Source of the DNA: Pseudidiomarina aquimaris
GTDB taxonomy: Bacteria; Pseudomonadota; Gammaproteobacteria; Enterobacterales; Alteromonadaceae
Assembly (NCBI RefSeq): GCF_003987395.1
Contig: NZ_PIPT01000008.1
Span: 1-64,000, forward strand
Direction: 5' to 3'
Length of the DNA stretch: 64,000 bases
Shown: in pieces, positions 1 to 64,000 of the stretch
Layout of the letters: each line of letters starts with the position of its first letter
Position numbering within the stretch: position 1 is the first letter of the stretch
Notes under the pieces: generated by a model
What the model was told of the DNA's origin: nothing
Database searches by the model: none
The model's input: the letters and a program-made list of their open reading frames with translations, nothing else
Program-made: the position numbers and the translations under genes

Positions 1-42
1 ATCTTTTGCCAAATCTAGTCCGATTCTGGTTACAATACTCAC
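1..42 (-). CDS. IS110-family transposase, N-terminal fragment (runs off window)
   Basis: Only the first 14 codons lie in the window. From a GTG at 42 the translation is VSIVTRIGLDLAKD. RIGLDLAK is the conserved start of the IS110-type DEDD (RuvC-like) transposase domain, whose first catalytic Asp lies in this motif. A strong GGAGGA site precedes the GTG. An in-frame ATG at 60 is possible but would leave no ribosome site. A 10-bp inverted repeat (47-56 and 106-115) flanks the upstream region. The assignment rests on one short motif. Confidence 0.6.
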   Translation of the reverse strand, partial: MSIVTRIGLDLAKD

Positions 43-133
43 CTGTGTCTCCTCCAGCATGTAAATGATCACGTATCATTTTGGCACATTGCGATGCCGT
101 ATTGTTGGAGGAGACCATTACATCGGGCTACGC

Positions 134-2077
134 TTACTTGTTTAAGCGATTTTCGATTAGAGAATCTACCACACTTGGATCGGCGAGCGTAGAAGTATCG
201 CCAAGATTTTCAAACTCATTGGCAGCAATCTTGCGCAAGATCCGACGCATGATTTTACCCGAGCGAGTTTTCGGCAAATCCGGCGCCCAGTGAATAAAGT
301 CTGGCGTCGCAATCGGGCTCAATTCTTTGCGCACCCATTCGCGCACTTCTTTAGTCAAGTCATCGCTAACTTCGGTGCCCGACATGGCAATCAGATACAC
401 ATAGATACCTTGGCCTTTCAAGTCATGTGGGTAGCCGACCACAGCCGCTTCTGAAATAGCTGGATGCTCAACCAGTACGCTCTCAATTTCAGCAGTGCCT
501 AGGCGGTGTCCGGAAACGTTGAGTACGTCATCGACTCGACCGGTGATCCAGAAATAATCGTCTTCATCGCGGCGCGCGCCATCGCCTGAGAAATACAAAT
601 TCTTGTAGGCTGAGAAATAGGTCTGCTCAAAACGCTCATGGTCACCCCATAGCGTGCGTGACTGACCCGGCCATGAATCTTTGATCACCAGGTTACCATC
701 GACCGCACCCTCGAGTTCATTTCCGTCAGCGTCGACCAGCGCAGGCTGCACGCCGAAGAATGGACGCGTCGCTGAGCCTGGTTTCAGGTCAGTTGCACCC
801 GGTAATGGCGTGATCATGATGCCGCCGGTTTCCGTCTGCCACCAAGTATCGACAATCGGACAACGGCTATCGCCCATCACCTTGTAATACCACTCCCAAG
901 CTTCAGGGTTGATCGGCTCGCCCACCGAACCCAACGTGCGTAGCGACTTGCGTGAACTGGTATCGGCAGCAGCCGTGCCTTTCGCCATCAACGCACGAAT
1001 GGCCGTCGGTGCTGTGTAAAGAATATTCACACCGTGCTTGTCGACCACCTCACCAATACGACCCACACCTGGGTAAGTCGGCAAACCTTCGAATACCAAC
1101 GTCGTTGCACCGTTCGCGAGCGGACCATAAACGATATACGTATGACCGGTGATCCAGCCCACGTCCGCGGCACACCAGTAAACATCTTCTTCATGGTAGT
1201 CAAACACATACTCATGGGTCATCGATGCCCACACCATATAACCACCGGTAGTATGCAATACGCCCTTTGGCTTACCTGTTGAGCCCGAGGTATATAGAAT
1301 AAACAGCGGGTCTTCCGCATTCATGACTTCTGGCTGACATTCAGTAGCAACGTCCTTCACTAACTGATCCCACCAAATATCACGTTGCTCATCGAACGCC
1401 ACGTCGCCATGGGTAACCTTCGCTACCACAACATGTTCAACCGACGGACAACGATTGTCTTTTAGTGCTTCGTCGACGTTGGCTTTCAACGGCGTGGTTT
1501 TACCGCCACGACGACCTTCATCGGAGGTGATCACCACCTTCACACCACAGTCGTTGACACGATCTGCGATAGCGTTAGGTGAGAAGCCACCAAAAATCAC
1601 CGTATGCACCGCGCCAATGCGCGCACATGCCAGCATGGCATAGGCCGCTTCAGGCACCATTGGCATGTAAATCGCTACGCGGTCGCCCTTCTCTACACCA
1701 AGCTTCTTCAAACCATTGGCAAAACGCGACACTTCCGCATGCAGTTGCTTATAGCTGATCTCTTCACTCACTGAAGGATCATCGCCCTCCCAGATAATCG
1801 CCGTTTTGTCACCACGCTCCGCTAAGTGACGGTCGACACAGTTGTAGCAGGCATTCAACGTGCCATCTTCAAACCATTTAATGGTGATATCGCCCGGCTT
1901 GAAGCTGGTATTCTTTACTTTGCTATACGGACTAAACCAGTCAATACGCTGGCCTTGCTCGCGCCAAAAACCTTCAGGGTCCTCAACACTCTGCTGATAC
2001 ATTTCAAGATAACGATCATTGTCGATGTGCGCACGGCTCTTCGCTTCCGCCGGCACTTTGTATACGTTCTGCTGCAT
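134..2077 (-). CDS. acs: Acetyl-CoA synthetase
   Basis: AMP-forming acetate:CoA ligase that converts acetate, ATP and CoA to acetyl-CoA in the cytoplasm through an acetyl-adenylate. The 647-residue length matches the bacterial Acs family. The adenylate-forming core motif [11 protein letters not shown] lies near residue 265. The C-terminal [11 protein letters not shown] motif holds the catalytic lysine that is reversibly acetylated in this family. The start has an AGGAGG ribosome site five bases upstream. It stands alone, with repeat-rich DNA upstream and an IS110-type start downstream. No promoter was resolved. Confidence 0.97.
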
Positions 2078-2118
2078 AAAACCTCCTAAATTCGTGCGCT
2101 GCGCTACTCGCTGTTTGG

Positions 2119-2206
2119 GTAGCCCGTGGTTCTACCACGGGTCACACCTGCCATTTTGACCATTTTCGTCGAGTTCGAGGCTCCCCGTGGTAGAACCACG
2201 GGCTAC
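2119..2206. repeat. REP2-type BIME (paired GTAG hairpins)
   Basis: Two inverted copies of a GTAG-headed hairpin. The first is GTAGCCCGTGG, TTC, then the complementary arm (2119-2141). The second is its mirror image ending CCACGGGCTAC (2184-2206). Each copy folds alone and the two can pair with each other. A GTAG foot plus hairpin is the classical form of bacterial REP sequences. It lies upstream of acs. Confidence 0.85.
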
Positions 2207-2242
2207 GAATAACGAATAACGAATAACGAACAACGAATAACG
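2206..2242. repeat. Tandem heptamer CGAATAA, five copies
   Basis: Five consecutive 7-mers, four CGAATAA and one CGAACAA, directly follow the REP2 pair. The reverse-complement heptamer (TTGTTCG/TTATTCG) recurs at 6797-6840 and inside the hairpins that flank the porin gene. Confidence 0.85.
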
Positions 2243-2347
2243 TTTTTTGTATGGCTATACCTTCAGTTATTGCGGCGCTGGGGACCATTAGACCATAGTC
2301 TAGATTGATTATTTGCCCCAACCATTCGATGCTTTTCTGCACTAAAT

Positions 2348-2425
2348 CGTTGTTCGCTATTCGATGTTTGTTTAAACCTTTTTCTTTTCGAACAACGAAC
2401 ATCAAACATCAAACAACGCTTTTTT
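2348..2425. repeat. Heptamer-type long hairpin, copy 1
   Basis: An imperfect inverted repeat of about 75 bp. The left arm begins CGTTGTTCG, the right arm ends AAACAACG, and the loop holds AAACCTTTTTCTTTTCGAAC. A closely related copy sits just after the porin stop at 3611-3690, so the porin gene lies between two copies in direct orientation. Confidence 0.75.
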
Positions 2426-2445
2426 CTTTAACAAGGAGCACCGCA

Positions 2446-3606
2446 ATGCTGCCAAAAACACTAACTAAATCGCTGCTTGCCAGTGCCGTAGTAGGCGCAA
2501 TCGCCATGACACCGGCTCATGCTGCTGACCCCGAATGGAGTTTCAGCGGTTATATTAAACTTGATGCCTTCATGTCAGATTATCAAGACGGCACCGCACC
2601 TTCCAGCGGCTTTATTGGTCGTCAATTTTATATTCCGAGCACCACTCCAGTCGGTGGAAACGGTGACGACGTAGTGACCGATGTGCATGCGCGCCAGTCG
2701 CGCTTTTTCTTTGACGTCAGCCAAGATCTTGATAACGGAGAAACGGTCAAAGCACGCATCGAGCTGGACTTTTTGACTGTTCCAGTCGGTGACGAACGCA
2801 TCACCAACTCGTATGCGCCGCGCTTACGCCAAGCCTACTTCACCTATGGTAACTGGTTGGTGGGTCAGGCGTGGTCAAACTTCCAAAACTTGAGCATCTT
2901 GCCTGAATCAGTCGACTTTATCGGCGCTACCGATGGCATCATCTTCGCCCGTCAGCCACAAATTCGCTACACCCAAGGTGGCTTCAGTGTCTCGGCAGAG
3001 AACCCAGAAACCACAGTGACACCATTCGGTGGTGGTGGCCGCATCACTTCGAGTGACGGCGTGGTACCTGATTTAACAGCTAAATACGTCGGTAAGTCGG
3101 GAGATTTATCGTACAGCATCGCCGGTTTAGTGCGCCAGCTTGCACATGATGTGGATGGCGATGGCAGCGACGAAACCGCTTCGGGTTATGGCATTTCCGT
3201 CGGGGCAAAATGGCAGCTCGGTAAAAATGACATTCGGGCGTCGTTCCAAACCGGTTCGGGCTTCGGTCGTTACTTAGGTTTGAATACCTTTAACGCAGCA
3301 GTTGTCGATGCCAATGGCGATTTGGAAACCATCGATTCGTCAGGGATCACTCTTGCGTATCGTCATATGTGGAGCGAAAAGGCGCGCTCGAACTTCGTTT
3401 ATAGTCGCGGCTGGGCCGATAACGACACCGCACTGACCGGCGTAAGTGTGACCGAATACACTCAACGCATCGGCGCGAACTACATGTACTCGCCAGCGAA
3501 AAATCTTACTTTCGGTGCGGAACTTTCACGCGCGACACGTGAGACTGAGGCTGGTGTCGATGGCGATATGACCCGTCTACAGTTCATGGCCATGTACAGC
3601 TTCTAA
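2446..3606 (+). CDS. DcaP-like outer-membrane porin
   Basis: Predicted outer-membrane beta-barrel of the DcaP-like family, which conducts small, often acidic, solutes. A Sec signal peptide runs through about residue 27 (hydrophobic stretch, cut after AHA) and is followed by EWSFSGYIKLDAF, typical of the first barrel strand. The 386-residue length and terminal aromatic FMAMYSF fit a trimeric porin ending in a C-terminal Phe. The ATG at 2446 is chosen because AAGGAG lies upstream and the signal peptide begins there. A longer in-frame ORF would read through repeat DNA. It is flanked by two related hairpin repeats; the downstream one may terminate transcription. Substrate unknown. Confidence 0.85.
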   Translation: MLPKTLTKSLLASAVVGAIAMTPAHAADPEWSFSGYIKLDAFMSDYQDGTAPSSGFIGRQFYIPSTTPVGGNGDDVVTDVHARQSRFFFDVSQDLDNGETVKARIELDFLTVPVGDERITNSYAPRLRQAYFTYGNWLVGQAWSNFQNLSILPESVDFIGATDGIIFARQPQIRYTQGGFSVSAENPETTVTPFGGGGRITSSDGVVPDLTAKYVGKSGDLSYSIAGLVRQLAHDVDGDGSDETASGYGISVGAKWQLGKNDIRASFQTGSGFGRYLGLNTFNAAVVDANGDLETIDSSGITLAYRHMWSEKARSNFVYSRGWADNDTALTGVSVTEYTQRIGANYMYSPAKNLTFGAELSRATRETEAGVDGDMTRLQFMAMYSF

Positions 3607-3610
3607 AAAA

Positions 3611-3690
3611 CGTTGCTCGATGTTTGCTGTTCGCTGTTTGTTCAAACCTTTTGTTTTTCGAACAGCGAACATCAAATAGCAAACAACGCG
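3611..3690. repeat. Heptamer-type long hairpin, copy 2
   Basis: An 80-bp imperfect hairpin starting five bases after the porin stop, with arms CGTTGCTCGATGTTTG and AAATAGCAAACAACG around AAACCTTTTGTTTTTCGAAC. It closely resembles copy 1 at 2348-2425 and ends at the 3' end of the convergent EAL gene, so it may act as a shared terminator. Confidence 0.75.
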
Positions 3691-3691
3691 T

Positions 3692-6424
3692 TTAGAGGTC
3701 TTCCAGCGGGACTGGGCGGCCGAAGTAAAAACCTTGCAGAAAATTACACCCCAACTCCGTCACAAACTCCGCCTGCTGCGGCGTCTCGATGCCCTCTGCT
3801 AGCACTGCAAAATTCAAACTCTGTGCAATCTTGATCACACTTTCAATAAGCACCCTATCGCCCTTATGATGGCGAATCCCAGCGATGAAACTGCGATCGA
3901 TCTTCACCACATCAAGCGGCAAACGTTTCAAGTAACTTAAACTTGAAAAACCCGTACCAAAGTCATCTAAAGCGATGCTCAAACCATGCTTACGCAACAT
4001 TTCGAGACGCTCGATGGCATACTGGCTGCCTTCTAACAGAATACTTTCGGTTAACTCGAGTTCGAGCCAGGCACCGCGACAGCCGGTTTCGGCTAGGGTA
4101 TCCAAAACGAAATCGACAAAGTTAGCGCGATTGAAGTGTAGAGCAGAAATATTCACGGACATTCGCAACTTAGGTTCGCGTTGCTGCAGCTTGATGGCGT
4201 CCTCACACGCCCGCTTAAAGACCCACTCGCTAAGCGGAATAATTTGCCCGGTCATTTCTGCTACTGGGATAAATTCATCAGGCGCAATAAAGCTGCCGTC
4301 AGACTGTGGCCAACGCAACAGCGCCTCCACTTGCACAACGTGCTGATCATTACTACGCACAATCGGCTGGTAATGCAGTTCAAGCTCGTCGTTATCAATC
4401 GCCTCTTGCAAGTTACTGCGCATCGATGAGGTCGAAATAAGGCGTTTCGCCATATTCGGCTCGTATTCGAGCACGTAGTTATAACCGAGCTTCTTGGCTT
4501 GGTGCATGGCCATATCCGCACGCTGGATCAGCTCTAACGGGGTCCGCACATCCGGGGTTTGGTGCGCGACGCCAATGGTCGCCGTCAGATAAACCTTGTT
4601 ATCTCCGACGCGATATGGCTGTGCAACGAGGCTCATAATATCTTCGGCTAAGTTTTTTACGCGCTCTGGGAAGGTCGTTGCACCATCGAGCACCAAAATA
4701 AATTCGTCACTGGCAAAGCGCGCGAGCTCACTGCGGCGCGGCTGCTCGCTCTCCAGCCGTTCAGCCAGCTGATTTAGTATTTCATCACCGACATGCAGGC
4801 CAAGGCTGTCATTAATCAAGGTAAAGCCGTCGAGATCGATAAAGAGTACTGTGACATCTTTGGTCTCGTAGAACTTGGTCCCGATATACTGCTCAATGCT
4901 CGAGCGGTTCCACAATCCAGTCAGTGCATCATGGTGCGCTTGATAAAATAACTGTCGTCCTTGAACCTCCAGTGATACGTTACGTTCAACGGCAAGCACT
5001 ACAAGCAACACCAGTCCGATACCACCGACAATTATCAGCATCTGTAAGTTCGAGGTTTCTTGAAGGGTATCAAGTCGATACAGATACGCTTCGGTCGGGA
5101 TGCCGGAACTGTAATACATGGACAGTGTACTGCTATAAAGCTTAATCGCTTTGTTTTCGAGGTAGTTTGCCGTCGGCTCGGTAACCCAAAAACCACCACG
5201 GTCCATCCAACGCCCCGGTCGCACGAGGGTATAGGTTTCGATATCTGAATCGACGGTGTTCATTACAGCAGTGCCAAGCATGGCCCGCACATCGAGTACC
5301 GCAAGTACCGAATAGAGACCACTATCACGCTGCCCCTCGGGATCGACGAAATCAATGGGTACGCGCACCACCAACTTGGCGGTCAAGTCTTTTACCGCAA
5401 ACTCTGGTACTAAGATCTCAGTACTTTCGCTATTTCTGGCAAGACCTTTGAGGATCTCAGGGTCATTCATCATCGCTTCGTAATAGCTGTTACGTGATGG
5501 TTTTAACCGCTCGAACACCACACTTTTATCGGGTGCAATTAAAAACAATGCGTCGAGATAATTGATGTCCTTGAGGTAGGTGACAATATCGACTTCCATC
5601 AATTCTGAATGCTCACGCAAAGGATACATTTCCCAGCGCTGCCCCAAACGGTTGAATAACTCGATAATGCTCTCGCCAATGGCGGTCCGCGTTTGCTCCA
5701 ACTGCTGCACCGCACGCTCGCCGTCAGAACGTAAATCGGCCATTTGGGTATGGAACATACCGATACCAAACACCATGACCGTCAATACCGCCAAAGTGGT
5801 GAAGTTTGCCGAGGTCGGCGATAACTTGGGCAACGGCCGCCGGCCACGGTAATGCGTCGCATAGCATGCAACACCTGCGAGCAATGCGGCGACACAGACC
5901 ACTAAACTGCCGGTCGGGTGCTTGGCGAGCAGCGGCGATTTTAAGAACAGGTGCATCATCAAAAAAGCAAAGCCAATGCCGGCAAAGGCAAGACCATACC
6001 CCGCACTCGCCTGCAAAAACAGCTGCTGCCAAGGCTTGCGTTGCGTTGCTTCCGGAAAAAGACTCAAAAGGCTAACGGTAAGAGGCAAAAAGCCAAGATA
6101 GGCGAACCAGGGGATCTGTGCGTTAAACGTATCAAAGTAACTACCCGTGATGCCATCGAGAATGGCAATCGAACCCAGCAGAGCAAAAACCGCGGAGAGT
6201 CTTGCTGCAATTTGGCTCCGTCGAAAGTAACTGCGGAGCAACACGGCAAGGCCAAGACTTACCATCAAGACTTGAAACGACGAGCTAGTGGAATGGTAAA
6301 GCAGTTGTTGTGAGGGTTCTAAAATGCGATAAGCAAGTATCAGCACACCGGCGAAAAAAAGCGCCGTCGCCGTCACGAGTTGTAGAACAGCTCTAGCCTG
6401 TATGTCTGTGTTTATAATTTTCAT
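3692..6424 (-). CDS. Membrane EAL phosphodiesterase with degenerate GGDEF domain
   Basis: Cyclic-di-GMP signalling protein of 910 residues. The N-terminal 220 residues contain about six hydrophobic segments. A periplasmic or extracytoplasmic sensor region (about 240-450) follows, then another membrane helix, a GGDEF-like domain starting at HDALTGLWNR, and a C-terminal EAL domain. The GGDEF signature reads ASDEF, so cyclase activity is unlikely and the domain may be regulatory. The EAL domain keeps EALLRW, the DDFGTG loop, KIDRSFI and AEGIET, the residues expected for metal-dependent c-di-GMP hydrolysis. The sensor ligand is unknown. It stands alone and faces the porin gene. Confidence 0.9.
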   Translation of the reverse strand: MKIINTDIQARAVLQLVTATALFFAGVLILAYRILEPSQQLLYHSTSSSFQVLMVSLGLAVLLRSYFRRSQIAARLSAVFALLGSIAILDGITGSYFDTFNAQIPWFAYLGFLPLTVSLLSLFPEATQRKPWQQLFLQASAGYGLAFAGIGFAFLMMHLFLKSPLLAKHPTGSLVVCVAALLAGVACYATHYRGRRPLPKLSPTSANFTTLAVLTVMVFGIGMFHTQMADLRSDGERAVQQLEQTRTAIGESIIELFNRLGQRWEMYPLREHSELMEVDIVTYLKDINYLDALFLIAPDKSVVFERLKPSRNSYYEAMMNDPEILKGLARNSESTEILVPEFAVKDLTAKLVVRVPIDFVDPEGQRDSGLYSVLAVLDVRAMLGTAVMNTVDSDIETYTLVRPGRWMDRGGFWVTEPTANYLENKAIKLYSSTLSMYYSSGIPTEAYLYRLDTLQETSNLQMLIIVGGIGLVLLVVLAVERNVSLEVQGRQLFYQAHHDALTGLWNRSSIEQYIGTKFYETKDVTVLFIDLDGFTLINDSLGLHVGDEILNQLAERLESEQPRRSELARFASDEFILVLDGATTFPERVKNLAEDIMSLVAQPYRVGDNKVYLTATIGVAHQTPDVRTPLELIQRADMAMHQAKKLGYNYVLEYEPNMAKRLISTSSMRSNLQEAIDNDELELHYQPIVRSNDQHVVQVEALLRWPQSDGSFIAPDEFIPVAEMTGQIIPLSEWVFKRACEDAIKLQQREPKLRMSVNISALHFNRANFVDFVLDTLAETGCRGAWLELELTESILLEGSQYAIERLEMLRKHGLSIALDDFGTGFSSLSYLKRLPLDVVKIDRSFIAGIRHHKGDRVLIESVIKIAQSLNFAVLAEGIETPQQAEFVTELGCNFLQGFYFGRPVPLEDL

Positions 6425-6539
6425 CGGCCAGTAAGATACTTTTGGTTAACGTTACTGACTCATCTAAACACAAAATTTTTTATTTGGATAGCTTCTTTAT
6501 TGAGGCCAATAGAGAGTCAATAGCGGCCAAGCTGCGCTG

Positions 6540-6779
6540 TTAGCTTAGGCGTAAAAGAATCCAAAAAAGTCGCATGCGGCCTGTGTTTCGACCGATGTGC
6601 CAACTTTTGCCACGAACATCAATGAGATCGGCATGAGTTAAGGTGGGGTTGCGCTTGAAATGGTCACAAATAGAGGAAATAGAGCGGAACCGAGAATCCG
6701 TACTTGGTTGCACGTAAGTCGAGACAGCCTCGTTTCCGCGATACAGATAGACTTTCCGTGTTTTCTTCCTTGGCGCCAT
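6540..6779 (-). CDS. Small basic hypothetical protein
   Basis: A 79-residue open frame with a basic N-terminus (MAPRKKTRKVYLYRG) and no membrane segment or motif that I recognise. A weak GGAAC site lies upstream of the ATG. It fills the otherwise empty gap between the EAL gene and csrA. It could be a real small gene, a gene remnant or chance. The heptamer repeat at 6797-6840 lies directly in front of it. Confidence 0.35.
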   Translation of the reverse strand: MAPRKKTRKVYLYRGNEAVSTYVQPSTDSRFRSISSICDHFKRNPTLTHADLIDVRGKSWHIGRNTGRMRLFWILLRLS

Positions 6780-6796
6780 GAGTTTATCTTGTTCCG

Positions 6797-6845
6797 TTGT
6801 TCGTTATTCGTTGTTCGTTGTTCGTTATTCGTTTTTCGTTATTTG
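6797..6845. repeat. Tandem heptamer TTGTTCG/TTATTCG array
   Basis: Six to seven consecutive 7-mers, variants of TTGTTCG, TTATTCG and TTTTTCG. This is the reverse-complement orientation of the CGAATAA array at 2206-2242. The rest of 6846-7045 shows no gene or clear motif. Confidence 0.8.
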
Positions 6846-7045
6846 GTCCAATGAGTTTACATTGTAAATGTTGTGAATTACATACTTTACTGTGAAGAAT
6901 TTGCGTAGCGCAGAAACGGCTTATGAAGCATTTAAGCACAGGCACTTAGCTACGGGTATATGACATATGACAGGGGTTGGAAGGATTTCGCCTACTTCGT
7001 CGGACAATTAAACGACAAAAGTTGTATCTTTTGCGTTAAAAAACC

Positions 7046-7073
7046 AAGACATTTGCTACCCAGGGATTATACT
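7046..7073 (+). promoter_or_regulatory. Putative sigma-70 promoter of csrA
   Basis: AAGACA (7046-7051) and TATACT (7068-7073) separated by 16 bp, about 50 bp before the csrA start. The -10 box is a good match and the -35 box is moderate. Confidence 0.5.
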
Positions 7074-7124
7074 AGTCACGACTTATTCATTTGGAAAAAC
7101 AAAAATATATAGGGATATTCAGCT

Positions 7125-7313
7125 ATGCTTATCATCACACGTAAAGCCGGTGAGTCACTGAAAATTGGTGACGACGTAACAATCAACATCGCCGAAGTTC
7201 GTGGCACTCAAGTCAAAATTCAGATTGAAGCGCCTCGTGAAGTACCCGTACATCGCGAAGAAGTGTTCTTTCGCATTCAACGCGAGCAAAACAAAGAGTT
7301 TTCTGACGTTTAA
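7125..7313 (+). CDS. csrA: CsrA-family RNA-binding regulator (divergent)
   Basis: Small dimeric post-transcriptional regulator that binds GGA motifs in mRNA leaders. The 62-residue protein starts [17 protein letters not shown] and keeps Arg6, Val42 and Arg44 of the RNA-binding face (V-H-R-E-E motif). It differs from the nearly invariant gammaproteobacterial CsrA: position 4 is Ile rather than Leu, Arg7 is Lys, and the middle strand reads [16 protein letters not shown]. It may therefore be a second, specialised paralogue rather than the housekeeping copy. It has its own promoter, and a weak stop-site hairpin separates it from the convergent dehydratase gene. Confidence 0.88.
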
Positions 7314-7327
7314 CCCTTTGGGTAAAC
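7308..7327. terminator. Weak hairpin between csrA and the convergent dehydratase
   Basis: GTTTAACCC and GGGTAAAC can pair around a TTT loop with one bulged A, overlapping the csrA stop codon. There is no U-run, so termination activity is uncertain. Confidence 0.3.
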
Positions 7328-7328
7328 C

Positions 7329-9239
7329 CTAACGCATATGTTGCCAGATGAGATCGTTGATTTCGCCGTCGCTCGGCTGGTAGTCGGTCGGCGCATTGAG
7401 CAGCAGTTCGCGCAAGTCGTCAATTCGAAAGTTTTGGCAAGCGTCGTTCAGTTGCTCAAGTAATGCGTCCATCTGCTGCCAACTCAATGCCTGCTCGTGC
7501 GCACGACAAATGCGCGGATGATCACAGTCGGTAACATTGTCGCCAATGAGTAGCTCTTCATAAAGCTTCTCGCCGGGGCGTAAACCGGTGTAGGTTATCT
7601 CGATATCGCCATGCGGGTGTTTGTTGGAGCGCACTTCAAGACCACTCAAGTGAATCATCTTACGGGCCATATCAACAATTTTCACCGGCTCGCCCATATC
7701 AAGCACGAATACCGCTCCAGAATCGCCCATGGTACCCGCTTGAATCACCAGCTGTGCAGCTTCAGGGATGGTCATAAAATAGCGCGTGATATCAGGATGC
7801 GTGACGGTCACCGGCCCGCCCTGCTCGATTTGACGCTTGAATAGCGGTACCACCGAACCAGATGAGCCGAGTACGTTACCAAAGCGCACCATACAGAACC
7901 GGGTGTTGCCTTGCGCCGCCTTGGTGCGCTCCGCTAAGCCTTGTAACACGAGCTCGGCAAGACGCTTGGTGGTACCCATCACATTGGTCGGACGCACCGC
8001 CTTGTCCGTTGAGATAAGCACGAATAACTCGACATTGGCCTTAAGTGCCGCCTCAGCCGTATGCCAGGTGCCGAAGACATTATTGCGCACGCCTTCGACC
8101 ATATTGAACTCAACGAGAGGCACATGTTTATAAGCCGCAGCGTGATAGACCGTTTGCACATGGAACGACGTCATCACGGCCTCAATGCGGTTACGCCGCT
8201 GCACCGTACCAATAATCGGATAAATATCGATTTCAGGTAACTTGTGTTTGCTGATCAGCTCCCGCAACTCTTTTTCAATACTGTACAGGCCAAACTCCGA
8301 CAATTCATAAAGAATCAGCGCTTTCGGCTTTTGTAGGATAATCTGCCGACACAGCTCAGAGCCAATAGAGCCCCCAGCACCAGTGACGAGCACCACTTTA
8401 CCTTTGATGTGTTTCTGCATCAGCGCCGGATCAGGTTCAACTGGGTCGCGTCCGAGTAAATCCTCGATGCGGACGTCTTGCAGCTGATCAATGGTCATGT
8501 CGCCATTCACCATATCGGCCATGCCTGGCACTGTGAGCACCTTCACGTTCAGCGTTTCAAGCGATTCAAGGATTGCCTTGCGCGTCGCTCTCGAGGCACT
8601 CGGTAAGGCGAGCAATATACGTTCAATCCCTTGTTTCTTAACGGTACGTTCCACTTCACTTGGCTCAATCACCGGGATGCCCAGCAACATCGCGCTTTGC
8701 AGCGTTTTGTCGTCATCTACGAACACTACGGGGGCAAATTCTTCACCATTCGTTAAAGCTTGCGCAAGTTGACGCCCCGCCGAGCCAGCACCGTAGATCA
8801 TCACCGGCGTTTTTTTGCGGCTCACCAAACGATGATAGATCTCACGCATCGCGAAACGACTGCCGCCAACAATAAGTAGCGCCGTCAGCCCGTAATTCAC
8901 GATGCCAGTCGCTGGCAGGTTAATCTTAAATGCGTAAGCTAATGCCGCGAGGAGTAGCGTCGAAATGAATGCACCGGTGAAAACCACAATGAACGCCCGT
9001 ACCGAAACATAGCGCACCACCGCTCGATACAACCCCAACTTCACGAACACTGCGATTGAACCGATGATTAAATAACTGTAGACACTCAGCCAACTCACCA
9101 GATTCTCTGGAATGACCGTGTCTTTACTCAGTAACATCGCCAATAGCAAAGCGATGGTCACCGCCAAGATATCGACAATAACGCTAATCGCACGCTTTGC
9201 TGGCCGTGGAAGTTGTAGAAGTGAGGTTAACAGTTTCAC
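7329..9239 (-). CDS. Membrane nucleotide-sugar 4,6-dehydratase (WbpM/CapD/FlaA1 type)
   Basis: Probable UDP-N-acetylhexosamine 4,6-dehydratase for surface polysaccharide synthesis. The 636-residue protein has four N-terminal membrane helices (about 15-130), a first Rossmann domain with GAGSAGRQLA, and a C-terminal SDR domain with the NAD site VTGAGGSIGSEL. The active-site region STDKAVRPTNVMGTTKR has Met in place of the usual SDR Tyr, as known for large membrane-bound WbpM-type members. The partner glycosyltransferase genes are not adjacent, so the polymer cannot be named. Confidence 0.92.
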   Translation of the reverse strand: MKLLTSLLQLPRPAKRAISVIVDILAVTIALLLAMLLSKDTVIPENLVSWLSVYSYLIIGSIAVFVKLGLYRAVVRYVSVRAFIVVFTGAFISTLLLAALAYAFKINLPATGIVNYGLTALLIVGGSRFAMREIYHRLVSRKKTPVMIYGAGSAGRQLAQALTNGEEFAPVVFVDDDKTLQSAMLLGIPVIEPSEVERTVKKQGIERILLALPSASRATRKAILESLETLNVKVLTVPGMADMVNGDMTIDQLQDVRIEDLLGRDPVEPDPALMQKHIKGKVVLVTGAGGSIGSELCRQIILQKPKALILYELSEFGLYSIEKELRELISKHKLPEIDIYPIIGTVQRRNRIEAVMTSFHVQTVYHAAAYKHVPLVEFNMVEGVRNNVFGTWHTAEAALKANVELFVLISTDKAVRPTNVMGTTKRLAELVLQGLAERTKAAQGNTRFCMVRFGNVLGSSGSVVPLFKRQIEQGGPVTVTHPDITRYFMTIPEAAQLVIQAGTMGDSGAVFVLDMGEPVKIVDMARKMIHLSGLEVRSNKHPHGDIEITYTGLRPGEKLYEELLIGDNVTDCDHPRICRAHEQALSWQQMDALLEQLNDACQNFRIDDLRELLLNAPTDYQPSDGEINDLIWQHMR

Positions 9240-9478
9240 GTTGGCTTACATCCGAGTAATGGGCGGTACTTGAGTTCGCATGAGCCTTGGGCTTGGCTGC
9301 GAACTGTTCCTTAGTTGTGGTCAGTATAACTTTGCCTCGCTGACGCAGCAAGAGATCACGCTTAAGTGTTACGAAAGAGTACAAAAAAATTGTTTGTATT
9401 CACCCTCTCGCGTGTTATCTTTTTGTTTGCTTCGTGTAAAGCATGATGGAAAGACCGCGAAAGAAGGACCTTGGCACT

Positions 9479-9847
9479 ATGAAATTCTTATTAATACTGT
9501 GTGCAGGCGTAGCACTTGTAACCGCCATTTGGACCGCCAATATCTTTGTCTGGCTCTTTGTTGCGCTGGGGATAATCTGCGCCTTGTCGTTAGGCGTTAT
9601 TCAGCACCACCGTGAACTTTCCAGCTTGATTGGCAGCGCCTTTTTTATTGCCGCGGGCTTCACCGCTTTGCACGCACGTATCACCACCATGGCAACAGAC
9701 ACGCTGGAACCACAAGTCACCACTTTCGCCGCCCCCGTTGCCTTAGTCCTGCTCTCCTGCTTATTATTCTGTATTGCGATGGTTGAACGCAGCGCGGTCA
9801 ACGCCGCCGAGCTCTCGGGTAAACTGCGCGCCGGTCGGAGTTTGTAA
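9479..9847 (+). CDS. Small multi-pass membrane protein, unknown function
   Basis: A 122-residue protein with four predicted membrane helices (about residues 2-20, 22-42, 50-70 and 82-102) and a short polar C-terminus. I do not recognise the family. The start MKFLLILCAGVAL is chosen because AAGAAGGA lies about ten bases upstream; an in-frame ATG at 9443 would add 12 residues without a clear ribosome site. It precedes the beta-CASP gene by 66 bp and is probably co-transcribed with it. Confidence 0.6.
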   Translation: MKFLLILCAGVALVTAIWTANIFVWLFVALGIICALSLGVIQHHRELSSLIGSAFFIAAGFTALHARITTMATDTLEPQVTTFAAPVALVLLSCLLFCIAMVERSAVNAAELSGKLRAGRSL

Positions 9848-9863
9848 GCGTCGCGAACAAGGG

Positions 9864-9929
9864 ACGAGCGTGTCAGCCGTAGAGGACGAGTGTGCCAGCC
9901 GTAGGAGAAGAGTGTGCCATCGATAGGAG
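9864..9929 (+). repeat. 22-bp tandem repeat carrying ribosome-site-like AGGAG
   Basis: Three consecutive 22-bp units (9864-9885, 9886-9907, 9908-9929) of the form ACGAGTGTGCCAGCCGTAGG. Each carries AGAGG or AGGAG near its end, and the GTG start of the downstream gene lies in the third unit. Copy number changes would move or duplicate the translation-initiation region. Confidence 0.75.
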
Positions 9930-11413
9930 AAGTCATTCATCACGGCGCCTTTAATGGCGTTACCGGTTCGTGCCACGAGCTCTTCCTGAGCGCCAACGAC
10001 TCGGTGCTAATCGATTGTGGCTTGTTCCAGGGCGAAGAAGCTGCTGGTTCTGGGTCTTCGGGTTCTTTTGAATCGTCTGGGTCGGCCGGTGCTCCAGAAA
10101 TTGGGTTTTCGTTAGCCAATGTCCGCGCGCTTATCGTCACCCATTGCCACATTGACCACGTCGGTCGTATCCCTTATTTATTAATCGCCGGCTTTCGCGG
10201 GCCAATTTACTGCACTCGCGCCACCGCAATGTTGCTCCCGTTAGTCATCGAGGACGCCTTGCGTTTAGGACTCACCCGCGACAAGGCCTTGATTGCCTCG
10301 GTATTGGAGCTTTTGCAGTCTTTGTTAGTGCCGGTTGAATATGATGCGTGGACTGATTTGACGAAGCTAATCGGGGCGGATAGTGGTGCTGGGGCTGCTG
10401 GTGCTGTTGGCAAGAATGGTCCGGCATCGCTGCGACTGAGATTACGTCAGGCCGGGCATATATTAGGTTCCGCCTATGCTGAATTTGACTGGCCCGAACG
10501 TAGCAAAGCACTTGCGGCGACAAACACGACTGACAACACCCCTGCCGACGCCGCGAAAGCTGACAGTTACCGCATCGTCTTTTCTGGTGACATCGGCTGC
10601 CGAAATACGCCATTACTACCCGACCCTACCCCCTTAGAGCGCGCCGACGTACTCTATTTGGAAAGCACTTATGGCGACCGCCTGCATGAATCGCGCGCCG
10701 ATCGCGAAGAACGCTTACGAGGTGTCATCGAACACTGCGTTGCCGACGGCGGGGCCGTATTAATTCCAGCTTTCAGTATCGGTCGCACGCAAGAATTGTT
10801 GTACGAGATCGAAGACATCATCGCCACACACGGTAGCTTTTGGCCCAAGATCACCGTCATCTTGGACTCGCCCATGGCAACCGCATTTACCAAGCTCTAC
10901 CAACAACTGAACGACCATTGGGACGCCGAAGCACTAGCGCGTAACCTTGCAGGTCGTAACCCGCTCGACTTCAGTCGTTTGCACGTTGTTGAAAGCCACG
11001 CCGACCATGAACATATCGTGAACTTCCTACGCACCTCAGGAGAACCCTGCATCGTCATTGCAGCAAGTGGCATGTGCGCCGGCGGTCGCATGGTGAATTA
11101 TTTACAAGCTCTTCTACCCGACCCGCGCACCGACGTCGTCTTTGTCGGCTACCAAGCCGAGGGTACCCCGGGCCGCGACATCCAGCGCTATGGCCCAGAA
11201 GGCGGCTACGTCGAACTCGAAGGCGAGCGCATTACCATCCGCGCCGGCGTTCACACCCTCGGCGGCTACTCCGCCCACGCCGACCAAGCCGAACTCCTCG
11301 ACTTCGTCCTGCAAGCCTCACATATCGGCCGCGTACGCCTTATTCACGGCGCTCCCAGCGCTCAACGCGCACTCACCCACGCACTCCGCCAACACCACAT
11401 CACCACCCCCTAA
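9914..11413 (+). CDS. Beta-CASP metallo-beta-lactamase-fold hydrolase (RNA-processing type)
   Basis: Predicted zinc-dependent nuclease of the CPSF73/Ysh1-like group. The metal motif HCHIDHVGR, the GHILGSA motif, FSGDIG and the beta-CASP motifs YLESTYGDR, SGMCAGGR and GGYSAHADQ are all present in order over 499 residues. The GTG start at 9914 is used because AGGAG precedes it and the conserved EVIHHGAFNGVTG follows within nine residues. Two Gly/Ser/Ala-rich insertions (about residues 38-58 and 155-175) interrupt the metallo-beta-lactamase half and are not typical of the family. The RNA target is unknown. Confidence 0.88.
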   Translation: MPSIGEVIHHGAFNGVTGSCHELFLSANDSVLIDCGLFQGEEAAGSGSSGSFESSGSAGAPEIGFSLANVRALIVTHCHIDHVGRIPYLLIAGFRGPIYCTRATAMLLPLVIEDALRLGLTRDKALIASVLELLQSLLVPVEYDAWTDLTKLIGADSGAGAAGAVGKNGPASLRLRLRQAGHILGSAYAEFDWPERSKALAATNTTDNTPADAAKADSYRIVFSGDIGCRNTPLLPDPTPLERADVLYLESTYGDRLHESRADREERLRGVIEHCVADGGAVLIPAFSIGRTQELLYEIEDIIATHGSFWPKITVILDSPMATAFTKLYQQLNDHWDAEALARNLAGRNPLDFSRLHVVESHADHEHIVNFLRTSGEPCIVIAASGMCAGGRMVNYLQALLPDPRTDVVFVGYQAEGTPGRDIQRYGPEGGYVELEGERITIRAGVHTLGGYSAHADQAELLDFVLQASHIGRVRLIHGAPSAQRALTHALRQHHITTP

Positions 11414-11428
11414 CCCCTTTAGCACCTA

Positions 11429-11509
11429 GGGCAGACGTCCCCCCACCCCCACTTGCATTAGAGAGGGCAGCCCTCCCTTCTGACACAGTTTTGCTATTGA
11501 CCTCTGCCC
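11429..11509 (+). repeat. REP1 element, full, overlaps EamA 3' end
   Basis: Arm GGGCAGACGT at 11429, core GAGAGGGCAGCCCTCCC at 11461-11477, and arm ACCTCTGCCC at 11500-11509. It encodes the last codons (EGRGQ) and the stop of the EamA gene. Confidence 0.9.
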
Positions 11510-12345
11510 TCACGCTGCAAAAAGGTTAATGTAACCAGCGGCACGACAATCAACATGGCGCCAAGATAGAACCGCAGCTCGGGTTGCTCCGCGAAAAACA
11601 CCATCCCTACAAGCACTGCGCCAATCAAGCCAGTGTATTCAGCACTTGACACCACACTGCTCTGGGCGGCGCGATAGGCAAAGACGCAGGTCGCCGCGTA
11701 GATCAATACAAACACGCTGGAGCCGAAGGCCAACAGCGCCATACTCCATGACCACGTAGCACCTTCAATCCACGCCCCAAGCGCCGCCAATGGGAGTGCC
11801 AAAAGCGTTGTGTAATAGAGCGTTTCAACCACGCCATGCTGGGCAGGAAGCTTTTTGATTAGCAGGTTATTAATCGCTAACGACAGTGCTACGACCAACG
11901 CTGCGAGAGCGAAGCCGTTCATTTCCGTAGGATTTACAATCACCAATACGCCCACAAGCCCTAAGCCAGAAGCAATAAAGGACGCCAGCGACGCGCGCTC
12001 ACTAAACAGCAGCACCGCCAGCACCACGGTAATCAGCGGCGCAGCGTAAAAAACCGCATTCGCAGTCGCCAGCGGCAACGTCGTCAACGAAATCACCATG
12101 CACAGCGAACTGACCAACCACACATGTGCGCGGACCCAATGCCATCGTGTATGTGTCGGTTTCAGGGGCTTTTTCAGTAGAACCATTAGCGGCATAAGCA
12201 CAACTAACGCACTGATTAAGCGCAAGAAAGCAAACTGAAACGGCGCGTCATGACTGCCGACCAGCTTGATCAGCGAGTCAGACAAAATCGCCACATTGTT
12301 GCCGAACACTAGCATGATAACTGCTTGAATTACCGAACGATCCAT
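11494..12345 (-). CDS. EamA/DMT-superfamily transporter
   Basis: Drug/metabolite-type permease with ten predicted membrane helices in two EamA repeats, about 283 residues from the chosen start. That start (MDRSVIQAVIMLVFG) is preferred over an in-frame ATG at 12375 because AGAGGTG lies just upstream of it. The last five residues (EGRGQ) and the stop codon are encoded by an adjoining REP1 element, so the native C-terminus was probably altered by the repeat. It is divergent from a LysR gene that probably controls it. Substrate unknown. Confidence 0.85.
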   Translation of the reverse strand: MDRSVIQAVIMLVFGNNVAILSDSLIKLVGSHDAPFQFAFLRLISALVVLMPLMVLLKKPLKPTHTRWHWVRAHVWLVSSLCMVISLTTLPLATANAVFYAAPLITVVLAVLLFSERASLASFIASGLGLVGVLVIVNPTEMNGFALAALVVALSLAINNLLIKKLPAQHGVVETLYYTTLLALPLAALGAWIEGATWSWSMALLAFGSSVFVLIYAATCVFAYRAAQSSVVSSAEYTGLIGAVLVGMVFFAEQPELRFYLGAMLIVVPLVTLTFLQREGRGQ

Positions 12346-12442
12346 TGCCACCTCTGTTGAGTTTGAAGGCGGCATTTTACTTTCGTTATTGCATTACATA
12401 AAATGATATAAATTTTACGTTATATGAGATTTATAGATACCA

Positions 12443-13351
12443 ATGACCACGCCATTTCGCGCGATACATTACTTCACTGAAGTCGCTAAATCAGGTAGCT
12501 TCTCGACTGCAGCGGAGCGTCTTTTTGTGACACAGAGCGCGGTCAGCCATCAAGTCAAACTGCTTGAAGAACACCTAGGGCAGCCCTTATTTATTCGACG
12601 CGGAAGACACCTACTTCTGACCGCAGTCGGGCGAAGCTTTATCGATAAGATCCAAACACCTATCGAGACCATACAATTGGCCACAAGAAGCATTCGCAAA
12701 GGCACCGAAGGCCCGCTGCGCCTAGCGTTATTCGGTTCGTTAGCAGTGAAGTGGCTCATTCCGGCGATAGATGAATTTCGAGAGCGGTTTCCCAATGTCG
12801 AGTTAAGCTTGCAAATTCTAACCCGCGACGGAGACTTCGACAGTAGCATTGCCGATTGCTTCATAACCACCCGTCCGCCGAAGTCCGGCTTCGTGAGCTG
12901 TCATTTGTACGACGAGACACTGAAGCCCTATTGTGCGCCGCGCCTGTGGGAAGAGTTGAGCAAAATATCCGATTTTCGCGAGCTTGCGAAATATCCATTA
13001 TTGTCGGCAGCTTCAACGTTTTCTGTCGCTGAGCCGGGCCGCGATTGGCAAGAATGGTTTGCCGCCGGTGGCGCTGGTGATGGGGTTCCCGAAGGTACCC
13101 GTGTGCATCATTTTAGTCATTTATTGCTAGCAGCTGAGGCCGCGAAATATGGGCAAGGCATCGCGCTTTTGAATGAGTTCTTAACGACCGAGCGTGAACG
13201 CCAAAACGAACTGTTTGAACTGCCTTTTCACGGCATTAGAACTGCCGATAGCTTTTACTTTATTTACCCTGAAGCCTTTCGTGATAGCCCCTCCCACGAA
13301 GCGCTCCGCGACTGGCTCAGCTCCCTCTGCAAAGGCCACCCCCTCAGCTAG
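12443..13351 (+). CDS. LysR-family regulator (GcvA-like)
   Basis: DNA-binding transcription factor with an N-terminal winged helix (residues 5-64, SGSFSTAAERLFVTQSAVSHQ) and a C-terminal periplasmic-binding-protein-like effector domain, 302 residues in all. The HTH resembles the GcvA/AmpR branch. It is divergent from the EamA gene across a 97-bp AT-rich gap, the usual arrangement for a LysR regulator and its target. A REP1 element begins nine bases after its stop. Confidence 0.9.
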   Translation: MTTPFRAIHYFTEVAKSGSFSTAAERLFVTQSAVSHQVKLLEEHLGQPLFIRRGRHLLLTAVGRSFIDKIQTPIETIQLATRSIRKGTEGPLRLALFGSLAVKWLIPAIDEFRERFPNVELSLQILTRDGDFDSSIADCFITTRPPKSGFVSCHLYDETLKPYCAPRLWEELSKISDFRELAKYPLLSAASTFSVAEPGRDWQEWFAAGGAGDGVPEGTRVHHFSHLLLAAEAAKYGQGIALLNEFLTTERERQNELFELPFHGIRTADSFYFIYPEAFRDSPSHEALRDWLSSLCKGHPLS

Positions 13352-13360
13352 CCTCCCGCG

Positions 13361-13441
13361 GGGCAGAGGTCCCCGCCTCCCTGCTGGCATGAGAGAGGGC
13401 AGCCCTCTCTCATGCTACGGCTTTCGGAGTGACCTCTGCCC
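13361..13441 (+). repeat. REP1 element, full, canonical
   Basis: 81 bp: GGGCAGAGGT (13361), a perfect 29-bp central palindrome (13387-13415, GCATGAGAGAGGG plus mirror), and ACCTCTGCCC (13432-13441). It fills the gap between the convergent lysR and asnA genes and ends on the base before the asnA stop codon. Confidence 0.95.
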
Positions 13442-14386
13442 TCAAGCAGCTGGAGCCTGCACATGCTGGATATGCTCCTGTTGTAACAACCACATAGCGA
13501 CTCGCGACTGACCAATCCCACCTCCGATAGTGGCGGGGAATTCGCCCGCAACCAGCTGTCGATGCCAAGGTAAATCCAAAGAGGGCAGCCCTCCCTTCAG
13601 CTCTAACTGCTTAACCATAACCTCTGGGGTCACACGAATTCCCATCGAAGAGAGTTCGAGTGCATCATCTAGACCATCATGCCAGACCAACAAATCGCCG
13701 TTTAAACCATAACGCCCATCTTCATTTAATGAAGTCCAATCATCATAATCTGCAGCACGGTCATCATGTTTTTGACCATCACTTAATTCACCGCCAATCC
13801 CAATAATAAATACCGCCTTATGCATCCGAGTAATTTCTTTCTCACGCTGTTTGGCCGAAAGCTTCGGAAACATTTCGCGCAATTCTTCACTGTGAATAAA
13901 GAAGACTTTGTCCGCATAACTCTCGCTCCAGTGACCCGTAACTTTTGCCGCTGACTTTATCGCCGTATAAATTAGCTCTACGGTTTTTCTGAGCGTCATT
14001 AATGTGCGCATTTCGGGCGCAAGAACCTGCTCCCAATCCCATTGATCAACCTGTACCGAATGACGCGCACTTAATACCTCTTCATCCGGCCGCAATGCTA
14101 GCATGTGCGTAATAACTCCCTCGCCTGGCTGCGCATGGTATTTAGCGAGAATAGCTCGTTTCCACTTGGCCAAGGAGTGCACCACCTCATAACGTTGCTG
14201 CTCGGCACGCACCTCTAAACTCACAGGCCTTTCATGACCACTGAGCGTATCTTGTAATCCGCTATCCGCTGGAACAATTAGAGGAGCCTGAACAATCGCA
14301 AGGTTCAACTTTTCACATAACTGCTTCGTTATTTCATGCTTGATTGCATACGACTGTGAATGGATTTTTAATTGAGCAATAGACAT
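13442..14386 (-). CDS. asnA: Aspartate-ammonia ligase (asparagine synthetase A)
   Basis: ATP- and ammonia-dependent asparagine synthetase of the class II aminoacyl-tRNA-synthetase fold. Family hallmarks are present: VVHSLAKWKR, LRPDE, SVQVDQWDWE, ELSSMGIRV and TIGGGIGQSR. At 314 residues it is shorter than the usual roughly 330; the C-terminal tail ends soon after GQSR at a REP1 element that abuts the stop codon. A second, partial REP1 core (13581-13595) lies in frame and encodes KGGLPSLDLPW just before the last conserved motif. It is divergent from asnC, its expected regulator. Confidence 0.93.
   Translation of the reverse strand: MSIAQLKIHSQSYAIKHEITKQLCEKLNLAIVQAPLIVPADSGLQDTLSGHERPVSLEVRAEQQRYEVVHSLAKWKRAILAKYHAQPGEGVITHMLALRPDEEVLSARHSVQVDQWDWEQVLAPEMRTLMTLRKTVELIYTAIKSAAKVTGHWSESYADKVFFIHSEELREMFPKLSAKQREKEITRMHKAVFIIGIGGELSDGQKHDDRAADYDDWTSLNEDGRYGLNGDLLVWHDGLDDALELSSMGIRVTPEVMVKQLELKGGLPSLDLPWHRQLVAGEFPATIGGGIGQSRVAMWLLQQEHIQHVQAPAA
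13581..13629 (+). repeat. Partial REP1 element inside asnA
   Basis: Core GAGGGCAGCCCTCCC at 13581-13595 and a degenerate right arm ACCTCTGGGG at 13620-13629, at nearly the normal 37-bp spacing. No left arm is seen. It is in frame within asnA, at a surface-loop position where E. coli AsnA has unrelated sequence. Confidence 0.7.
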
Positions 14387-14547
14387 GACCGTATCCTTCT
14401 TGTTGGTTTTGTCTATACTCTTCTGAAAGCACGCTAACTTTCAATAGTGACTAACAAATAAATGCTTTACTTGTTTTTTATTTGGAATAATAATCAAATT
14501 TATTAAACATAATCTACCCCCACTTTGTTTTATGGAGTAAAAATTAA
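14387..14547. promoter_or_regulatory. asnA-asnC divergent control region
   Basis: A 161-bp AT-rich gap between the divergent asnA and asnC genes. AsnC-type proteins bind such regions and respond to asparagine. I could not define individual boxes. Confidence 0.4.
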
Positions 14548-14994
14548 ATGATCGATAATTTAGATAGAGCAATCATGAGAACTTTGCAGCAGGATGCGCG
14601 AGTTTCTTATGCTGAAATAGCTAAAGCCAATAAAGTTAGTCCTGCGACAATACATGTTCGCGTGGAAAAGCTTCGTAAATCCGGTTACATCGATGGCACG
14701 CACGTTCATTTGAATGCAAAAAAGCTTGGATATGATGTTTGTTGCTTTATCGGCATTAATTTAGCCCGAGCTGGCGATTATCCGACCACCTTGGCCAAGC
14801 TTGAGGCTCTACCCGAAGTGGTAGAAGCGCATTATACGACGGGGCAATACAGTATTTTTATTAAAGTGATGGTCCAATCTATAAGTGATTTGCAGCATCT
14901 TTTAATAGAAAAAATCCAGCCCATCGATGAGATTCAAGCGACGGAAACCTTAATAAGCCTGCAACAACCCATACTTCGCCAAGTTTCGGTATAG
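14548..14994 (+). CDS. asnC: AsnC transcriptional regulator
   Basis: Lrp/AsnC-family regulator of asnA, 148 residues. It has an N-terminal HTH (about 5-50, VSPATIHVRVEKLRKSGYI) and a C-terminal RAM effector-binding domain. The stretches GYDVCCFIGINL, EVVEAHYTTGQYSIFIKVM and IDEIQATETLI match E. coli AsnC closely from memory. The divergent position next to asnA supports the specific name rather than generic Lrp. A REP1 element follows its stop by 14 bp. Confidence 0.95.
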   Translation: MIDNLDRAIMRTLQQDARVSYAEIAKANKVSPATIHVRVEKLRKSGYIDGTHVHLNAKKLGYDVCCFIGINLARAGDYPTTLAKLEALPEVVEAHYTTGQYSIFIKVMVQSISDLQHLLIEKIQPIDEIQATETLISLQQPILRQVSV

Positions 14995-15008
14995 CCGAGC
15001 AGCCCCTA

Positions 15009-15090
15009 GGGCAGACGTCCGCATCACCGCCCCTGCATAAGAGAGGGCAGCCCTCCCTTTTGCAAGGCTTTGCTAGACTCACCTCTGAGC
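15009..15090 (+). repeat. REP1 element upstream of the RAYT gene
   Basis: GGGCAGACGT (15009), core GAGAGGGCAGCCCTCCC (15041-15057) and degenerate right arm ACCTCTGAGC (15081-15090). It ends 17 bp before the RAYT start and just upstream of its AAGGAGGTG ribosome site. Its core orientation is opposite to the copy at 15778-15858. Confidence 0.9.
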
Positions 15091-15107
15091 CAACAAGGAG
15101 GTGCTCT

Positions 15108-15806
15108 ATGCCGAATCAGAAACGAAATGATATACCGGGAATAGCCTTACACATCACCCAGCGAGGCAACAATCGACAGCTAATGTTTCGGGAAAACGAG
15201 GATTATCAACGCTTTGCAGGGATGTTGATTAAGTACTCAGAAAAATATCAAGTCATCGTTCATGCTTGGATGTTGATGCCGAATCACATCCATCTGTTAG
15301 TCACCCCACAAGAAAAAAATATGGTTGGCCGCATGATGATGTGTGTAACTGGAGCGTACACCAAATTCTATAATCAAAAGTACAAGCGCACCGGTACACT
15401 TTATGAAAAGCGCTATTACTCAGCTCTTGTCGATTACGATGAATACGTGATTAACGTCTATCGCTACATCGAGTTAAACCCCGTCAAAGCACGACTTGTG
15501 CAGCACCCAGGGTACTGGCATTGGAGTTCGTATCGACACAATGCTGAGGGGCTTGAGTCCTCTATGCTTGTGCCACATTTATCGTTCATGAAGCTAGGTT
15601 TGACGATCGAGGACTGTCGTAATGCCTATCAGAAGTTGGTTAACGATACTGACGTCACAAGTGAAGACTATGAGTTCTTACGACATGAAATCCGAACTGC
15701 ACAAAAGAAAAACTTCGCCTTCGGTGGTGAAGAATTTAAGAAGGAAATGGGTGCGAAGCTGGGCCTAGATGGCGAAGGGGCAGAGGTCGAGGCGACCGAG
15801 GTATGA
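15108..15806 (+). CDS. REP-associated tyrosine transposase (RAYT, Y1_Tnp type)
   Basis: Single-strand HUH-type nuclease related to IS200/IS605 TnpA, 232 residues. The HUH metal motif is MPNHIHLLV (His60 and His62). The downstream VYRYIELNPVKARLV carries the candidate catalytic Tyr (118 or 120). The N-terminus GIALHITQRGNNRQ is typical of the group. The ATG at 15108 is preferred because AAGGAGG lies directly upstream. A REP1 element ends just before the gene, and another in inverse orientation encodes its last residues (GAEVEATEV). This bracketed arrangement is expected for a RAYT that acts on its own REP family. Confidence 0.92.
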   Translation: MPNQKRNDIPGIALHITQRGNNRQLMFRENEDYQRFAGMLIKYSEKYQVIVHAWMLMPNHIHLLVTPQEKNMVGRMMMCVTGAYTKFYNQKYKRTGTLYEKRYYSALVDYDEYVINVYRYIELNPVKARLVQHPGYWHWSSYRHNAEGLESSMLVPHLSFMKLGLTIEDCRNAYQKLVNDTDVTSEDYEFLRHEIRTAQKKNFAFGGEEFKKEMGAKLGLDGEGAEVEATEV

Positions 15807-15858
15807 GAAGAGAGGGCTGCCCTCTCTCATGCAAGGCGTTTGATGCAAACCTCTGCCC
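15778..15858 (-). repeat. REP1 element overlapping the RAYT 3' end
   Basis: 81 bp: GGGCAGAGGT (15778), core AGAGGGCTGCCCTCTC, and ACCTCTGCCC (15849-15858). The core is GGGCTGCCC, the inverse of the upstream copy. It includes the last nine RAYT codons and stop, and ends eight bases before the galE stop. Confidence 0.95.
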
Positions 15859-15866
15859 GTAGCGAC

Positions 15867-16877
15867 TCAGTCGCGATAACCGTTCGGGTTCTGCGACTGC
15901 CAACGCCAAGTATCCCGCATCATATCTTCCAAGGAGTGCGAAGCACGCCAACCCAGACGCTGTTCGGAGTATGCAGGATCTGCAAAGCATTGAGCTATGT
16001 CGCCAGCACGGCGAGGAACTATTTCGTATGGAATTTTCTGTCCCGAAGCTGCTTCAAACGCTTTCACCATTTGCAGAACCGACAAGCCAACGCCCGTACC
16101 CAAGTTGATCGCATCAAAGCCTGGTTGATGCAGTCCTTTAAGCGCGGCGAGGTGCCCTAAAGCCAAATCAACAACATGGATGTAATCGCGTACGCCAGTA
16201 CCGTCCGGCGTTGGGTAGTCGCCGCCATAGACATTCAGTTTCGGCAACTTACCGACCGCGACCTGCGAAATATAAGGCATCAGATTGTTTGGAATATCGT
16301 TAGGATCTTCACCGATAAGTCCTGAGACATGCGCCCCAACTGGGTTAAAGTAGCGTAAAACAATCGCCGACCACTCTGGATCCGCGTGGCAGATATCGGC
16401 CAGCACCCGCTCCACCATATATTTCGATGTGCCGTAGGGGTTCGTTGTCCCACCCGTCGGACTTGATTCCTTGATAGGCACTTCTAGCGGGTCACCGTAA
16501 ACCGTAGCAGATGACGAAAAGACGATTTTCTTTACGCTATGCGCCGCCATTACGTGGCAAAGTTTGAGCGTACCGACAACGTTGTTTTCATAATAACGCA
16601 GCGGTTGCTGAACGCTTTCGCCAACGGCTTTAAGCCCCGCAAAATGAATCACCGCCTCAATATCGTGGGCTTCGAACAGACTCTGCAGAAGCTCAACATC
16701 ACAGACATCCCCCTCAATAAGGAGAGGTTTGCGCCCAGTGATTTGCTCCACACGCCGCAAGCTTTCGTGCGAACTGTTACTAAAATTATCTAGGACAACG
16801 ACTTCATGCCCTCGCTGCAGCAACTCCACAACCGTGTGAGAACCAATGTAGCCGGCACCTCCGGTAACTAAGATCAT
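15867..16877 (-). CDS. galE: UDP-glucose 4-epimerase
   Basis: SDR-family enzyme interconverting UDP-glucose and UDP-galactose with bound NAD. The 336-residue length matches GalE. The NAD site is [12 protein letters not shown] at the N-terminus, the catalytic serine lies in FSSSATVYG, and the Tyr-Lys pair lies in NPYGTSKYM. It stands as a single gene between two REP1 elements, so its role is probably in supplying sugars for surface polysaccharides. Confidence 0.97.
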
Positions 16878-16925
16878 AGCCTTTCAATCCCTTTTTCTTA
16901 AGTCAATGCTAACGCGTGATGCTTT

Positions 16926-17007
16926 GGGCAGAGGTAGTAATTATACAGACTTACATGAGGGAGGGCAGCCCTCTCTTATACACACAAAACCTTGCATACC
17001 TCTGCCC
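16926..17007 (+). repeat. REP1 element between galE and the methyltransferase
   Basis: GGGCAGAGGT (16926), core GGAGGGCAGCCCTCTC and ACCTCTGCCC (16998-17007). Unlike most copies it lies between two divergent starts, 48 bp upstream of galE and 42 bp upstream of the methyltransferase. Confidence 0.92.
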
Positions 17008-17049
17008 CATCGCCTAAAAATAAACAAAATAAACGGAGTTAAAACAAAA

Positions 17050-17787
17050 ATGACAAAAAGTTACACCGAACATTTTGAAGAAAGAGGAACGGCCTATGAG
17101 TGCGCCATGCGTCAGTTCCCACACGCAAGAGACGAAGAATTTCAGCAACTTATTCATGCAGCACAATTGAAAAGTGGTATGCGCGTCGCTGATGTTCCCG
17201 CAGGAGGTGGCTACCTGAAGCGCTACCTACCCAACGACACTCATTGGCTGGGCCATGAGCCATGCGAAAGCTTCACTAATCATGCGACATCAAACGGCGG
17301 TTCAGCCCCGCTTCTACCGCTGCCATGGCTCGACGCCTCTATCGACTGTGCGATGAGTTTAGCTGGCGTTCATCATTTATTAGATAAAAAACCTTTATTT
17401 AAAGAATTTGCTCGCATTTTGAAGCCCAAAGGCAAATTAATTATATCTGATGTCGAGGAAAACTCCCCCGTTGCCCTCTTCTTGGATCAGTTTGTCGGAG
17501 CTTATAACAGCACGGGGCACGAAGGCATTTATTTGAATAAACAAACTACCGAAGAAATTGCTGAACAAGACTTCGAGATCATTAAAACTGAGCGCATTAA
17601 CTTAGTATGGCGGCTTCCGACGAAACAGGATTTAGTCGTCTTCTGCAAACAACTATTTGACTTAAAAAATGCAAATGAAGAACAGGTAGCTCAAGCAATT
17701 GAAGACTATCTCGGTTTTCAATCTTTGGCTGACAATCAAATTGGCATGAATTGGCAACTCACTACTATTACGGCACAACGAAAATGA
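17050..17787 (+). CDS. Class I SAM-dependent methyltransferase
   Basis: Predicted methyltransferase of 245 residues. A degenerate SAM-binding loop VADVPAGGGYLKRYLP lies near residue 50, followed by SLAGVHHLLDKKP and FARILKPKGKLIISDVE, the post-I and post-III motifs of UbiE/MenG-like enzymes. The ATG at 17050 is chosen because GGAG lies upstream; a longer frame would translate the REP1 element. Its stop overlaps the ATP-grasp start by 4 bp (ATGA), so the two are translationally coupled and probably modify one product. Substrate unknown. Confidence 0.82.
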   Translation: MTKSYTEHFEERGTAYECAMRQFPHARDEEFQQLIHAAQLKSGMRVADVPAGGGYLKRYLPNDTHWLGHEPCESFTNHATSNGGSAPLLPLPWLDASIDCAMSLAGVHHLLDKKPLFKEFARILKPKGKLIISDVEENSPVALFLDQFVGAYNSTGHEGIYLNKQTTEEIAEQDFEIIKTERINLVWRLPTKQDLVVFCKQLFDLKNANEEQVAQAIEDYLGFQSLADNQIGMNWQLTTITAQRK

Positions 17788-19646
17788 CGCAAAAATCACT
17801 CATCGAATTTAGCCATCATCGCTACTTGCCAGGATATTTAAGAGGACGTCGACAACCCGGTTTGATTGTGTCGCTTAAACCATCTAGCGCTCTACTGAAT
17901 GGGTTAGCCAAGCCAGAAAAAAGTAGAGATTTGGCAAGGTTAGCAAACCAATTTAATGATTATTGCGGGACTGCAGAAAATCACGAAAATACTCCCTCAC
18001 AATACGATTGGCTTGCTCTTTTAAAGCAAATTGGAATCTGTACATCAAGCGTACTTCAATACTTCAAGTTTCCACAACTCGATAACCCTGAGATTCTTTT
18101 CGCGCCAACTTCGGATAAGTATCTGCAAAAACCAACGCAACTTCTGATAACAATCCCACATTGCGATCCTAGCCTTAATTTAAAAGCTTTAAAGTTAGTG
18201 CTTGATATCATTTCAGATGCACTGATTCGCGAAAACTTTGAATTACCGATTACTAAAATAAGCGACGTATTGTCAGACATCAAGAAGAACCTTAACTTCA
18301 GTGTTAATGCTCTATTTTTAAAAGCCGCGTACGATAACGAAATGCCCGTACTGGTATTAAATGGAGGTACCGTTCAATACGGTTTTGGTGCTCGCTCAGA
18401 ATGGTTTGAGCATACGTTTTCGATGCAAACGACCAATATTTCAGTGCGTATGGCGCGCGACAAAACTAAATGCAGCCTTCGCCTACAACAGGCTGGCCTC
18501 CCCGTCGCCCCCAATACTAAAGTACGTAGCACAGAAGAAGCACTCCAATTTGGAAAACACGTTGGTTTTCCGATCGTTATTAAACCAGCGAACCTTGATG
18601 GCGGAACCGCGGTCACCGCAAATTTATCGACCCCCAATGAGGTGCGTGCAGCGGTGCAAAAAGTGCAAAAGGTCTCGAAGCAAATTAGAGCCGAGAAGCA
18701 CATTATTGGACGAGACTATCGGCTCACGGTGCTTGATGGGCGCGTCGTGTGGGCGGTCGAACGCGTACCCGGTGGAGTCTTTGGCGATGGCGAGAATACC
18801 GTCGAGCAACTCATCGCCAAGGAAAACGAAACGCTTAATCGTCGTCAGGGACCCGCACAAACACTACAGCCTCTGACCTTAAACAATGAATCGATGTCAC
18901 TGTTGACAAAGCAAAAATTATCAAAAGATACCGTTCCAACCAAAGGTACATTTGTGCGGCTCAGTAGCATTGCCAATGTCGCAACCGGCGGTCGACCAGT
19001 GCCGGTCTTCGAGCAAGTACACCCCGACAATATAAAACTAGCTGAGCGAGCTGCCCGCGCCCTACGCCTTGATATAGCTGGTGTTGACATCTTGATCCGC
19101 GATATCACAAAGTCTTGGCGTGAAGTTGGTGGTGTGATTTGCGAGGTCAACGGACAACCTGATTTGGGCGCGACCACTGCCCTACATTTATACAGTGATG
19201 TACTGCGCTCACGCGTCGCCGGTACCGGACGCATCCCGATCATCGCCGTAGTTGGAGGCGCTAAAGCCGCCGCCCTTATTAAACGCGGTGTCGAGGCGAC
19301 TTCAGATGCCGTCAGCCTCGGCTGGATGAGTACCTCCGCCATTGGTATAGGTGATGCGGTTCTGCAAACCGGCAAGTTTAAAAGCTTTTCTGGCAGCCAA
19401 ATACTCCTGACTGACAATCAGGTCGAGGCACTAATCTTTCAGGTCTCAGGTGAAGATATTCTGCAAACGGGGTTACCTTCAGATCGCCTAGATCTCGTCA
19501 TCATAGCCGACGAAATCTCTCCCCCACCACTGCATCGAGAGATCGAGAAGTCACTCATTCCGGCCTGTTCAGGCGATGTTATTAGACTTGCTGGAGACGT
19601 TAGCGAGCAAACCGCCGTAGATTCGATAATGCGATTGTTGACTTAA
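17784..19646 (+). CDS. Cyanophycin-synthetase-like ATP-grasp ligase with degenerate Mur-like tail
   Basis: A 620-residue predicted amide-bond-forming enzyme. Residues about 150-480 resemble the CphA ATP-grasp region: NGGTVQYGFGAR, ARDKTKCSLRLQQAGLPVAP, VIKPANLDGGTAV, VPGGVFGDGENTVEQLI and the metal motif EVNGQPDLGA. The C-terminal part starts IPIIAVVGGAKAAAL where cyanophycin synthetases have a Mur-ligase P-loop (GTNGKTT), so the second ligase site seems lost. It overlaps the methyltransferase and ends directly on a REP1 element. It may ligate amino acids into a small methylated peptide; this is inference. I do not recognise a characterised homologue. Confidence 0.75.
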   Translation: MTQKSLIEFSHHRYLPGYLRGRRQPGLIVSLKPSSALLNGLAKPEKSRDLARLANQFNDYCGTAENHENTPSQYDWLALLKQIGICTSSVLQYFKFPQLDNPEILFAPTSDKYLQKPTQLLITIPHCDPSLNLKALKLVLDIISDALIRENFELPITKISDVLSDIKKNLNFSVNALFLKAAYDNEMPVLVLNGGTVQYGFGARSEWFEHTFSMQTTNISVRMARDKTKCSLRLQQAGLPVAPNTKVRSTEEALQFGKHVGFPIVIKPANLDGGTAVTANLSTPNEVRAAVQKVQKVSKQIRAEKHIIGRDYRLTVLDGRVVWAVERVPGGVFGDGENTVEQLIAKENETLNRRQGPAQTLQPLTLNNESMSLLTKQKLSKDTVPTKGTFVRLSSIANVATGGRPVPVFEQVHPDNIKLAERAARALRLDIAGVDILIRDITKSWREVGGVICEVNGQPDLGATTALHLYSDVLRSRVAGTGRIPIIAVVGGAKAAALIKRGVEATSDAVSLGWMSTSAIGIGDAVLQTGKFKSFSGSQILLTDNQVEALIFQVSGEDILQTGLPSDRLDLVIIADEISPPPLHREIEKSLIPACSGDVIRLAGDVSEQTAVDSIMRLLT

Positions 19647-19728
19647 GGGCAGAGGTAGGTGGCTTTCCATGTCGCGAAGGGAGGGCAGCCCTCCCTTCGC
19701 AACTTGCAAAAATGATGCACCTCTGGCT
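19647..19728 (+). repeat. REP1 element after the ATP-grasp gene
   Basis: GGGCAGAGGT (19647-19656) begins on the base after the stop codon. The core is AGGGAGGGCAGCCCTCCCT and the right arm is degenerate (ACCTCTGGCT, 19719-19728). Confidence 0.9.
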
Positions 19729-19912
19729 TCCATTCCAGTGCCAATCCTTAGCTCAGTGCTAGACAGGAAGAAACTTCGCTATCCATGTAAAACAACACCA
19801 GACAAATCAATACAGTAGATTGCTTGCTCAGCATCATTTGTACCAACTCTACCCCAAGATTCAGAACAATGGAACAACTTTTTAACCAATGGGTTACATT
19901 ATTTTATGCCGA
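19729..19912. other. Intergenic spacer without recognisable gene
   Basis: A 184-bp gap between two REP1 copies. It contains no open frame with a ribosome site. The only motif noted is TAACC-AATG-GGTTA (19884-19897), similar to the palindromes near the SatD operon. Confidence 0.5.
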
Positions 19913-19993
19913 GGGCAGAGGTTGCTCATAAATAAGTACCATTAGAGAGGGCTGCCCTCCCTCGTGCTAGCCCATATGTAGCGACCTCTGCCC
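19913..19993 (-). repeat. REP1 element, full, inverse orientation
   Basis: GGGCAGAGGT (19913), core GAGAGGGCTGCCCTCCC and ACCTCTGCCC (19984-19993), 81 bp. It is free-standing in the long intergenic region. Confidence 0.93.
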
Positions 19994-20616
19994 CTTGTTA
20001 TTACCTTTTCTTTAAATATCAGCTAACCTGTAACTTGTAGCAAATATCCTACAAAACGATTAAGTGATCACTGAAAAGAAAAGCAGATTTGAACTCACTT
20101 TTTCATAACCTATAAACCCATTGAAGAGTTACACCCATTCATTCAATGTGAATTCATCATGAATTCGTTTTGTGACTTATTTTTGAATTCAATTTGAGCT
20201 CATTTATTGAGCTCAATTATTGAGTTCAACCAAAGTCTCCCACTCGCCCTCTAGCCCTTATTACGAGCGCACCACAAGGTTTACTTCGTATACATCTATT
20301 CAACTGTGCCTTGAAGCCGGAGGTAGACTTCCCAATATCATGCGTAAAGAGTCGTCCAAGGACGATAGTCGGGAGTATGATCGACAGCCTGGGTGGTCAT
20401 AAGTGATGGCGGCTGTCGTGATATCAGAGGTCGTTGAAATGATTAGTGGTAGTTGGAGTGACCCATACTCCAGAAAGGTATTCTTGAACGCGGCTGAAAT
20501 GGACAACAACCACTTGGTACACCTCGCTTGGGCGTGGTGATCAGCTGTGAATTTAGTAGCGACAGGCGTAACGAGATTCGGCGCCTACGTGACCAACTCT
20601 GCGATCCGAAATAACG
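19994..20616. other. Long gene-poor region
   Basis: About 620 bp with no convincing gene. The left part is AT-rich and contains a palindrome array (20183-20229). The right part (20230-20616) has more balanced composition and two short open frames (20220-20402 and 20406-20541) in different registers. They may be remnants of a decayed gene, but I recognise no family. Confidence 0.4.
20183..20229. repeat. Array of TTGAATTCAA/TTGAGCTCAA palindromes
   Basis: Four 10-bp near-palindromes at 20183, 20194, 20207 and 20220 (TTGAATTCAA, TTGAGCTCAT, TTGAGCTCAA, TTGAGTTCAA), spaced 11, 13 and 13 bp. Two more GAATTC sites lie just upstream. This could be an operator array or degenerate repeat DNA. Confidence 0.6.
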
Positions 20617-20697
20617 GGGCAGAGGTTGGCACGCAAAGACTATGCACAGAGAGGGCTGACCTCTCTCATGCAAGGAGGAAATGAGAAACCTCAGCCC
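20617..20697 (-). repeat. REP1 element overlapping the gabT stop
   Basis: GGGCAGAGGT (20617), mutated core GAGAGGGCTGACCTCTCTC and degenerate arm ACCTCAGCCC (20688-20697). The gabT stop codon (20691-20693) and penultimate codons are within the arm. Confidence 0.88.
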
Positions 20698-22034
20698 TCA
20701 GGGCTAATTGCAGCACGAAACAGCACTTCAAACTTGTCCAACGCCTCCGCTACAAGGTCATCCGACATGGTCAGAGGTGGCAAAAAGCGCAGGACATTAC
20801 CGTAGTAGCCGCAAGCCAGTAGAATTAAACCATGTGAGGGAGCCAGCTGGATGCAACGCTGTGTCAACGCGACATTCGGCTCACCGACATCTGCGGCAGA
20901 GCCACCACCACCGGCAGAAGCACTACTCGGCGCAAATCCCGTAACCAACTCTAACGCAATCATCGCCCCCACTTGGCGTACCTCCAAAATCAACGATGGA
21001 AATTCCTGCTGCAATGACCGTAAGCGCGAAGCAAACGCCGCGCCAATTTCACCAGCTCTGCGCATCAACTCTTCTTGCTCAATCACTCGCAATACCGCCA
21101 ACGCGGCAGCGCAAGCCACCGGCGAGCCGCCATAAGTGCCGCCCAGACCGCCGGGCAGAGGTGCGTCCATGATCTCAGCTTTGCCGACCACCGCCGCCAA
21201 CGGAAAACCACCAGCAATACCTTTCGCCATAGTCATCAAGTCAGGCTCAACATCGGCATGCTCAAACGCAAACATTTTGCCGGTACGCGCAAAGCCCGTC
21301 TGGATTTCATCAGCAATTAACAAGATCCCATGCTGGTCACAAATGGCACGCAACGCGAGCAAAAACTCCGCAGGCGCCGGGTAAAATCCACCCTCGCCCT
21401 GCACCGGTTCAATAATGATCGCAGCCACATCAGAGGGCGCAATCGAAGCCTTGAACACATGTTGCAAACCGCGTAGCGCGTCATCAACTGAGACATCATG
21501 CGCGGCAATCGGAAACGGCGCATGATACAAATCTGCGGGAAACGGCCCAAACAAATGCTTATATGGAGCGACTTTGCCGGTGAGCCCCATGGTCAAGTTG
21601 GTACGGCCATGAAAGCCCCCAGTAAACGCAATCACACCGCGCCGTCCAGTCGAAGCTCGTGCTATTTTCACACAGTTTTCAACGGCTTCTGCCCCCGTGG
21701 TTACAAACATTGCCTTTTTCGCCGAAGCGCCAGGTGCTAATCGCGTCAATTTTTCCGCCAACTCGACTGCAACCTCGTACGGATTAATCATCACGCAAGT
21801 ATGCGAAAACGCTGCCACCTGCTTGCGCACTGCCTCGACCACGGCCGGATGCGAATGCCCCGTGTTACACACGGCAATGCCAGTACCTAAATCGATATAA
21901 CGATTGCCCTCAACGTCCCACACTTCGGCGTTTTCGGCACGCGATACAAACACCGGATAAACGTTGCCCTGTCCGCGCGCAAAGGCTGCAAGCTTGCGCT
22001 CTTGAAGTTCTTGATTACTAATAGCTTTACTCAT
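20691..22034 (-). CDS. gabT: 4-aminobutyrate aminotransferase
   Basis: PLP-dependent class III aminotransferase converting GABA and 2-oxoglutarate to succinic semialdehyde and glutamate. The motifs [51 protein letters not shown] and the PLP lysine in [15 protein letters not shown] are all present over 447 residues. A Gly/Ser/Ala-rich insert (about residues 370-390) interrupts the C-terminal domain. The start overlaps the upstream gabD stop by 4 bp. The last two residues come from a REP1 arm. Together with gabD it turns GABA into succinate. Confidence 0.93.
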
Positions 22035-23488
22035 AATCCACCCACACTTAAATATTTAATCGAAAGATAATCATCGAGCCCGTACAGCGAGCCTTCGCGC
22101 CCATAACCACTTTGTTTCACGCCGCCAAACGGCGCCGCAGCATTGGAAATCGCGGCGTCGTTCATGCCGACCATGCCAAACTGAAGCCCCCGTGCGACAC
22201 GCCACAGACGCCCGTGATCACGACTAAATACGTAGCTCGCCAGTCCGTACTCGGTGTCGTTGGCAAGCGCCAGCGCTTCAGCCTCTGTAGCAAACTTTAA
22301 AATCGGTGCCACAGGACCAAAAATTTCCTGCTGCGCAATCGCCATATCCGCTCGGACGTCAGTCAACACCGCAGCCGGCAGCCAAGCTCCATCGGCAATG
22401 TAGTCTTGACGACGACCGCCGGAATCACCCACATGCAGCCGAGCACCCTCGGCCACTGCCTGCGCCACCAGCGTCGCAACTTTACTCGCCGCATCTGCAT
22501 GAATCAGCGGGCCAAGCGACAACTCCTGCAAGCGCTCCAACAAACGCTCTACAAAAGCATCATGAATTTCGTCTTGCACCAACACGCGGTTCGCACAAAC
22601 GCAGGTCTGCCCGGCATTGCGGAACTTCGCCAACAGCAAGCCCTCTACCGCCTGTTCGATATCCGCATCCGCAAATACGATAAACGGTGCATTGCCGCCG
22701 AGCTCCAGCGACAAACGTTTCACCGTTGGCGCGCATTGCGCCGCCAACTTGCGTCCGGTTGCGGTGGAGCCGGTAAAAGTAAATTTAGCCACCGTCGGAT
22801 GTCCGGTTAACACCGCTCCAATACTCGCGGCATCAGTGCCGACCACCAGTTGAAACACCTCTGCTGGAATCCCCGCCTGCACCGCCAAGGCTTGCAGCGC
22901 AAAGGCCGACAAAGGCGTTTCCGCAGCCGGCTTCGCCACCATTGCACAGCCAGCTGCCAACGCAGTTGCAGCCTTGCGCGCCAGCATCGCGTTCGGAAAA
23001 TTCCAAGGTGTAATCGCCGCCACAACACCGACCGGCTCCTTTATTACGGCGACTTCCTTGCTTGCGGTTGGCGCCGGAATCGTGCTGCCATAAACGCGCA
23101 CAGCCTCCTCGGCAAACCACTCAATATACGAAGCCCCATAGGCGATTTCGCCCTGCGCTTCGCTAAGCGGTTTGCCTTGCTCCGCGTGCAGAATCTCCGC
23201 CAGAAGTTGTGCGTGCTGCTGCAACAACTCGGCCCAGCGTCGCAACAACGTTGCACGTTCACGGGCGGGCCGCGCAGCCCATTCACGCTGCGCCTGCTGC
23301 GCTGTTTGAACGGCCTGCTCCGTAGCGTTTGCCGCAGGCTCACTGACATAAGCAACTAAGGCCGCAGCTTCATCTGGCGCATAGGCCGGATTGTGAATCG
23401 CAAAATGAGCCGTCGTCGGCTTCGGTACCGAGACCTGCGATGGCAGCAATGACAATGATTGCGCGCGTAGAATAATGTTTTCGGACAT
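22031..23488 (-). CDS. gabD: Succinate-semialdehyde dehydrogenase
   Basis: NAD(P)-dependent aldehyde dehydrogenase of 485 residues. The motifs [25 protein letters not shown], the general-base Glu in [11 protein letters not shown] and the nucleophilic Cys in [13 protein letters not shown] match the GabD subfamily. The ATG at 23488 (MSENII) is chosen because AGGGA lies upstream; the longer frame starts inside the divergent promoter. It is coupled to gabT by an ATGA overlap and is divergent from a LysR gene. A second, similar enzyme lies at 45454-46896. Confidence 0.92.
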
Positions 23489-23610
23489 AGCGTTTTCCCT
23501 TATTTGCGAATAGCGGCATTGCAGCATGGTCCCAAACAATGTTAAATATCAACGTATCAACCTTTGGTTTTGAAACTTTCAAACTTTGTATTCAAATATT
23601 GGGAACGCCT

Positions 23611-24519
23611 ATGTCATGGTTGCAACGAGACCTAACCGACTTCGATCTCAAACTCTTGCAAGTTTTTCGCACCGTTGTGGAATGCGGAGGTTTTACCGCC
23701 GCTGAGACAGAGTTAGGCATCAGTCGCTCAACCATCAGCATCCACATGAGTAGTCTTGAAACACGCCTTGGCATGCGGCTATGCCAGCGTGGGCGACAGG
23801 GCTTTTCGCTGACTCGCGAAGGGCAAGCAGTGTTCAATGCACTACTCTCATTGAGCGAAGCGCACGAGGAATTTCGTCACCAAGTAGCCTCGATAAATCA
23901 AGATCTTAGTGGAGAGCTAGTGCTTCTAGCCGCGGATCAGCTTGACCCTCCAAGGCAGTTGCACATCGCCCAAGCGTTGCGCCGCATTAAGCAACAAGCA
24001 CCTGATTTACAGATTCATTTTGACTTGCTGCCGCTTCAGCAGATTGAACTCGCGTTGCTTAAGAACCAAGCGCACCTGGCGTTGATGCCTGGTTATCGAC
24101 GCATTGATGGTTTGGCATACGCGCATGCTTTCAGCACCCCGATTTATCTATGCTGCGGGGCCACGCACCCGCTGTTTGAGGTGGCAGATGACGCCCTAGA
24201 TATCGCACGTTTGGCGGAGTTCGAGACCGTGCATCCGGGCGTTAATATTAATCCGGAAGGCCGTAAGTTATTGCAAAAGTTGAAGACTTCTGGACGTGCC
24301 TACCAATTTGACAGTCGGTTGAGCATGATTTTGTCGGGCGCCTATTTAGGCTTCATGCCGAGCGCCATCAGCGCACCGTTTCTGGCACAGAGACAACTTC
24401 GCTACTTGCTGCCTGAGACCTTTAACTACCCATTTGAGCAATTTTATGTGAGTCGGAAGCAGCCACGCGAACCAGAAAAGGTAACGCTTGCGCTCGAAGC
24501 ACTGCAGGGAGAAAACTAA
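23611..24519 (+). CDS. LysR-family regulator beside gabDT
   Basis: 302-residue LysR regulator. The N-terminal winged helix (FDLKLLQVFRTVVECGG, then GISRSTISIHMSSLETRLG) is followed by a substrate-binding effector domain. The ATG at 23611 fits the usual LysR N-terminal length; an in-frame ATG at 23539 would add 24 atypical residues. It is divergent from gabD across about 120 bp, so control of GABA catabolism is likely but unproven. Its stop is followed after one base by the serine hydrolase start. Confidence 0.88.
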   Translation: MSWLQRDLTDFDLKLLQVFRTVVECGGFTAAETELGISRSTISIHMSSLETRLGMRLCQRGRQGFSLTREGQAVFNALLSLSEAHEEFRHQVASINQDLSGELVLLAADQLDPPRQLHIAQALRRIKQQAPDLQIHFDLLPLQQIELALLKNQAHLALMPGYRRIDGLAYAHAFSTPIYLCCGATHPLFEVADDALDIARLAEFETVHPGVNINPEGRKLLQKLKTSGRAYQFDSRLSMILSGAYLGFMPSAISAPFLAQRQLRYLLPETFNYPFEQFYVSRKQPREPEKVTLALEALQGEN

Positions 24520-24520
24520 T

Positions 24521-25909
24521 ATGTGGCTTATCGCATCCGCCGTTTTAACCCTCACGTTTCAATTTGAACATGCGGATATTCCTGATGCTGAGGTACAAGT
24601 TCTGGAGCTTGCCGACAGCGGGCAGAGGTTACCGCTGAATCCTGGCTTCAGCGGAGGGCAGCCCTACTCCTTTGCCCTCACTCCCTCCGCCACCTCGCAA
24701 GAAATCCACTTTGCCTTGCGCGAGTACAACGCCAACTGCATCCACAACGGCGTCATCGACTTACCGCAACCGTTCACGCAAACCCCATTTACCATCAGCG
24801 CAACATTCCGCATCACCCAGAACACTTGCGCTTACGCCACCTTCGCCACCGCAGGGCAGACCTCCGTCACCATCACCGCTAGCAAAGAGAGGGCAGCCCT
24901 CCCTAATGCAAGCAAAAACACGCTGACCTACGAGCCGCTGGGGCGATCTCTCAAGCATGCGCCATGGGCGCCGCAGCCGCCGCAGGCCCAGCCTACGGTC
25001 TATGGGTGGTCGCGAATCACCAATGATCAGCAATTCGAGCACTATTCATCCAACACGCACATCGCGGTACCGGCATATTCGTTAAGCAAAACATTCATTA
25101 CCACAGCGACAGCTCTACTTTATCGCAATCAGTATCAGTCGGACCTTTTGCAATTGTCGCTAGATACCTGGGGGGATATTTGCCCACAAAATACATGGCA
25201 AAGTGTCACACTCATCGACGCACTGAATATGCAAACGGGCCATTATGCATCTAAGCAACATGGCCAAGACGAAGCTTCAGCCGCAATGATCGAGAACTTC
25301 TTTGAGGCAACAACGCATCAAGAGAAAATCGCCCACGCCTGCAGCTATCCTGAGCGCGAACAGCGAAATGTTGTCTACCAAACCTCAGCAACCTACCTTG
25401 CTGCGACCGCACTACAGAACCTTTTAAGTACAGAGCAAAACACCCGGCTCGATACCTTTCTTTACAACGGCCTTTGGAACGAGCTCAAGCTTAGCCCACT
25501 GGCGTATAGTATCGACACCACCAAGGACGACAAGCGCCAGGTCTGGGGTGGCTACGGCCTGACTCTACTTCCGACCGACCTAGTGAAACTTGCACATTTT
25601 GTGCAACAAGATCCGCTAAAACTTGGCTTCGAAGAAATTCTTGAGAACCCGGAAACAGCCTGCCCAATCCCAAACACGCCCAACCTCCGCTATCGCCAGA
25701 GCATCTGGTTTTGGCAGCATCCTGAAACGCAAAAATGGTATCCGTTTCTCAGCGGCTATGGCGGCATCATCGTACTTTTTCTCGATGACCAGCACATCTA
25801 CTACATGGTCAGCGATCAGCATGATCATCGCTTCAAAAGCGTCATCGATAGCTTCGAAAACTATCAACGTCAGCGTACAGCGCCCAGAGCTAGCTCACCC
25901 GGAGAGTAG
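24521..25909 (+). CDS. Serine hydrolase of beta-lactamase/PBP-like fold
   Basis: 462-residue predicted exported hydrolase. A hydrophobic signal-like N-terminus (MWLIASAVLTLTFQF) leads into an unassigned 150-residue N-terminal region. The class C-like domain then has SLSK (Ser-x-x-Lys nucleophile motif in AYSLSKTF), YQTS as the candidate Tyr motif, and SGYGG near the C-terminus. The N-terminal region contains two in-frame REP1 elements, and a third encodes the last residues (RASSPGE) and stop. The start follows the LysR stop by one base. Substrate unknown. Confidence 0.78.
   Translation: MWLIASAVLTLTFQFEHADIPDAEVQVLELADSGQRLPLNPGFSGGQPYSFALTPSATSQEIHFALREYNANCIHNGVIDLPQPFTQTPFTISATFRITQNTCAYATFATAGQTSVTITASKERAALPNASKNTLTYEPLGRSLKHAPWAPQPPQAQPTVYGWSRITNDQQFEHYSSNTHIAVPAYSLSKTFITTATALLYRNQYQSDLLQLSLDTWGDICPQNTWQSVTLIDALNMQTGHYASKQHGQDEASAAMIENFFEATTHQEKIAHACSYPEREQRNVVYQTSATYLAATALQNLLSTEQNTRLDTFLYNGLWNELKLSPLAYSIDTTKDDKRQVWGGYGLTLLPTDLVKLAHFVQQDPLKLGFEEILENPETACPIPNTPNLRYRQSIWFWQHPETQKWYPFLSGYGGIIVLFLDDQHIYYMVSDQHDHRFKSVIDSFENYQRQRTAPRASSPGE
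24620..24701 (+). repeat. Degenerate REP1 element inside the serine hydrolase (1)
   Basis: GGGCAGAGGT (24620-24629), core GGAGGGCAGCCCTACTCC (24653-24670) and degenerate right arm ACCTCGCAAG (24692-24701) at the normal spacing. It is translated as part of the N-terminal domain. Confidence 0.75.
24854..24935 (+). repeat. REP1 element inside the serine hydrolase (2)
   Basis: GGGCAGACCT (24854-24863), core GAGAGGGCAGCCCTCCCT (24887-24904) and degenerate right arm ACCTACGAGC (24926-24935). It is translated in frame as TSVTITASKERAALPNAS and neighbouring residues. Confidence 0.85.
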
Positions 25910-25962
25910 CAAAGAGAGGGCTGCCCTCTCTTATGCAAGCAGAAATGCGTGGACGTCGGCCC
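25882..25962 (-). repeat. REP1 element carrying the serine hydrolase stop
   Basis: Degenerate left arm GCCCAGAGCT (25882), core GAGAGGGCTGCCCTCTC (25914-25930) and degenerate right arm ACGTCGGCCC. The hydrolase stop codon lies at 25907-25909 within it. Confidence 0.8.
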
Positions 25963-26070
25963 AACTGGCACCATGAGCAGCAGCAAACTGGCGCTAGCCA
26001 GTGCAGAGGGAACAAGGCAAGCTAGCCATAACAAGGCAAACTAATAACGATAACAAAGGCGAAGAGCGAC

Positions 26071-27294
26071 ATGATGAAGGTAAAAGCAAACGGCTACGCA
26101 GCGCGCGTCATGCTAGCATTCTTAGCAACGGCAGGGTTGTTCTACGTGAACATTATGCCGGCGCTGGTTTCAGGTCTCATAAGTGGACTCGAATTTAGCA
26201 ACAAAGACGCTGGCCTCATCGGTAGCCTCAATATCTACGGTGCCGCCGTTGGTGCCTTCGCTGCCATCTTTATTATCCGCCGCATTGAGTGGAAGCCGGT
26301 TTGCATCACGCTATTACTCACCATTATCGCCATCGATTTCGCCTCGATGCTACTCACCACGGAAATCGCACTCATGGTTCTGCGTGCGATCCATGGCTTC
26401 GTCGGCGGTCTTCTCGTGGGCGTCAGCTTTGCCGTCATCGCGCGCACCGAAGAGGTCCATAAAACTTTTGGCATGCTGCTACTTGTGCAGTTCGGTCTCG
26501 GCGGCCTCGGCGTGTGGGCACTTCCTCCACTGGTGCCGGTTTACGGCAGTTGGATATTATTCATGGCGCTCATCGCCTTCAGTACCGCCGCGCTTATCAT
26601 GACCTTCTTCTTGCCAGACTACCCAGTCAAAATGAGAGACCCAAAAGCCGTCATCGCGCCAGTTCAAAAAGGCCCATTAGCCGCATCGGTCACCGCCGTC
26701 TTTCTTTTCCAAGCCGCCAACATGGCTCTCTACGCTTACATCATCGACCTCGGCGAACAAGCCGGCTTAACCCTCGACACCATTTCGCCAGCCTTGGGCG
26801 TCTCCGCGTGGATGGGCATCCTCGGCTCGCTTGCGGTCATCGCCCTGGCTACCAAATGGGGCCGTACCTTGCCGATCATGCTTGGCATTTTCGTCACCGC
26901 CGCGGCCACCTACGCGCTGCATTATAGCTTCAGCCCAGCAGTCTTCTGGCTCGCGAATATCGCCGTCGGCATCACTTGGGCGTTTTCCATCGCGTACATG
27001 CTTGGCGTCTGCAGCGAATTCGACAAAGCTGGACAAATGGCCGCACTCGGTGGATTTGCCTCAAAAATGGGGCTCGCCTCGGGGCCGATGTTCGCTGCCT
27101 TTATCGTCAACGACAGTAATTACGAGCAACTCATCAACGTCGCGGTGGCCCTTCTGATCATCGGCGCACTGGCAACCATCTACCCATCACGCCTGCTCGA
27201 CCGCCAAGACCGCCAAGCCGCCGCCAACACCGGAGCCGCAAACGAAGCCGAAAACGAAGCCGAAGCAAACGAAGCCGCGCAAACGCCGCCCTAA
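26071..27294 (+). CDS. Major facilitator superfamily transporter
   Basis: 407-residue permease with 12 predicted membrane helices in two halves. The loop after helix 2 is reduced (RRIEWKPVC) and helix 4 carries RAIHGFVGG, consistent with MFS topology. A hydrophilic Ala/Glu/Asn-rich tail follows the last helix. Two adjacent ATG codons (26071 and 26074) are possible starts. It is followed after 67 bp by the MocR gene, in the same direction. Substrate unknown. Confidence 0.85.
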   Translation: MMKVKANGYAARVMLAFLATAGLFYVNIMPALVSGLISGLEFSNKDAGLIGSLNIYGAAVGAFAAIFIIRRIEWKPVCITLLLTIIAIDFASMLLTTEIALMVLRAIHGFVGGLLVGVSFAVIARTEEVHKTFGMLLLVQFGLGGLGVWALPPLVPVYGSWILFMALIAFSTAALIMTFFLPDYPVKMRDPKAVIAPVQKGPLAASVTAVFLFQAANMALYAYIIDLGEQAGLTLDTISPALGVSAWMGILGSLAVIALATKWGRTLPIMLGIFVTAAATYALHYSFSPAVFWLANIAVGITWAFSIAYMLGVCSEFDKAGQMAALGGFASKMGLASGPMFAAFIVNDSNYEQLINVAVALLIIGALATIYPSRLLDRQDRQAAANTGAANEAENEAEANEAAQTPP

Positions 27295-27361
27295 ACAAAC
27301 GCCGCCCCAGACAAACGCCCCCCTAGACAAGCGAGCCCAAGCCACCGTACACTCGAGTCCT

Positions 27362-29254
27362 ATGATGCAGCCGCTTTTTGTACTCGACAACGACAGCCCA
27401 GCGAACCTTCAGCAGCAACTGATCCAAAAGCTGATCCAGGCCATTCAAAATGGCCACTTCGCTTGTGGCAGTAAAATGCCCTCGACGCGCAAACTCGCCG
27501 AGCAGCTCGGCATTGCGCGCAACACGGTAGTGAACGCTTACGAACAGCTGATCGACGAAGGCTACCTGATCAGTAAAGAGCGGAGTGGCATTTATGTCGC
27601 CGAAGACCTTTACGAGCAACACGCCCAAAACGCCAGCCATAAGAAGCCAAACCAAGAAAACCAGCAACACGAACAAAACTGGCAGCAGCGCATCAATAAG
27701 CTACGGCTCGACAAACTCGCATCGCCGTATCCACACAACTGGCAACAGTATCCATTTCCATTTATTGACGGCCAGTTCGACCCAAGTTTGTTCCCAGTAC
27801 AGCAATGGCGTGAGTGCTCAAAACTCAGCCTCAACGTGAATGAAATTAAAACCTGGGCTTCAGACTCAGGGCACGACGATGACGCCCTACTCGCGGAAGA
27901 AATTCGCACCAAAGTACTGCCGAGGCGCGGGATTTACGCTAATCCCGACGAAATTCTTGTTACCCTCGGCTCGCAGCATGGTTTATACCTGCTGACCAAG
28001 CTACTGCTCAACAACCAAACTCTGATCACCGTCGAGGAACCCGGCTATCCAGGCATAAGACAATTGGCGCATCAGGCTTATAGCCCGATCCACCACGCCG
28101 AAGTCGACGAGCATGGCATCATTCCCGAGCAGATCCCGCAGCACACCGACCTGCTGTACGTAACCCCGAGTCATCAAATGCCGACGGCAGTAACCATGCC
28201 ACAGCAACGTCGCGAAGCGCTCATCGCCAAAGCCAACGACGACGATTTCATCATCGTCGAAGACGACTACGCCAGCGAAAGCAATTTCATGTCGTCACCG
28301 CATCCTGCGATCAAAAGCCTCGATAGCCAGGGGCGCGTCATCTATGTTTCCAGTTTTTCAAAAGTCTTGGCCCCGGGCCTCAGGCTTGGCTTTATGGTCG
28401 GCCCAGCGCCGCTTATCAAGCAAGCGCGTCAGCTACGAACCCTCATATCGCGCCATCCACCGGCCAATAACCAACGCGTCATGGGGCTGTTTCTATCACT
28501 CGGCTACTACGACCAAGCCTTAAGAAAACTCAATCAAGAAATGGCGGTGCGCTGGCAAGAACTTCGCGAGGCGCTCAACCACTATTTGTCAACGCACATC
28601 GTCACCTCACGCACCATGGGCGGTAGCACGTGCTGGATCGAAGGTCCAAGCCAACTCGACGGCCAGCAATTCGCCGCTGAAGCAGCAAAACACGGCGTGC
28701 TCATTGAGCCGGTTCAGCGCTTTTTTGCCAGTACACGCAACAACGGCAACGGCGGCAACAACGGCGCACCACAAAACTACTTCCGCCTCGGCGTCAGCAG
28801 CATCCCAACCGACAAAATCCGAGAAGGTATCGAGTTGCTGGCACAAATTATGCGCCAATGGCAAGACGACAGCAGCGGAACCGACACCGCCCGCAGCACC
28901 AATCAACAAAATTGGGGCAAACGTCTCAAGGGCGAACAACTCCGCGACTTCGCCAGCCGTGTCGAGTTCATCGGCCAAACCGTATTCGGTGACCCCTACC
29001 GCATCCGCCTGTATGCCGACGGCAGCATGGCCGGTTGGGAAGGCTACCAAGATGAACGCCAAGACAAAGGCCAATGGTGGCTCGAAGGCGACCGCTGGTT
29101 CCGTCAGTGGAAGGACTGGTCGTACGGCGAAACGCTCGGTTTTGAAATCTACATCCAGAAAAATCGCATCAACTGGGTACGCGACGGCAAACGCGTCGAC
29201 TCCGCATTCTACCTGCTCCACAGCAACGAACCAGCCACCGAAACCAGTAGTTAA
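27362..29254 (+). CDS. MocR/PdxR-type GntR-aminotransferase regulator with extra C-terminal domain
   Basis: 630-residue regulator. An N-terminal GntR winged helix (MPSTRKLAEQLGIARNTVV) is joined by a linker to a fold-type I aminotransferase-like domain (about 130-500) with the PLP lysine in SSFSKVLAPGLRLGF. Family members are usually about 450-500 residues. Here an extra 110-residue tail with many aromatic residues (GQWWLEGDRWFRQWKDW) follows. It probably senses an amine or PLP-linked ligand and controls the adjacent MFS or amidohydrolase genes. The function of the tail is unknown. Confidence 0.88.
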   Translation: MMQPLFVLDNDSPANLQQQLIQKLIQAIQNGHFACGSKMPSTRKLAEQLGIARNTVVNAYEQLIDEGYLISKERSGIYVAEDLYEQHAQNASHKKPNQENQQHEQNWQQRINKLRLDKLASPYPHNWQQYPFPFIDGQFDPSLFPVQQWRECSKLSLNVNEIKTWASDSGHDDDALLAEEIRTKVLPRRGIYANPDEILVTLGSQHGLYLLTKLLLNNQTLITVEEPGYPGIRQLAHQAYSPIHHAEVDEHGIIPEQIPQHTDLLYVTPSHQMPTAVTMPQQRREALIAKANDDDFIIVEDDYASESNFMSSPHPAIKSLDSQGRVIYVSSFSKVLAPGLRLGFMVGPAPLIKQARQLRTLISRHPPANNQRVMGLFLSLGYYDQALRKLNQEMAVRWQELREALNHYLSTHIVTSRTMGGSTCWIEGPSQLDGQQFAAEAAKHGVLIEPVQRFFASTRNNGNGGNNGAPQNYFRLGVSSIPTDKIREGIELLAQIMRQWQDDSSGTDTARSTNQQNWGKRLKGEQLRDFASRVEFIGQTVFGDPYRIRLYADGSMAGWEGYQDERQDKGQWWLEGDRWFRQWKDWSYGETLGFEIYIQKNRINWVRDGKRVDSAFYLLHSNEPATETSS

Positions 29255-29349
29255 AACCAAACTGGCACCAGAATTCCCCCCAAACTGGCTCTACTCGCCA
29301 ACCAGTTACGCTTCTAGGCTAATCAGCACATTAGTTAACGGAGCGACGC

Positions 29350-30210
29350 ATGTCAGTTTTTACCATCGCCGGCTTGCAATTGAGCTTGAGCGCACAAGGC
29401 GACAACCTGGACACGATCAAGCAGCAAGTGCTCGCCACCAAACGGCGCTATCCGAACGTGCAACTCATTATGTTGCCCGAGCTCGCCACCTTTGGTCCGG
29501 CCCCACGCCACGCGGCAGAATTTCCGAATAATACTGATCAGGCTTTGCAACAGCTGGCCAAAGAAGCCCACGTATGGCTTTGCAACGGCTCACTATTTGA
29601 ACGTGATGGCGACCGTATTTACAACACAGCGAGCGTTTACGACCCGCAAGGTAATGTCGTTTGCCGCTATCGCAAAATGTATCCGTTTTTACCCTACGAA
29701 GAAGGCATATCCGCTGGCGATACACCCGCGACCTTTACCATCCCTGGCGTTGGCGAGTTCGGGCTTTCGATCTGCTATGACATGTGGTTCCCGGAGACCA
29801 CCCGGGCGCTCGCATGGCAAGGTGCTGAGGTGATTTTGCATCCAACCCTCACCAACACCATCGATCGCGATACCGAACTCGCCATCACTCGAGCATCGGC
29901 GGCAACCAATCAGGTGTACATGATTGATATCAACTCCGCTGCACCTTTGGGCAACGGTCGCTCGATTGTGGCTGGCCCCGGCGGCGAAGTTATTCATCAA
30001 GCCGCCGACAACCAAGAAGTCATCGTTATTGACCTCGATCTTGATTACCTACGCCGTGTGCGCGAACGCGGTTGGCATTGCTTAGGCCAACCGTTGAAGA
30101 GCTTCCGTGACCACCCAATTAGCTTTCCGCAGTACCAAGGTAAGCCGTCACCGGCCTTGGCCAAGCTTGGGGCTCTCGAAAAGCCAAAAAATCCAGAAAA
30201 ATCAAAATAA
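29350..30210 (+). CDS. Nitrilase-superfamily carbon-nitrogen hydrolase
   Basis: 286-residue amidohydrolase. The Glu-Lys-Cys triad is visible in LPELATFG, YRKMYPFLPYEEG and LSICYDMWFPE. The enzyme class cleaves non-peptide C-N bonds such as amides or carbamoyl groups in the cytoplasm. The start is ATG 29350 after AACGGAG. It lies 30 bp before a TonB receptor gene in the same direction, so it may process the compound imported by that receptor. The exact substrate cannot be told from sequence. Confidence 0.88.
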   Translation: MSVFTIAGLQLSLSAQGDNLDTIKQQVLATKRRYPNVQLIMLPELATFGPAPRHAAEFPNNTDQALQQLAKEAHVWLCNGSLFERDGDRIYNTASVYDPQGNVVCRYRKMYPFLPYEEGISAGDTPATFTIPGVGEFGLSICYDMWFPETTRALAWQGAEVILHPTLTNTIDRDTELAITRASAATNQVYMIDINSAAPLGNGRSIVAGPGGEVIHQAADNQEVIVIDLDLDYLRRVRERGWHCLGQPLKSFRDHPISFPQYQGKPSPALAKLGALEKPKNPEKSK

Positions 30211-30240
30211 AAACTGCATAATAACCACAGGGGAATCCTG

Positions 30241-32685
30241 ATGAAACAGAGCAACAACCACTTTAAAATCGCACCGCTGGCACTCGCTGTCGGCTCAGCT
30301 TTAATGCTTGGCGCACCGGTGTACGCGCAAGCACAAGCGCAGTCTCAAGCGCAGTCGCAGTCGCAGCAAGAGCAAGCGGAACAAGCCGACGAGCGCATTA
30401 TTGTGACGGCAACTCGCCGCCCGCAAACCGTCAACGAGATCCCGTATAACATCTCGGTGGTTTCCGGTGAGGAACTGGAAGAACAGCTCATCGTCGACCA
30501 AGTTGACGTCATGCGCCAAACGCCAGGCATTACTGTCGTTGATCGCGGCTACCGCAACTCAGGCGTGATCAACAATATCGTCATTCGTGGCATGAACGTC
30601 GACTCGGCCGGTAACGGTGACTTTGCCCTAAACGCAGTACCGACGGTCAGCACCTACGTAAATGACACGCCACTATTCGCCAACTTCATTCTAAAAGACA
30701 TCGACGCTGTCGAGATTTTGCGTGGTCCACAAGGTACGCTGTACGGCTCCGGCTCCCTGGCGGGGACCGTGCGCTACACCTTGAATAAGCCAGACCTTTA
30801 CGGCGGCTACGCCAAAGTTGACGCGAAGCTCAGCCAAACCGAAGGCTCCGATGGCTTTAACCAGCATTATGATGTGTTGGTCAACCAACCGCTTAGCGAC
30901 AGCGTTGCCGTGCGGGCCTTCTTTGGCCGCATCGATAATGACGGCATTGTCGACTACGCCAACGTTTATCGCTTGAACAGCAACGGTGCGCCAGTAGCCG
31001 AGGGCGGTGATATCGCCAACGGCGACCCAGTCTTCACCCGCGTCGAAGATGCCGATACTGTCGCCATCGATTACGGTCGTGTGAGCATGCTGTGGCAGCC
31101 TTCCGAAGACTTCTCGGCGCTGTTAAGCCACCAGTTCCAGTCCGATGATATTGGCGGTCGCCGCCAAGTCACCACCGGCACCAACTGGGTCGGCGGCACC
31201 GAAAGCAGTTACGGTGACTACGAGAACGGCGCCGTACATCGCGAACCTTCTGAGCGAGAGGTCAGCATGACCTCATTGGAACTCGAATGGGACCTCGGTT
31301 TCGCCACCTTATCTTCAACCACCTCGGACTACGAACATGACGGCAGCTCAACCAGTGACAACTCAGGCTTCTACGCACAAAACAACTGGTTCGCTTGGTT
31401 CTACGGTGGCAGCCCGCGTCCATTAGCGATCGCTGAGCGTTTTTATGAAGACTCAGGCTTCAGCCAAGAATTGCGTTTAGTGTCAAACGGCACGCAAACG
31501 TTCGACTGGATTGTCGGTGCGTTCTACTTCGACCAAGACACCGCATCAGGCCAAGACAGCCTCATGCCAGGCTTCAGCGAATGGGCCGAAGCTAGCGGCT
31601 TTGACGAAACCCTTGCCAGCTGGGGCGGTGTGCTAGGTGACCAAGACTTCTTATATCGCGACAACCGCAGCCTGCGTGATTTATCGGTTTACGGTGAACT
31701 CACCTGGAATGTCTCGGACGTATTTCGTATGACAGCTGGTCTGCGCAGCTTTAACAATGACATTGATAATGACACCGTCATTGAGCTACCGATTTATCCG
31801 GGGCCTGCTGACGTGAGCTCATCATTTGACGACAGCGGCACCTTGTTTAAATTTAATGCTTCGTACGATATCTCTGACAGCATAATGTGGTATGCCACGG
31901 TTTCAGAAGGTTATCGTCGCGGTGGCACCAGCGCCGTGCCGATCACCGGAGGCTTTGCCGAAAACCCAGCCTATTTGAGCTACGCACCAGACAGCGTGCT
32001 CAACATGGAAACTGGTGTGAAAGGCCGCATTGGCCGTCACAATTACTCGGCAACCTTGTTCCGCATGAACTGGGACGACCCTCAATTGAATGTGGCCACA
32101 CCAAATTGGGGCTTCTATGCCGCGGTGAATGGTGAAGAAGCAGTCTCACAAGGCTTGGAACTCGAACTGAAAGGCTATTTGACCGACAACTTGAAGTACA
32201 ACATCGGCTACGCCTATGTGGATGCTGAACTCACCGAAGACCTAGTGGTCCCTTCAGGTACGGCGGCAGATCCATCAAGCTATGTCTATGCAGAAGCCGG
32301 CGAGCAACTACCAAGCATGGCCGAGAACACTTTCAGTGCTGGCTTGAACCATTCAATGGACTTGCCGTCAGGTATGTATTTGGTCACCAATGTGAGCACC
32401 TACTATCAGTCTTCGTCACGAAATTCATTGGGCTCAAATCCTAAATTCGACATCGACCTGGATAGCTTTGCGATTACCAATCTGAGCACCAGCTTGCATG
32501 CCGACCAATGGAAGTTTACCTTATTCGCCAAGAACATCTTCAACGAAGAAGGCGTAACTGGCGTGTTATCAGAGGCTTACATGGGTACTGACCCAGACGA
32601 AAACTTCTACGGCAACAGCTCGAAACAGTACATTTCGCAGCCGCGCACCATTGGCTTGCAGGTGAGCTATCAGTTTGGCTGGTGA
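30241..32685 (+). CDS. TonB-dependent outer-membrane receptor
   Basis: 814-residue receptor with a Sec signal peptide (cut about residue 30), a short Gln/Ala/Ser-rich stretch, and TonB-box-like ERIIVTATRR, followed by a plug domain (VVSGEELEEQ, VEILRGPQGTLYGSGSLAGTVRYT) and a 22-strand barrel ending in YQFGW. It imports large or scarce compounds using TonB energy. The GGGGA ribosome site lies seven bases upstream. The sulfotransferase start overlaps its stop, so the two are one operon with the amidohydrolase. Ligand unknown. Confidence 0.92.
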   Translation: MKQSNNHFKIAPLALAVGSALMLGAPVYAQAQAQSQAQSQSQQEQAEQADERIIVTATRRPQTVNEIPYNISVVSGEELEEQLIVDQVDVMRQTPGITVVDRGYRNSGVINNIVIRGMNVDSAGNGDFALNAVPTVSTYVNDTPLFANFILKDIDAVEILRGPQGTLYGSGSLAGTVRYTLNKPDLYGGYAKVDAKLSQTEGSDGFNQHYDVLVNQPLSDSVAVRAFFGRIDNDGIVDYANVYRLNSNGAPVAEGGDIANGDPVFTRVEDADTVAIDYGRVSMLWQPSEDFSALLSHQFQSDDIGGRRQVTTGTNWVGGTESSYGDYENGAVHREPSEREVSMTSLELEWDLGFATLSSTTSDYEHDGSSTSDNSGFYAQNNWFAWFYGGSPRPLAIAERFYEDSGFSQELRLVSNGTQTFDWIVGAFYFDQDTASGQDSLMPGFSEWAEASGFDETLASWGGVLGDQDFLYRDNRSLRDLSVYGELTWNVSDVFRMTAGLRSFNNDIDNDTVIELPIYPGPADVSSSFDDSGTLFKFNASYDISDSIMWYATVSEGYRRGGTSAVPITGGFAENPAYLSYAPDSVLNMETGVKGRIGRHNYSATLFRMNWDDPQLNVATPNWGFYAAVNGEEAVSQGLELELKGYLTDNLKYNIGYAYVDAELTEDLVVPSGTAADPSSYVYAEAGEQLPSMAENTFSAGLNHSMDLPSGMYLVTNVSTYYQSSSRNSLGSNPKFDIDLDSFAITNLSTSLHADQWKFTLFAKNIFNEEGVTGVLSEAYMGTDPDENFYGNSSKQYISQPRTIGLQVSYQFGW

Positions 32686-34099
32686 TGCTTTGAAGGCTCG
32701 TGAGGCTTTGAAGGCTGGTGAACTTGCTAACGCCGCGCTTCGGGAAACCGAGCGCGGCGCTTATGCTTCTGCCCTCAAACTTTATGCCTCGGCGGCGGCG
32801 TTGGCGCCGTCAGACGCTGACTTACTCTTTAACTACGCTTCGTTGGCGCGCATCACAGGTTCGTTGCCGCTGGCCGAGTCATTGTTGACGCGGGTTGTGG
32901 CCTTGCGCCCTGGGGATTCTGCTGCGTGGTTGCTGTTAAGCGGGTTGCGCCGCTGGAGCGCTGGCGATAATCATGTTGCTTCGATGCGACGAGTGCTGGC
33001 TGAGATTGCTGGGTCTTCGGCTGGGTCTGGGGTTGGGGTTGGGGCTTCGGCTGGGTCTTCGGTTGGGTCTTCGGCTGGTTTGGGGTCGGGGTCGGGGTCT
33101 GGGTCTGGGTCGGGGTCTGGGTCGGGGTCGCCGCGGCAACGGGTTGAGTTGCTTTATGCGCTCGCCAAAGAGTGCGAAGACATCGAAGACTACGACGCCG
33201 CGCGCGACTATTTGCAGCAAGGCGCCGCTCTGCGCCGCAAGCACTTGCGTTATGACGTACGCGACGACGTTACAACGATGGCGGCATTGCGAGATTTGGT
33301 GGACGAACTGGCGGGGTCGCGCGCAGCATCTGCTTCAGCTTCTGCGGCGACGGAAACTGGACCGACCCCAATCTTCATCGTTAGCCTGCCGCGCGCGGGG
33401 TCGACGCTGTTGGAGCGCATGCTCAGCACCGACTCAGGCATTGAGACCGCCGGCGAATTGCCGTTTTTCCCGCAGTTACTTGGCCGCGCATTGCAGCAGG
33501 CATATATCGCCCGCAACGGCAAACTTGCACGTCCGAAGTCCAAAGCAGAACTCGTCACTTACGCCACCGAACTCGACTGGCCACAAATCGGACGTGACTA
33601 CCTACAAATGCTGCGGCAAGCAGGCCATGGTGACGCACCGTACGTTATCGACAAAATGCCTTTGAACCTTCTCAACATCGGCTTTTTACGGCGCGCCTTG
33701 CCGCAAGCGCGCATCATATACTTGCAGCGCGACCCTGACGACCACGCCCTCGCGCTCTACAAGCACCTATTCAACGAAGCCTATCCATGGTCGTACGACT
33801 TAACCGAGATTAGCGCCTACACTGACGCCGCCCGCAGCCTCTGCACCGCCGCCAGCGCGGAGCCCACCAACCACATCTTCACCCTAAGCTACGAAGACCT
33901 AGTACAGAAACCTCAGAGGTCGCTACGCAACCTCATCGACTACTGCAGCATTGACTGGAGTGACGGGGCCTACGAGCGCGCTTTGCAGTTCAATGAGAGT
34001 AATAAAAATGCCTCTACCACCGGCAGCGCCAGCCAGGTCCGAAACGCCCTGCACGCCCGCTCCATCGGCCTCGCCGCCAAATACCACCTGTTTGACTAG
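32675..34099 (+). CDS. TPR-sulfotransferase fusion
   Basis: 474 residues from a TTG start overlapping the receptor stop by 11 bp; a second TTG 15 bases later is also possible. The N-terminal part (about 1-180) has TPR-like helices (ALKLYASAAALAPSDADLLFNYASL). They are interrupted by a long Gly/Ser linker encoded by near-tandem GGGTCT/GGGTCG repeats (33010-33130). The C-terminal part is a PAPS-dependent sulfotransferase, with the 5' phosphosulfate loop in SLPRAGSTLLERML and the 3' phosphate-binding Arg in YLQRDPDDHALALY. The stop codon lies in a REP1 palindrome. TonB receptors paired with such proteins are known in marine bacteria; the target is unknown. Confidence 0.85.
   Translation: MAGDALKAREALKAGELANAALRETERGAYASALKLYASAAALAPSDADLLFNYASLARITGSLPLAESLLTRVVALRPGDSAAWLLLSGLRRWSAGDNHVASMRRVLAEIAGSSAGSGVGVGASAGSSVGSSAGLGSGSGSGSGSGSGSGSPRQRVELLYALAKECEDIEDYDAARDYLQQGAALRRKHLRYDVRDDVTTMAALRDLVDELAGSRAASASASAATETGPTPIFIVSLPRAGSTLLERMLSTDSGIETAGELPFFPQLLGRALQQAYIARNGKLARPKSKAELVTYATELDWPQIGRDYLQMLRQAGHGDAPYVIDKMPLNLLNIGFLRRALPQARIIYLQRDPDDHALALYKHLFNEAYPWSYDLTEISAYTDAARSLCTAASAEPTNHIFTLSYEDLVQKPQRSLRNLIDYCSIDWSDGAYERALQFNESNKNASTTGSASQVRNALHARSIGLAAKYHLFD
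33010..33130 (+). repeat. GGGTCT/GGGTCG microsatellite encoding a Gly-Ser linker
   Basis: A 120-bp purine-rich simple repeat within the sulfotransferase gene, encoding alternating Gly and Ser/Ala. Its register is a multiple of three, so copy-number changes would keep the frame and alter linker length. Confidence 0.85.
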
Positions 34100-34153
34100 C
34101 ATGAGAGAGGGCAGCCCTCTCTCATGCTAGCCGGAAAGACGGGACCTCTGCCC
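34096..34153 (+). repeat. REP1 element (core and right arm) at sulfotransferase stop
   Basis: A perfect 35-bp palindrome at 34096-34130 (CTAGCATGAGAGAGGG plus mirror) contains the sulfotransferase TAG stop. The right arm ACCTCTGCCC is at 34144-34153. No left arm is seen. Confidence 0.88.
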
Positions 34154-34165
34154 CACGAGGTGCTG

Positions 34166-35812
34166 TTAGTATTCGGCTTGTTCAGGAATGAGGATATTCA
34201 ATGCGCGAGGCTGCAGTGAAATACGGATCTCTGTATCAGCATATATTTCGCCGTCGACGGCAAATTTTAGCTCTGCGCCATCCGCACGTCGCACCCTAAC
34301 TGAAGTTGCTTGTGTATGCCCCGTGTTCACACCGAGATTGTCTTCGGTCATTCCGGCATACAGTAACTCCATCAAACTCAGTACGTTTTTCTCTCCCGAG
34401 TCTTTAGGTTCCAGCCAGGTCAGATCTAGCTTGCCATCGTCCATCATCGGATTACCTCTGCCCTGCGCTAAAAGCGTGGTAATTGGGGCCGCATTTGCCA
34501 CTATCAAACTACTCGTGCGCCAGCTCTCGAACGGACCATCGTCGAGCGCGACTTCAAACTCTAACACCTCGTTTTCATTGACCGCTTGCCACAACGCCTG
34601 CAAGTACGCGAATTGGCCTAGCTTATCTTTCGCCTCGCGATCGGCCTTAGAGATCATCCGCTCCTCAAAGCCCACCGCAGCGCAGAGCAACATCGGCTTA
34701 TCGTTTACCAGCCCAACATCGACCGCGTGGCATCGCCCCTCGATAACCGTGGTACAGGCGGCCGACACCGGCGATAGTTTCGAGCTCAATCCCCACAGAG
34801 CTTGGCTCAGAGAGTTCGCTGTTCCCATCGGAATCATCGCCATCACCGCGTCGGTATTGCGCAGCGCGCTGGCAACCTCGGTAAGCGTACCGTCACCACC
34901 CACCGCAATCAGCAGCTTAGCACCATGTTCCATTGCCTCTTCAGCTCGCTTTGTAGCGTTAATTTCTGGCGTAGTTTCAAGAACATGGTTATTAAAATAG
35001 GGAGCTAGGAAGTCAAGCACTTCGGCTTTCGCCTTCTTCCATTTGCCGCCGCCAGAGACCGGATTTGCGATGATCCAAACATCCTTCGCCAGCAGCAGTT
35101 TATTATCTTTGGCAAAGCGCTCAAGTGCTTGTTCCTGCATGCTATTTAGCCGCGCAATCGAGCGTTCACCCTGTATCGAGTGCAGCACCTCTGCCACCTC
35201 AGACGCCTCGGTCCGCATCAACAGGTACGCAGCCACGACAAACACCGAGCGGCCGCGGCCTAACGCGCAATGCACCAGCACTTTGCGCCCCTCATCATGC
35301 TGATGCTGAATCCACTGCAGCGCTTCATGGATCTGATGATCCGATGGCGCAACATGATCCAGAACCGGCAAATTCAAATACACCATTTCGGCCTCTTCCG
35401 AAGCCCAATCTAGCGCATCAAACTCGGCGGTCACATCCAAAATTGCACCAATACCTTGCTCTTTCAACGCCTCCACATCCGACGCAAACAGTCGACGCCC
35501 GACGTACAAGCCATCGGCAACCTCATGCCACGCGGCTACATTGTCACGCCGGCGCGCCAACCAGTTATAGACACTGACGCCCGCGAGAAACGGGTACAAC
35601 AGCCAGCGAATGTAAATCGGGATCTTGCCACCTTGACGCTTGCGGAACACCCCTGCCAAATTAAACCAATAAGCCGCTGACACCATCGCCAGCGCCAAAA
35701 AGCACCAAAATAACAACGCCTTAATTATCCAGTGCTGTGCGAATATCGCCGCAAATAACGCCACCAAAGCGCCAGCTAAATAAGCCGTCGGAACCACCGG
35801 GCGGATGTGCAT
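34166..35812 (-). CDS. Dual-specificity phosphatase fused to diacylglycerol-kinase-like lipid kinase
   Basis: 548-residue membrane protein. Two to three N-terminal helices precede a dual-specificity phosphatase domain with HCALGRGRS (Cys-x5-Arg active site) near residue 185. A DAGK/YegS-type kinase domain follows, with the nucleotide loop VGGDGTLTEV and SLSQALWG downstream. It may couple lipid phosphorylation with dephosphorylation of lipid or protein. The ATG at 35812 is used because AAGGAG lies seven bases upstream. The longer frame to 35926 would translate a REP1 element (residues such as VEREGSPLS), so that extension is probably not made. Confidence 0.85.
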   Translation of the reverse strand: MHIRPVVPTAYLAGALVALFAAIFAQHWIIKALLFWCFLALAMVSAAYWFNLAGVFRKRQGGKIPIYIRWLLYPFLAGVSVYNWLARRRDNVAAWHEVADGLYVGRRLFASDVEALKEQGIGAILDVTAEFDALDWASEEAEMVYLNLPVLDHVAPSDHQIHEALQWIQHQHDEGRKVLVHCALGRGRSVFVVAAYLLMRTEASEVAEVLHSIQGERSIARLNSMQEQALERFAKDNKLLLAKDVWIIANPVSGGGKWKKAKAEVLDFLAPYFNNHVLETTPEINATKRAEEAMEHGAKLLIAVGGDGTLTEVASALRNTDAVMAMIPMGTANSLSQALWGLSSKLSPVSAACTTVIEGRCHAVDVGLVNDKPMLLCAAVGFEERMISKADREAKDKLGQFAYLQALWQAVNENEVLEFEVALDDGPFESWRTSSLIVANAAPITTLLAQGRGNPMMDDGKLDLTWLEPKDSGEKNVLSLMELLYAGMTEDNLGVNTGHTQATSVRVRRADGAELKFAVDGEIYADTEIRISLQPRALNILIPEQAEY

Positions 35813-35879
35813 AAACAACTCCTTGCATGAGAGAGGGCTGCCCTCCCTTTCTACCACAAAAACGCGATGACCTCTGCCC
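35799..35879 (-). repeat. REP1 element over the 5' end of the phosphatase-kinase gene
   Basis: Degenerate left arm GGGCGGATGT (35799), core AGAGAGGGCTGCCCTCCC and right arm ACCTCTGCCC (35870-35879). The gene's ATG and its AAGGAG ribosome site lie in the element's left half, so the repeat supplies translation signals. Confidence 0.8.
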
Positions 35880-35897
35880 AAGAAAAACTTGACACCT

Positions 35898-35918
35898 AAA
35901 TGCGAATGGTTATCATTT
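35898..35918. promoter_or_regulatory. Fur-box-like operator
   Basis: AAATGCGAATGG then TTATCATTT (35898-35918). On the reverse strand this reads AAATGATAACCATT followed by CGCATTT, close to the classical 19-bp Fur box. It is 25 bp before the first codon of the small membrane protein if the start at 35943 is used, and downstream of TTGACA at 35889. Confidence 0.65.
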
Positions 35919-35942
35919 GTATACACTCACATAAATGCAGAT

Positions 35943-36137
35943 ATGGCGGCAAATATGGCAAACCGAACGACAAACCGCGCGAATCGTCTCCGCTATAAAC
36001 TTATCTACATGGCGATCATCTCAGCGCCATTGGTGTTTCATCTACTGCTGGTTGGCGGCGGGACTCTCCTCTCCTCTGCTCAGCCATCCGCCGCCACCAG
36101 CAGTGATGTCTCAAAATCAACGCCTGGTAAGAGCTAG
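35943..36137 (+). CDS. Small single-pass membrane protein, possibly iron-regulated
   Basis: 64-residue protein with a basic N-terminus (NRTTNRANRLRYK), one strong membrane helix (IYMAIISAPLVFHLLLVGGG) and a Ser/Thr-rich tail. I do not recognise the family. The start could also be 35889, which would cover the Fur-box-like site, so 35943 is preferred. Its TAG stop overlaps the first base of a REP1 element by one base, the pattern seen after real genes in this window. The Fur-type operator suggests a role in iron-limited growth; that is inference. Confidence 0.5.
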   Translation: MAANMANRTTNRANRLRYKLIYMAIISAPLVFHLLLVGGGTLLSSAQPSAATSSDVSKSTPGKS

Positions 36138-36190
36138 GGCAGAGGTCAGCCGTTCGCAAGTAGCATGAGAGAGGGCAGCCCTCCCTCATG
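36137..36190 (+). repeat. REP1 element (left arm and core)
   Basis: GGGCAGAGGT (36137-36146) and core GCATGAGAGAGGGCAGCCCT with mirror (36163-36190). The expected right arm near 36208 is not recognisable. Confidence 0.85.
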
Positions 36191-36277
36191 CGAGCGACGC
36201 TGGCGTTGCCGAAAGCGCACACTCACGCTAAAGTAAAGCACACAAAAACAACAACAACGGAAGTTCAAAAGTACAAA

Positions 36278-37825
36278 ATGGAAAGTAAAAAACCGAATTA
36301 TTTCGTCCGCCATTGGCGCGGCGAGCTCCCGTTGTCCGTGTCGTTTTGGGGCAACGTTGTTTTCCTAAATCTGCTGATAACCATGATTTCGCGCATCACC
36401 ACATTCGGCGGATTCCTTGACGGAATTAGATGGCAAACCGCGCAAATTGTCGTTCTTAGCCTCATTCTTTTCGCAGTTATCATCGGCGTCTGGCAAATCG
36501 TCGGCACTTGGCGCAGCGCCACGAGCTATCGCGCCAAAGGTGGAAGCCCCGTCATCACTGGCATCGTCAAGTTACTCATGGCATTCGGCGTACTCTCACT
36601 TATCGGTAACCTCGGCATCGCCATCGAAGACTTCAACCTGCGCACCGAAAACGCAAAAAACCAAGATTTCGACGTTTACGTCAGCGAAAATGGCTACGAA
36701 CTCGTGATCACCGGCGAAATCGGCGTCACCATTTCAGATAGCGTCGTTGCACAGCTCGAGCAACATAAAGCCATTGACACCCTAGTACTCAACAGTCACG
36801 GCGGCGATCTCAACGAAACATTTCGTATCATTAATGCCCTCAAAAACTATCGCAACGACGAACATAAAATTACCACCTACGTCGACGAACATTGCGCCTC
36901 GGCATGCAGTATTTTGTTCATCAGCGGCGACACACGCATCCTCGCGAAAGGCGCCCAGCTTGGCTTTCACCAGTTGCAGTCCTACGCCACAGCCGATCCC
37001 GACACCTCCAATATCGAGCGCTTACAACGTAAAGTGAGGAACTACTTTCAGTTGCAGGGTGTCAGCCCCAGCTTTTTGCGCGATATGTATCAAGCCGCAC
37101 CGGATGACATGTGGTACCCGGAAGAAGAGCTATTGCTGACAAGTAATGTGGTCCATCACCTAGTCGAACGTGAAAGCATGGTCCCGACCTCTGCCCCAAC
37201 AGCACAACCAAGCGCGGCCCAAGGTGCCGAAACGGAAAGCCAGCTCGATGTTGTAGCGCTTATACGCAACATTTCGCCAGCCCAATACGAAGAACTTGAA
37301 CGTCAGCTTGAAAGCATCCCAAACGACGCCAACCACACACAAAACGCCGAATTAACAATAAGCAACTTTGTCAGCAACCTAAAACTGGAGTCCCTGCGAC
37401 GCGTTGATGACCAATTATTGCTGGAGGTCATCGAGAACGAAACCGCCCTCTACAACCAGTTAGCCGAACACGCTCCCGATTTATGTATGCAAACCTTGTA
37501 CCCAGGCGAGTATGGCTACCCCGACTACGAGCGCGTCATGCGCTATCAAGACGATGCGTTATTTGCCGAAGAAATTACACGTATTTTCGAGCAAGGCTTG
37601 CGGCAAGGGTTACCCACCATCGACTACGAGATGGCGTACGCAGATCTCGACCATGTCTTGGCAACAATCAACCAAGACATTACCGCCCTCGACGCATTCG
37701 AACCCTCCAACGAAGGTTACCGACTGCACTGTCAGTCCATCGCACATTTCTACGCGTACCTCGCCAAGGCCTTGCCAGACGCGCGCGCCGCGAATTTAGT
37801 ACGCTATTTAATCGAGCCGGAGTAA
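36278..37825 (+). CDS. Membrane protein with ClpP/crotonase-like domain (COG3904-like)
   Basis: 515 residues from MESKKPNYF. Earlier in-frame codons translate REP1 sequence. Three membrane helices (about 25-125) precede a ClpP-like fold with LVLNSHGGDLNE, the candidate serine nucleophile in DEHCASACSILF and histidine in LGFHQL. A Ser/Thr/Ala-rich linker (37187 region, TSAPTAQPSAAQ) leads to a helical C-terminal domain of about 170 residues that is clearly related to the lipoprotein at 53695-54429 (shared pattern DYE..Y.DLD near its middle and L.Y....P.AR.ANL.RY at the end). Proteolytic activity is not proven. Stop and REP1 element overlap. Confidence 0.72.
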   Translation: MESKKPNYFVRHWRGELPLSVSFWGNVVFLNLLITMISRITTFGGFLDGIRWQTAQIVVLSLILFAVIIGVWQIVGTWRSATSYRAKGGSPVITGIVKLLMAFGVLSLIGNLGIAIEDFNLRTENAKNQDFDVYVSENGYELVITGEIGVTISDSVVAQLEQHKAIDTLVLNSHGGDLNETFRIINALKNYRNDEHKITTYVDEHCASACSILFISGDTRILAKGAQLGFHQLQSYATADPDTSNIERLQRKVRNYFQLQGVSPSFLRDMYQAAPDDMWYPEEELLLTSNVVHHLVERESMVPTSAPTAQPSAAQGAETESQLDVVALIRNISPAQYEELERQLESIPNDANHTQNAELTISNFVSNLKLESLRRVDDQLLLEVIENETALYNQLAEHAPDLCMQTLYPGEYGYPDYERVMRYQDDALFAEEITRIFEQGLRQGLPTIDYEMAYADLDHVLATINQDITALDAFEPSNEGYRLHCQSIAHFYAYLAKALPDARAANLVRYLIEPE

Positions 37826-37897
37826 CCCCCAAAATTTCTCTAACATGAGGGAGGGCTGCCCTCTCTCATGCTAGCGGAAATGCGCGGACCTCTGCCC
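37817..37897 (-). repeat. REP1 element after the ClpP-like gene
   Basis: The core ATGAGGGAGGGCTGCCCTCT (from 37845) and the right arm ACCTCTGCCC (37888-37897) are clear. The left arm at the expected place (37817) is barely recognisable and holds the gene's stop codon. Confidence 0.82.
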
Positions 37898-37944
37898 GCG
37901 AAAAAAAAGTGGAGGTTTTGCGGCGCGATTGCGTAAAGTAAGGT

Positions 37945-38529
37945 ATGGGTGAGAAATTGATGGTGCGGAAGGCTCGGCGAGCGGCGAGTCATGGGTTAAT
38001 CGAGCGATTGCTGGCGGAGCATACTTTTGCGCTGCGCCGGTTCATTCGCGTACGTCTGCACACCGAGCAACAGCATGAGTGCGATGACGTGCTGCAAGAC
38101 GTTTATATGCGCCTCAGCCAAATCGAGGACCTTCCGGCAAAGCTAGCCGGGCGCCTCGACACCACCCGCAACTATCTTTTGCAAATTGCCAGCAACTTGA
38201 TCATCGACCGCGCCAGACGAGCGCAAGCACGCAAACAAGCGAGTCATATTTCAAGTAACGATGACGACGACGAGGTTCCGCTCTACTGCGAGGTCAACTC
38301 GCCTGAGCGCAGCCTCGCCAACAAACGTAAGCTGCAGCGCATCGATCATGCGTTGCAAAAGCTCAAACCCGCGCAACGGCAGGCTTTTATGCTGCATCGC
38401 ATCGAAGGGTTGAGCTACCGAGAAATTAGCGATCGGCTAGGCTTATCGGTGAGCACCATTGAGAAACACATTGCCGCGGCACTCACCAGTGCCCGCCATG
38501 CCATCGCTAAGGAAGAGCATGATGTCTAA
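37945..38529 (+). CDS. ECF sigma factor (FecI-like)
   Basis: Alternative sigma factor of 194 residues. Region 2 spans HTFALRRFIRVRL to ARRAQARKQ (about 30-100). Region 4 has LKPAQRQAFMLHRIEGLSYREISDRLGLSVSTIEKHI. It is followed by a FecR-type anti-sigma gene overlapping its end, then a TonB receptor with an STN signalling domain. This is the cell-surface-signalling layout, in which ligand binding outside activates the sigma factor. No Fur box was seen upstream. A start at 37960 (MVRKARR) is also possible. Confidence 0.92.
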   Translation: MGEKLMVRKARRAASHGLIERLLAEHTFALRRFIRVRLHTEQQHECDDVLQDVYMRLSQIEDLPAKLAGRLDTTRNYLLQIASNLIIDRARRAQARKQASHISSNDDDDEVPLYCEVNSPERSLANKRKLQRIDHALQKLKPAQRQAFMLHRIEGLSYREISDRLGLSVSTIEKHIAAALTSARHAIAKEEHDV

Positions 38530-39904
38530 AGCGAACGCGAACGCCAACGCACCACACGCCGCCACGGCGAGCTATTGGGTCACGCGCCTGTACTCGGGCG
38601 AGATGACGGCACAAGAAGAGCGCGAACTGCAACGTTGGCGCCTGGCAGACGCTGCGCACGAGCAGGCCTTCGAAGAGGCGCTAGCGGTGTGGGATTTGAG
38701 CGCCGAACTATATCGCAGCGGCAGCGAGAGCCACAACAGCGAGAGCCACAACAGCGAGTGCCACGACAGCGAGAACCATGACAGCGGAATCAACGGCGAA
38801 ATCAGCGGCGACATCGCCAACGAAGCAAACGCTACTCCGGCGCACCCCGCTCAGCAGCAACAACGGCAACAGCACGCAACAAAAGCCACAAAAGCACCAA
38901 AAGCAACAACCGCACCACAACTATGGAAAAAGCTCGCACTAGCCGCCAGTATCGCCTTCGTCAGCGTCTTACTGGCGGTGAACTTCGTGCCGACGCCAAC
39001 CAGCAAGCAGCCAGTAACACAAACCGTGCAAGTGCCAACCAGCAACGGCAATAAAACCAACGCAGAAACAGGCGCGCCAGCAAACACCGACAACGATACG
39101 TTTCGCATTACACACCAAGCCGCGCAAATGCCGCTTGCGCAAAGCCGCGTATTCAGCACCAAAGTTGGTGAAGTCAGCCACATTAGGCTCGACGATGGCT
39201 CCGAAGTGAGCCTCAATACCGACAGCACGATTCGAGTGACAATGCTGAAAGAAGAGCGCCAAATAGAGTTGCTCAGCGGCGAAGCGTTCTTCGATGTCGC
39301 CAAAGACGCCAATCGCCCGTTCACCGTGGCCACCCAAGAACAGCAAATCACAGTGCTTGGCACAGCCTTTAATGTGCGCCAGCGCGATGATGAGAATGTG
39401 CTAAAAGTCGCGGTAATAGAAGGTCGTGTCGCGGTTCAACGCCGCGCGCCAAGCGCCCGTCAAGGCACGGACACAGGCACAAGCTCAGGCCGAGACCCAG
39501 CGCAAAACTCAACCCCAACCCCAGACGCTGACGCCCAAGCTCAGCAAAATAGCCAGCAATCACAGCCAAACAGCTACACCGAGTACCTACTCGCCGGCGA
39601 CATCGGCGCCTTCAGCGATGACAACAAAATCATCCAAGCACAACAATTCGAGCAAGCACAAACCAGCCAAGCTTGGCGTCGCGGCGTGGTGCGTTTCGAC
39701 GATGATCCATTACAAGACGTAATAAAAGAGCTTAACCGCTATCGCACCCACAAAATCGCGCTACGCGGCCAACACACCAAAGATCTCAAAATCAGCGGTG
39801 TATTCCACCTCAAAAACGGTGATGCGATTCTTGACGCCATCGCTGCAACCCTGCCCGTGCAAGTGATTAAAGACCAAGAGCACATTTATATTGCAGCAAA
39901 ATGA
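38519..39904 (+). CDS. FecR-type anti-sigma regulator
   Basis: 461-residue inner-membrane protein. A cytoplasmic N-terminal domain (ASYWVTRLYSGEMTAQEERELQRW) binds the sigma factor. One membrane helix (about 140-160, LALAASIAFVSVLLAVNFV) follows, then a periplasmic FecR domain (SHIRLDDGSEVSLNTDS, AFNVRQRD). The start overlaps the sigma gene by 11 bp, with AAGGAAG upstream; ATG 38522 is an alternative. A 4 x 15-bp tandem repeat encodes SESHN-type pentapeptides in the linker. A second low-complexity tract lies around residues 310-345. Confidence 0.9.
   Translation: MMSKANANANAPHAATASYWVTRLYSGEMTAQEERELQRWRLADAAHEQAFEEALAVWDLSAELYRSGSESHNSESHNSECHDSENHDSGINGEISGDIANEANATPAHPAQQQQRQQHATKATKAPKATTAPQLWKKLALAASIAFVSVLLAVNFVPTPTSKQPVTQTVQVPTSNGNKTNAETGAPANTDNDTFRITHQAAQMPLAQSRVFSTKVGEVSHIRLDDGSEVSLNTDSTIRVTMLKEERQIELLSGEAFFDVAKDANRPFTVATQEQQITVLGTAFNVRQRDDENVLKVAVIEGRVAVQRRAPSARQGTDTGTSSGRDPAQNSTPTPDADAQAQQNSQQSQPNSYTEYLLAGDIGAFSDDNKIIQAQQFEQAQTSQAWRRGVVRFDDDPLQDVIKELNRYRTHKIALRGQHTKDLKISGVFHLKNGDAILDAIAATLPVQVIKDQEHIYIAAK
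38723..38782 (+). repeat. 15-bp tandem repeat in the FecR gene
   Basis: Four units of AGCGAGAGCCACAAC, the last two diverged, encoding SESHN-like pentapeptides in the cytoplasmic linker. The unit length is a multiple of three. Confidence 0.9.
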
Positions 39905-40019
39905 AAATTTCTTTGAGGTTTTCTGACCACGCTGCGTAGATACCTATGAAAGAACACCTTTGAAAGAACACCTTTGAAAACTAATAACTAAAATTCCAAA
40001 ACAATTACAGGAAACCAGG

Positions 40020-43000
40020 ATGAAACAGCCAAAACTCAGCTATGTCGCCTGTTGTACCCTACTCGCGCTCGGTACCAGCGTGGCCAGCCACCAAGCCAGT
40101 GCCCAAACAAGCAACGCCCAAAACAGCGCACAAGCCAACACACAAACCAGCGCCGCAACTACCAGCACGTACCAACTCAATCTCGAAGCGCAAGCAACCA
40201 GCGACGCCCTGCTCGCGCTCGCTGAACAAACCAATACCCAAATTATCTTCTCCCCTGAGGTCACGCGAGGCAAAAGCTCCCGCTCTGTTCAAGGCAGCCT
40301 CAGTGTCGAGCAAGCACTCAACAACGTGTTGCAAGGCACTGGGCTGACCTTCGAACAACAAGGCGCCGCCACCTACGTTATCAAAACGCAAACTAACACC
40401 TCGCGGGTGCAGCAAAATTTTCGTGAGCAACTTACCAACGCCGACGACGAAAATAGCGCAACCAATGTTGAACGTATTCAGGTCGTTGGCTCGAACATTC
40501 GTGGTGCACGCGCCGCAGGCAATTTGCCGGTCACCATTCTCAGCGCCGACGACATTGAAAATACCGGCGCCGCAACCGGTGACGAACTACTGAGAACCAT
40601 CCCGCAAGTCGGTGATATCAGCTTCAACAACGAGCGTACCATCGGCGGTGTGAACGACGCGCGCGGTGACGTCGCCTCGATTAACTTGCGTGGCATCGGC
40701 ACTGGCAACACCCTGACCTTGCTTAACGGCCGCCGCCTAGTGTTGCACCCCGGCACGCAAACCGAGAACTTTGTTCCGGTCACCACCGTTAACTCGAACA
40801 CCTTGCCAGTCGCTGGCTTACGCCGCCTCGAAGTATTGCGTGACGGTGCCGCCGCCATCTACGGTACCGATGCCGTCGCCGGCGTTATCAACTATGTGCT
40901 GAAAGACAACATTGACGGTACCCGCTTCCGCGTGAACTACGGCGCCTCGGAAGGCACCTCGTACAACCAGATCTCCGCTAGCGGCGCAACCGGCTTCAGC
41001 TTTAATGAAGACAAAACCAAAGTCACTCTGTCGATGGCTTACTACTCGCGCGACGAGATGCCAGCCAGCGACCGCGACTACTCAGCGAGCGAAGATCGCC
41101 GTTTCCATCCTGATATTCCAGAACAGTTTCAGGGCGATACCCAACTCGACAACCGTTCACTCTCGAGCCCCTGGGCGATTTTTGACACCGACAGCTTTGG
41201 CCGTATTCACCTAGCACCTGACAGCATGGGCGACTGTGAAGTCTACGATTTCGGCGGTGGCGTTTGCGCCAACGAGGGCTCACTGCCACGCAGCATGCGC
41301 TATGACGCCGCACCGGCTGATCAAAGCATGACCTCGGCAGTTGACCGCATCAACTTGTTCTCCCATTTCACCCACAGCTTCAGCGATGACTTAGAGCTGT
41401 TCGGTGAAGCTTTGTACTACGAGGCAACCGCCAAACGCCGTCGCGAACAAAACGCCAACCTTACCGCCCAACGCTTCACAATTAGTGCCGACGCCGCATT
41501 TAACCCGTTTGGTGAAGACATCGGCTTACGTAACATCCGCCCAATGGATGTTGGTGGCCGTCGCATCGAAGTGAAAGACACCAGCTACCGCTTGCTCGCT
41601 GGCCTACGCGGCTACATTGACCTGTGGGACTGGGAAAGTGCGGTGCTCTACTCGCGCGCCGACACTGAAGATATGGCTTACAACCGTATTAACGTGGCCG
41701 CACTGCAAGCAGCCATCAACGAAACCGACCCGAGCCGCGCCTATAACCCGTTCATCGGCGGCAACTTCGACCACGTCAACTATGGCGCTGGGGCGCGTAA
41801 CCCTGAAGCCGTGCTCGACGGCATCCGCACCAACATTAGCCGCGACAGCAAAAGCGAGCTCGCGTTGTGGGACTTCAAGATCTCCAACCCAGCCATTACC
41901 ACCTGGTATGCAGGCGATATCGGCGTTGCCGCGGGGGTTGAATACCGCTACGAAGGCTACGCCGATGACCGCGACCCGTTACTCGACGGCTCAAACCCAT
42001 TCTACGACCAAGTGACTGGAGAGTTACTCTCTGACTCGTCAGTGCTAGGCAGCAGCTCAAGCCCTGACTCTGGCGGCAGTCGCAACGTGTTCTCAGCCTA
42101 TGCTGAATTCTTGGTACCGCTGCACGACACCGTTGATATGCAAGTGGCTGTGCGTCACGAACGCTTTAACGACGTCGGCAATGTCACTAAGCCGAAGCTA
42201 GCGCTGAGCTGGGTGCCAGCTGACTGGGTACAACTACGTGCCGCTTATACTGAAGGCTTCCGTGCACCGAACCTACCGCAAGTTGTTGAACAAGGTATCA
42301 GCCGCTCAAACACCCGTACCGACCCGGTTATCGACCAGCGCTACGGCATTGAAGAGCGCCGCGGCGGTAACACCAACCTCGAGCCAGAGAACTCGGAAAC
42401 ACTGAGTTACGGTATCGCCTTGGCACCAATTGATGGCTTGCTTATCACCGTGGACTGGTGGGACATCGAGCAAGACGGCGTAGTTGGTATCCTCAACAGC
42501 CAAACGCATCTGCTCTATGATTCATTGCTGCGCTCGGAAGGCTCACGCAATGAGGCAGTGGTGCGCGACGACGACCTTGAAGTTATCTACGTTGCCAACC
42601 AATACAACAACCTCGATGTGCGCACCATCAAAGGTATCGACACCAGCATCAACTATCGCTACGACACCGAGAGCCTGGGCCGCTTTGAGTTCACCATCAA
42701 TGCAGCGCACCTGAAAGAGTTTGTGCAAAAGCCTGATCCCATCAGTGCCATCGTGCTCGAAGCGCAAGCGGCGGGCAACCCTGCAGTACCCATTGACTTG
42801 CCGGTGTACGGCGCCGGTGACCTGTTACGTCAAAGCGGCAACCCTGAATGGCGCGGCTTTGCCGGCATCGACTGGCGTTTCGACAACTGGGGCGCAGGCG
42901 TACGTTATAACTACGTCAGCGACTTTATCGAAACCAGCGTTGCCACGTCTTCAGGCGAAAACATGATCATCCCGAACTGGAGCACCGTCGACATCTATGC

Positions 43001-43169
43001 CGACTACCGCTTCCGCGAAGGCGCGTTAGACGGCACCCGCTTACGCTTCGGTGTCCGTAACATAGCCGACAAAGAGCCACCAATTGCTGATGAAAGCTTC
43101 GGTTACTTCTCTAGCGTGCACTCGAACCGCGGTCGTTACATCTATGGGACTTGGTCATGGGCGTTTTAA
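40020..43169 (+). CDS. TonB-dependent receptor with STN signalling domain
   Basis: 1049-residue outer-membrane transducer. A signal peptide (to about residue 28) is followed by a linker, an STN domain (YQLNLEAQATSDALLALAEQ to AATYVIKT, about 52-125), a TonB box region (VERIQVVGSNIRG), a plug (LEVLRDGAAAIYGTDAVAGVINY) and a barrel ending in WSWAF. The STN domain contacts FecR in this family, so ligand binding can trigger the ECF sigma factor. The M14 peptidase start overlaps its stop. A peptide-type ligand is possible. Confidence 0.93.
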   Translation: MKQPKLSYVACCTLLALGTSVASHQASAQTSNAQNSAQANTQTSAATTSTYQLNLEAQATSDALLALAEQTNTQIIFSPEVTRGKSSRSVQGSLSVEQALNNVLQGTGLTFEQQGAATYVIKTQTNTSRVQQNFREQLTNADDENSATNVERIQVVGSNIRGARAAGNLPVTILSADDIENTGAATGDELLRTIPQVGDISFNNERTIGGVNDARGDVASINLRGIGTGNTLTLLNGRRLVLHPGTQTENFVPVTTVNSNTLPVAGLRRLEVLRDGAAAIYGTDAVAGVINYVLKDNIDGTRFRVNYGASEGTSYNQISASGATGFSFNEDKTKVTLSMAYYSRDEMPASDRDYSASEDRRFHPDIPEQFQGDTQLDNRSLSSPWAIFDTDSFGRIHLAPDSMGDCEVYDFGGGVCANEGSLPRSMRYDAAPADQSMTSAVDRINLFSHFTHSFSDDLELFGEALYYEATAKRRREQNANLTAQRFTISADAAFNPFGEDIGLRNIRPMDVGGRRIEVKDTSYRLLAGLRGYIDLWDWESAVLYSRADTEDMAYNRINVAALQAAINETDPSRAYNPFIGGNFDHVNYGAGARNPEAVLDGIRTNISRDSKSELALWDFKISNPAITTWYAGDIGVAAGVEYRYEGYADDRDPLLDGSNPFYDQVTGELLSDSSVLGSSSSPDSGGSRNVFSAYAEFLVPLHDTVDMQVAVRHERFNDVGNVTKPKLALSWVPADWVQLRAAYTEGFRAPNLPQVVEQGISRSNTRTDPVIDQRYGIEERRGGNTNLEPENSETLSYGIALAPIDGLLITVDWWDIEQDGVVGILNSQTHLLYDSLLRSEGSRNEAVVRDDDLEVIYVANQYNNLDVRTIKGIDTSINYRYDTESLGRFEFTINAAHLKEFVQKPDPISAIVLEAQAAGNPAVPIDLPVYGAGDLLRQSGNPEWRGFAGIDWRFDNWGAGVRYNYVSDFIETSVATSSGENMIIPNWSTVDIYADYRFREGALDGTRLRFGVRNIADKEPPIADESFGYFSSVHSNRGRYIYGTWSWAF

Positions 43170-44353
43170 GCCATTTAACTCGCTCGGGCAGCTCTCTGCT
43201 ACTTAGCGTTGCCGCTCTGACTTCGGTCGGGGCGGTGGCTGCCGCGCAATGTGAGTTTGCGCAGCTAACCATCGCCACCGACTTCGACACCGCGCGTGTC
43301 GATGGTTGCGAACAAACAGGTGAGCACGCCTACCGCTTGCACCTCAAGCCAGAAGACCTGCCGATTAATCCGAGCCCTTGGTATGCCTTTCGTCTAGAAC
43401 CAAACGGCCTAACGGCGCCACAGGAAGTCAAGCTCACGCTGGTCAGCCACAACGGTCCCGCGCGCTATGCGCCGAAAGTGAGCACTGACAAATTTCAGTG
43501 GCAGCCGATCCCGTACAGTGAAAACGACAACCGCATGCAGTTCAAGGTAACCTTGCAGCCGTCGCAGCCCGTGTACGTTGCCGGCCAAGAGATCATCGAC
43601 GCAACGATGTACGCCAACTGGCTGGAGAGCTTGCCACAAGGGCCACAGCAACAGCTATTTACCCTCGGCGAAAGCGCCCAAGGTCGTCCACTGCCGGCGT
43701 ATCAACATATTGCCGGCGAAGGCAAGCCGTGGTTTGTCATCATCGGTCGTCAGCATCCCCCCGAAGTAACCGGTGCGCTGGCATTGATGCATTTCAGCAA
43801 TGAATTGATGTTTTCGGACGCGGCCGTACTCGAACGCTTACGGAAAGAGTTTAATATTCTGCTGGTGCCGCTGATGAACCCCGATGGTGTTGCCCTCGGC
43901 AACTGGCGGCATACCACCGGCGGCGTCGACTTGAACCGTGATTGGTTTAAACGCGCCGAGCCCGAGTCTCAGCAACTCCACGCGTTCTTGCAAAAACGTG
44001 AAAAAGCCGGTGAAGAAGTATTTTTCGCGCTGGATTTTCATTCCACTCATTACAACATCTACTACACCATGCCGGCCGACTATAAGCGCCCAGATGGCTC
44101 CCCTTTGCAGCATCCGCATTTGGTGACCGACTGGCTTGCCGACCTCGCTGCACGCATCGACTGGGAAGTGAAAGACAAGCCGGGCTCGAACCCTGACCGC
44201 GGTGTGTTCAAACAGTACGTGGCCGACACCTTTGCCGTGCATTCAGTCACTTACGAAGTCGGTGATAACACGAATAGGCAGGAAATTAAAACAACCGCTG
44301 AAGCAGCTGTAGTTACACTTGCTGAAACGTTATTAGAACACTTACCTAAATAA
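43157..44353 (+). CDS. Secreted M14-family zinc carboxypeptidase-like peptidase
   Basis: 398-residue predicted exported metallopeptidase. The signal peptide ends near residue 30 (SVGAVAAAQ). An N-terminal beta-rich domain precedes the M14 domain with zinc ligands in GRQHPPEVTGA (His-x-x-Glu) and DFHSTHYN, substrate-binding residues in NWRHTTGGVDLNRDW, and the catalytic Glu in TYEVGDNTNR. The start overlaps the receptor stop by 13 bp, indicating coupling with the signalling receptor. It may trim peptides before or after uptake; this is inference. Confidence 0.88.
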   Translation: MGVLSHLTRSGSSLLLSVAALTSVGAVAAAQCEFAQLTIATDFDTARVDGCEQTGEHAYRLHLKPEDLPINPSPWYAFRLEPNGLTAPQEVKLTLVSHNGPARYAPKVSTDKFQWQPIPYSENDNRMQFKVTLQPSQPVYVAGQEIIDATMYANWLESLPQGPQQQLFTLGESAQGRPLPAYQHIAGEGKPWFVIIGRQHPPEVTGALALMHFSNELMFSDAAVLERLRKEFNILLVPLMNPDGVALGNWRHTTGGVDLNRDWFKRAEPESQQLHAFLQKREKAGEEVFFALDFHSTHYNIYYTMPADYKRPDGSPLQHPHLVTDWLADLAARIDWEVKDKPGSNPDRGVFKQYVADTFAVHSVTYEVGDNTNRQEIKTTAEAAVVTLAETLLEHLPK

Positions 44354-44382
44354 AGCTCTGCCCCACGAAGGGGCAGAGCTTT
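44352..44382. terminator. Intrinsic terminator, bidirectional
   Basis: AAAGCTCTGCCCC, loop ACGAA, GGGGCAGAGCTTT, then TTTCTTTT on the plus strand. On the minus strand the hairpin is followed by TATTTA. It separates the peptidase from the convergent cyclase gene. Confidence 0.85.
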
Positions 44383-44386
44383 TCTT

Positions 44387-45421
44387 TTACTTGATTACGA
44401 TTGGATTAATCGGTGAACCCGAACCGCGCTCCATTTTCAACGGTGCAGCGGTAAACATGAAGGTGTATTGACCATCTTCAGCGCTATCAGCCGCTAGGTC
44501 ATCAAGCCAATACAGTTCGCTCAACACCACACCTAGGTCACGAATTAATGCGCCATGCAATGGAATCACGTAGTCAACGCCATCAATGTTCTGCGGTACT
44601 AATTCTACCGCCAAGTTATCAGCTGCAATCACTGGGATTTCCATATCGTCGATCCAATTCACGAGTTCTTTGCTGTAACACAAGCCTGGTTCAGTTGTTG
44701 CGGTCCACTCAGCATCAGGTGTATCGGTATAGAAACGGCCGACAGAGCCAGTACGGATAAGCAAAATATCACGTTTTTCAATAGTAACGCCTTGCGCTTT
44801 TGCAGTCGCTTTTAGGTCGTCCAAGGTTACACAACTACTCGGTGCTAAACGACCTGATTCGCCACCGTTTTGCAGACCTACATCCAATAAAACACCGCGG
44901 CCGACAATACCGTGGCTTGCCAATGCACCAATATCGACATGGTCATGGCCATGCACAGTGCTATCGGCACTGACACCACCATAAACCTCATCGCCATACC
45001 AAGCATGGCCCAAAGCGTCCATGTGCGTGGTACCTTGCAAATACATGAATACCGCGTCATCAGAGTATTTAACGCCGCCCGCAAGCTCATCCAGCTTACC
45101 CGTTGAGTACATGCTTTCGTCTTGTGTCATGTAATGCATTGCTGGCACGCGCCCAGGGAAAACAGGGCCAACACCGTGAATCATTGGCAACTGTAAGGTG
45201 AATTTTTCGCCCTGCTTCACCGCTTGTACGCCACGCAAAGCTTGCGCATCGTCTAAGTAGTTCAATGCACCAATTTGGTCGTCATCGCCCCACTTACCCC
45301 AGTTCTTTGGCATGTCGGCTTGCAGCTTCTCAATCGCTGTTTGCTCGGCAACAGCACTTGCCGAAAGGCCTAAAAGCGCAGTAGCAATGGTGAGTGATAA
45401 AAGACTCTTTGTTGTTTTCAT
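44387..45421 (-). CDS. Secreted cyclase-family (kynurenine-formamidase-like) hydrolase
   Basis: 344-residue protein of the cyclase family, whose members are metal-dependent amide or cyclic-compound hydrolases such as kynurenine formamidase and isatin hydrolase. The signature HxGTHxD appears as QGTTHMDALGH, and IPLHGALIRDLGV lies near the C-terminus. It has a signal peptide (MKTTKSLLSLTIATALL to SAVA), so it acts in the periplasm. The ATG at 45421 has AAGGA upstream. It is the last gene of the sigma-54 operon. It may open a ring or hydrolyse an amide before uptake. Confidence 0.85.
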   Translation of the reverse strand: MKTTKSLLSLTIATALLGLSASAVAEQTAIEKLQADMPKNWGKWGDDDQIGALNYLDDAQALRGVQAVKQGEKFTLQLPMIHGVGPVFPGRVPAMHYMTQDESMYSTGKLDELAGGVKYSDDAVFMYLQGTTHMDALGHAWYGDEVYGGVSADSTVHGHDHVDIGALASHGIVGRGVLLDVGLQNGGESGRLAPSSCVTLDDLKATAKAQGVTIEKRDILLIRTGSVGRFYTDTPDAEWTATTEPGLCYSKELVNWIDDMEIPVIAADNLAVELVPQNIDGVDYVIPLHGALIRDLGVVLSELYWLDDLAADSAEDGQYTFMFTAAPLKMERGSGSPINPIVIK

Positions 45422-45453
45422 GGATTGCATCCTTTTTCTTATTGGAATTGTGG

Positions 45454-46896
45454 TTAGTTGTTCAGTTTGATGTACTTCGTTTCGAGGTATTCCTCGATGC
45501 CTTGTCGACCGCCCTCGCGGCCCATACCCGACGCTTTGACGCCACCAAAAGGTACTGCTGCATCCGAGATAATACCGGTGTTGAAGCCCACCATGCCTAC
45601 CTCTAAATGCCGCGCAAAGCGTTGAATTTTTTCTAGGTTTTGACTGTACACATAAGCGGCTAAACCAGCTTCCTGCGCACGTAATTGCGTTAATAAGTCC
45701 TGCTCATCGGTAAAGCGAACCAATGGTGCAATAGGGCCAAAAATTTCTTCTCGAACACACTGCATGGCACTAGTGGCATCGGTTAGCACGGTAGGCTGAA
45801 ACCAACGCTCAGACCAACGCTCGCCACCACATTGAACGGTGGCACCACTCGCGACTGCCGCCGCCAATAGGCCTTCAACTTTTTGCAAGGCCGCGCGATT
45901 AATTAGTGGACCAATATTGACCCCCTCCTCATCACCACGGCCCAACTTTAACTGTTTGACCTGCGCCACCAGTTTTTCAGCGAAGGCTTGGTAGACCTCG
46001 TCCGCCACGTAGATAGCATTAGCGCAAACACAGGTTTGTCCGGCGTTACGGAATTTTGCGAGCATGGCTCCTTGCACCGCAGCATCAATGTCGGCGTCAG
46101 CGCACACAATAAACGGAGCATTACCTCCTAGTTCCAACGACAGACGCTTCAAGGTAGGCGCGCACTGTGCCATGAGCGTGCGTCCAACTGCGGTTGAACC
46201 GGTAAAGCTTAACTTGCGAACTGTTGGCGATCCGGTGAGTCGCTCACCGACTTCCTGAGCATCCCCTGTCACAATGTTCAAAACACCTGCTGGAATTCCA
46301 GCCTCAGCCGCTAATTCAGCCAAAGCCAAAGCGGTAAACGGTGTATCCGGCGCCGGTTTTACAATCATCACACAACCCGCGGCAAGCGCTGGGGCGACCT
46401 TACGGGTGATCATGGCAGCCGGAAAATTCCACGGCGTAATGGCTGCACAAACACCGACAGGCTCGCTGATCACCATCATTGACAATGGCTCCTCGGCAAA
46501 CGGCAGCGTCGCCCCCGTGTCTAAAAGGCTGGGTTGAGCAAACCAGTGAATGTAGCTTGCGGCATAATCGATTTCACCAAGCGCTTCGGCATAAGGCTTG
46601 CCTTGTTCAAGCGTAAGAATGCGCGCAAGCTGTTCACGCGCGGCCCGTATCTGTTCATACCACGCCAATAACCGTGCACAACGCTCACGCGCAGGAACCT
46701 CGCGCCAACGGTAAAATGCGCGTTCAGCAGCCTCAATACAGGCTTCTATTTGTACCCCACTGAGCAGCGGTACCGTGCCAAGTGTCTCGCCCGTAGCAGG
46801 ATTAACAACCGTTTGCTCGCGCTGATCTTCAGCCACAAGCCATTGCCCATTCACGTAGGCTTGCTGACGTACTGCGTTAGCGTCGCTTTCGAACAT
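45454..46896 (-). CDS. Succinate-semialdehyde-dehydrogenase-type aldehyde dehydrogenase
   Basis: 480-residue NAD(P)-dependent aldehyde dehydrogenase. The motifs ITPWNFPAAMITRK, FTGSTAVGRTL, general base in [11 protein letters not shown] and nucleophile in [13 protein letters not shown] are all present. It closely resembles GabD at 22031-23488, so the substrate is probably a small semialdehyde. The second ATG (46896) is preferred because GGAG lies seven bases upstream. The gene overlaps the activator gene by 20 bp within the sigma-54 operon. Together with the iron dehydrogenase it would turn a hydroxy acid into a dicarboxylate. Confidence 0.9.
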   Translation of the reverse strand: MFESDANAVRQQAYVNGQWLVAEDQREQTVVNPATGETLGTVPLLSGVQIEACIEAAERAFYRWREVPARERCARLLAWYEQIRAAREQLARILTLEQGKPYAEALGEIDYAASYIHWFAQPSLLDTGATLPFAEEPLSMMVISEPVGVCAAITPWNFPAAMITRKVAPALAAGCVMIVKPAPDTPFTALALAELAAEAGIPAGVLNIVTGDAQEVGERLTGSPTVRKLSFTGSTAVGRTLMAQCAPTLKRLSLELGGNAPFIVCADADIDAAVQGAMLAKFRNAGQTCVCANAIYVADEVYQAFAEKLVAQVKQLKLGRGDEEGVNIGPLINRAALQKVEGLLAAAVASGATVQCGGERWSERWFQPTVLTDATSAMQCVREEIFGPIAPLVRFTDEQDLLTQLRAQEAGLAAYVYSQNLEKIQRFARHLEVGMVGFNTGIISDAAVPFGGVKASGMGREGGRQGIEEYLETKYIKLNN

Positions 46897-48277
46897 CATC
46901 TGACTCCACTTCCTCGTTTTGAGTTACATCATTTGCTTTTTGCTGTGCTCGCCAGCGCTGTTGCTTTTTCACCAAAGTAGATTGATCAATATCGAGCGCG
47001 GCGGCAGCCTGACGCGTCGTACCATAGCGCTCTAGCGCTTGCTCGATTAACTGTTGCTCTAGGGCCTCAACCTGCTCTTTTAGGCTTACCCCAACACGCC
47101 CCATGCCATTGTCCGCACGCATTTCACGCGGCAACTGGGCCGTCGTTATCAACGACTGTTCAGCGGTTACCACTAAGCGCTCGGTGAGGTTGATAAGCTC
47201 GCGAATATTGCCCGGCCACGGGTACCGACAAAGCAAGTCAATAACGTCACGATGCCAGCGGCAATCAAGCTCATATTTGCAATTAAAATGGTGGAGATAG
47301 TGATTCAACAACGCTTCAATTTCTTCGGTGCGCTCACGTAATGGAGGGAGCTCGAGCGGAACCACACTCAGGCGATACAAAAGGTCCTCACGGAATGCGC
47401 CCGCTTGTACCAATTCACGCAGGTTGTGATGGGTTGCTGAAACCAAGCGCAGATTGGTGCGCTTGAACTGGGTACCGCCGACCGGAATAAAGCGATTTTC
47501 AGCAACCACTTTAAGTAACTTGGCCTGTAGACTCAGCGGTAAGTCGCCAATTTCATCCAAAAACAACGTACCGTTATTGGCCGCTTCGAGCAGGCCGGTT
47601 TTCCCTTTTTGTGAAGCGCCAGTGAACGCCCCAGGCTCGTAGCCAAATAATTCAGCCTCAAGCAGGCTTTCTGGCATCGCCGCACAATTTATCTCGATAA
47701 ACGGGCCTTGCGCCACCGCACTATAGTCATGGATAGTTCGCGCCAGTAACGTTTTCCCGGTACCTGTCTCACCTTTAATCAAGATTTTCGCCGCGGTCGG
47801 CGCAACCCGCTTGGCTAAGTCGTAACACTGCTGGGTGGCGCGACTAATGACAAAAGGGTCACGTGCCTCGCGGCCACTATAGTTTTCACGCACCTGCAGA
47901 ATCTGCTCGAGTTGTTCCTCTGCCCGCTTGGCCTGCAACAGCTCAGTCACATTGCGCACCGTTGTCACGATATATTCGAGCCGCCCCTGCCGATCAAACA
48001 TTGGGGTACCCGAGACAAGAATTTTATGATCGTCACCAATGGTTTGTGTGAGCGTTACCGGGCCCTTCTCTTTTAGTACTTCGAGCGAGACCGAACGCGA
48101 AATATAGCCACGGTTTACCACCTCTGACATGTGCAGTCCCACCAAGACCTTGCGCGGAATACCCGAGATCCGTTCATAGGCTTTATTGACTGTAACCGTC
48201 ACCCCGTTGCCGTCAGTGATGTAGACACCATCGCTCATGGCGTCGATCACACGCTGAAGATTATCACCTGACATCAT
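46877..48277 (-). CDS. Sigma-54-dependent transcriptional activator with PAS domain
   Basis: 466-residue enhancer-binding protein. An N-terminal PAS domain (about 10-115, [19 protein letters not shown]) is followed by an AAA+ domain with Walker A GETGTGKT, the sigma-54 contact loop GAFTGA and Walker [10 protein letters not shown], and then a Fis-type HTH ([19 protein letters not shown]). The ATG at 48277 overlaps the permease stop. It most likely drives the two divergent sigma-54-like promoters at 50841 and 51042. The signal bound by the PAS domain is unknown. Confidence 0.92.
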
Positions 48278-49617
48278 GCGCGTTGCTCCCGTAACCGCCA
48301 CCCATAGACCAAGAAGCAAAGCAACAGACCTGCCGCAAACGCCCAGGTCGCGCCTTTCACCACAAGAATGGCGGCAATCACACCAGCGATACCAAGATCA
48401 CGCTCTGTTTGCGCCTCTTGAATACCAATACGAACACTTACATAGCCTTGAATAAGTAGGGTTAGGGCCAAGGCAATACCAAGAATCGGCTGAACTAGAC
48501 TCACGACCGGAAGCAATAGCAAACCGGTATTAGTGCCCCAGCGGAAAGAGCCAGCACCACCAAAGATCGAGTCCATCGCCTTACGACCTTTTTTGAAGCG
48601 TTCGACGATAACCACGTGCATTGCCGCCCACAGCGGCCCACACATGGTGACATCCGGACCAATCACACTCATACCAAGGTTACGCGCGCCAAAAATCATG
48701 TGCGCGCGGTTAGGGTCATAATCGATCTTCTCATCTTGACGAACCTCATCGGCCTCATCAAGAATCGCTTTGCTCTGCAGCACGTCACCGAACAATACAA
48801 TGTAGGCGGCAAGCACCGTAGGAATCGCACTTAGGTACATGCTTAAAGGCGGGAAACCTACACCAAACAGGGTGTATTGGCTAAACATTGTAGCGAAGTC
48901 TGGCGCGGTAAATCCCCACTCGATCTCGGGCCACGGTGCTTCAGAAAACAACGGCGCCACTACAATAGCCAATGCAATAATTGGGAAAATACCGAGTTTG
49001 CCGATGGTGGCAAAAACCCAATGCCGTGATTGCAGGCCAGCAAAGTGCTTGGAAAAGATCAGATAAAAAGCGATACCCACCGCAATGGAAATTGTAAATG
49101 GATAACTCTCAAAACGTCCGCCATCATCAAACACCACAGCAACGGCCGCGAGCCCTGCGCCCATGATAATCCCAGCTTTGATGGCACTCGGGATAAGCTG
49201 AACCACACGTTTAGCCGCGCCTGAGGCGCCAAGCACAATCGCGAATAAACCAAGCAGCATTTGAAACGCAATCAGTGCGTGTACGCGAGCCTCCCCCTCG
49301 GGAAACATCGACACATACATCATTAATAGCGGTATTGCTGGTGTTATCCAGCCGGGCACCACTGGGTCACCCAACAGGTGATGGAGTAGATAAAATAGAC
49401 CGTTTAGTACGACGATTGCTAACGCCGCTTCGAACGGCATACCTAACAACTCGGTCATCAATGAGATCGCAGCCAAGTCGACTGCGCACATCAATAACCC
49501 TTGAAAATAGTCCGGCCACTCAAAACGATAGTGCACAAACGGCAAACGTACTTTGAACGGTCCTAGCGCAAAATACGGAGCTTCGGCACCCGCAACACGT
49601 TGTTTCCATAGCGACAT
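48274..49617 (-). CDS. Multi-pass permease, xanthine/uracil-permease-like fold
   Basis: 447-residue transporter with about 12-14 predicted helices. The layout, with short half-helix segments such as DPVVPGWITPAIPLL and NLGMSVIGPDVTMCGPLWAAMH, resembles the NCS2/SLC23 and related UraA-fold carriers. I cannot assign the substrate. Its neighbours (hydroxyacid-type dehydrogenase, semialdehyde dehydrogenase, secreted cyclase) point to an organic acid or lactone product. It starts 11 bp after the dehydrogenase stop and overlaps the activator by 4 bp. Confidence 0.78.
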   Translation of the reverse strand: MSLWKQRVAGAEAPYFALGPFKVRLPFVHYRFEWPDYFQGLLMCAVDLAAISLMTELLGMPFEAALAIVVLNGLFYLLHHLLGDPVVPGWITPAIPLLMMYVSMFPEGEARVHALIAFQMLLGLFAIVLGASGAAKRVVQLIPSAIKAGIIMGAGLAAVAVVFDDGGRFESYPFTISIAVGIAFYLIFSKHFAGLQSRHWVFATIGKLGIFPIIALAIVVAPLFSEAPWPEIEWGFTAPDFATMFSQYTLFGVGFPPLSMYLSAIPTVLAAYIVLFGDVLQSKAILDEADEVRQDEKIDYDPNRAHMIFGARNLGMSVIGPDVTMCGPLWAAMHVVIVERFKKGRKAMDSIFGGAGSFRWGTNTGLLLLPVVSLVQPILGIALALTLLIQGYVSVRIGIQEAQTERDLGIAGVIAAILVVKGATWAFAAGLLLCFLVYGWRLREQRA

Positions 49618-49628
49618 GATGCGGCTCC

Positions 49629-50792
49629 TTAGTAAGCTTCGCGATAAATCGCTTCGATATCATTCAGCGATAGCTCTCGCGGATTATTCCGCAACAAGCG
49701 CGTGACGCCACTTGCCGCAACCGCCAACTCGGGGAGCTCTGACTCAGGGATATCAAAGGTCCGCAGAGTACTAGGGATATTCACGGCCTCGCACAGCTCT
49801 TTAATTTGCGCGATGACAAAATCCCCCGCCGCCATGGTTTGGATCGAATCTGGCGCGCCAAAGGCTTTGGCCAACTCCACAAACTGTTCGGGGCAACTCG
49901 ACTGGTTCCAACGCATCACGGGTACAAACATCATTGCGTTACTTAAACCATGGGATAAGTGATAGCGGCCACCGAGCGGATAAGCCAAAGCATGCACAGC
50001 GCCAACGCCGGCGTTACCAAATGCCAAGCCAGCCATTAAACTGGCAGTCGCCATTTCTTCACGCGCCAGCATGCATTCGGGATCTTCATAAGCTCGGACC
50101 AAGCTGGCCTTTATTTTTCGTACGGCGGCGAGCGAGTACGGTTGCGTGAGGGCGGTTGCGAAATTTGAAAGGTAGCTCTCAACCGCATGCACCAACGCAT
50201 CGATACCACTTGCAGCAGTCACCGACGGTGGACAACTCAAGGTGAGTTCGGGAGCAACAATCGCTACGTCAGGCAGTAGCTCATTACTGACAATCCCTTT
50301 CTTAAGTTGCGCTGCCGTGTCAGCCAAAATAGATATATTAGTTACTTCTGAGCCAGTACCCGCAGTCGTGGGCATACAAATCAAAGGGTAGCGGCGTGGA
50401 CGCACTTGCTCTTCGCCGAATAACTCGACTAACGGTCGATCGTCACCAGCGTAGACAGCGACTGCTTTGCCGGTATCCATGGCGCTACCGCCACCAATCG
50501 CGACAATACCATCACAGGATTTTTCGACGAACAGTTGACGACAGGCTTTTACTACGGCCATCTCAGGCTCAGCATTAATCGCAGCAAAAATTTCCAGCTC
50601 GGTAATTCCTGCTTGCTGTAATTGTTCTTTGATCGTGTCAATGATGCCAGCCTCGCTGACACCGCGGTCAGTTACGATCAATGGCCGCTGCATATTAAGT
50701 TGCTGCATTTCGCGAGCCAACTCGTGACTTGCGTGGGCTCCGGTCAATAACCGACGCGCCGTTTTAAATATTTGAACGGTTGAAGTACGCAT
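49629..50792 (-). CDS. Iron-containing (group III) alcohol dehydrogenase
   Basis: 387-residue NAD(P)-dependent dehydrogenase. The nucleotide-binding GGGSAMDTGKA, PTTAGTGSEVT and the metal-binding region DALVHAVESYLS and HALAYPLGGRYHLSHGLSNA (three metal histidines and an Asp) are in family order. Relatives oxidise 1,2-propanediol, ethanol or 4-hydroxybutyrate. The neighbouring semialdehyde dehydrogenase favours a hydroxybutyrate-like substrate. It is the first gene of the sigma-54 operon, 49 bp from the -12 element. Confidence 0.92.
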   Translation of the reverse strand: MRTSTVQIFKTARRLLTGAHASHELAREMQQLNMQRPLIVTDRGVSEAGIIDTIKEQLQQAGITELEIFAAINAEPEMAVVKACRQLFVEKSCDGIVAIGGGSAMDTGKAVAVYAGDDRPLVELFGEEQVRPRRYPLICMPTTAGTGSEVTNISILADTAAQLKKGIVSNELLPDVAIVAPELTLSCPPSVTAASGIDALVHAVESYLSNFATALTQPYSLAAVRKIKASLVRAYEDPECMLAREEMATASLMAGLAFGNAGVGAVHALAYPLGGRYHLSHGLSNAMMFVPVMRWNQSSCPEQFVELAKAFGAPDSIQTMAAGDFVIAQIKELCEAVNIPSTLRTFDIPESELPELAVAASGVTRLLRNNPRELSLNDIEAIYREAY

Positions 50793-50840
50793 AGTCTTCC
50801 CTTGTTGTTCTAGTTCTTAGCGTTCGATGCCCAAATAGAG

Positions 50841-50856
50841 TGCAAGCACCGTACCA
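50841..50856 (-). promoter_or_regulatory. Sigma-54 promoter of the dehydrogenase operon
   Basis: On the minus strand the sequence reads TGGTACGGTGCTTGCA. It matches TGGCACG-N4-TTGCA with one change (C to T at the -24 element). The GG and GC pairs are correctly spaced, and it lies upstream of the iron-dehydrogenase start. Confidence 0.75.
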
Positions 50857-50928
50857 ATTTTACAATATTTTATAAGACTCTGTTTTATATGCACTTTTAT
50901 AAATGTTAACGGAGAAAACAGACAAGAA

Positions 50929-50948
50929 TTGATGAAATATTTCATCAA
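50929..50948. promoter_or_regulatory. 20-bp perfect palindrome, probable activator site (UAS)
   Basis: TTGATGAAATATTTCATCAA is a perfect palindrome about 73-95 bp from both sigma-54 promoters. This is a usual place for an enhancer site of the sigma-54 activator. Confidence 0.7.
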
Positions 50949-50972
50949 GATAGCCTTATCGATGAATGCTAT

Positions 50973-50996
50973 CATCATTGTTAACGTAATGTGATG
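50973..50996. promoter_or_regulatory. Imperfect palindrome, second possible activator site
   Basis: CATCATTG-TTAACG-TAATGTGATG, an imperfect inverted repeat sharing the CATCA/TGATG half-sites of the perfect palindrome at 50929-50948. Confidence 0.5.
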
Positions 50997-51041
50997 ATGT
51001 AAACAGCTTTAAAAACAATAAGTTAAAAATATGAACTAAGT

Positions 51042-51057
51042 TGGCACAGCCATTGCA
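51042..51057 (+). promoter_or_regulatory. Sigma-54 promoter of the porin gene
   Basis: TGGCACAGCCATTGCA, an essentially consensus sigma-54 site (TGGCAC-N5-TTGCA). The GG of -24 lies at 51043 and the GC of -12 at 51055, about 80 bp before the porin start. Confidence 0.85.
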
Positions 51058-51136
51058 CCAACATGATGCACCAGAGGTCACCAGACGCTGACATCTGTCA
51101 TCAAAACGATAACAACAACTACAAGAGGCAATGGTA

Positions 51137-52300
51137 ATGACTCACAAAACAACTCGGCTCTATTTACCCAGCATCATCGCAGCACTCATGGCAGGCAGCG
51201 CTCACGCAGCCACCGAAAACGCAGCTTGGGATTTCAACTTTCATGGCTATGTGAACGCGCATGCCGTGTTTGCCGACTGTGATGATTCTGGCGCAGTTGT
51301 CGCTGGTAATGCGCTTTTGTGTACTGGCGAAGATGCGACATCAGTTTCGAATGGCTACAGCCCAGCGAGCTTTCAATTTTCTGCAAGCACACAACGCGAA
51401 GGCTTTGACATCACGGCAATGCTCGCCGTTGAGCCTGGCACCACCGATAATAGTGCTTTTAATGGCAACGGAGATAACCGCGCCTACCGCGCCTTCTTTA
51501 CTGTTGGCAATGCTGAGATGGGAACGCTGAAAGTCGGTCGTGACTACGGCGTCTTCGGTATTGATGTGGTTTTGGAAGATATGGCACTCGGCGGTGTTGG
51601 TGCCCCGGCAGCAATTCGGAGCCCGCTGAATACAACTCTTGGCGCAGCCGGTTATGGTTATGTATTTGCCGACCGGCTGTCACAAATCACCTATAGCCGT
51701 CAGCTAGGTGATAACTTTCAAGCAGACATCGGTATTTTTCAGCCTCTTGATCCAGTGAGCTTCGGTGGCAACGGCTACGTCGGCGACTCAGGTTCAGAGC
51801 GGCCAGGGATTCACGGGCGCTTGCGTTATAATCACGACAAGGGCTACATCTCCAGCACCTTCTATAGCCAAGACGTAGCAACACCGAGTGGTGACTACAC
51901 CGCACGCGGTATCGACGTAACTGCCGCCCTGCAATTAGGCGACACGCGCCTGGCAGCATCGGCATTTGACGGTCAAGGTTTTGGTTACTACGGACTTCTC
52001 GTTGATGGCGCAGACATTAACGGCACGCCACGCGATACCTCAGGCTGGTTTACCCAAGTTACGCACATGATGGGCGCAACTAAGTTTGGCTTTAACTATG
52101 GCGTATCGAAAGTTGACCTCGCCGGTGTCGACACACAGATCCAAGTCGAACAACAGACGAAAGCTAGCCTAGGTGTTTACCACACGCTATGGAGCATGTT
52201 CACAGTTTCAGGTGAGCTATCACGCATGGAAGCTGAAAGTCATGCCAATGAAAGTATCGAAAATACTGCCTTCAGTGTCGGTCTTGCATTGAGCTTCTAA
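51137..52300 (+). CDS. Outer-membrane porin under sigma-54 control
   Basis: 387-residue general-type porin. The signal peptide ends at residue 25 (SAHA). WDFNFHGYVNAHAVF forms the first strand, and the barrel ends AFSVGLALSF with the C-terminal Phe. The ATG at 51137 is preferred because AAGAGG lies eight bases upstream; ATG 51131 is too close to it. A consensus sigma-54 promoter lies upstream and shares its regulatory region with the divergent dehydrogenase operon, so this porin probably admits the operon's substrate. Confidence 0.87.
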   Translation: MTHKTTRLYLPSIIAALMAGSAHAATENAAWDFNFHGYVNAHAVFADCDDSGAVVAGNALLCTGEDATSVSNGYSPASFQFSASTQREGFDITAMLAVEPGTTDNSAFNGNGDNRAYRAFFTVGNAEMGTLKVGRDYGVFGIDVVLEDMALGGVGAPAAIRSPLNTTLGAAGYGYVFADRLSQITYSRQLGDNFQADIGIFQPLDPVSFGGNGYVGDSGSERPGIHGRLRYNHDKGYISSTFYSQDVATPSGDYTARGIDVTAALQLGDTRLAASAFDGQGFGYYGLLVDGADINGTPRDTSGWFTQVTHMMGATKFGFNYGVSKVDLAGVDTQIQVEQQTKASLGVYHTLWSMFTVSGELSRMEAESHANESIENTAFSVGLALSF

Positions 52301-52310
52301 CGCATAAAAA

Positions 52311-52340
52311 AGCACCTCTGCCGCGGCCGGTAGAGGTGCT
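52311..52340 (-). terminator. Intrinsic terminator for the 52353-53378 gene
   Basis: AGCACCTCTGCCG and CGGTAGAGGTGCT pair around CGGC. On the minus strand the hairpin is followed by TTTTTTATG, so it terminates the leftward gene. The right side lacks a U-run for the porin direction. The stem uses the ACCTCTGCC/GGCAGAGGT arms. Confidence 0.8.
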
Positions 52341-52352
52341 TCTCGTATAAGG

Positions 52353-53378
52353 CTAGCGGCGCTGATGCTCTAAATCAAAATACTCAGCGGATTTATACGT
52401 CGCCACTAACTGATGCAGTTTAGTGTCATCGGAGTCACGCATAAGGAGATACTTTAGAATTGCACTCAGCGTAACCATCACCTCTTTACAGCATTTATTC
52501 GCATCTTGCTGACGGTCACGACCGAGGATTAATACCTGCGCAAAAAGGCGATGCGGATTACGTTGCAACTGTCCAATCAAGCTCACACAGATATTGATAA
52601 AACGTGAGCGATCAGACTCTTCCATTTCGGCTAACGAAGTGGTGTTGGAAATCGAATGCAAAAAGGCCTCGTGCTCTTCGTCATCAATAAATGACTTGGT
52701 CCAATGATAATATTTTTCATCGTAAACCACCGAAGCCGCGAGGGGCATTAACTGACCCCGTACCTCATCGTTTTGGATAAGCGCTTCAGCTGACGCAATG
52801 TTGTTTTCAGCGCATAATTTTTCAATCTGTGCCGATAAGTCTTTCAATTCGCGAATCAATAACTGGATTTCACGCCCCTGTTCGCCATGTACTGCGGCAA
52901 TCTTAAATAGCTGCTCAAGAAACTCGCGAACCAACTGCGAATCATCTTCAATGGAGTCAATCACCGGAATGATGTTGTACCGTTCAGCACTCAAGATCTC
53001 ATAAAACTCACCGTTGGCGGCACGCATTTCAGATAGCAGTTCCAACACCCGCTCAAAACGCTCAGGATCTTTTAACGCTTCAATTTCTCGGTCCAAGTGC
53101 GACACGTTCTGGTTCACCCGCAACGCGCTATCGTATTCCGCGAGCGCTGCAATCAGTTTATGGATGAAAAGATCAGAAAGCTTAGAAATCGACGTTCGCA
53201 GCTGCTCTGCGGCAACACCACGGACTTGCTTATCAAAGCGCTGCTGACGCTCTTCGCGGATACGCTTGCGCATGGAAATAACGAAATAAGTTAAAGAACC
53301 GATAATAGTGAGTGAGGTAGCAATATCAAAACCAAGTTGAATGGGAACTTGAAAATAACTCTCCATGAGTGCGTTCAC
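52353..53378 (-). CDS. Membrane-anchored coiled-coil protein, unknown function
   Basis: 341 residues from a GTG start (VNALMESYF), preferred because AAAGGAA lies upstream. An ATG four codons later is the alternative, and the longer frame to 53570 has no support. One N-terminal membrane helix (about 18-36, IATSLTIIGSLTYFVISM) is followed by a long charged, helix-rich cytoplasmic or periplasmic region with coiled-coil-like segments (REERQQRFDKQVRG, LRDSDD). I do not recognise a family. It is a single gene followed by an intrinsic terminator. Confidence 0.65.
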   Translation of the reverse strand: MNALMESYFQVPIQLGFDIATSLTIIGSLTYFVISMRKRIREERQQRFDKQVRGVAAEQLRTSISKLSDLFIHKLIAALAEYDSALRVNQNVSHLDREIEALKDPERFERVLELLSEMRAANGEFYEILSAERYNIIPVIDSIEDDSQLVREFLEQLFKIAAVHGEQGREIQLLIRELKDLSAQIEKLCAENNIASAEALIQNDEVRGQLMPLAASVVYDEKYYHWTKSFIDDEEHEAFLHSISNTTSLAEMEESDRSRFINICVSLIGQLQRNPHRLFAQVLILGRDRQQDANKCCKEVMVTLSAILKYLLMRDSDDTKLHQLVATYKSAEYFDLEHQRR

Positions 53379-53533
53379 GGGTTTTCCTTTAATTATTAGA
53401 TGGTTGGGACAGGAAATATAAAAGTTTGTTGACGTATTGTAAATACTAAATAGCCGCGATTCAGAGCTGGGCACCATGAAACGCGTCGGCAGTATCACTC
53501 CCAGAATTAGCCCGCGGCGCTCTCGCGGGACCC

Positions 53534-53543
53534 ACCTCTGCCC
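53534..53543. repeat. Isolated REP1 right-arm copy
   Basis: ACCTCTGCCC without a core at the normal distance; the nearest core lies 75 bp to the right at 53609. It is probably a rearranged or decayed element. Confidence 0.55.
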
Positions 53544-53608
53544 CAGCAAAACCCACACCCGAACAAACACTTAGCTGCCCAACCCCACCAAAACCACCGA
53601 AAAACAAC

Positions 53609-53627
53609 AGAGAGGGCAGCCCTCCCT
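53609..53627 (+). repeat. REP1 core without recognisable arms
   Basis: AGAGAGGGCAGCCCTCCCT at 53609-53627, 68 bp before the lipoprotein start. It is one of two places (with 58546) where an ACCTCTGC arm precedes, rather than follows, a core. Confidence 0.7.
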
Positions 53628-53694
53628 TCCCATAGATTGACACGGCGACAGGTCTCGAGCTAAATTGGCAACAAATCAATAACATTGGATCGTT

Positions 53695-54429
53695 ATGCTC
53701 AAACAACTCACCTCAGTACTCATGCTCATCGCGCTGACGGGCTGCGCAACGCAGCAGGCGCAGAAACAGGAGCCGAAAACCGAGACTGACGAGCGCAATG
53801 CCGTCGTCACAGCTACGCTAAATGACATCGGAGAAGTCGAAGTGCTCAAAGAGCACGCGCCAGAGTATTATCAAGAATTACGCACATTAATTGATCAGGT
53901 TCCGTATGAAGACGACTTTCAGCGGGCTATTGACCGGCTCATCGTTGATTATATGGTGAGCCTTCGTCGTGAATCCGTCATGCGCGTCTCAGATCTGCTG
54001 CTGCTGGAACTCTACACACGCGAGACAGATTTCTATGAAGCAATGGCCTTGGAAGAACCATTCTTGTGTGTCCAAGTCATCGACACTTCGACCTACGGTG
54101 AAGGCGATTTTGAGAAGATAATCGCTTATAAAGGTGGCCATGCAGATGAGATAGCTTTTAACACGCGCTTGCTCAAAGAGGGCTTACAAAATGACTACTA
54201 TCCGATAGATTACGAACTCGCTGCATTTGACCAAGATCTGCTTTACAACACCCTCGATATGAGCGGCTTCGACGAGCGCAGTGAAACGCCTGAAGGTTTT
54301 GCCAAGCGTTGCATGGCGTCAGTCGATTACTTTCGCTTCGCCTTCTCGGCATTGCCGGCACCGAGAGTTGCGAATTTGATGCGCTATATGATGTTGGACG
54401 CTCCTCATGCGCGAAAAGATGCAGATTAG
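53695..54429 (+). CDS. Lipoprotein related to the C-terminal domain of the ClpP-like protein
   Basis: 244-residue lipoprotein with a signal peptide and lipobox LTGC (Cys near residue 18), followed by a Gln/Glu-rich spacer. The rest is helical and clearly related to the last 170 residues of the protein at 36278-37825. Shared features are LLLE near the start of the domain, a Cys-containing segment (FLCVQVID against DLCMQTLY), YPIDYELA against LPTIDYEMA, and ALPAPRVANLMRYM against ALPDARAANLVRYL. The function of this domain is unknown. Both proteins would face the periplasm or its membrane. Confidence 0.75.
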   Translation: MLKQLTSVLMLIALTGCATQQAQKQEPKTETDERNAVVTATLNDIGEVEVLKEHAPEYYQELRTLIDQVPYEDDFQRAIDRLIVDYMVSLRRESVMRVSDLLLLELYTRETDFYEAMALEEPFLCVQVIDTSTYGEGDFEKIIAYKGGHADEIAFNTRLLKEGLQNDYYPIDYELAAFDQDLLYNTLDMSGFDERSETPEGFAKRCMASVDYFRFAFSALPAPRVANLMRYMMLDAPHARKDAD

Positions 54430-54430
54430 A

Positions 54431-54457
54431 GAGCCCGTGGCCACAACCACGGGCTAC
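54431..54457. repeat. Single REP2 hairpin
   Basis: GAGCCCGTGGCCAC with the mirrored arm CCACGGGCTAC, in the 32-bp gap between two convergent stop codons. It may serve as a shared terminator. Confidence 0.75.
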
Positions 54458-54461
54458 AGAG

Positions 54462-54920
54462 CTAAAGCTTACGGCCGAGTTTGCGCTCAACGAGCCGCTT
54501 TTCCCAGCCGGGGCTTAAGAAGCTAATCTTCTCAAAGGCAATCAGCCCCTGCACGACCAGGCCTAAACCGATACCACCGAAAACCCAATACAGCAGTGGC
54601 TCGTCGTAACCGAAGTAGAAGAATACCGCGGCCATGACAAGATAGGTGATTAACCCTTCGTAAAAGCTCTTTACTCGCTTGGCGTATTGCAGAGCGCGTT
54701 GTTCGTCGTGTTGTAATATTGCGTCGTCTTTCATTGTGTCGTCCTCAGGTTGAAGTTGAGATAAGTCGACCTCCAAGACTGCAGCAAGCGCTTTGTTTGT
54801 TTCCATACTGGCCGGGTGGCCGCGTTCAATGCGTTGAATGGTGCGTGTCGTTACACCCGCCATCTCCGCCAATTGAGCTTGTGACCAGCCGTTTTTCAAA
54901 CGTAATTTCCTAACTAACAT
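54462..54920 (-). CDS. XRE-type HTH protein with two-helix membrane tail (2TM)
   Basis: 152 residues from MLVRKLRLKNGWSQAQLAEMAG; the longer frame to 54983 adds an unlikely extension. An XRE-type HTH (about 5-55) is followed by a linker and a 2TM domain with two helices (GLITYLVMAAVFFYFGY and LYWVFGGIGLGLVVQGLIAF), then WEKRLVERKL. Membrane-bound HTH-2TM proteins are often small regulators. The target is not evident; the small gene at 55143 lies divergently about 220 bp upstream. Confidence 0.8.
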   Translation of the reverse strand: MLVRKLRLKNGWSQAQLAEMAGVTTRTIQRIERGHPASMETNKALAAVLEVDLSQLQPEDDTMKDDAILQHDEQRALQYAKRVKSFYEGLITYLVMAAVFFYFGYDEPLLYWVFGGIGLGLVVQGLIAFEKISFLSPGWEKRLVERKLGRKL

Positions 54921-55031
54921 AATTCGCTTACCTTGTGTGCTTGAGGTGACTGCAGTCTGCCCCAAAAGCGACAACCGCAACACGTAATGAACACGAAATG
55001 TCGACGAAACCGATACGACAGTTTCTTAAAA

Positions 55032-55068
55032 TCAATAACTTACTCGAACATCGGAGGGAGTGCTAGTA
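55032..55068. repeat. 37-bp dispersed repeat, copy 1
   Basis: TCAATAACTTACTCGAACAT plus CGGAGGGAGTGCTAGTA. It matches 59257-59293 at 34 of 37 positions. It lies in the upstream region of the gene at 55143. Confidence 0.8.
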
Positions 55069-55142
55069 TAGTGAACCTAAAATAATTAAGACGAGGCGGA
55101 CATATGCCGCAAGTCACAGTTTGTATTTGAAGGGTACTCCCA

Positions 55143-55754
55143 GTGCTTAATCATTTCAGCTTCTTACTATTATTCACTCAAATCATCGCATCAGAGCCAA
55201 GTTGGTACACAGAGCCGAACACACGACAGGCGATTACGTTTGCAGTCGACTCCGTTGAACATGGATTCAAACTCACACCGAAGGACGCAGAAGCATCCGC
55301 TGGATTCGAGATCCGCTTCAATGCTGACCTTAAGTCAAATGGCTATTTCGTGGCCCCCGAAACACTCGCGATTCGAGCGTTAAACAAACAACACAAAGAT
55401 ACTTTGAGCTTCATGTTGCCGCGTTTTGGCTACCATTATTCAGCTGAAGTGCAGGTTCCTGAAGCGGAGTTCTCAATTCAGGCTCGCCAGCTGTTACAAC
55501 CAAGCACAAACGATGTCGTGAAAATACTTATCTTCATTAACGAATCCGAGCCGGTTGCCACTTTAATGCTAGACCTGACGGCTAACGAAGCTATGCTCAT
55601 CGAAAACCGCCCGTACTCGATGGCTCCGTTTTTGCTCGAGCTGATCGCGTTTGAACCGCGTAAAGACGACAACATTGGTAGTTGCTTGCAACGCTATTCA
55701 AACGATAGCTATATCTGTAAAAAACCCGGAAATTTAACCCGATTTCAAATGTAA
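55143..55754 (+). CDS. Secreted protein of unknown function
   Basis: 203-residue protein from a GTG start with GAAGGG upstream. A short hydrophobic signal-like N-terminus (HFSFLLLFTQIIA) suggests export. The rest is beta-rich with few motifs, and two cysteines near the C-terminus (SCLQRYSNDSYICKK) could form a disulfide. I recognise no family. Its TAA stop falls in the first of two GTAACC palindromes shared with the convergent DUF3307 gene. Confidence 0.6.
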   Translation: MLNHFSFLLLFTQIIASEPSWYTEPNTRQAITFAVDSVEHGFKLTPKDAEASAGFEIRFNADLKSNGYFVAPETLAIRALNKQHKDTLSFMLPRFGYHYSAEVQVPEAEFSIQARQLLQPSTNDVVKILIFINESEPVATLMLDLTANEAMLIENRPYSMAPFLLELIAFEPRKDDNIGSCLQRYSNDSYICKKPGNLTRFQM

Positions 55755-55797
55755 CCAAAATGGGTTACATTTTTGATTGTAACCTTATTAGGTTACA
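55751..55797. promoter_or_regulatory. Paired GTAACC palindromes at the end of the SatD-DUF3307 operon
   Basis: GTAACCAAAATGGGTTAC (55751-55768) and TGTAACCTTATTAGGTTACA (55778-55797). The first is followed by TTTTT and may terminate the rightward gene. They contain the stop codons of both convergent genes and resemble the palindromes upstream of the operon. Confidence 0.7.
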
Positions 55798-56587
55798 CCT
55801 CGAACCCTAGCGCTACCCGTGCCAAAATACCTACCAGTAACACAATCCCAAAGCTTGCGAGCGTGCCGAGTAAAACATATTCATTCAGTTTGGTATTATT
55901 GCCACCGCTTTCGCCATACCGAAGTACCGATTTTGCCGCAATGATAAAACCAATTGCAGTGTACTGATCCACAAAAATCAGAGTCAGTACCACCGCACGT
56001 TCAATGTACCCGATCAGCTTGCCAGCCTTGGGGATCTGATTGTCGCCATTTTTAGGGGTATGGGGTGAGAGTAACAACATGACTAAGATTGACGTGGGTC
56101 TCAAAACCAGCAGGTAAGCGCCGAAAATAACTAAATGATTGACGGTCAGCAGGCCGGAAAAATTATTCAGGTCGTCGAACAGCCAAGCCCATACAATCAA
56201 TATCCACATCAGATGTGCCATCTGGTCACCAACTAAGGTAATTACGGCGTTGTCGTCCGACATCATTTTAAGACGCCATCCTGACTTAAGTAGGTCAATG
56301 ACAAGGTGACCTAACGCGATCGCTAGGATGGCAAGATACAAATTTGTATCGCTTAACCTAATGACTTCAATCCCTCGCAGGAAATATAGCACAAACGCCA
56401 TAACCAGTGCGTGAAGAGCAATATGCAATAGGTGCGCTATCATAACGCCGAGCTCTTGGTCGAACACAATAAGCGGCTTTCGTTTTTGGCCAAAATGCTT
56501 CGCATCAACCATTGCCTTACTCTGCAAGTAAAAGTCGCCCAGAATATGGCAAATAAACAAGCTCGCCAGGATTAAATAGTCATTCAT
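55793..56587 (-). CDS. DUF3307-family membrane protein
   Basis: 264-residue integral membrane protein with seven to eight helices. It opens with MNDYLILASLFICHILGDFYLQ, the DUF3307 signature, and has a histidine-rich helix (AHLLHIALHALVMAF) and GHLVIDLLK. Its ATG overlaps the SatD-like stop by 4 bp, and the SatD-DUF3307 pairing recurs across bacteria. The role is unknown. Its stop codon lies in a GTAACC palindrome. Confidence 0.85.
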   Translation of the reverse strand: MNDYLILASLFICHILGDFYLQSKAMVDAKHFGQKRKPLIVFDQELGVMIAHLLHIALHALVMAFVLYFLRGIEVIRLSDTNLYLAILAIALGHLVIDLLKSGWRLKMMSDDNAVITLVGDQMAHLMWILIVWAWLFDDLNNFSGLLTVNHLVIFGAYLLVLRPTSILVMLLLSPHTPKNGDNQIPKAGKLIGYIERAVVLTLIFVDQYTAIGFIIAAKSVLRYGESGGNNTKLNEYVLLGTLASFGIVLLVGILARVALGFEV

Positions 56588-57222
56588 TGATTATCTCCAG
56601 CATGTTGTTCGATCAACGCTTGGGTATAAGCCAAATAGGTGTCAACGACGCTGTAAGCGCTAGCGTTTAATAATTTAGTAGTGTTCACGCGGCTTTTATC
56701 AAGACGCTCGGCTAGCGACTTATGCGGTTCATCAGGGTGAAACAAATAACAGGAAAGTACCAGCGCTTCGGTCTTGGTTAACGACGTTAAATGCGCATCA
56801 AACAGCAAGATGGTAACGCTCAAATGCCACTCCAACTCAGGCTGCGATGAGGAGAATCGAAATAGCTCCGACTTCATTTCTTCCAGTTGATGCCCTGAGC
56901 GAACAAACGCATCGCCGGTTGAGCTTTTTACATTATCCCGCAATTGATCAATCGGCCCCACCGCAATACTCTGGCGCACATCTATCTGCTCAGCTAGTAA
57001 TGTTAAGCGAATTAAGGTGGCGACCCGCAGTGCGTGAGCAGGGTGCGGCAAAACCAATTGAAACTCATCCCCCCGAAAAATATCAAACCGCAGTTGATAA
57101 CGTTCTGAAAGGTCATCAAACAGATCTTTTAAGCGCTTTAAGATCTGCTCATATTTCGTTTTATCGACTTTTTGCGAAGCAACAATATCGCCGGTGATAA
57201 CCGCCGCAAGACACGTAACCAT
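56584..57222 (-). CDS. SatD-family protein, probable DNA-binding partner
   Basis: 212-residue cytoplasmic protein of the SatD family. Its N-terminus (AVITGDIVASQKVD) and the FRGDEFQLVLPHPAHALRVATLIR segment are family hallmarks. The C-terminal third (SLTKTEALVLSCYLF to SRVNTTKLLNASAY) looks like a helix-turn-helix. A perfect 20-bp-arm inverted repeat lies 39 bp upstream and related palindromes lie at the far end of the operon, so it may bind these sites and control itself. Biochemical activity is unknown. Confidence 0.82.
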   Translation of the reverse strand: MVTCLAAVITGDIVASQKVDKTKYEQILKRLKDLFDDLSERYQLRFDIFRGDEFQLVLPHPAHALRVATLIRLTLLAEQIDVRQSIAVGPIDQLRDNVKSSTGDAFVRSGHQLEEMKSELFRFSSSQPELEWHLSVTILLFDAHLTSLTKTEALVLSCYLFHPDEPHKSLAERLDKSRVNTTKLLNASAYSVVDTYLAYTQALIEQHAGDNQ

Positions 57223-57260
57223 AGCTAACCTATTGATTAAAATTTAATAGACACTTTTAA

Positions 57261-57310
57261 AAGTAACCTTATTTAGTTACTTTTGCAAATGTAACTAAAT
57301 AAGGTTACTT
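57261..57310. promoter_or_regulatory. Perfect 20-bp-arm inverted repeat upstream of the SatD operon
   Basis: AAGTAACCTTATTTAGTTAC, loop TTTTGCAAAT, then the exact reverse complement. Each arm is itself a near-palindrome of the GTAACC type seen at 55751-55797. It could be an operator pair or a strong hairpin in the leader. Confidence 0.8.
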
Positions 57311-57380
57311 AAATCAAGTATGGTTAGTGGTTTCTTGAAGCCAGGTGTAATCCCCTGATGGCCGACTTTCCTAAAAAAAA

Positions 57381-57407
57381 CACCTCTGCCCTATTCAGAC
57401 AGAGGTG
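57381..57407 (-). terminator. Intrinsic terminator for the 57433-58377 gene
   Basis: CACCTCTG and CAGAGGTG pair around CCCTATTCAGA. On the minus strand the stem is followed by eight Ts, so it ends the leftward thrombospondin-repeat gene. The stem again uses the ACCTCTG/CAGAGGT arms. Confidence 0.85.
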
Positions 57408-57432
57408 CTTGTTTACACAGCAAAGCTAGGTT

Positions 57433-58377
57433 TTAACGATCACCAGTAGAGCTTGCAGACTCATACAAAGCTTCACGCAACAAACGCGCTTCTGCGTATG
57501 AAATCACACCGTCAGCAACCAAGTCGTACGACACAGCTTTTTCGCACGAAGATGGACCGCTGCGAACTGAGCGAATACCACGGCGTGGCGCTTCTTCTTC
57601 AACAGCTTCACAAGCCGCATAGTGGTCAGCAATAGAACAGCCATTCGCATCAACGTAGTTGGTTACGCCTGAGTCGTACCAGCCGTCGAACAACATTGTT
57701 TCATCAAGAATCGATACAGGGCATGTATCCACATTGTCGACAACACCATCGCCGTCAGCGTCCAACACCAAATAGGACAATGTCGCAACTGGACCAAATG
57801 CATCAATGTGCACGTAAGTTTGTTCCAAGCTGTTATAGCCAAAATGCGTGTAGCCGTTCATTACGTTGGTTACAGCACCTTCGTTAAACTGCGGAAAACC
57901 GGTGGTAAAGTCACTGAAAATTGAACCTGACGGTCCGCTCAACAGAGGATCTAGCCAGAAATAAGAACTACCATTAAAGCTGATATCCCCCATTACCATA
58001 ACACGATCAAATGAGCCGTTGTTACCATAGAAAATAACGTCCGGACGCGCTGCTACGTTTTCCGGTAAGTCACCATCAAAAGTGATCGTTGGGCCAGGTA
58101 CCAGTTGGTCCTGTGCGTCGTAGTACTTGATATCAAATAGCGTTACCGCGTTGTCGTACTGCTTTACTTGCGGGTCTGAGTTAAGCAAAGTGGCAGACGT
58201 ATCGAATTCAATAAAAATACGATAAAACGATGCCGTTGGATATACCGAAAGCGCATCACTCGCATCACCAAGACCAGTTCCCTCAATTACAAGAGTTTGG
58301 CGATTTTCTTCTTGCGCAGTGGCGTTCAGACTAAATGCTAGTGCCGCCGCAGCAAGTGTTGCTGTAAGTAGTTTCAT
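57433..58377 (-). CDS. Secreted protein with thrombospondin type-3-like calcium motif
   Basis: 314 residues. The signal peptide ends near residue 21 (ATAQ). The body is beta-rich, followed by DADGDGVVDNVDTCP, a thrombospondin type-3/EF-hand-like calcium loop, and a Cys-containing helical tail. The ATG at 58377 is preferred because GGAG lies upstream and the signal peptide begins there. Function unknown; possibly an exported calcium-dependent adhesin or matrix protein. Confidence 0.72.
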   Translation of the reverse strand: MKLLTATLAAAALAFSLNATAQEENRQTLVIEGTGLGDASDALSVYPTASFYRIFIEFDTSATLLNSDPQVKQYDNAVTLFDIKYYDAQDQLVPGPTITFDGDLPENVAARPDVIFYGNNGSFDRVMVMGDISFNGSSYFWLDPLLSGPSGSIFSDFTTGFPQFNEGAVTNVMNGYTHFGYNSLEQTYVHIDAFGPVATLSYLVLDADGDGVVDNVDTCPVSILDETMLFDGWYDSGVTNYVDANGCSIADHYAACEAVEEEAPRRGIRSVRSGPSSCEKAVSYDLVADGVISYAEARLLREALYESASSTGDR

Positions 58378-58471
58378 TATTATTGTTCTCCAATGGAAGT
58401 AAACCGACACTCGTCAGTATCGGCTGCACAAGTGATTAAATCCTGCGCTCCAGTAAACTTCCACATTCCCG

Positions 58472-58481
58472 ACCTCTGCAC
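58472..58481. repeat. Isolated REP1 arm
   Basis: ACCTCTGCAC, with the nearest core 74 bp to the right at 58546. This arm-then-core order is the same as at 53534-53627. The rest of 58378-58545 shows no gene. Confidence 0.5.
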
Positions 58482-58545
58482 AAGAAAAAACGACCGCAGC
58501 ATAACAACTTACATAGGAAAAGTGGACAAAATCGTTGGAAAACAT

Positions 58546-58566
58546 GAGGGAGGGCTGCCCTCCCTT
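58546..58566 (-). repeat. REP1 core after the channel gene
   Basis: GAGGGAGGGCTGCCCTCCCT, with inverse core orientation, nine bases beyond the stop of the channel gene. No arms are recognised at the normal distance. Confidence 0.75.
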
Positions 58567-58574
58567 ATTTAATT

Positions 58575-59231
58575 TTACTTTTCGGTGATATCCATGGTCT
58601 CAGGATTCGGAATCAGCCCAATAAAACGCGCCAAACTCAGCAGCGTCATAAAGAGACCGATGACCGCTTGCGCAATAACAATGGTGTAGGCCAGCACACT
58701 GAGCGGTGTGACGTTGTAAAAACCGAAGCTGGTCATGACTACGAAGCTGGTGTAAACCGCGCCGAACACGCTCTCGTTGGAACCGGGCACGGTAAAATCG
58801 AAGATTTGACTGAAAAACGCATACTGGGCAGCGAACCAGAAGATGATTTCGAAGTAGTTCTGCATCAAGAGCAAAATCATCCGTCGGTAGCCGTGCAGCG
58901 CATAACTGCGCCCTGCGCGCTTCGCGCGATACTCGTCGAACAGCAGCACGTTCATCTGGTACACGACGACCTCGAACACACGCAAAAATGCATAGCCCGC
59001 GATAATGCCGCCCACCCAAACGCTCGGCACATAAATCACCAACGGCACCGCGGCGACCGACAAGAACACATGGCTCAGCGCCCAGGCATCAACAAAACGC
59101 CCAGTTCGCGCGCCAGCAAAGAGCTTGCGCACTAGATTAAATACAGAAAGCTTGCCGAGCCAACGGAAAACCGTTTCCCAGAAGTCGACGATGAAGGTAG
59201 GTTTGGGTGGTTGTGGTTTTTGTTCTGTCAC
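58575..59231 (-). CDS. Ion-channel-like membrane protein with non-canonical filter
   Basis: 218-residue integral membrane protein with four predicted helices. The last two flank VVMTSFGFYNVTPLS. In an ion-channel (Ion_trans_2) fold the selectivity filter sits here, normally TVGYG; the sequence here is TSFGF, so potassium selectivity is doubtful. It is a single gene with a short upstream gap that contains a 37-bp dispersed repeat. Confidence 0.72.
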   Translation of the reverse strand: MTEQKPQPPKPTFIVDFWETVFRWLGKLSVFNLVRKLFAGARTGRFVDAWALSHVFLSVAAVPLVIYVPSVWVGGIIAGYAFLRVFEVVVYQMNVLLFDEYRAKRAGRSYALHGYRRMILLLMQNYFEIIFWFAAQYAFFSQIFDFTVPGSNESVFGAVYTSFVVMTSFGFYNVTPLSVLAYTIVIAQAVIGLFMTLLSLARFIGLIPNPETMDITEK

Positions 59232-59256
59232 GGGCTACACTCGATGTTATTGATGT

Positions 59257-59293
59257 TCAATAACTTACTCGAACATCGGCGTGAGTGCCAGTA
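59257..59293. repeat. 37-bp dispersed repeat, copy 2
   Basis: TCAATAACTTACTCGAACAT plus CGGCGTGAGTGCCAGTA, in the same orientation as 55032-55068 with three mismatches. It is between the channel gene start and the 82-residue gene stop. Confidence 0.8.
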
Positions 59294-59310
59294 ACGCGTA
59301 AGCTGAATCG

Positions 59311-59559
59311 CTAATCTTCCCGCGCCAACTCTTTAAAGATATAAGCCAACAAATGAACAATCAGCAGCGCTTGAGCTGCGTACGACAGCACACCGGCTAA
59401 AATGCCCAACGATTCAAATCCTAAGGTGATCGCAAGTTCAGGGGCACTCAAGAAATACGAGGCGAGGAACAATAATCCGGCAATGCACAGACCTCGAAAG
59501 AGCTTCTTGTCTGCAGCGCGCAAAGAAAAGACACGTGGTTCGGCGTTTTGTGGGGTCAT
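59311..59559 (-). CDS. Small two-helix membrane protein
   Basis: 82 residues with a polar N-terminus and two membrane helices (GLCIAGLLFLASYFLS and LGILAGVLSYAAQALLIVHLLAYIF). I recognise no family. The start has only a weak ribosome site, so confidence is moderate. It is co-oriented with the channel gene and may share its transcript. Confidence 0.55.
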   Translation of the reverse strand: MTPQNAEPRVFSLRAADKKLFRGLCIAGLLFLASYFLSAPELAITLGFESLGILAGVLSYAAQALLIVHLLAYIFKELARED

Positions 59560-59776
59560 GAAGAGCCCTGCCCTATTGTTTTAGTTGTCATTTAAACATG
59601 GCAGTAAGCGCATAAAACGGCAATAAAACAAAAAGCATACTCCACATCGAGTGAAAAGTTACCTTTTGGCAACGCAAATGATACTGTTAGTCTAGGTAGG
59701 AGAATAGACAAACGAATCAATTGCGATATAAAAATGTTATTGTTCATCGACAACTTTAGGTAGAAACGGACCAAAA

Positions 59777-60553
59777 ATGCTAAGCCACGACAGCTTAAAC
59801 GAACTTGAAGCGATTGCGCGCAAAGCCGGCGATGCGATTATGAGGATTTATGATGCGCCGGATTTCGCCGAACGCATAAAGGTGCAGACCAAAGGCGATG
59901 ATAGTCCGCTCACGCAAGCTGACCTCGCGGCGCACGAGATCATTAAAGCGGAACTGAAAAAGTTAAGTGATTCAACCTTAGCTGAACTACCGCAACTGTC
60001 TGAAGAATCAGCCAACATCGACTGGCAAGAGCGCCAGCAATGGCAGACATACTGGCTCATCGACCCGTTGGACGGAACCAAGGAATTTATTAAACGCAAC
60101 GGTGAATTCACGGTGAATATTGCGTTGGTTCTTAACGGCCAACCGATTGCCGGCGTGGTTTACGCGCCAGCGACGCAAACCATGTATAGCGCCACTCAGC
60201 AACTCGGCGCCTTCAAAAATGGTCAACCTATCAAAGCGCGCCAAGACGCCAACGCCGAAACACTCAAAATCGTCGGCTCACGCTCGCATCCGTCGGCCGA
60301 CACGCAGGCATACCTTGACCAGCTCGACAAACCTTACGAGATGGTGCCAATGGGGAGTTCGCTAAAACTCTGCTTGGTCGCTGAGAGCAAAGCGCACCTG
60401 TATCCGCGTTTAGGCCCGACGAGTGAGTGGGATACTGCTGCGGCGCATGCCGTGGCGCTGGCTGCTGGGGCAGAGGTTGTGACGACTGACGGAGAGCCGC
60501 TGACCTACAACCAGAAAGAGTCGTTGTTGAATCCGTATTTTATCGTGAAGTAG
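59777..60553 (+). CDS. cysQ: 3'(2'),5'-bisphosphate nucleotidase
   Basis: Removes the 3' phosphate from PAP/PAPS to recycle AMP during sulfate assimilation. The 258-residue protein has the metal-binding DPLDGTKEFIKRNGEFTVNI (inositol-monophosphatase motif), SPLTQADLAAHE and the C-terminal EWDTAAAHAV. It lies upstream of cysD-cysNC in the same direction, which fits the pathway. Its TAG stop is in a REP2 hairpin. Confidence 0.95.
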   Translation: MLSHDSLNELEAIARKAGDAIMRIYDAPDFAERIKVQTKGDDSPLTQADLAAHEIIKAELKKLSDSTLAELPQLSEESANIDWQERQQWQTYWLIDPLDGTKEFIKRNGEFTVNIALVLNGQPIAGVVYAPATQTMYSATQQLGAFKNGQPIKARQDANAETLKIVGSRSHPSADTQAYLDQLDKPYEMVPMGSSLKLCLVAESKAHLYPRLGPTSEWDTAAAHAVALAAGAEVVTTDGEPLTYNQKESLLNPYFIVK

Positions 60554-60654
60554 CCCGTAGTTTTACTACGGGTCCACCCACCCACGATTTCGATGAAAAT
60601 AACAACCTGTTAAGTGTGCCCCGCAGCATCCCCCGCACTAGAAGTGCGGGCTAC
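60550..60654. repeat. REP2 pair (BIME) between cysQ and cysD
   Basis: GTAGCCCGTAG hairpin (60550-60572) and inverted hairpin ending GTGCGGGCTAC (60632-60654), about 60 bp apart. The first supplies the cysQ stop codon. The paired hairpins may limit read-through into cysD. Confidence 0.85.
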
Positions 60655-60697
60655 GACAAGGTAGAATCGCTAAGCACAACAAGGGGCACACATAAGA

Positions 60698-61603
60698 ATG
60701 AACCATAACCTGACCCATCTGCAGCAGCTCGAAGCCGAAGCCATTCACATCATGCGTGAGGTGGTGGCCGAGTGCGAAAAGCCCGGCATGCTCTACTCGG
60801 TCGGTAAAGATAGTTCGGTGATGCTGCATCTCGCACGCAAGGCCTTTGCGCCAGGCAAGCTGCCCTTTCCATTGCTGCACGTTGACACCACGTGGAAGTT
60901 CCAAGAGATGATTGCCTTCCGCGACCGCATGGCGGCCAAGCACAAGTTTCAGTTATTAACGCACACCAACCCCGAAGGCCTGAAGCAGAACATCAGTCCA
61001 TTCGAGCATGGCAGCGCCGTGCACACCGACATCATGAAAACCCAGGCGCTCAAGCAAGCGCTGAACGAGCATCAGTTTGATGCCGTGTTCGGTGGCGCCC
61101 GCAGAGACGAAGAAAAATCCCGCGCCAAAGAGCGGATTTTCAGTTTTCGTGACGAGCAGCACCGCTGGGACCCGCGCAACCAGCGCCCCGAGCTGTGGAA
61201 CATCTACAACACCAAGCTCAAACCGAAGCAAAGCCTGCGGGTGTTCCCACTCAGTAATTGGACCGAGCTCGATATCTGGCAGTACATTTATCAAGAAAAC
61301 ATCGAAATTCCAGAGCTTTATTTCGCCAAAGAGCGCCCAGTCGTGGAGCGCAACGGCACTTTGATCATGGTCGACGATGACCGTCTTAAGCTTGAGCCAG
61401 GCGAACAACCGCAATACAAGATGGTGCGCTTCAGAACCCTTGGCTGCTACCCGCTGACCGGTGCCATTGAGTCAACTGCAACCACACTGCCAGAGATTAT
61501 TCAGGAAATGTTGCTAACCCGAACCTCAGAGCGCCAAGGCCGTGTGATTGATCACGACAGCAGCGGCTCGATGGAAAAGAAAAAGATGGAGGGGTACTTC
61601 TAA
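60698..61603 (+). CDS. cysD: Sulfate adenylyltransferase subunit 2
   Basis: ATP-PPi-type catalytic subunit of ATP sulfurylase, which forms adenosine 5'-phosphosulfate with CysN. The PP motif [15 protein letters not shown] and later [18 protein letters not shown] and [14 protein letters not shown] are diagnostic. The 301-residue length is as expected. It is followed after 18 bp by cysNC. The two probably form one complex. Confidence 0.97.
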
Positions 61604-61621
61604 ACGAAGTGCCGAACAGCC

Positions 61622-63514
61622 ATGAGCCATCAATCGCCTCTCATTGCCCAAGACATCGAACAGTACCTCAAGCAACACGAAAGTAAGCAGTTACTCCGCT
61701 TTATCACCTGCGGCAGCGTCGACGACGGCAAAAGCACACTCATCGGCCGACTATTACATGACAGTCAGTTGATCTATGAAGACCAACTGCAAGCGATCAC
61801 CCAAAACGAAGAAGTAAACTTCGCTAATTTGGTCGACGGCTTGCAAGCCGAGCGCGAACAAGGCATCACCATTGACGTGGCCTACCGCTATTTCAGCACC
61901 GCCAAGCGCAAGTTCATTATTGCCGATACCCCAGGTCACGAGCAGTACACGCGCAACATGGCGACCGGCGCCAGCACTAGCGACTTAGCGATCATCCTTA
62001 TCGATGCTGAAAAAGGCGTGCAAACACAGACGCGTCGCCATAGCTTCATTGTCAGCTTGCTCGGCATTAAGCATGTGATCGTTGCCGTTAATAAAATGGA
62101 CAGCGTCGACTTCAGCCAAGAACGCTACAAAGCTATTCAGCAAGAGTACATTGAGCTAGCCGGTTTATTGACGATTCCGGACATCCATTTCGTGCCAATC
62201 AGTGCGCTTAACGGCGACAATGTTGTAAACAAAAGCGCCAATACGCCGTGGTTCCGCGGTCGCACCTTAATGCAATACCTTGAAACCCTAGAAATTCAGC
62301 AGGCGCAGCAAAAAGCCTTCCGCTTGCCAGTGCAATGGGTGAACCGCCCCAACGCACAGTTTCGCGGCTATGCCGGAAACATCGCCTCGGGCGCAGTACA
62401 GCCAGGCGACACCATTCGCGTGCTGCCCTCGGGCAAAGTCACCACAGTGAAAAGTATCGAGACCTTCGACGGTGCATTAGAGCGTGCGCAGGCGCCGCAA
62501 GCGGTCACGTTAACCCTCAACGACGACATCGATATCAGCCGCGGCAATATGATCGTCGAGAAAGACGCCCTGCCCCAAATGTCACGGCGATTGCGCGCCA
62601 AACTGGTTTGGTTGCATGAGGACGCGCTGCAACCGCAGCGGGAATATCTGCTGAAGATGAACACCCAGACCACCACCGCGCAGTGTGAGAAGGTACGCTA
62701 TCGCATCGATATCAATACGCTCAAAGAAGTTGAAGACAACCAGCTTGGTTTGAACGAGATCGGCATGATTGACCTGCAGGCAACGCAGCCGCTGGTGTTT
62801 GATAGTTACCAACAAAACCGTGCCACCGGCGCGTTCACTCTGATCGACAAGCTTACGCAAGCGACGGTGGCAGCGGGTATGGTCACCCAGGCGCTGAATG
62901 ATAGCATTGAAGCGCGCTCGCCTCGGGTGGGCCCGGTTACTTGGCAGACGACCACCGTCAGCGCTGCAGAGCGCGCGGCGTTGAAACAACAGAAACCGGT
63001 GGTGTTGTGGTTTACTGGGCTTTCGGGCGCGGGCAAGTCAGCCATTGCCAATGCAGTCGAAAAGCGATTACTGGAAATGCACAAACACACCTACCTGCTC
63101 GACGGCGACAACGTGCGCCACGGCCTCAATACAGGGCTGACCTTCAGTGAGGCCGATCGCATCGAAAACATCCGCCGCATTGGTGAAGTTGCCAAGCTGA
63201 TGGTCGACGCTGGCTTGATTGTGTTGACTGCATTTATTTCGCCACTACGTGCGAACCGGGAATTCGTGCGCTCGCGACTTGCCCAAGACGAATTTATTGA
63301 GATTTTTGTCGATACGCCGCTCGAGGTGTGTGAACAACGCGACCCGAAAGGCCTCTACGCCAAAGCCCGCCAAGGCGAAATTGCCAACTTTACCGGCATT
63401 AGCTCACCTTACGAGCCGCCTGAAGCGCCGGAGCTGACGCTCGACACCACGGCATTGAGCATCGACGAAGCCGCCGACAAAGTCATCGCCTATTTGGCAA
63501 CACGTAGCCCGTAG
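61622..63514 (+). CDS. cysNC: Bifunctional sulfate adenylyltransferase subunit 1 / APS kinase
   Basis: 630-residue fusion. The N-terminal GTPase ([34 protein letters not shown]) is CysN, the regulatory subunit of ATP sulfurylase. The C-terminal 180 residues are an APS kinase (CysC) with P-loop [17 protein letters not shown] and [10 protein letters not shown], which makes PAPS. The fusion lets APS pass directly to the kinase. The TAG stop is supplied by a REP2 hairpin. Confidence 0.96.
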
Positions 63515-63608
63515 TTCTACTACGGGTCAAACCTGCCACCACCGCCATACCCTGAACAACCACCCACGTGTGCCCCGCAGCTTCCCCCGCAGTAAAACTG
63601 CGGGCTAC
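63504..63608. repeat. REP2 pair (BIME) after cysNC
   Basis: GTAGCCCGTAGTTCTACTAC plus GGG (63504-63526) and inverted hairpin ending CTGCGGGCTAC (63586-63608). It has the same layout as the pair at 60550-60654 and shares its GTGTGCCCCGCAG spacer sequence. The first hairpin carries the cysNC stop. Confidence 0.88.
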
Positions 63609-63663
63609 TGTTATTGAAGCGTTAGCGTTATGATAGGCGCTACGGACGAATTGGACGAAGAGA

Positions 63664-64000
63664 ATGAAGAAGCTCAGCCTAAAAGCTTTAGAAGCTTTCC
63701 AAACAGTATTTCGCACCGGCTCAACAACAGCTGCTGCCACTCAATTACAATTAACGCAGCCTGCGGTTAGCCGGTTACTCGCGAGTTTTGAGGAGTATGT
63801 CGGCTTTGCGTTGTTTTATAGAGAGCATGGGCGTCTGATCCCCACTGAAGAGGCGCATGCGCTAAGTAACGAAGCAGAGGTTGCACTGGGTAGCGTCGAG
63901 CGTTTGGGGCAACTGGCCCAAAATATTAAAAACACCAGTATCGGTTCGTTAAAAGTGGTGGCCCCAGTAAGTTTTGTCGCAGGCCTATTAGCCGACGTTG
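63664..64000 (+). CDS. LysR-family regulator, N-terminal part (runs off window)
   Basis: 112 codons of a LysR-type regulator are visible from ATG 63664 (GAAGAG upstream). The winged helix MKKLSLKALEAFQTVFRTGS, LQLTQPAVSRLLASFEEYVG is clear and is followed by the linker and start of the effector domain. The frame continues past the window edge. Nothing here links it to sulfate metabolism specifically. Confidence 0.9.
   Translation, partial: MKKLSLKALEAFQTVFRTGSTTAAATQLQLTQPAVSRLLASFEEYVGFALFYREHGRLIPTEEAHALSNEAEVALGSVERLGQLAQNIKNTSIGSLKVVAPVSFVAGLLADV

Follow-up and report, generated by a model that had tools for sequence, protein, structure and literature searches.

The stretch of DNA analysed here, called the window, is 64,000 nucleotides long and belongs to contig C21 of the 2.80-Mb genome of Pseudidiomarina aquimaris (G000 in the comparisons below). 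At positions 15108..15806 of its plus strand it carries a gene for a RAYT/TIRYT-type Y1 HUH transposase, identified by Pfam, NCBIfam, alignment and an AlphaFold2 model. The gene is held in an open reading frame at 15060-15806 (+), and its start is likely the ATG at 15108, with AAGGAGGT immediately 5' of it, from which 232 amino acids and a stop are read. The protein matched the Pfam family Y1_Tnp (PF01797, E 1.9e-14) and scored 74.6 bits against the NCBIfam model REP_Tyr_transpos, slightly below the cut-off of 80. A preliminary description of this DNA had recognised a Y1/HUH RAYT by its HIH and by a tyrosine in VYRYIELNP, and this was borne out: the HIH occupies residues 60-62, the tyrosine is Y120 within YIELNP, and H60, H62, Y120, N124 and P125 were invariant in 14/14 aligned relatives. 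The AlphaFold2 model had a mean pLDDT of 90.6, and the closest solved structure was that of the E. coli RAYT with a REP hairpin, 4er8 (Foldseek E 1.5e-8; Z 16.9, rmsd 2.5 over 159 residues), with the VIA-align structure comparison barely testing residues past ~178. Towards the C-terminus the model has helices at 167-180, 186-200 and 208-217, and no helix-turn-helix family appeared in the Pfam lists of 14 members, up to an E of 10. This RAYT was the single match to Y1/HUH transposases in its genome. Its neighbours, as named by Pfam, are AsnC, MBL-fold, EamA transporter, LysR, AsnA and a galE-like epimerase; methyltransferase, ATP-grasp, DAG-kinase-like, CysQ-like and CysNC-like genes are further neighbours that Pfam named, and gene names beyond these came from reading the translations by eye.

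The RAYT gene lies between two copies of a repeat, REP1, as had been described. The upstream copy (15009..15089) consists of a left arm GGGCAGACGT, a core and a right arm ACCTCTGAG and ends 18 nt before the start codon; the downstream copy (15778..15858) has both arms exact and covers the last eight codons of the RAYT, part of the ninth and the stop, so the earlier statement that one copy encodes the C-terminus of the protein holds. The layout is similar in a related genome (G002), where the RAYT end RAEVE is encoded through the same arm. The opposite orientation that had been ascribed to the two flanking copies was not upheld. REP1 is nearly dyad-symmetric, and because the two copies matched each other about equally in direct (45/81) and in inverted (46/81) alignment, they have no definable relative orientation.

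A REP1 element reads GGGCAGAGGT, ~24 nt, a palindrome centred on GAGGGCWGCCCTC, ~24 nt and ACCTCTGCCC. Full copies are 81-82 bp long, in agreement with the ~81 bp, the arms and the central palindrome given previously, and arms and core are kept while the spacers vary. The arm pair of this genome, GGGCAGAGGT / GGGGCAGA, forms exact inverted repeats 61 bp apart in full copies. With one mismatch allowed, the core palindrome GAGGGCWGCCCTC was matched 18 times in the window (16 times exactly), compared to 0.05 in shuffled sequences, and the arm GGGCAGAGGT had 33 at <=1 mismatch, compared to 2.9. Folding of six elements as single-stranded DNA gave z values of -3.25 to -6.24 for four of them, and those at 11429-11509 and 15009-15089 showed no clear difference from shuffles (z -1.26 and -1.12).

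The 18 cores agree with the count of about 18 REP1-related copies over 11-58 kb that had been reported. We counted 17 elements, because the core at 13581, which sits within asnA and has arm scores of 5/10 and 5/10, was dropped as armless. Nine elements are two-armed, eight of them scoring >=8/10 on each side. Besides the two that flank the RAYT, and given without strand, they are 11429..11509, which abuts the stop of the MBL-fold gene at 9914-11413; 13361..13441, with both arms exact, immediately 3' of the asnA stop (fold of -28.2 kcal/mol as single-stranded DNA, z -6.24); 16926..17007, with both arms exact and 82 bp long; 19647..19727, with an exact left arm and a right arm of 8/10, immediately 3' of the stop of the ORF at 17751-19646; 19913..19993, with both arms exact; 35799..35879, with a left arm of 8/10 and an exact right arm, at the 5' end of the DAG-kinase-like gene; and, as the ninth, 20617..20697, whose core has one mismatch and whose arms score 10/10 and 9/10. 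The remaining elements are incomplete. Three lie in or at the ORF 24488-25909, namely a left arm with a one-mismatch core (24620..24666) and a degenerate copy (24855..24935) within it and another degenerate copy (25882..25962) at its 3' end. Three are half elements: a core and right arm at 34073..34153, where the left arm is unrecognisable, a left arm and core at 36137..36217, and a core and right arm at 37817..37897. At 53612..53624 and 58550..58562 the core palindrome stands alone. The whole genome has 28 exact cores, 16 of which fall in the 64-kb window. Two arms (>=8/10 each, at the usual spacing) accompany 8/18 window cores and 0/16 of the copies elsewhere in the genome, where cores were taken as AGGGCWGCCCT in the window and as RGGGCWGCCCY elsewhere; three of these 16 copies have one arm of >=8/10, and a fourth has an exact arm farther out.

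The preliminary description had proposed that the RAYT and REP1 form a REPtron, although REP1 differs from GTAG-headed REPs. The latter point is correct, since none of eight elements had GTAG at the hairpin foot, with GTAG/CTAC present in 4/8 at varying places elsewhere. The protein carries Y---NP (Y120-IEL-NP), which is described as the signature of class 2 (PMC6006769). The residues of the E. coli RAYT in contact with GTAG are given as W94, Q95 and R104 (PMC6006769), and an HMM alignment to 4er8, by alignment alone (E 5.8e-7), placed Y, E and V, respectively, at these positions. Inverted repeats, GGGGTCAGAGT among them, are present in relatives outside the genus. When 80 named loci were roughly scanned for exact arms of 12 bases, as far as 10 kb to either side, 34/80 yielded an arm pair; among these 34, GGGG[TA]CAG occurred in 10, GGGGWSAS in 11 and GGG[TA]CA[GC] in 23, and many local copies were present at 2/34 (46 at L022, which is G025, and 10 at L064), with 0-3 at the other 32. 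A classical GTAG REPtron was therefore rejected on three grounds, namely the lack of a GTAG foot, the different residues at the GTAG contacts and the frequent GGGWCAG-like inverted repeats of the wider relatives. What stood of the proposal was the link between RAYT and repeat, for which the genus gives evidence below.

The closest known kind is the TIRtron/TIRYT. TIRtrons are described as RAYT-like genes flanked by repeats unrelated to GTAG REPs, most but not all of the motif class GGGGWSAS (Di Nocera et al. 2013, PMC3733652), and TIRYTs are placed mostly in subclass 2.1, with a C-terminal helix-turn-helix (Quentin et al. 2018, PMC6006769). As in those systems, repeats that lack GTAG and are inverted through the symmetry of their arms and core flank a Y1 gene with HuH and Y---NP, one of them overlapping its 3' end, and the family is moderately abundant, with copies single, paired or grouped. 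On the other hand, the arms GGGCAGAGGT are not exact GGGGWSAS, the core is a strong palindrome, the C-terminus of the RAYT showed no curated helix-turn-helix domain, and element density drops with distance from the gene, a gradient that we did not find in the parts of PMC3733652 and PMC6006769 that we drew on. Because the arm is not exact GGGGWSAS and no helix-turn-helix domain turned up in Pfam, we file the system as TIRtron-like rather than as a proven member of subclass 2.1. With the classical REPtrons and REPIN-RAYT systems of E. coli, Pseudomonas and Stenotrophomonas it shares an HUH Y1 enzyme with Y---NP, flanking palindromes, dozens of copies, placement at gene 3' ends and one repeat family per RAYT, and in relatives it may also share paired cores at a fixed spacing, the distance between cores often being 37-38 nt in G002, G004, G006 and G013 and 21-26 nt in G025. 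It differs from them in its foot and GTAG contacts, in being built as arm-core-arm instead of two GTAG hairpins (our elements have one core, and the GGGCAG of their arms is ~37 nt from its centre), and in clustering at the RAYT, whereas REPtron repeats are mostly found genome-wide. The Y1 HUH fold (Z 8.4-10.1) and hairpin ends also recall IS200/IS605 elements such as IS608 and ISDra2, but the RAYT is present in one copy per genome, not in several near-identical copies, and its neighbours by Pfam are asnC and galE, not tnpB.

We compared 26 Pseudidiomarina genomes (in the GTDB sense), G000 included. Six have a close RAYT, at 50-100% identity to that of the window; among the other 20, 14 have no RAYT match at E<=1e-10 and six have a RAYT of 37-38% identity. 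Palindromes with the core GGGCWGCCC flank the RAYT in all six, on both sides in five and on the 5' side alone in G013. The motif RGGGCWGCCCY was counted 34 times in G000, 27 in G002, 60 in G004, 95 in G006, 59 in G013 and 63 in G025. In the genomes without a close RAYT it was counted 0-6 times in 19/20 (for three with the 37-38% RAYT, G014, G015 and G016, the motif GGGCWGCCC alone was counted and gave 1, 2 and 1), and the exception, G003, had 64. More than six copies were thus present in 6/6 genomes with a close RAYT and in 1/20 of the others (Fisher P 3e-5, at a cut picked after the counts were known). These results support the view that RAYT and REP1 belong together within the genus. The abundance of REP1 in relatives that lack the RAYT had been named beforehand as a comparison that could refute the link: exact REP1 cores number 28 in G000, 1-2 in six congeners and 0 in the other 19, but G003 has its 64 copies of the wider family with no RAYT match at E<=0.1. 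Loss of a RAYT, or independence from it, must therefore be allowed for in G003. Its elements share the run TTACAATGTAAAGATGG with those of G004, which fits a G004-like RAYT that may have been lost.

The comparison of RAYT phylogeny with the repeats, also proposed earlier, came out better for the arms than for the stems, which follow the tree loosely. The RAYTs of G000 and G002 are sisters (support 99/99), and sites like GGGCAGAGGT number 26 in the 64 kb of G000, 12 in 39 kb of G002 and 0-2 in the other mapped RAYT regions. The commonest five bases before GGGC are AGAGA in G000, AGAGG in G002 and G004, and AGAAA in G006 and G013, with AGGAG and others in G003 and G025. The stem type tracks the RAYT tree in part, and the arms track it better. 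The notion that each genome has a stem of its own that follows the RAYT tree was weakened, as two non-sister pairs (G002/G004 and G006/G013) share their commonest stem. The arms also bear on a different origin, in which REP1 would be a MITE of a DDE transposon with GGGCAGAGGT as terminal inverted repeats. The exact inverted repeats 61 bp apart speak for it. However, target-site duplications were found at 0/8 elements, where the longest direct repeat was 2 bp, most elements of the relatives have no arms while the core is shared, and the elements bracket a Y1 gene, so we consider this origin barely credible.

The point that is new is a density gradient centred on the RAYT. Cores no more than 200 bp apart were merged into loci, whose numbers were set against those expected from a uniform spread. 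The share lying within 25 kb of the RAYT was 15/33 loci in G000 (0.48 expected), 11/40 in G013 (0.66), 9/20 in G002 (0.38), 14/26 in G025 (0.59), 9/27 in G004 (0.54) and, from 90 of 95 core positions, 12/47 in G006 (0.90). The excess persisted in these six genomes when the innermost 1.5 kb around the RAYT was left out (P 2e-16 to 9e-6). The second RAYT type (38% identity) of G012, G017 and G019 has a repeat with a different head, GGGTGCAGACC, and 14/29, 13/28 and 13/27 of the loci, respectively, lay within 25 kb (0.56, 0.58 and 0.55 expected). In G049, a 4.0-Mb genome from another family, 10/10 loci and 19/19 copies were within 14 kb of the RAYT. G039 and G053, with three copies apiece, showed no clustering other than at the RAYT itself and were left out of the pooled decay, which covers ten genomes. 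The pooled density was 0.85 loci per kb at 0-2 kb, a bin biased because the motifs came from RAYT flanks, and then 0.38, 0.35, 0.12, 0.073, 0.045 and, at 80-160 kb, 0.012, with 0.0046 per kb in the rest of the genome; the log-log slope was -0.86. The ten genomes are not independent, because G012 and G019 have RAYTs with 97% identity and nine of the genomes belong to one genus. As a control, weak because it has a single comparison stretch, E. coli K-12 had six REP loci in the 50 kb around rayT and three in one other 50-kb stretch, with TTATC[AC]GGC taken as the REP motif. Most REP families are reported to be spread throughout the genome (PMC3733652), and the REPs of P. fluorescens SBW25 not to depart from a random distribution at distances above 200 bp (PMC3116915). 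Among the matches listed from the open-access PMC literature we found no report of a RAYT-centred density gradient, which falls short of proving its absence, and those listed for GGGGTCAGAG held nothing on RAYT repeats.

The placement of the elements raises the possibility that they are host-function repeats, transcription terminators or stabilisers of mRNA 3' ends, which came to lie near a RAYT by coincidence. They are hairpins, often at gene 3' ends and in many cases touching the stop codon, and 12/18 window cores fall between ORFs in a window that is 90% ORF by a mechanical call. Such a function would leave unexplained the gradient around the RAYT, the near-absence from congeners and the copies inside genes (21/29 cores within mechanical ORFs in G025, C7:260-299 kb), and we regard it as very improbable.

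The position of the RAYT itself differs among the genomes. It is at locus A, near one MBL-fold gene, in G000, G002, G004, G006 and G013, and at locus B, between the genes F38 and F39, in G012, G019 and G025. The five locus-A RAYTs form one clade (98/96) nested in a group in which G025, with its RAYT at B, branches next, and the simplest reading is therefore that the RAYT may have moved once, from B to A. Where both loci were mapped, the denser cluster was at the one that holds the RAYT. Secondary clusters are nevertheless present no more than 10 kb from the MBL-fold gene in G012 (five loci), G017 (four) and G019 (five), with ~0.23 expected in each, and a smaller one lies near this gene in G025, although the RAYT of these four genomes is 37-53 kb away or on another contig. 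The RAYT-less G003 has a tight cluster around the same gene. The clusters at this gene and in G003 rule out that the RAYT alone explains every cluster; those without a local RAYT may be fossils of former RAYT homes or mark a regional hot spot. Some gaps at a distance from the RAYT also contain elements in more than one species: F30|F31 and F32|F33 in G002, G003, G006 and G013, and F73|F28 in G002, G004 and G013. These stretches had been chosen for their clusters, not for orthology, and the sharing was noticed afterwards. The cores in shared gaps are mostly, not always, of the usual type of each genome, with A/T beside the core in G013 and G006 and G/C in G002, G003 and G004. Part of the pattern is thus inherited position, because gaps distant from the RAYT are shared between species, and inherited position together with partial concerted replacement of sequence would be the simplest reading of the shared gaps.

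These observations make regional hot spots a serious rival, because the secondary clusters gather near one gene and G003 has its cluster without a RAYT. It holds that RAYT and elements alike pile up in a small number of regions that are hypervariable and tolerate insertions (around the MBL-fold gene and the F38-F83 gene run), that within-genome homogenisation by gene conversion or replacement makes the copies alike, and that the RAYT does not cause the gradient. The gaps shared between species agree with it, as does the turnover of gene content in the same region almost without elements. It accounts less readily for the 0-6 copies in 13/14 congeners without a RAYT match (E<=1e-10), for the densest cluster at the RAYT-holding locus, for G049, where family and gene context are different and all copies still gather at the RAYT, or for a decay that is steady across two orders of magnitude of distance. 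We consider hot spots rather unlikely as the cause of the gradient.

The RAYT-less G008 and G018, which are near-identical here and count once, have an empty site: asnC adjoins galE, and the entire unit 15009-15858 is absent. G008 does have an element at the place that matches 35799..35879. Several blocks present in the window and absent from G008 end in REP1, namely the EamA transporter-LysR pair, the RAYT unit, the methyltransferase/ATP-grasp pair and a further block from ~19.9 to 34.1 kb. Two separate loci have a methyltransferase/ligase-like pair with arrays on either side (16926-19727 in the window, and C3:222586-225380 in G004 or C6:225119-228141 in G006). It is possible on these grounds to read the elements as recombination sites that separate small blocks, each of one or a few genes, loosely like attC sites with an HUH enzyme, the blocks being moved by the RAYT or by another enzyme. 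However, block content also varies among the RAYT-less G005, G008 and G018, which have few or no elements, and such turnover in nearly element-free genomes weakens the cassette reading. Identity of the pair across the two loci is only 43-50%, and block ends coincide with elements anyway, because elements fill most gene-end gaps in the window. We think that the elements are improbable as cassette boundaries.

The explanation that we favour, with moderate confidence, is a TIRtron-like system in which a RAYT of the TIRYT branch has its own family of short elements without GTAG and acts on them, by dispersal or rewriting, chiefly over short distances. It is based on the anatomy of the elements, the bracketing of the gene, the co-occurrence in the genus, the arms found mainly in one RAYT clade and the drop of density in ten genomes. 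The enzyme would recognise the element in the form of folded single-stranded DNA. The central palindrome would be the hairpin, and in this lineage cleavage or guidance would likely involve the arm GGGCAGAGGT, which lies ~24 nt away from the foot of the hairpin. It would cut and rejoin single strands, probably in the lagging-strand template, and the copies would be re-inserted near the donor or replace existing copies, so that the enzyme, not the region, would have caused the proximity of the elements. A stronger version, which we put forward tentatively and hold to be possible but doubtful, is that the RAYT acts at short range only, with a reach that decays about as 1/distance, and that each relocation, such as that from B to A, starts a fresh cloud while the former one stays behind as a fossil record. 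Chromosomal contact or shared single strands at the replication fork might give such a decay. In its boldest form the blocks between two elements would move along, as a single-strand HUH analogue of a gene-cassette array.

The pairing of this RAYT with its own repeat family of a TIRtron-like kind is real, and the gradient around it is what the present analysis adds. The mechanism by which RAYTs drive the spread of REPs has been called 'central, but unresolved' (PMC3116915), and the mechanisms of REP dissemination are described as poorly understood (PMC8266576). The gradient suggests that this kind of enzyme spreads repeats mainly near its own gene. It raises the questions of whether dispersal is short-range and whether it is set by single strands at the replication fork, by chromosome contact or by a cis-acting protein. 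A non-GTAG system with several natural variants of RAYT and element would be useful for dissecting recognition, and because the gradient appears with two different families of repeats within a single genus, and again in a second bacterial family, the question of dispersal is now measurable.

Besides REP1, the window holds a second repeat family, a classical REP-type palindrome that is GTAG-headed and follows the pattern GTAGCCCG...CGGGCTAC (window positions 124, 2119, 2199, 54450, 59231, 60550, 60647, 63504 and 63601). The RAYT-less congener G008 also carries this GTAG-headed family, with several sites at about 17660-19350 of its locus L129. Only one RAYT was counted in the genome of P. aquimaris, and it is TIRYT-like; the GTAG-headed family looks orphaned there. 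Four congeners each gave an additional weak Y1 match (E about 2e-4 to 8e-4), at C1:571535 in G011, C9:392655 in G012, C1:199923 in G007 and C4:40454 in G019, with open frames of 193-206 aa. These matches possibly represent another RAYT type that could serve the GTAG-headed repeats.

Outside the window, the cores at C21:141340 (L123) and C22:27091 (L124) of the P. aquimaris genome both lie within longer palindromes, unlike the remaining copies. The arms of these palindromes are similar to TTATCCACA, a DnaA-box-like sequence. In a Geobacteraceae MAG contig (L064), 10 local copies of GGGGACACTCAA-like repeats surround a distant relative of the RAYT, which is possibly an additional case of a local cloud.

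In window 9914-63514, which stretches from the MBL-fold gene as far as cysQ/D/N, gene content and order are hypervariable across the genus when compared with G002-G025, and shared modules of operon size are combined differently. Within this region, a run of GCTGGGTCTTCG-like repeats (33008-33133) encodes a Gly/Ser-rich stretch of the ORF at 32675-34099, and in G006 the related gene contains repeat elements. In G006 (L003) and G004 (L004), the MBL-fold gene takes its C-terminal codons from the element at its 3' end, as the RAYT gene in the window (15108-15806, plus strand) does. Gene 3' ends are rewritten by the repeats.
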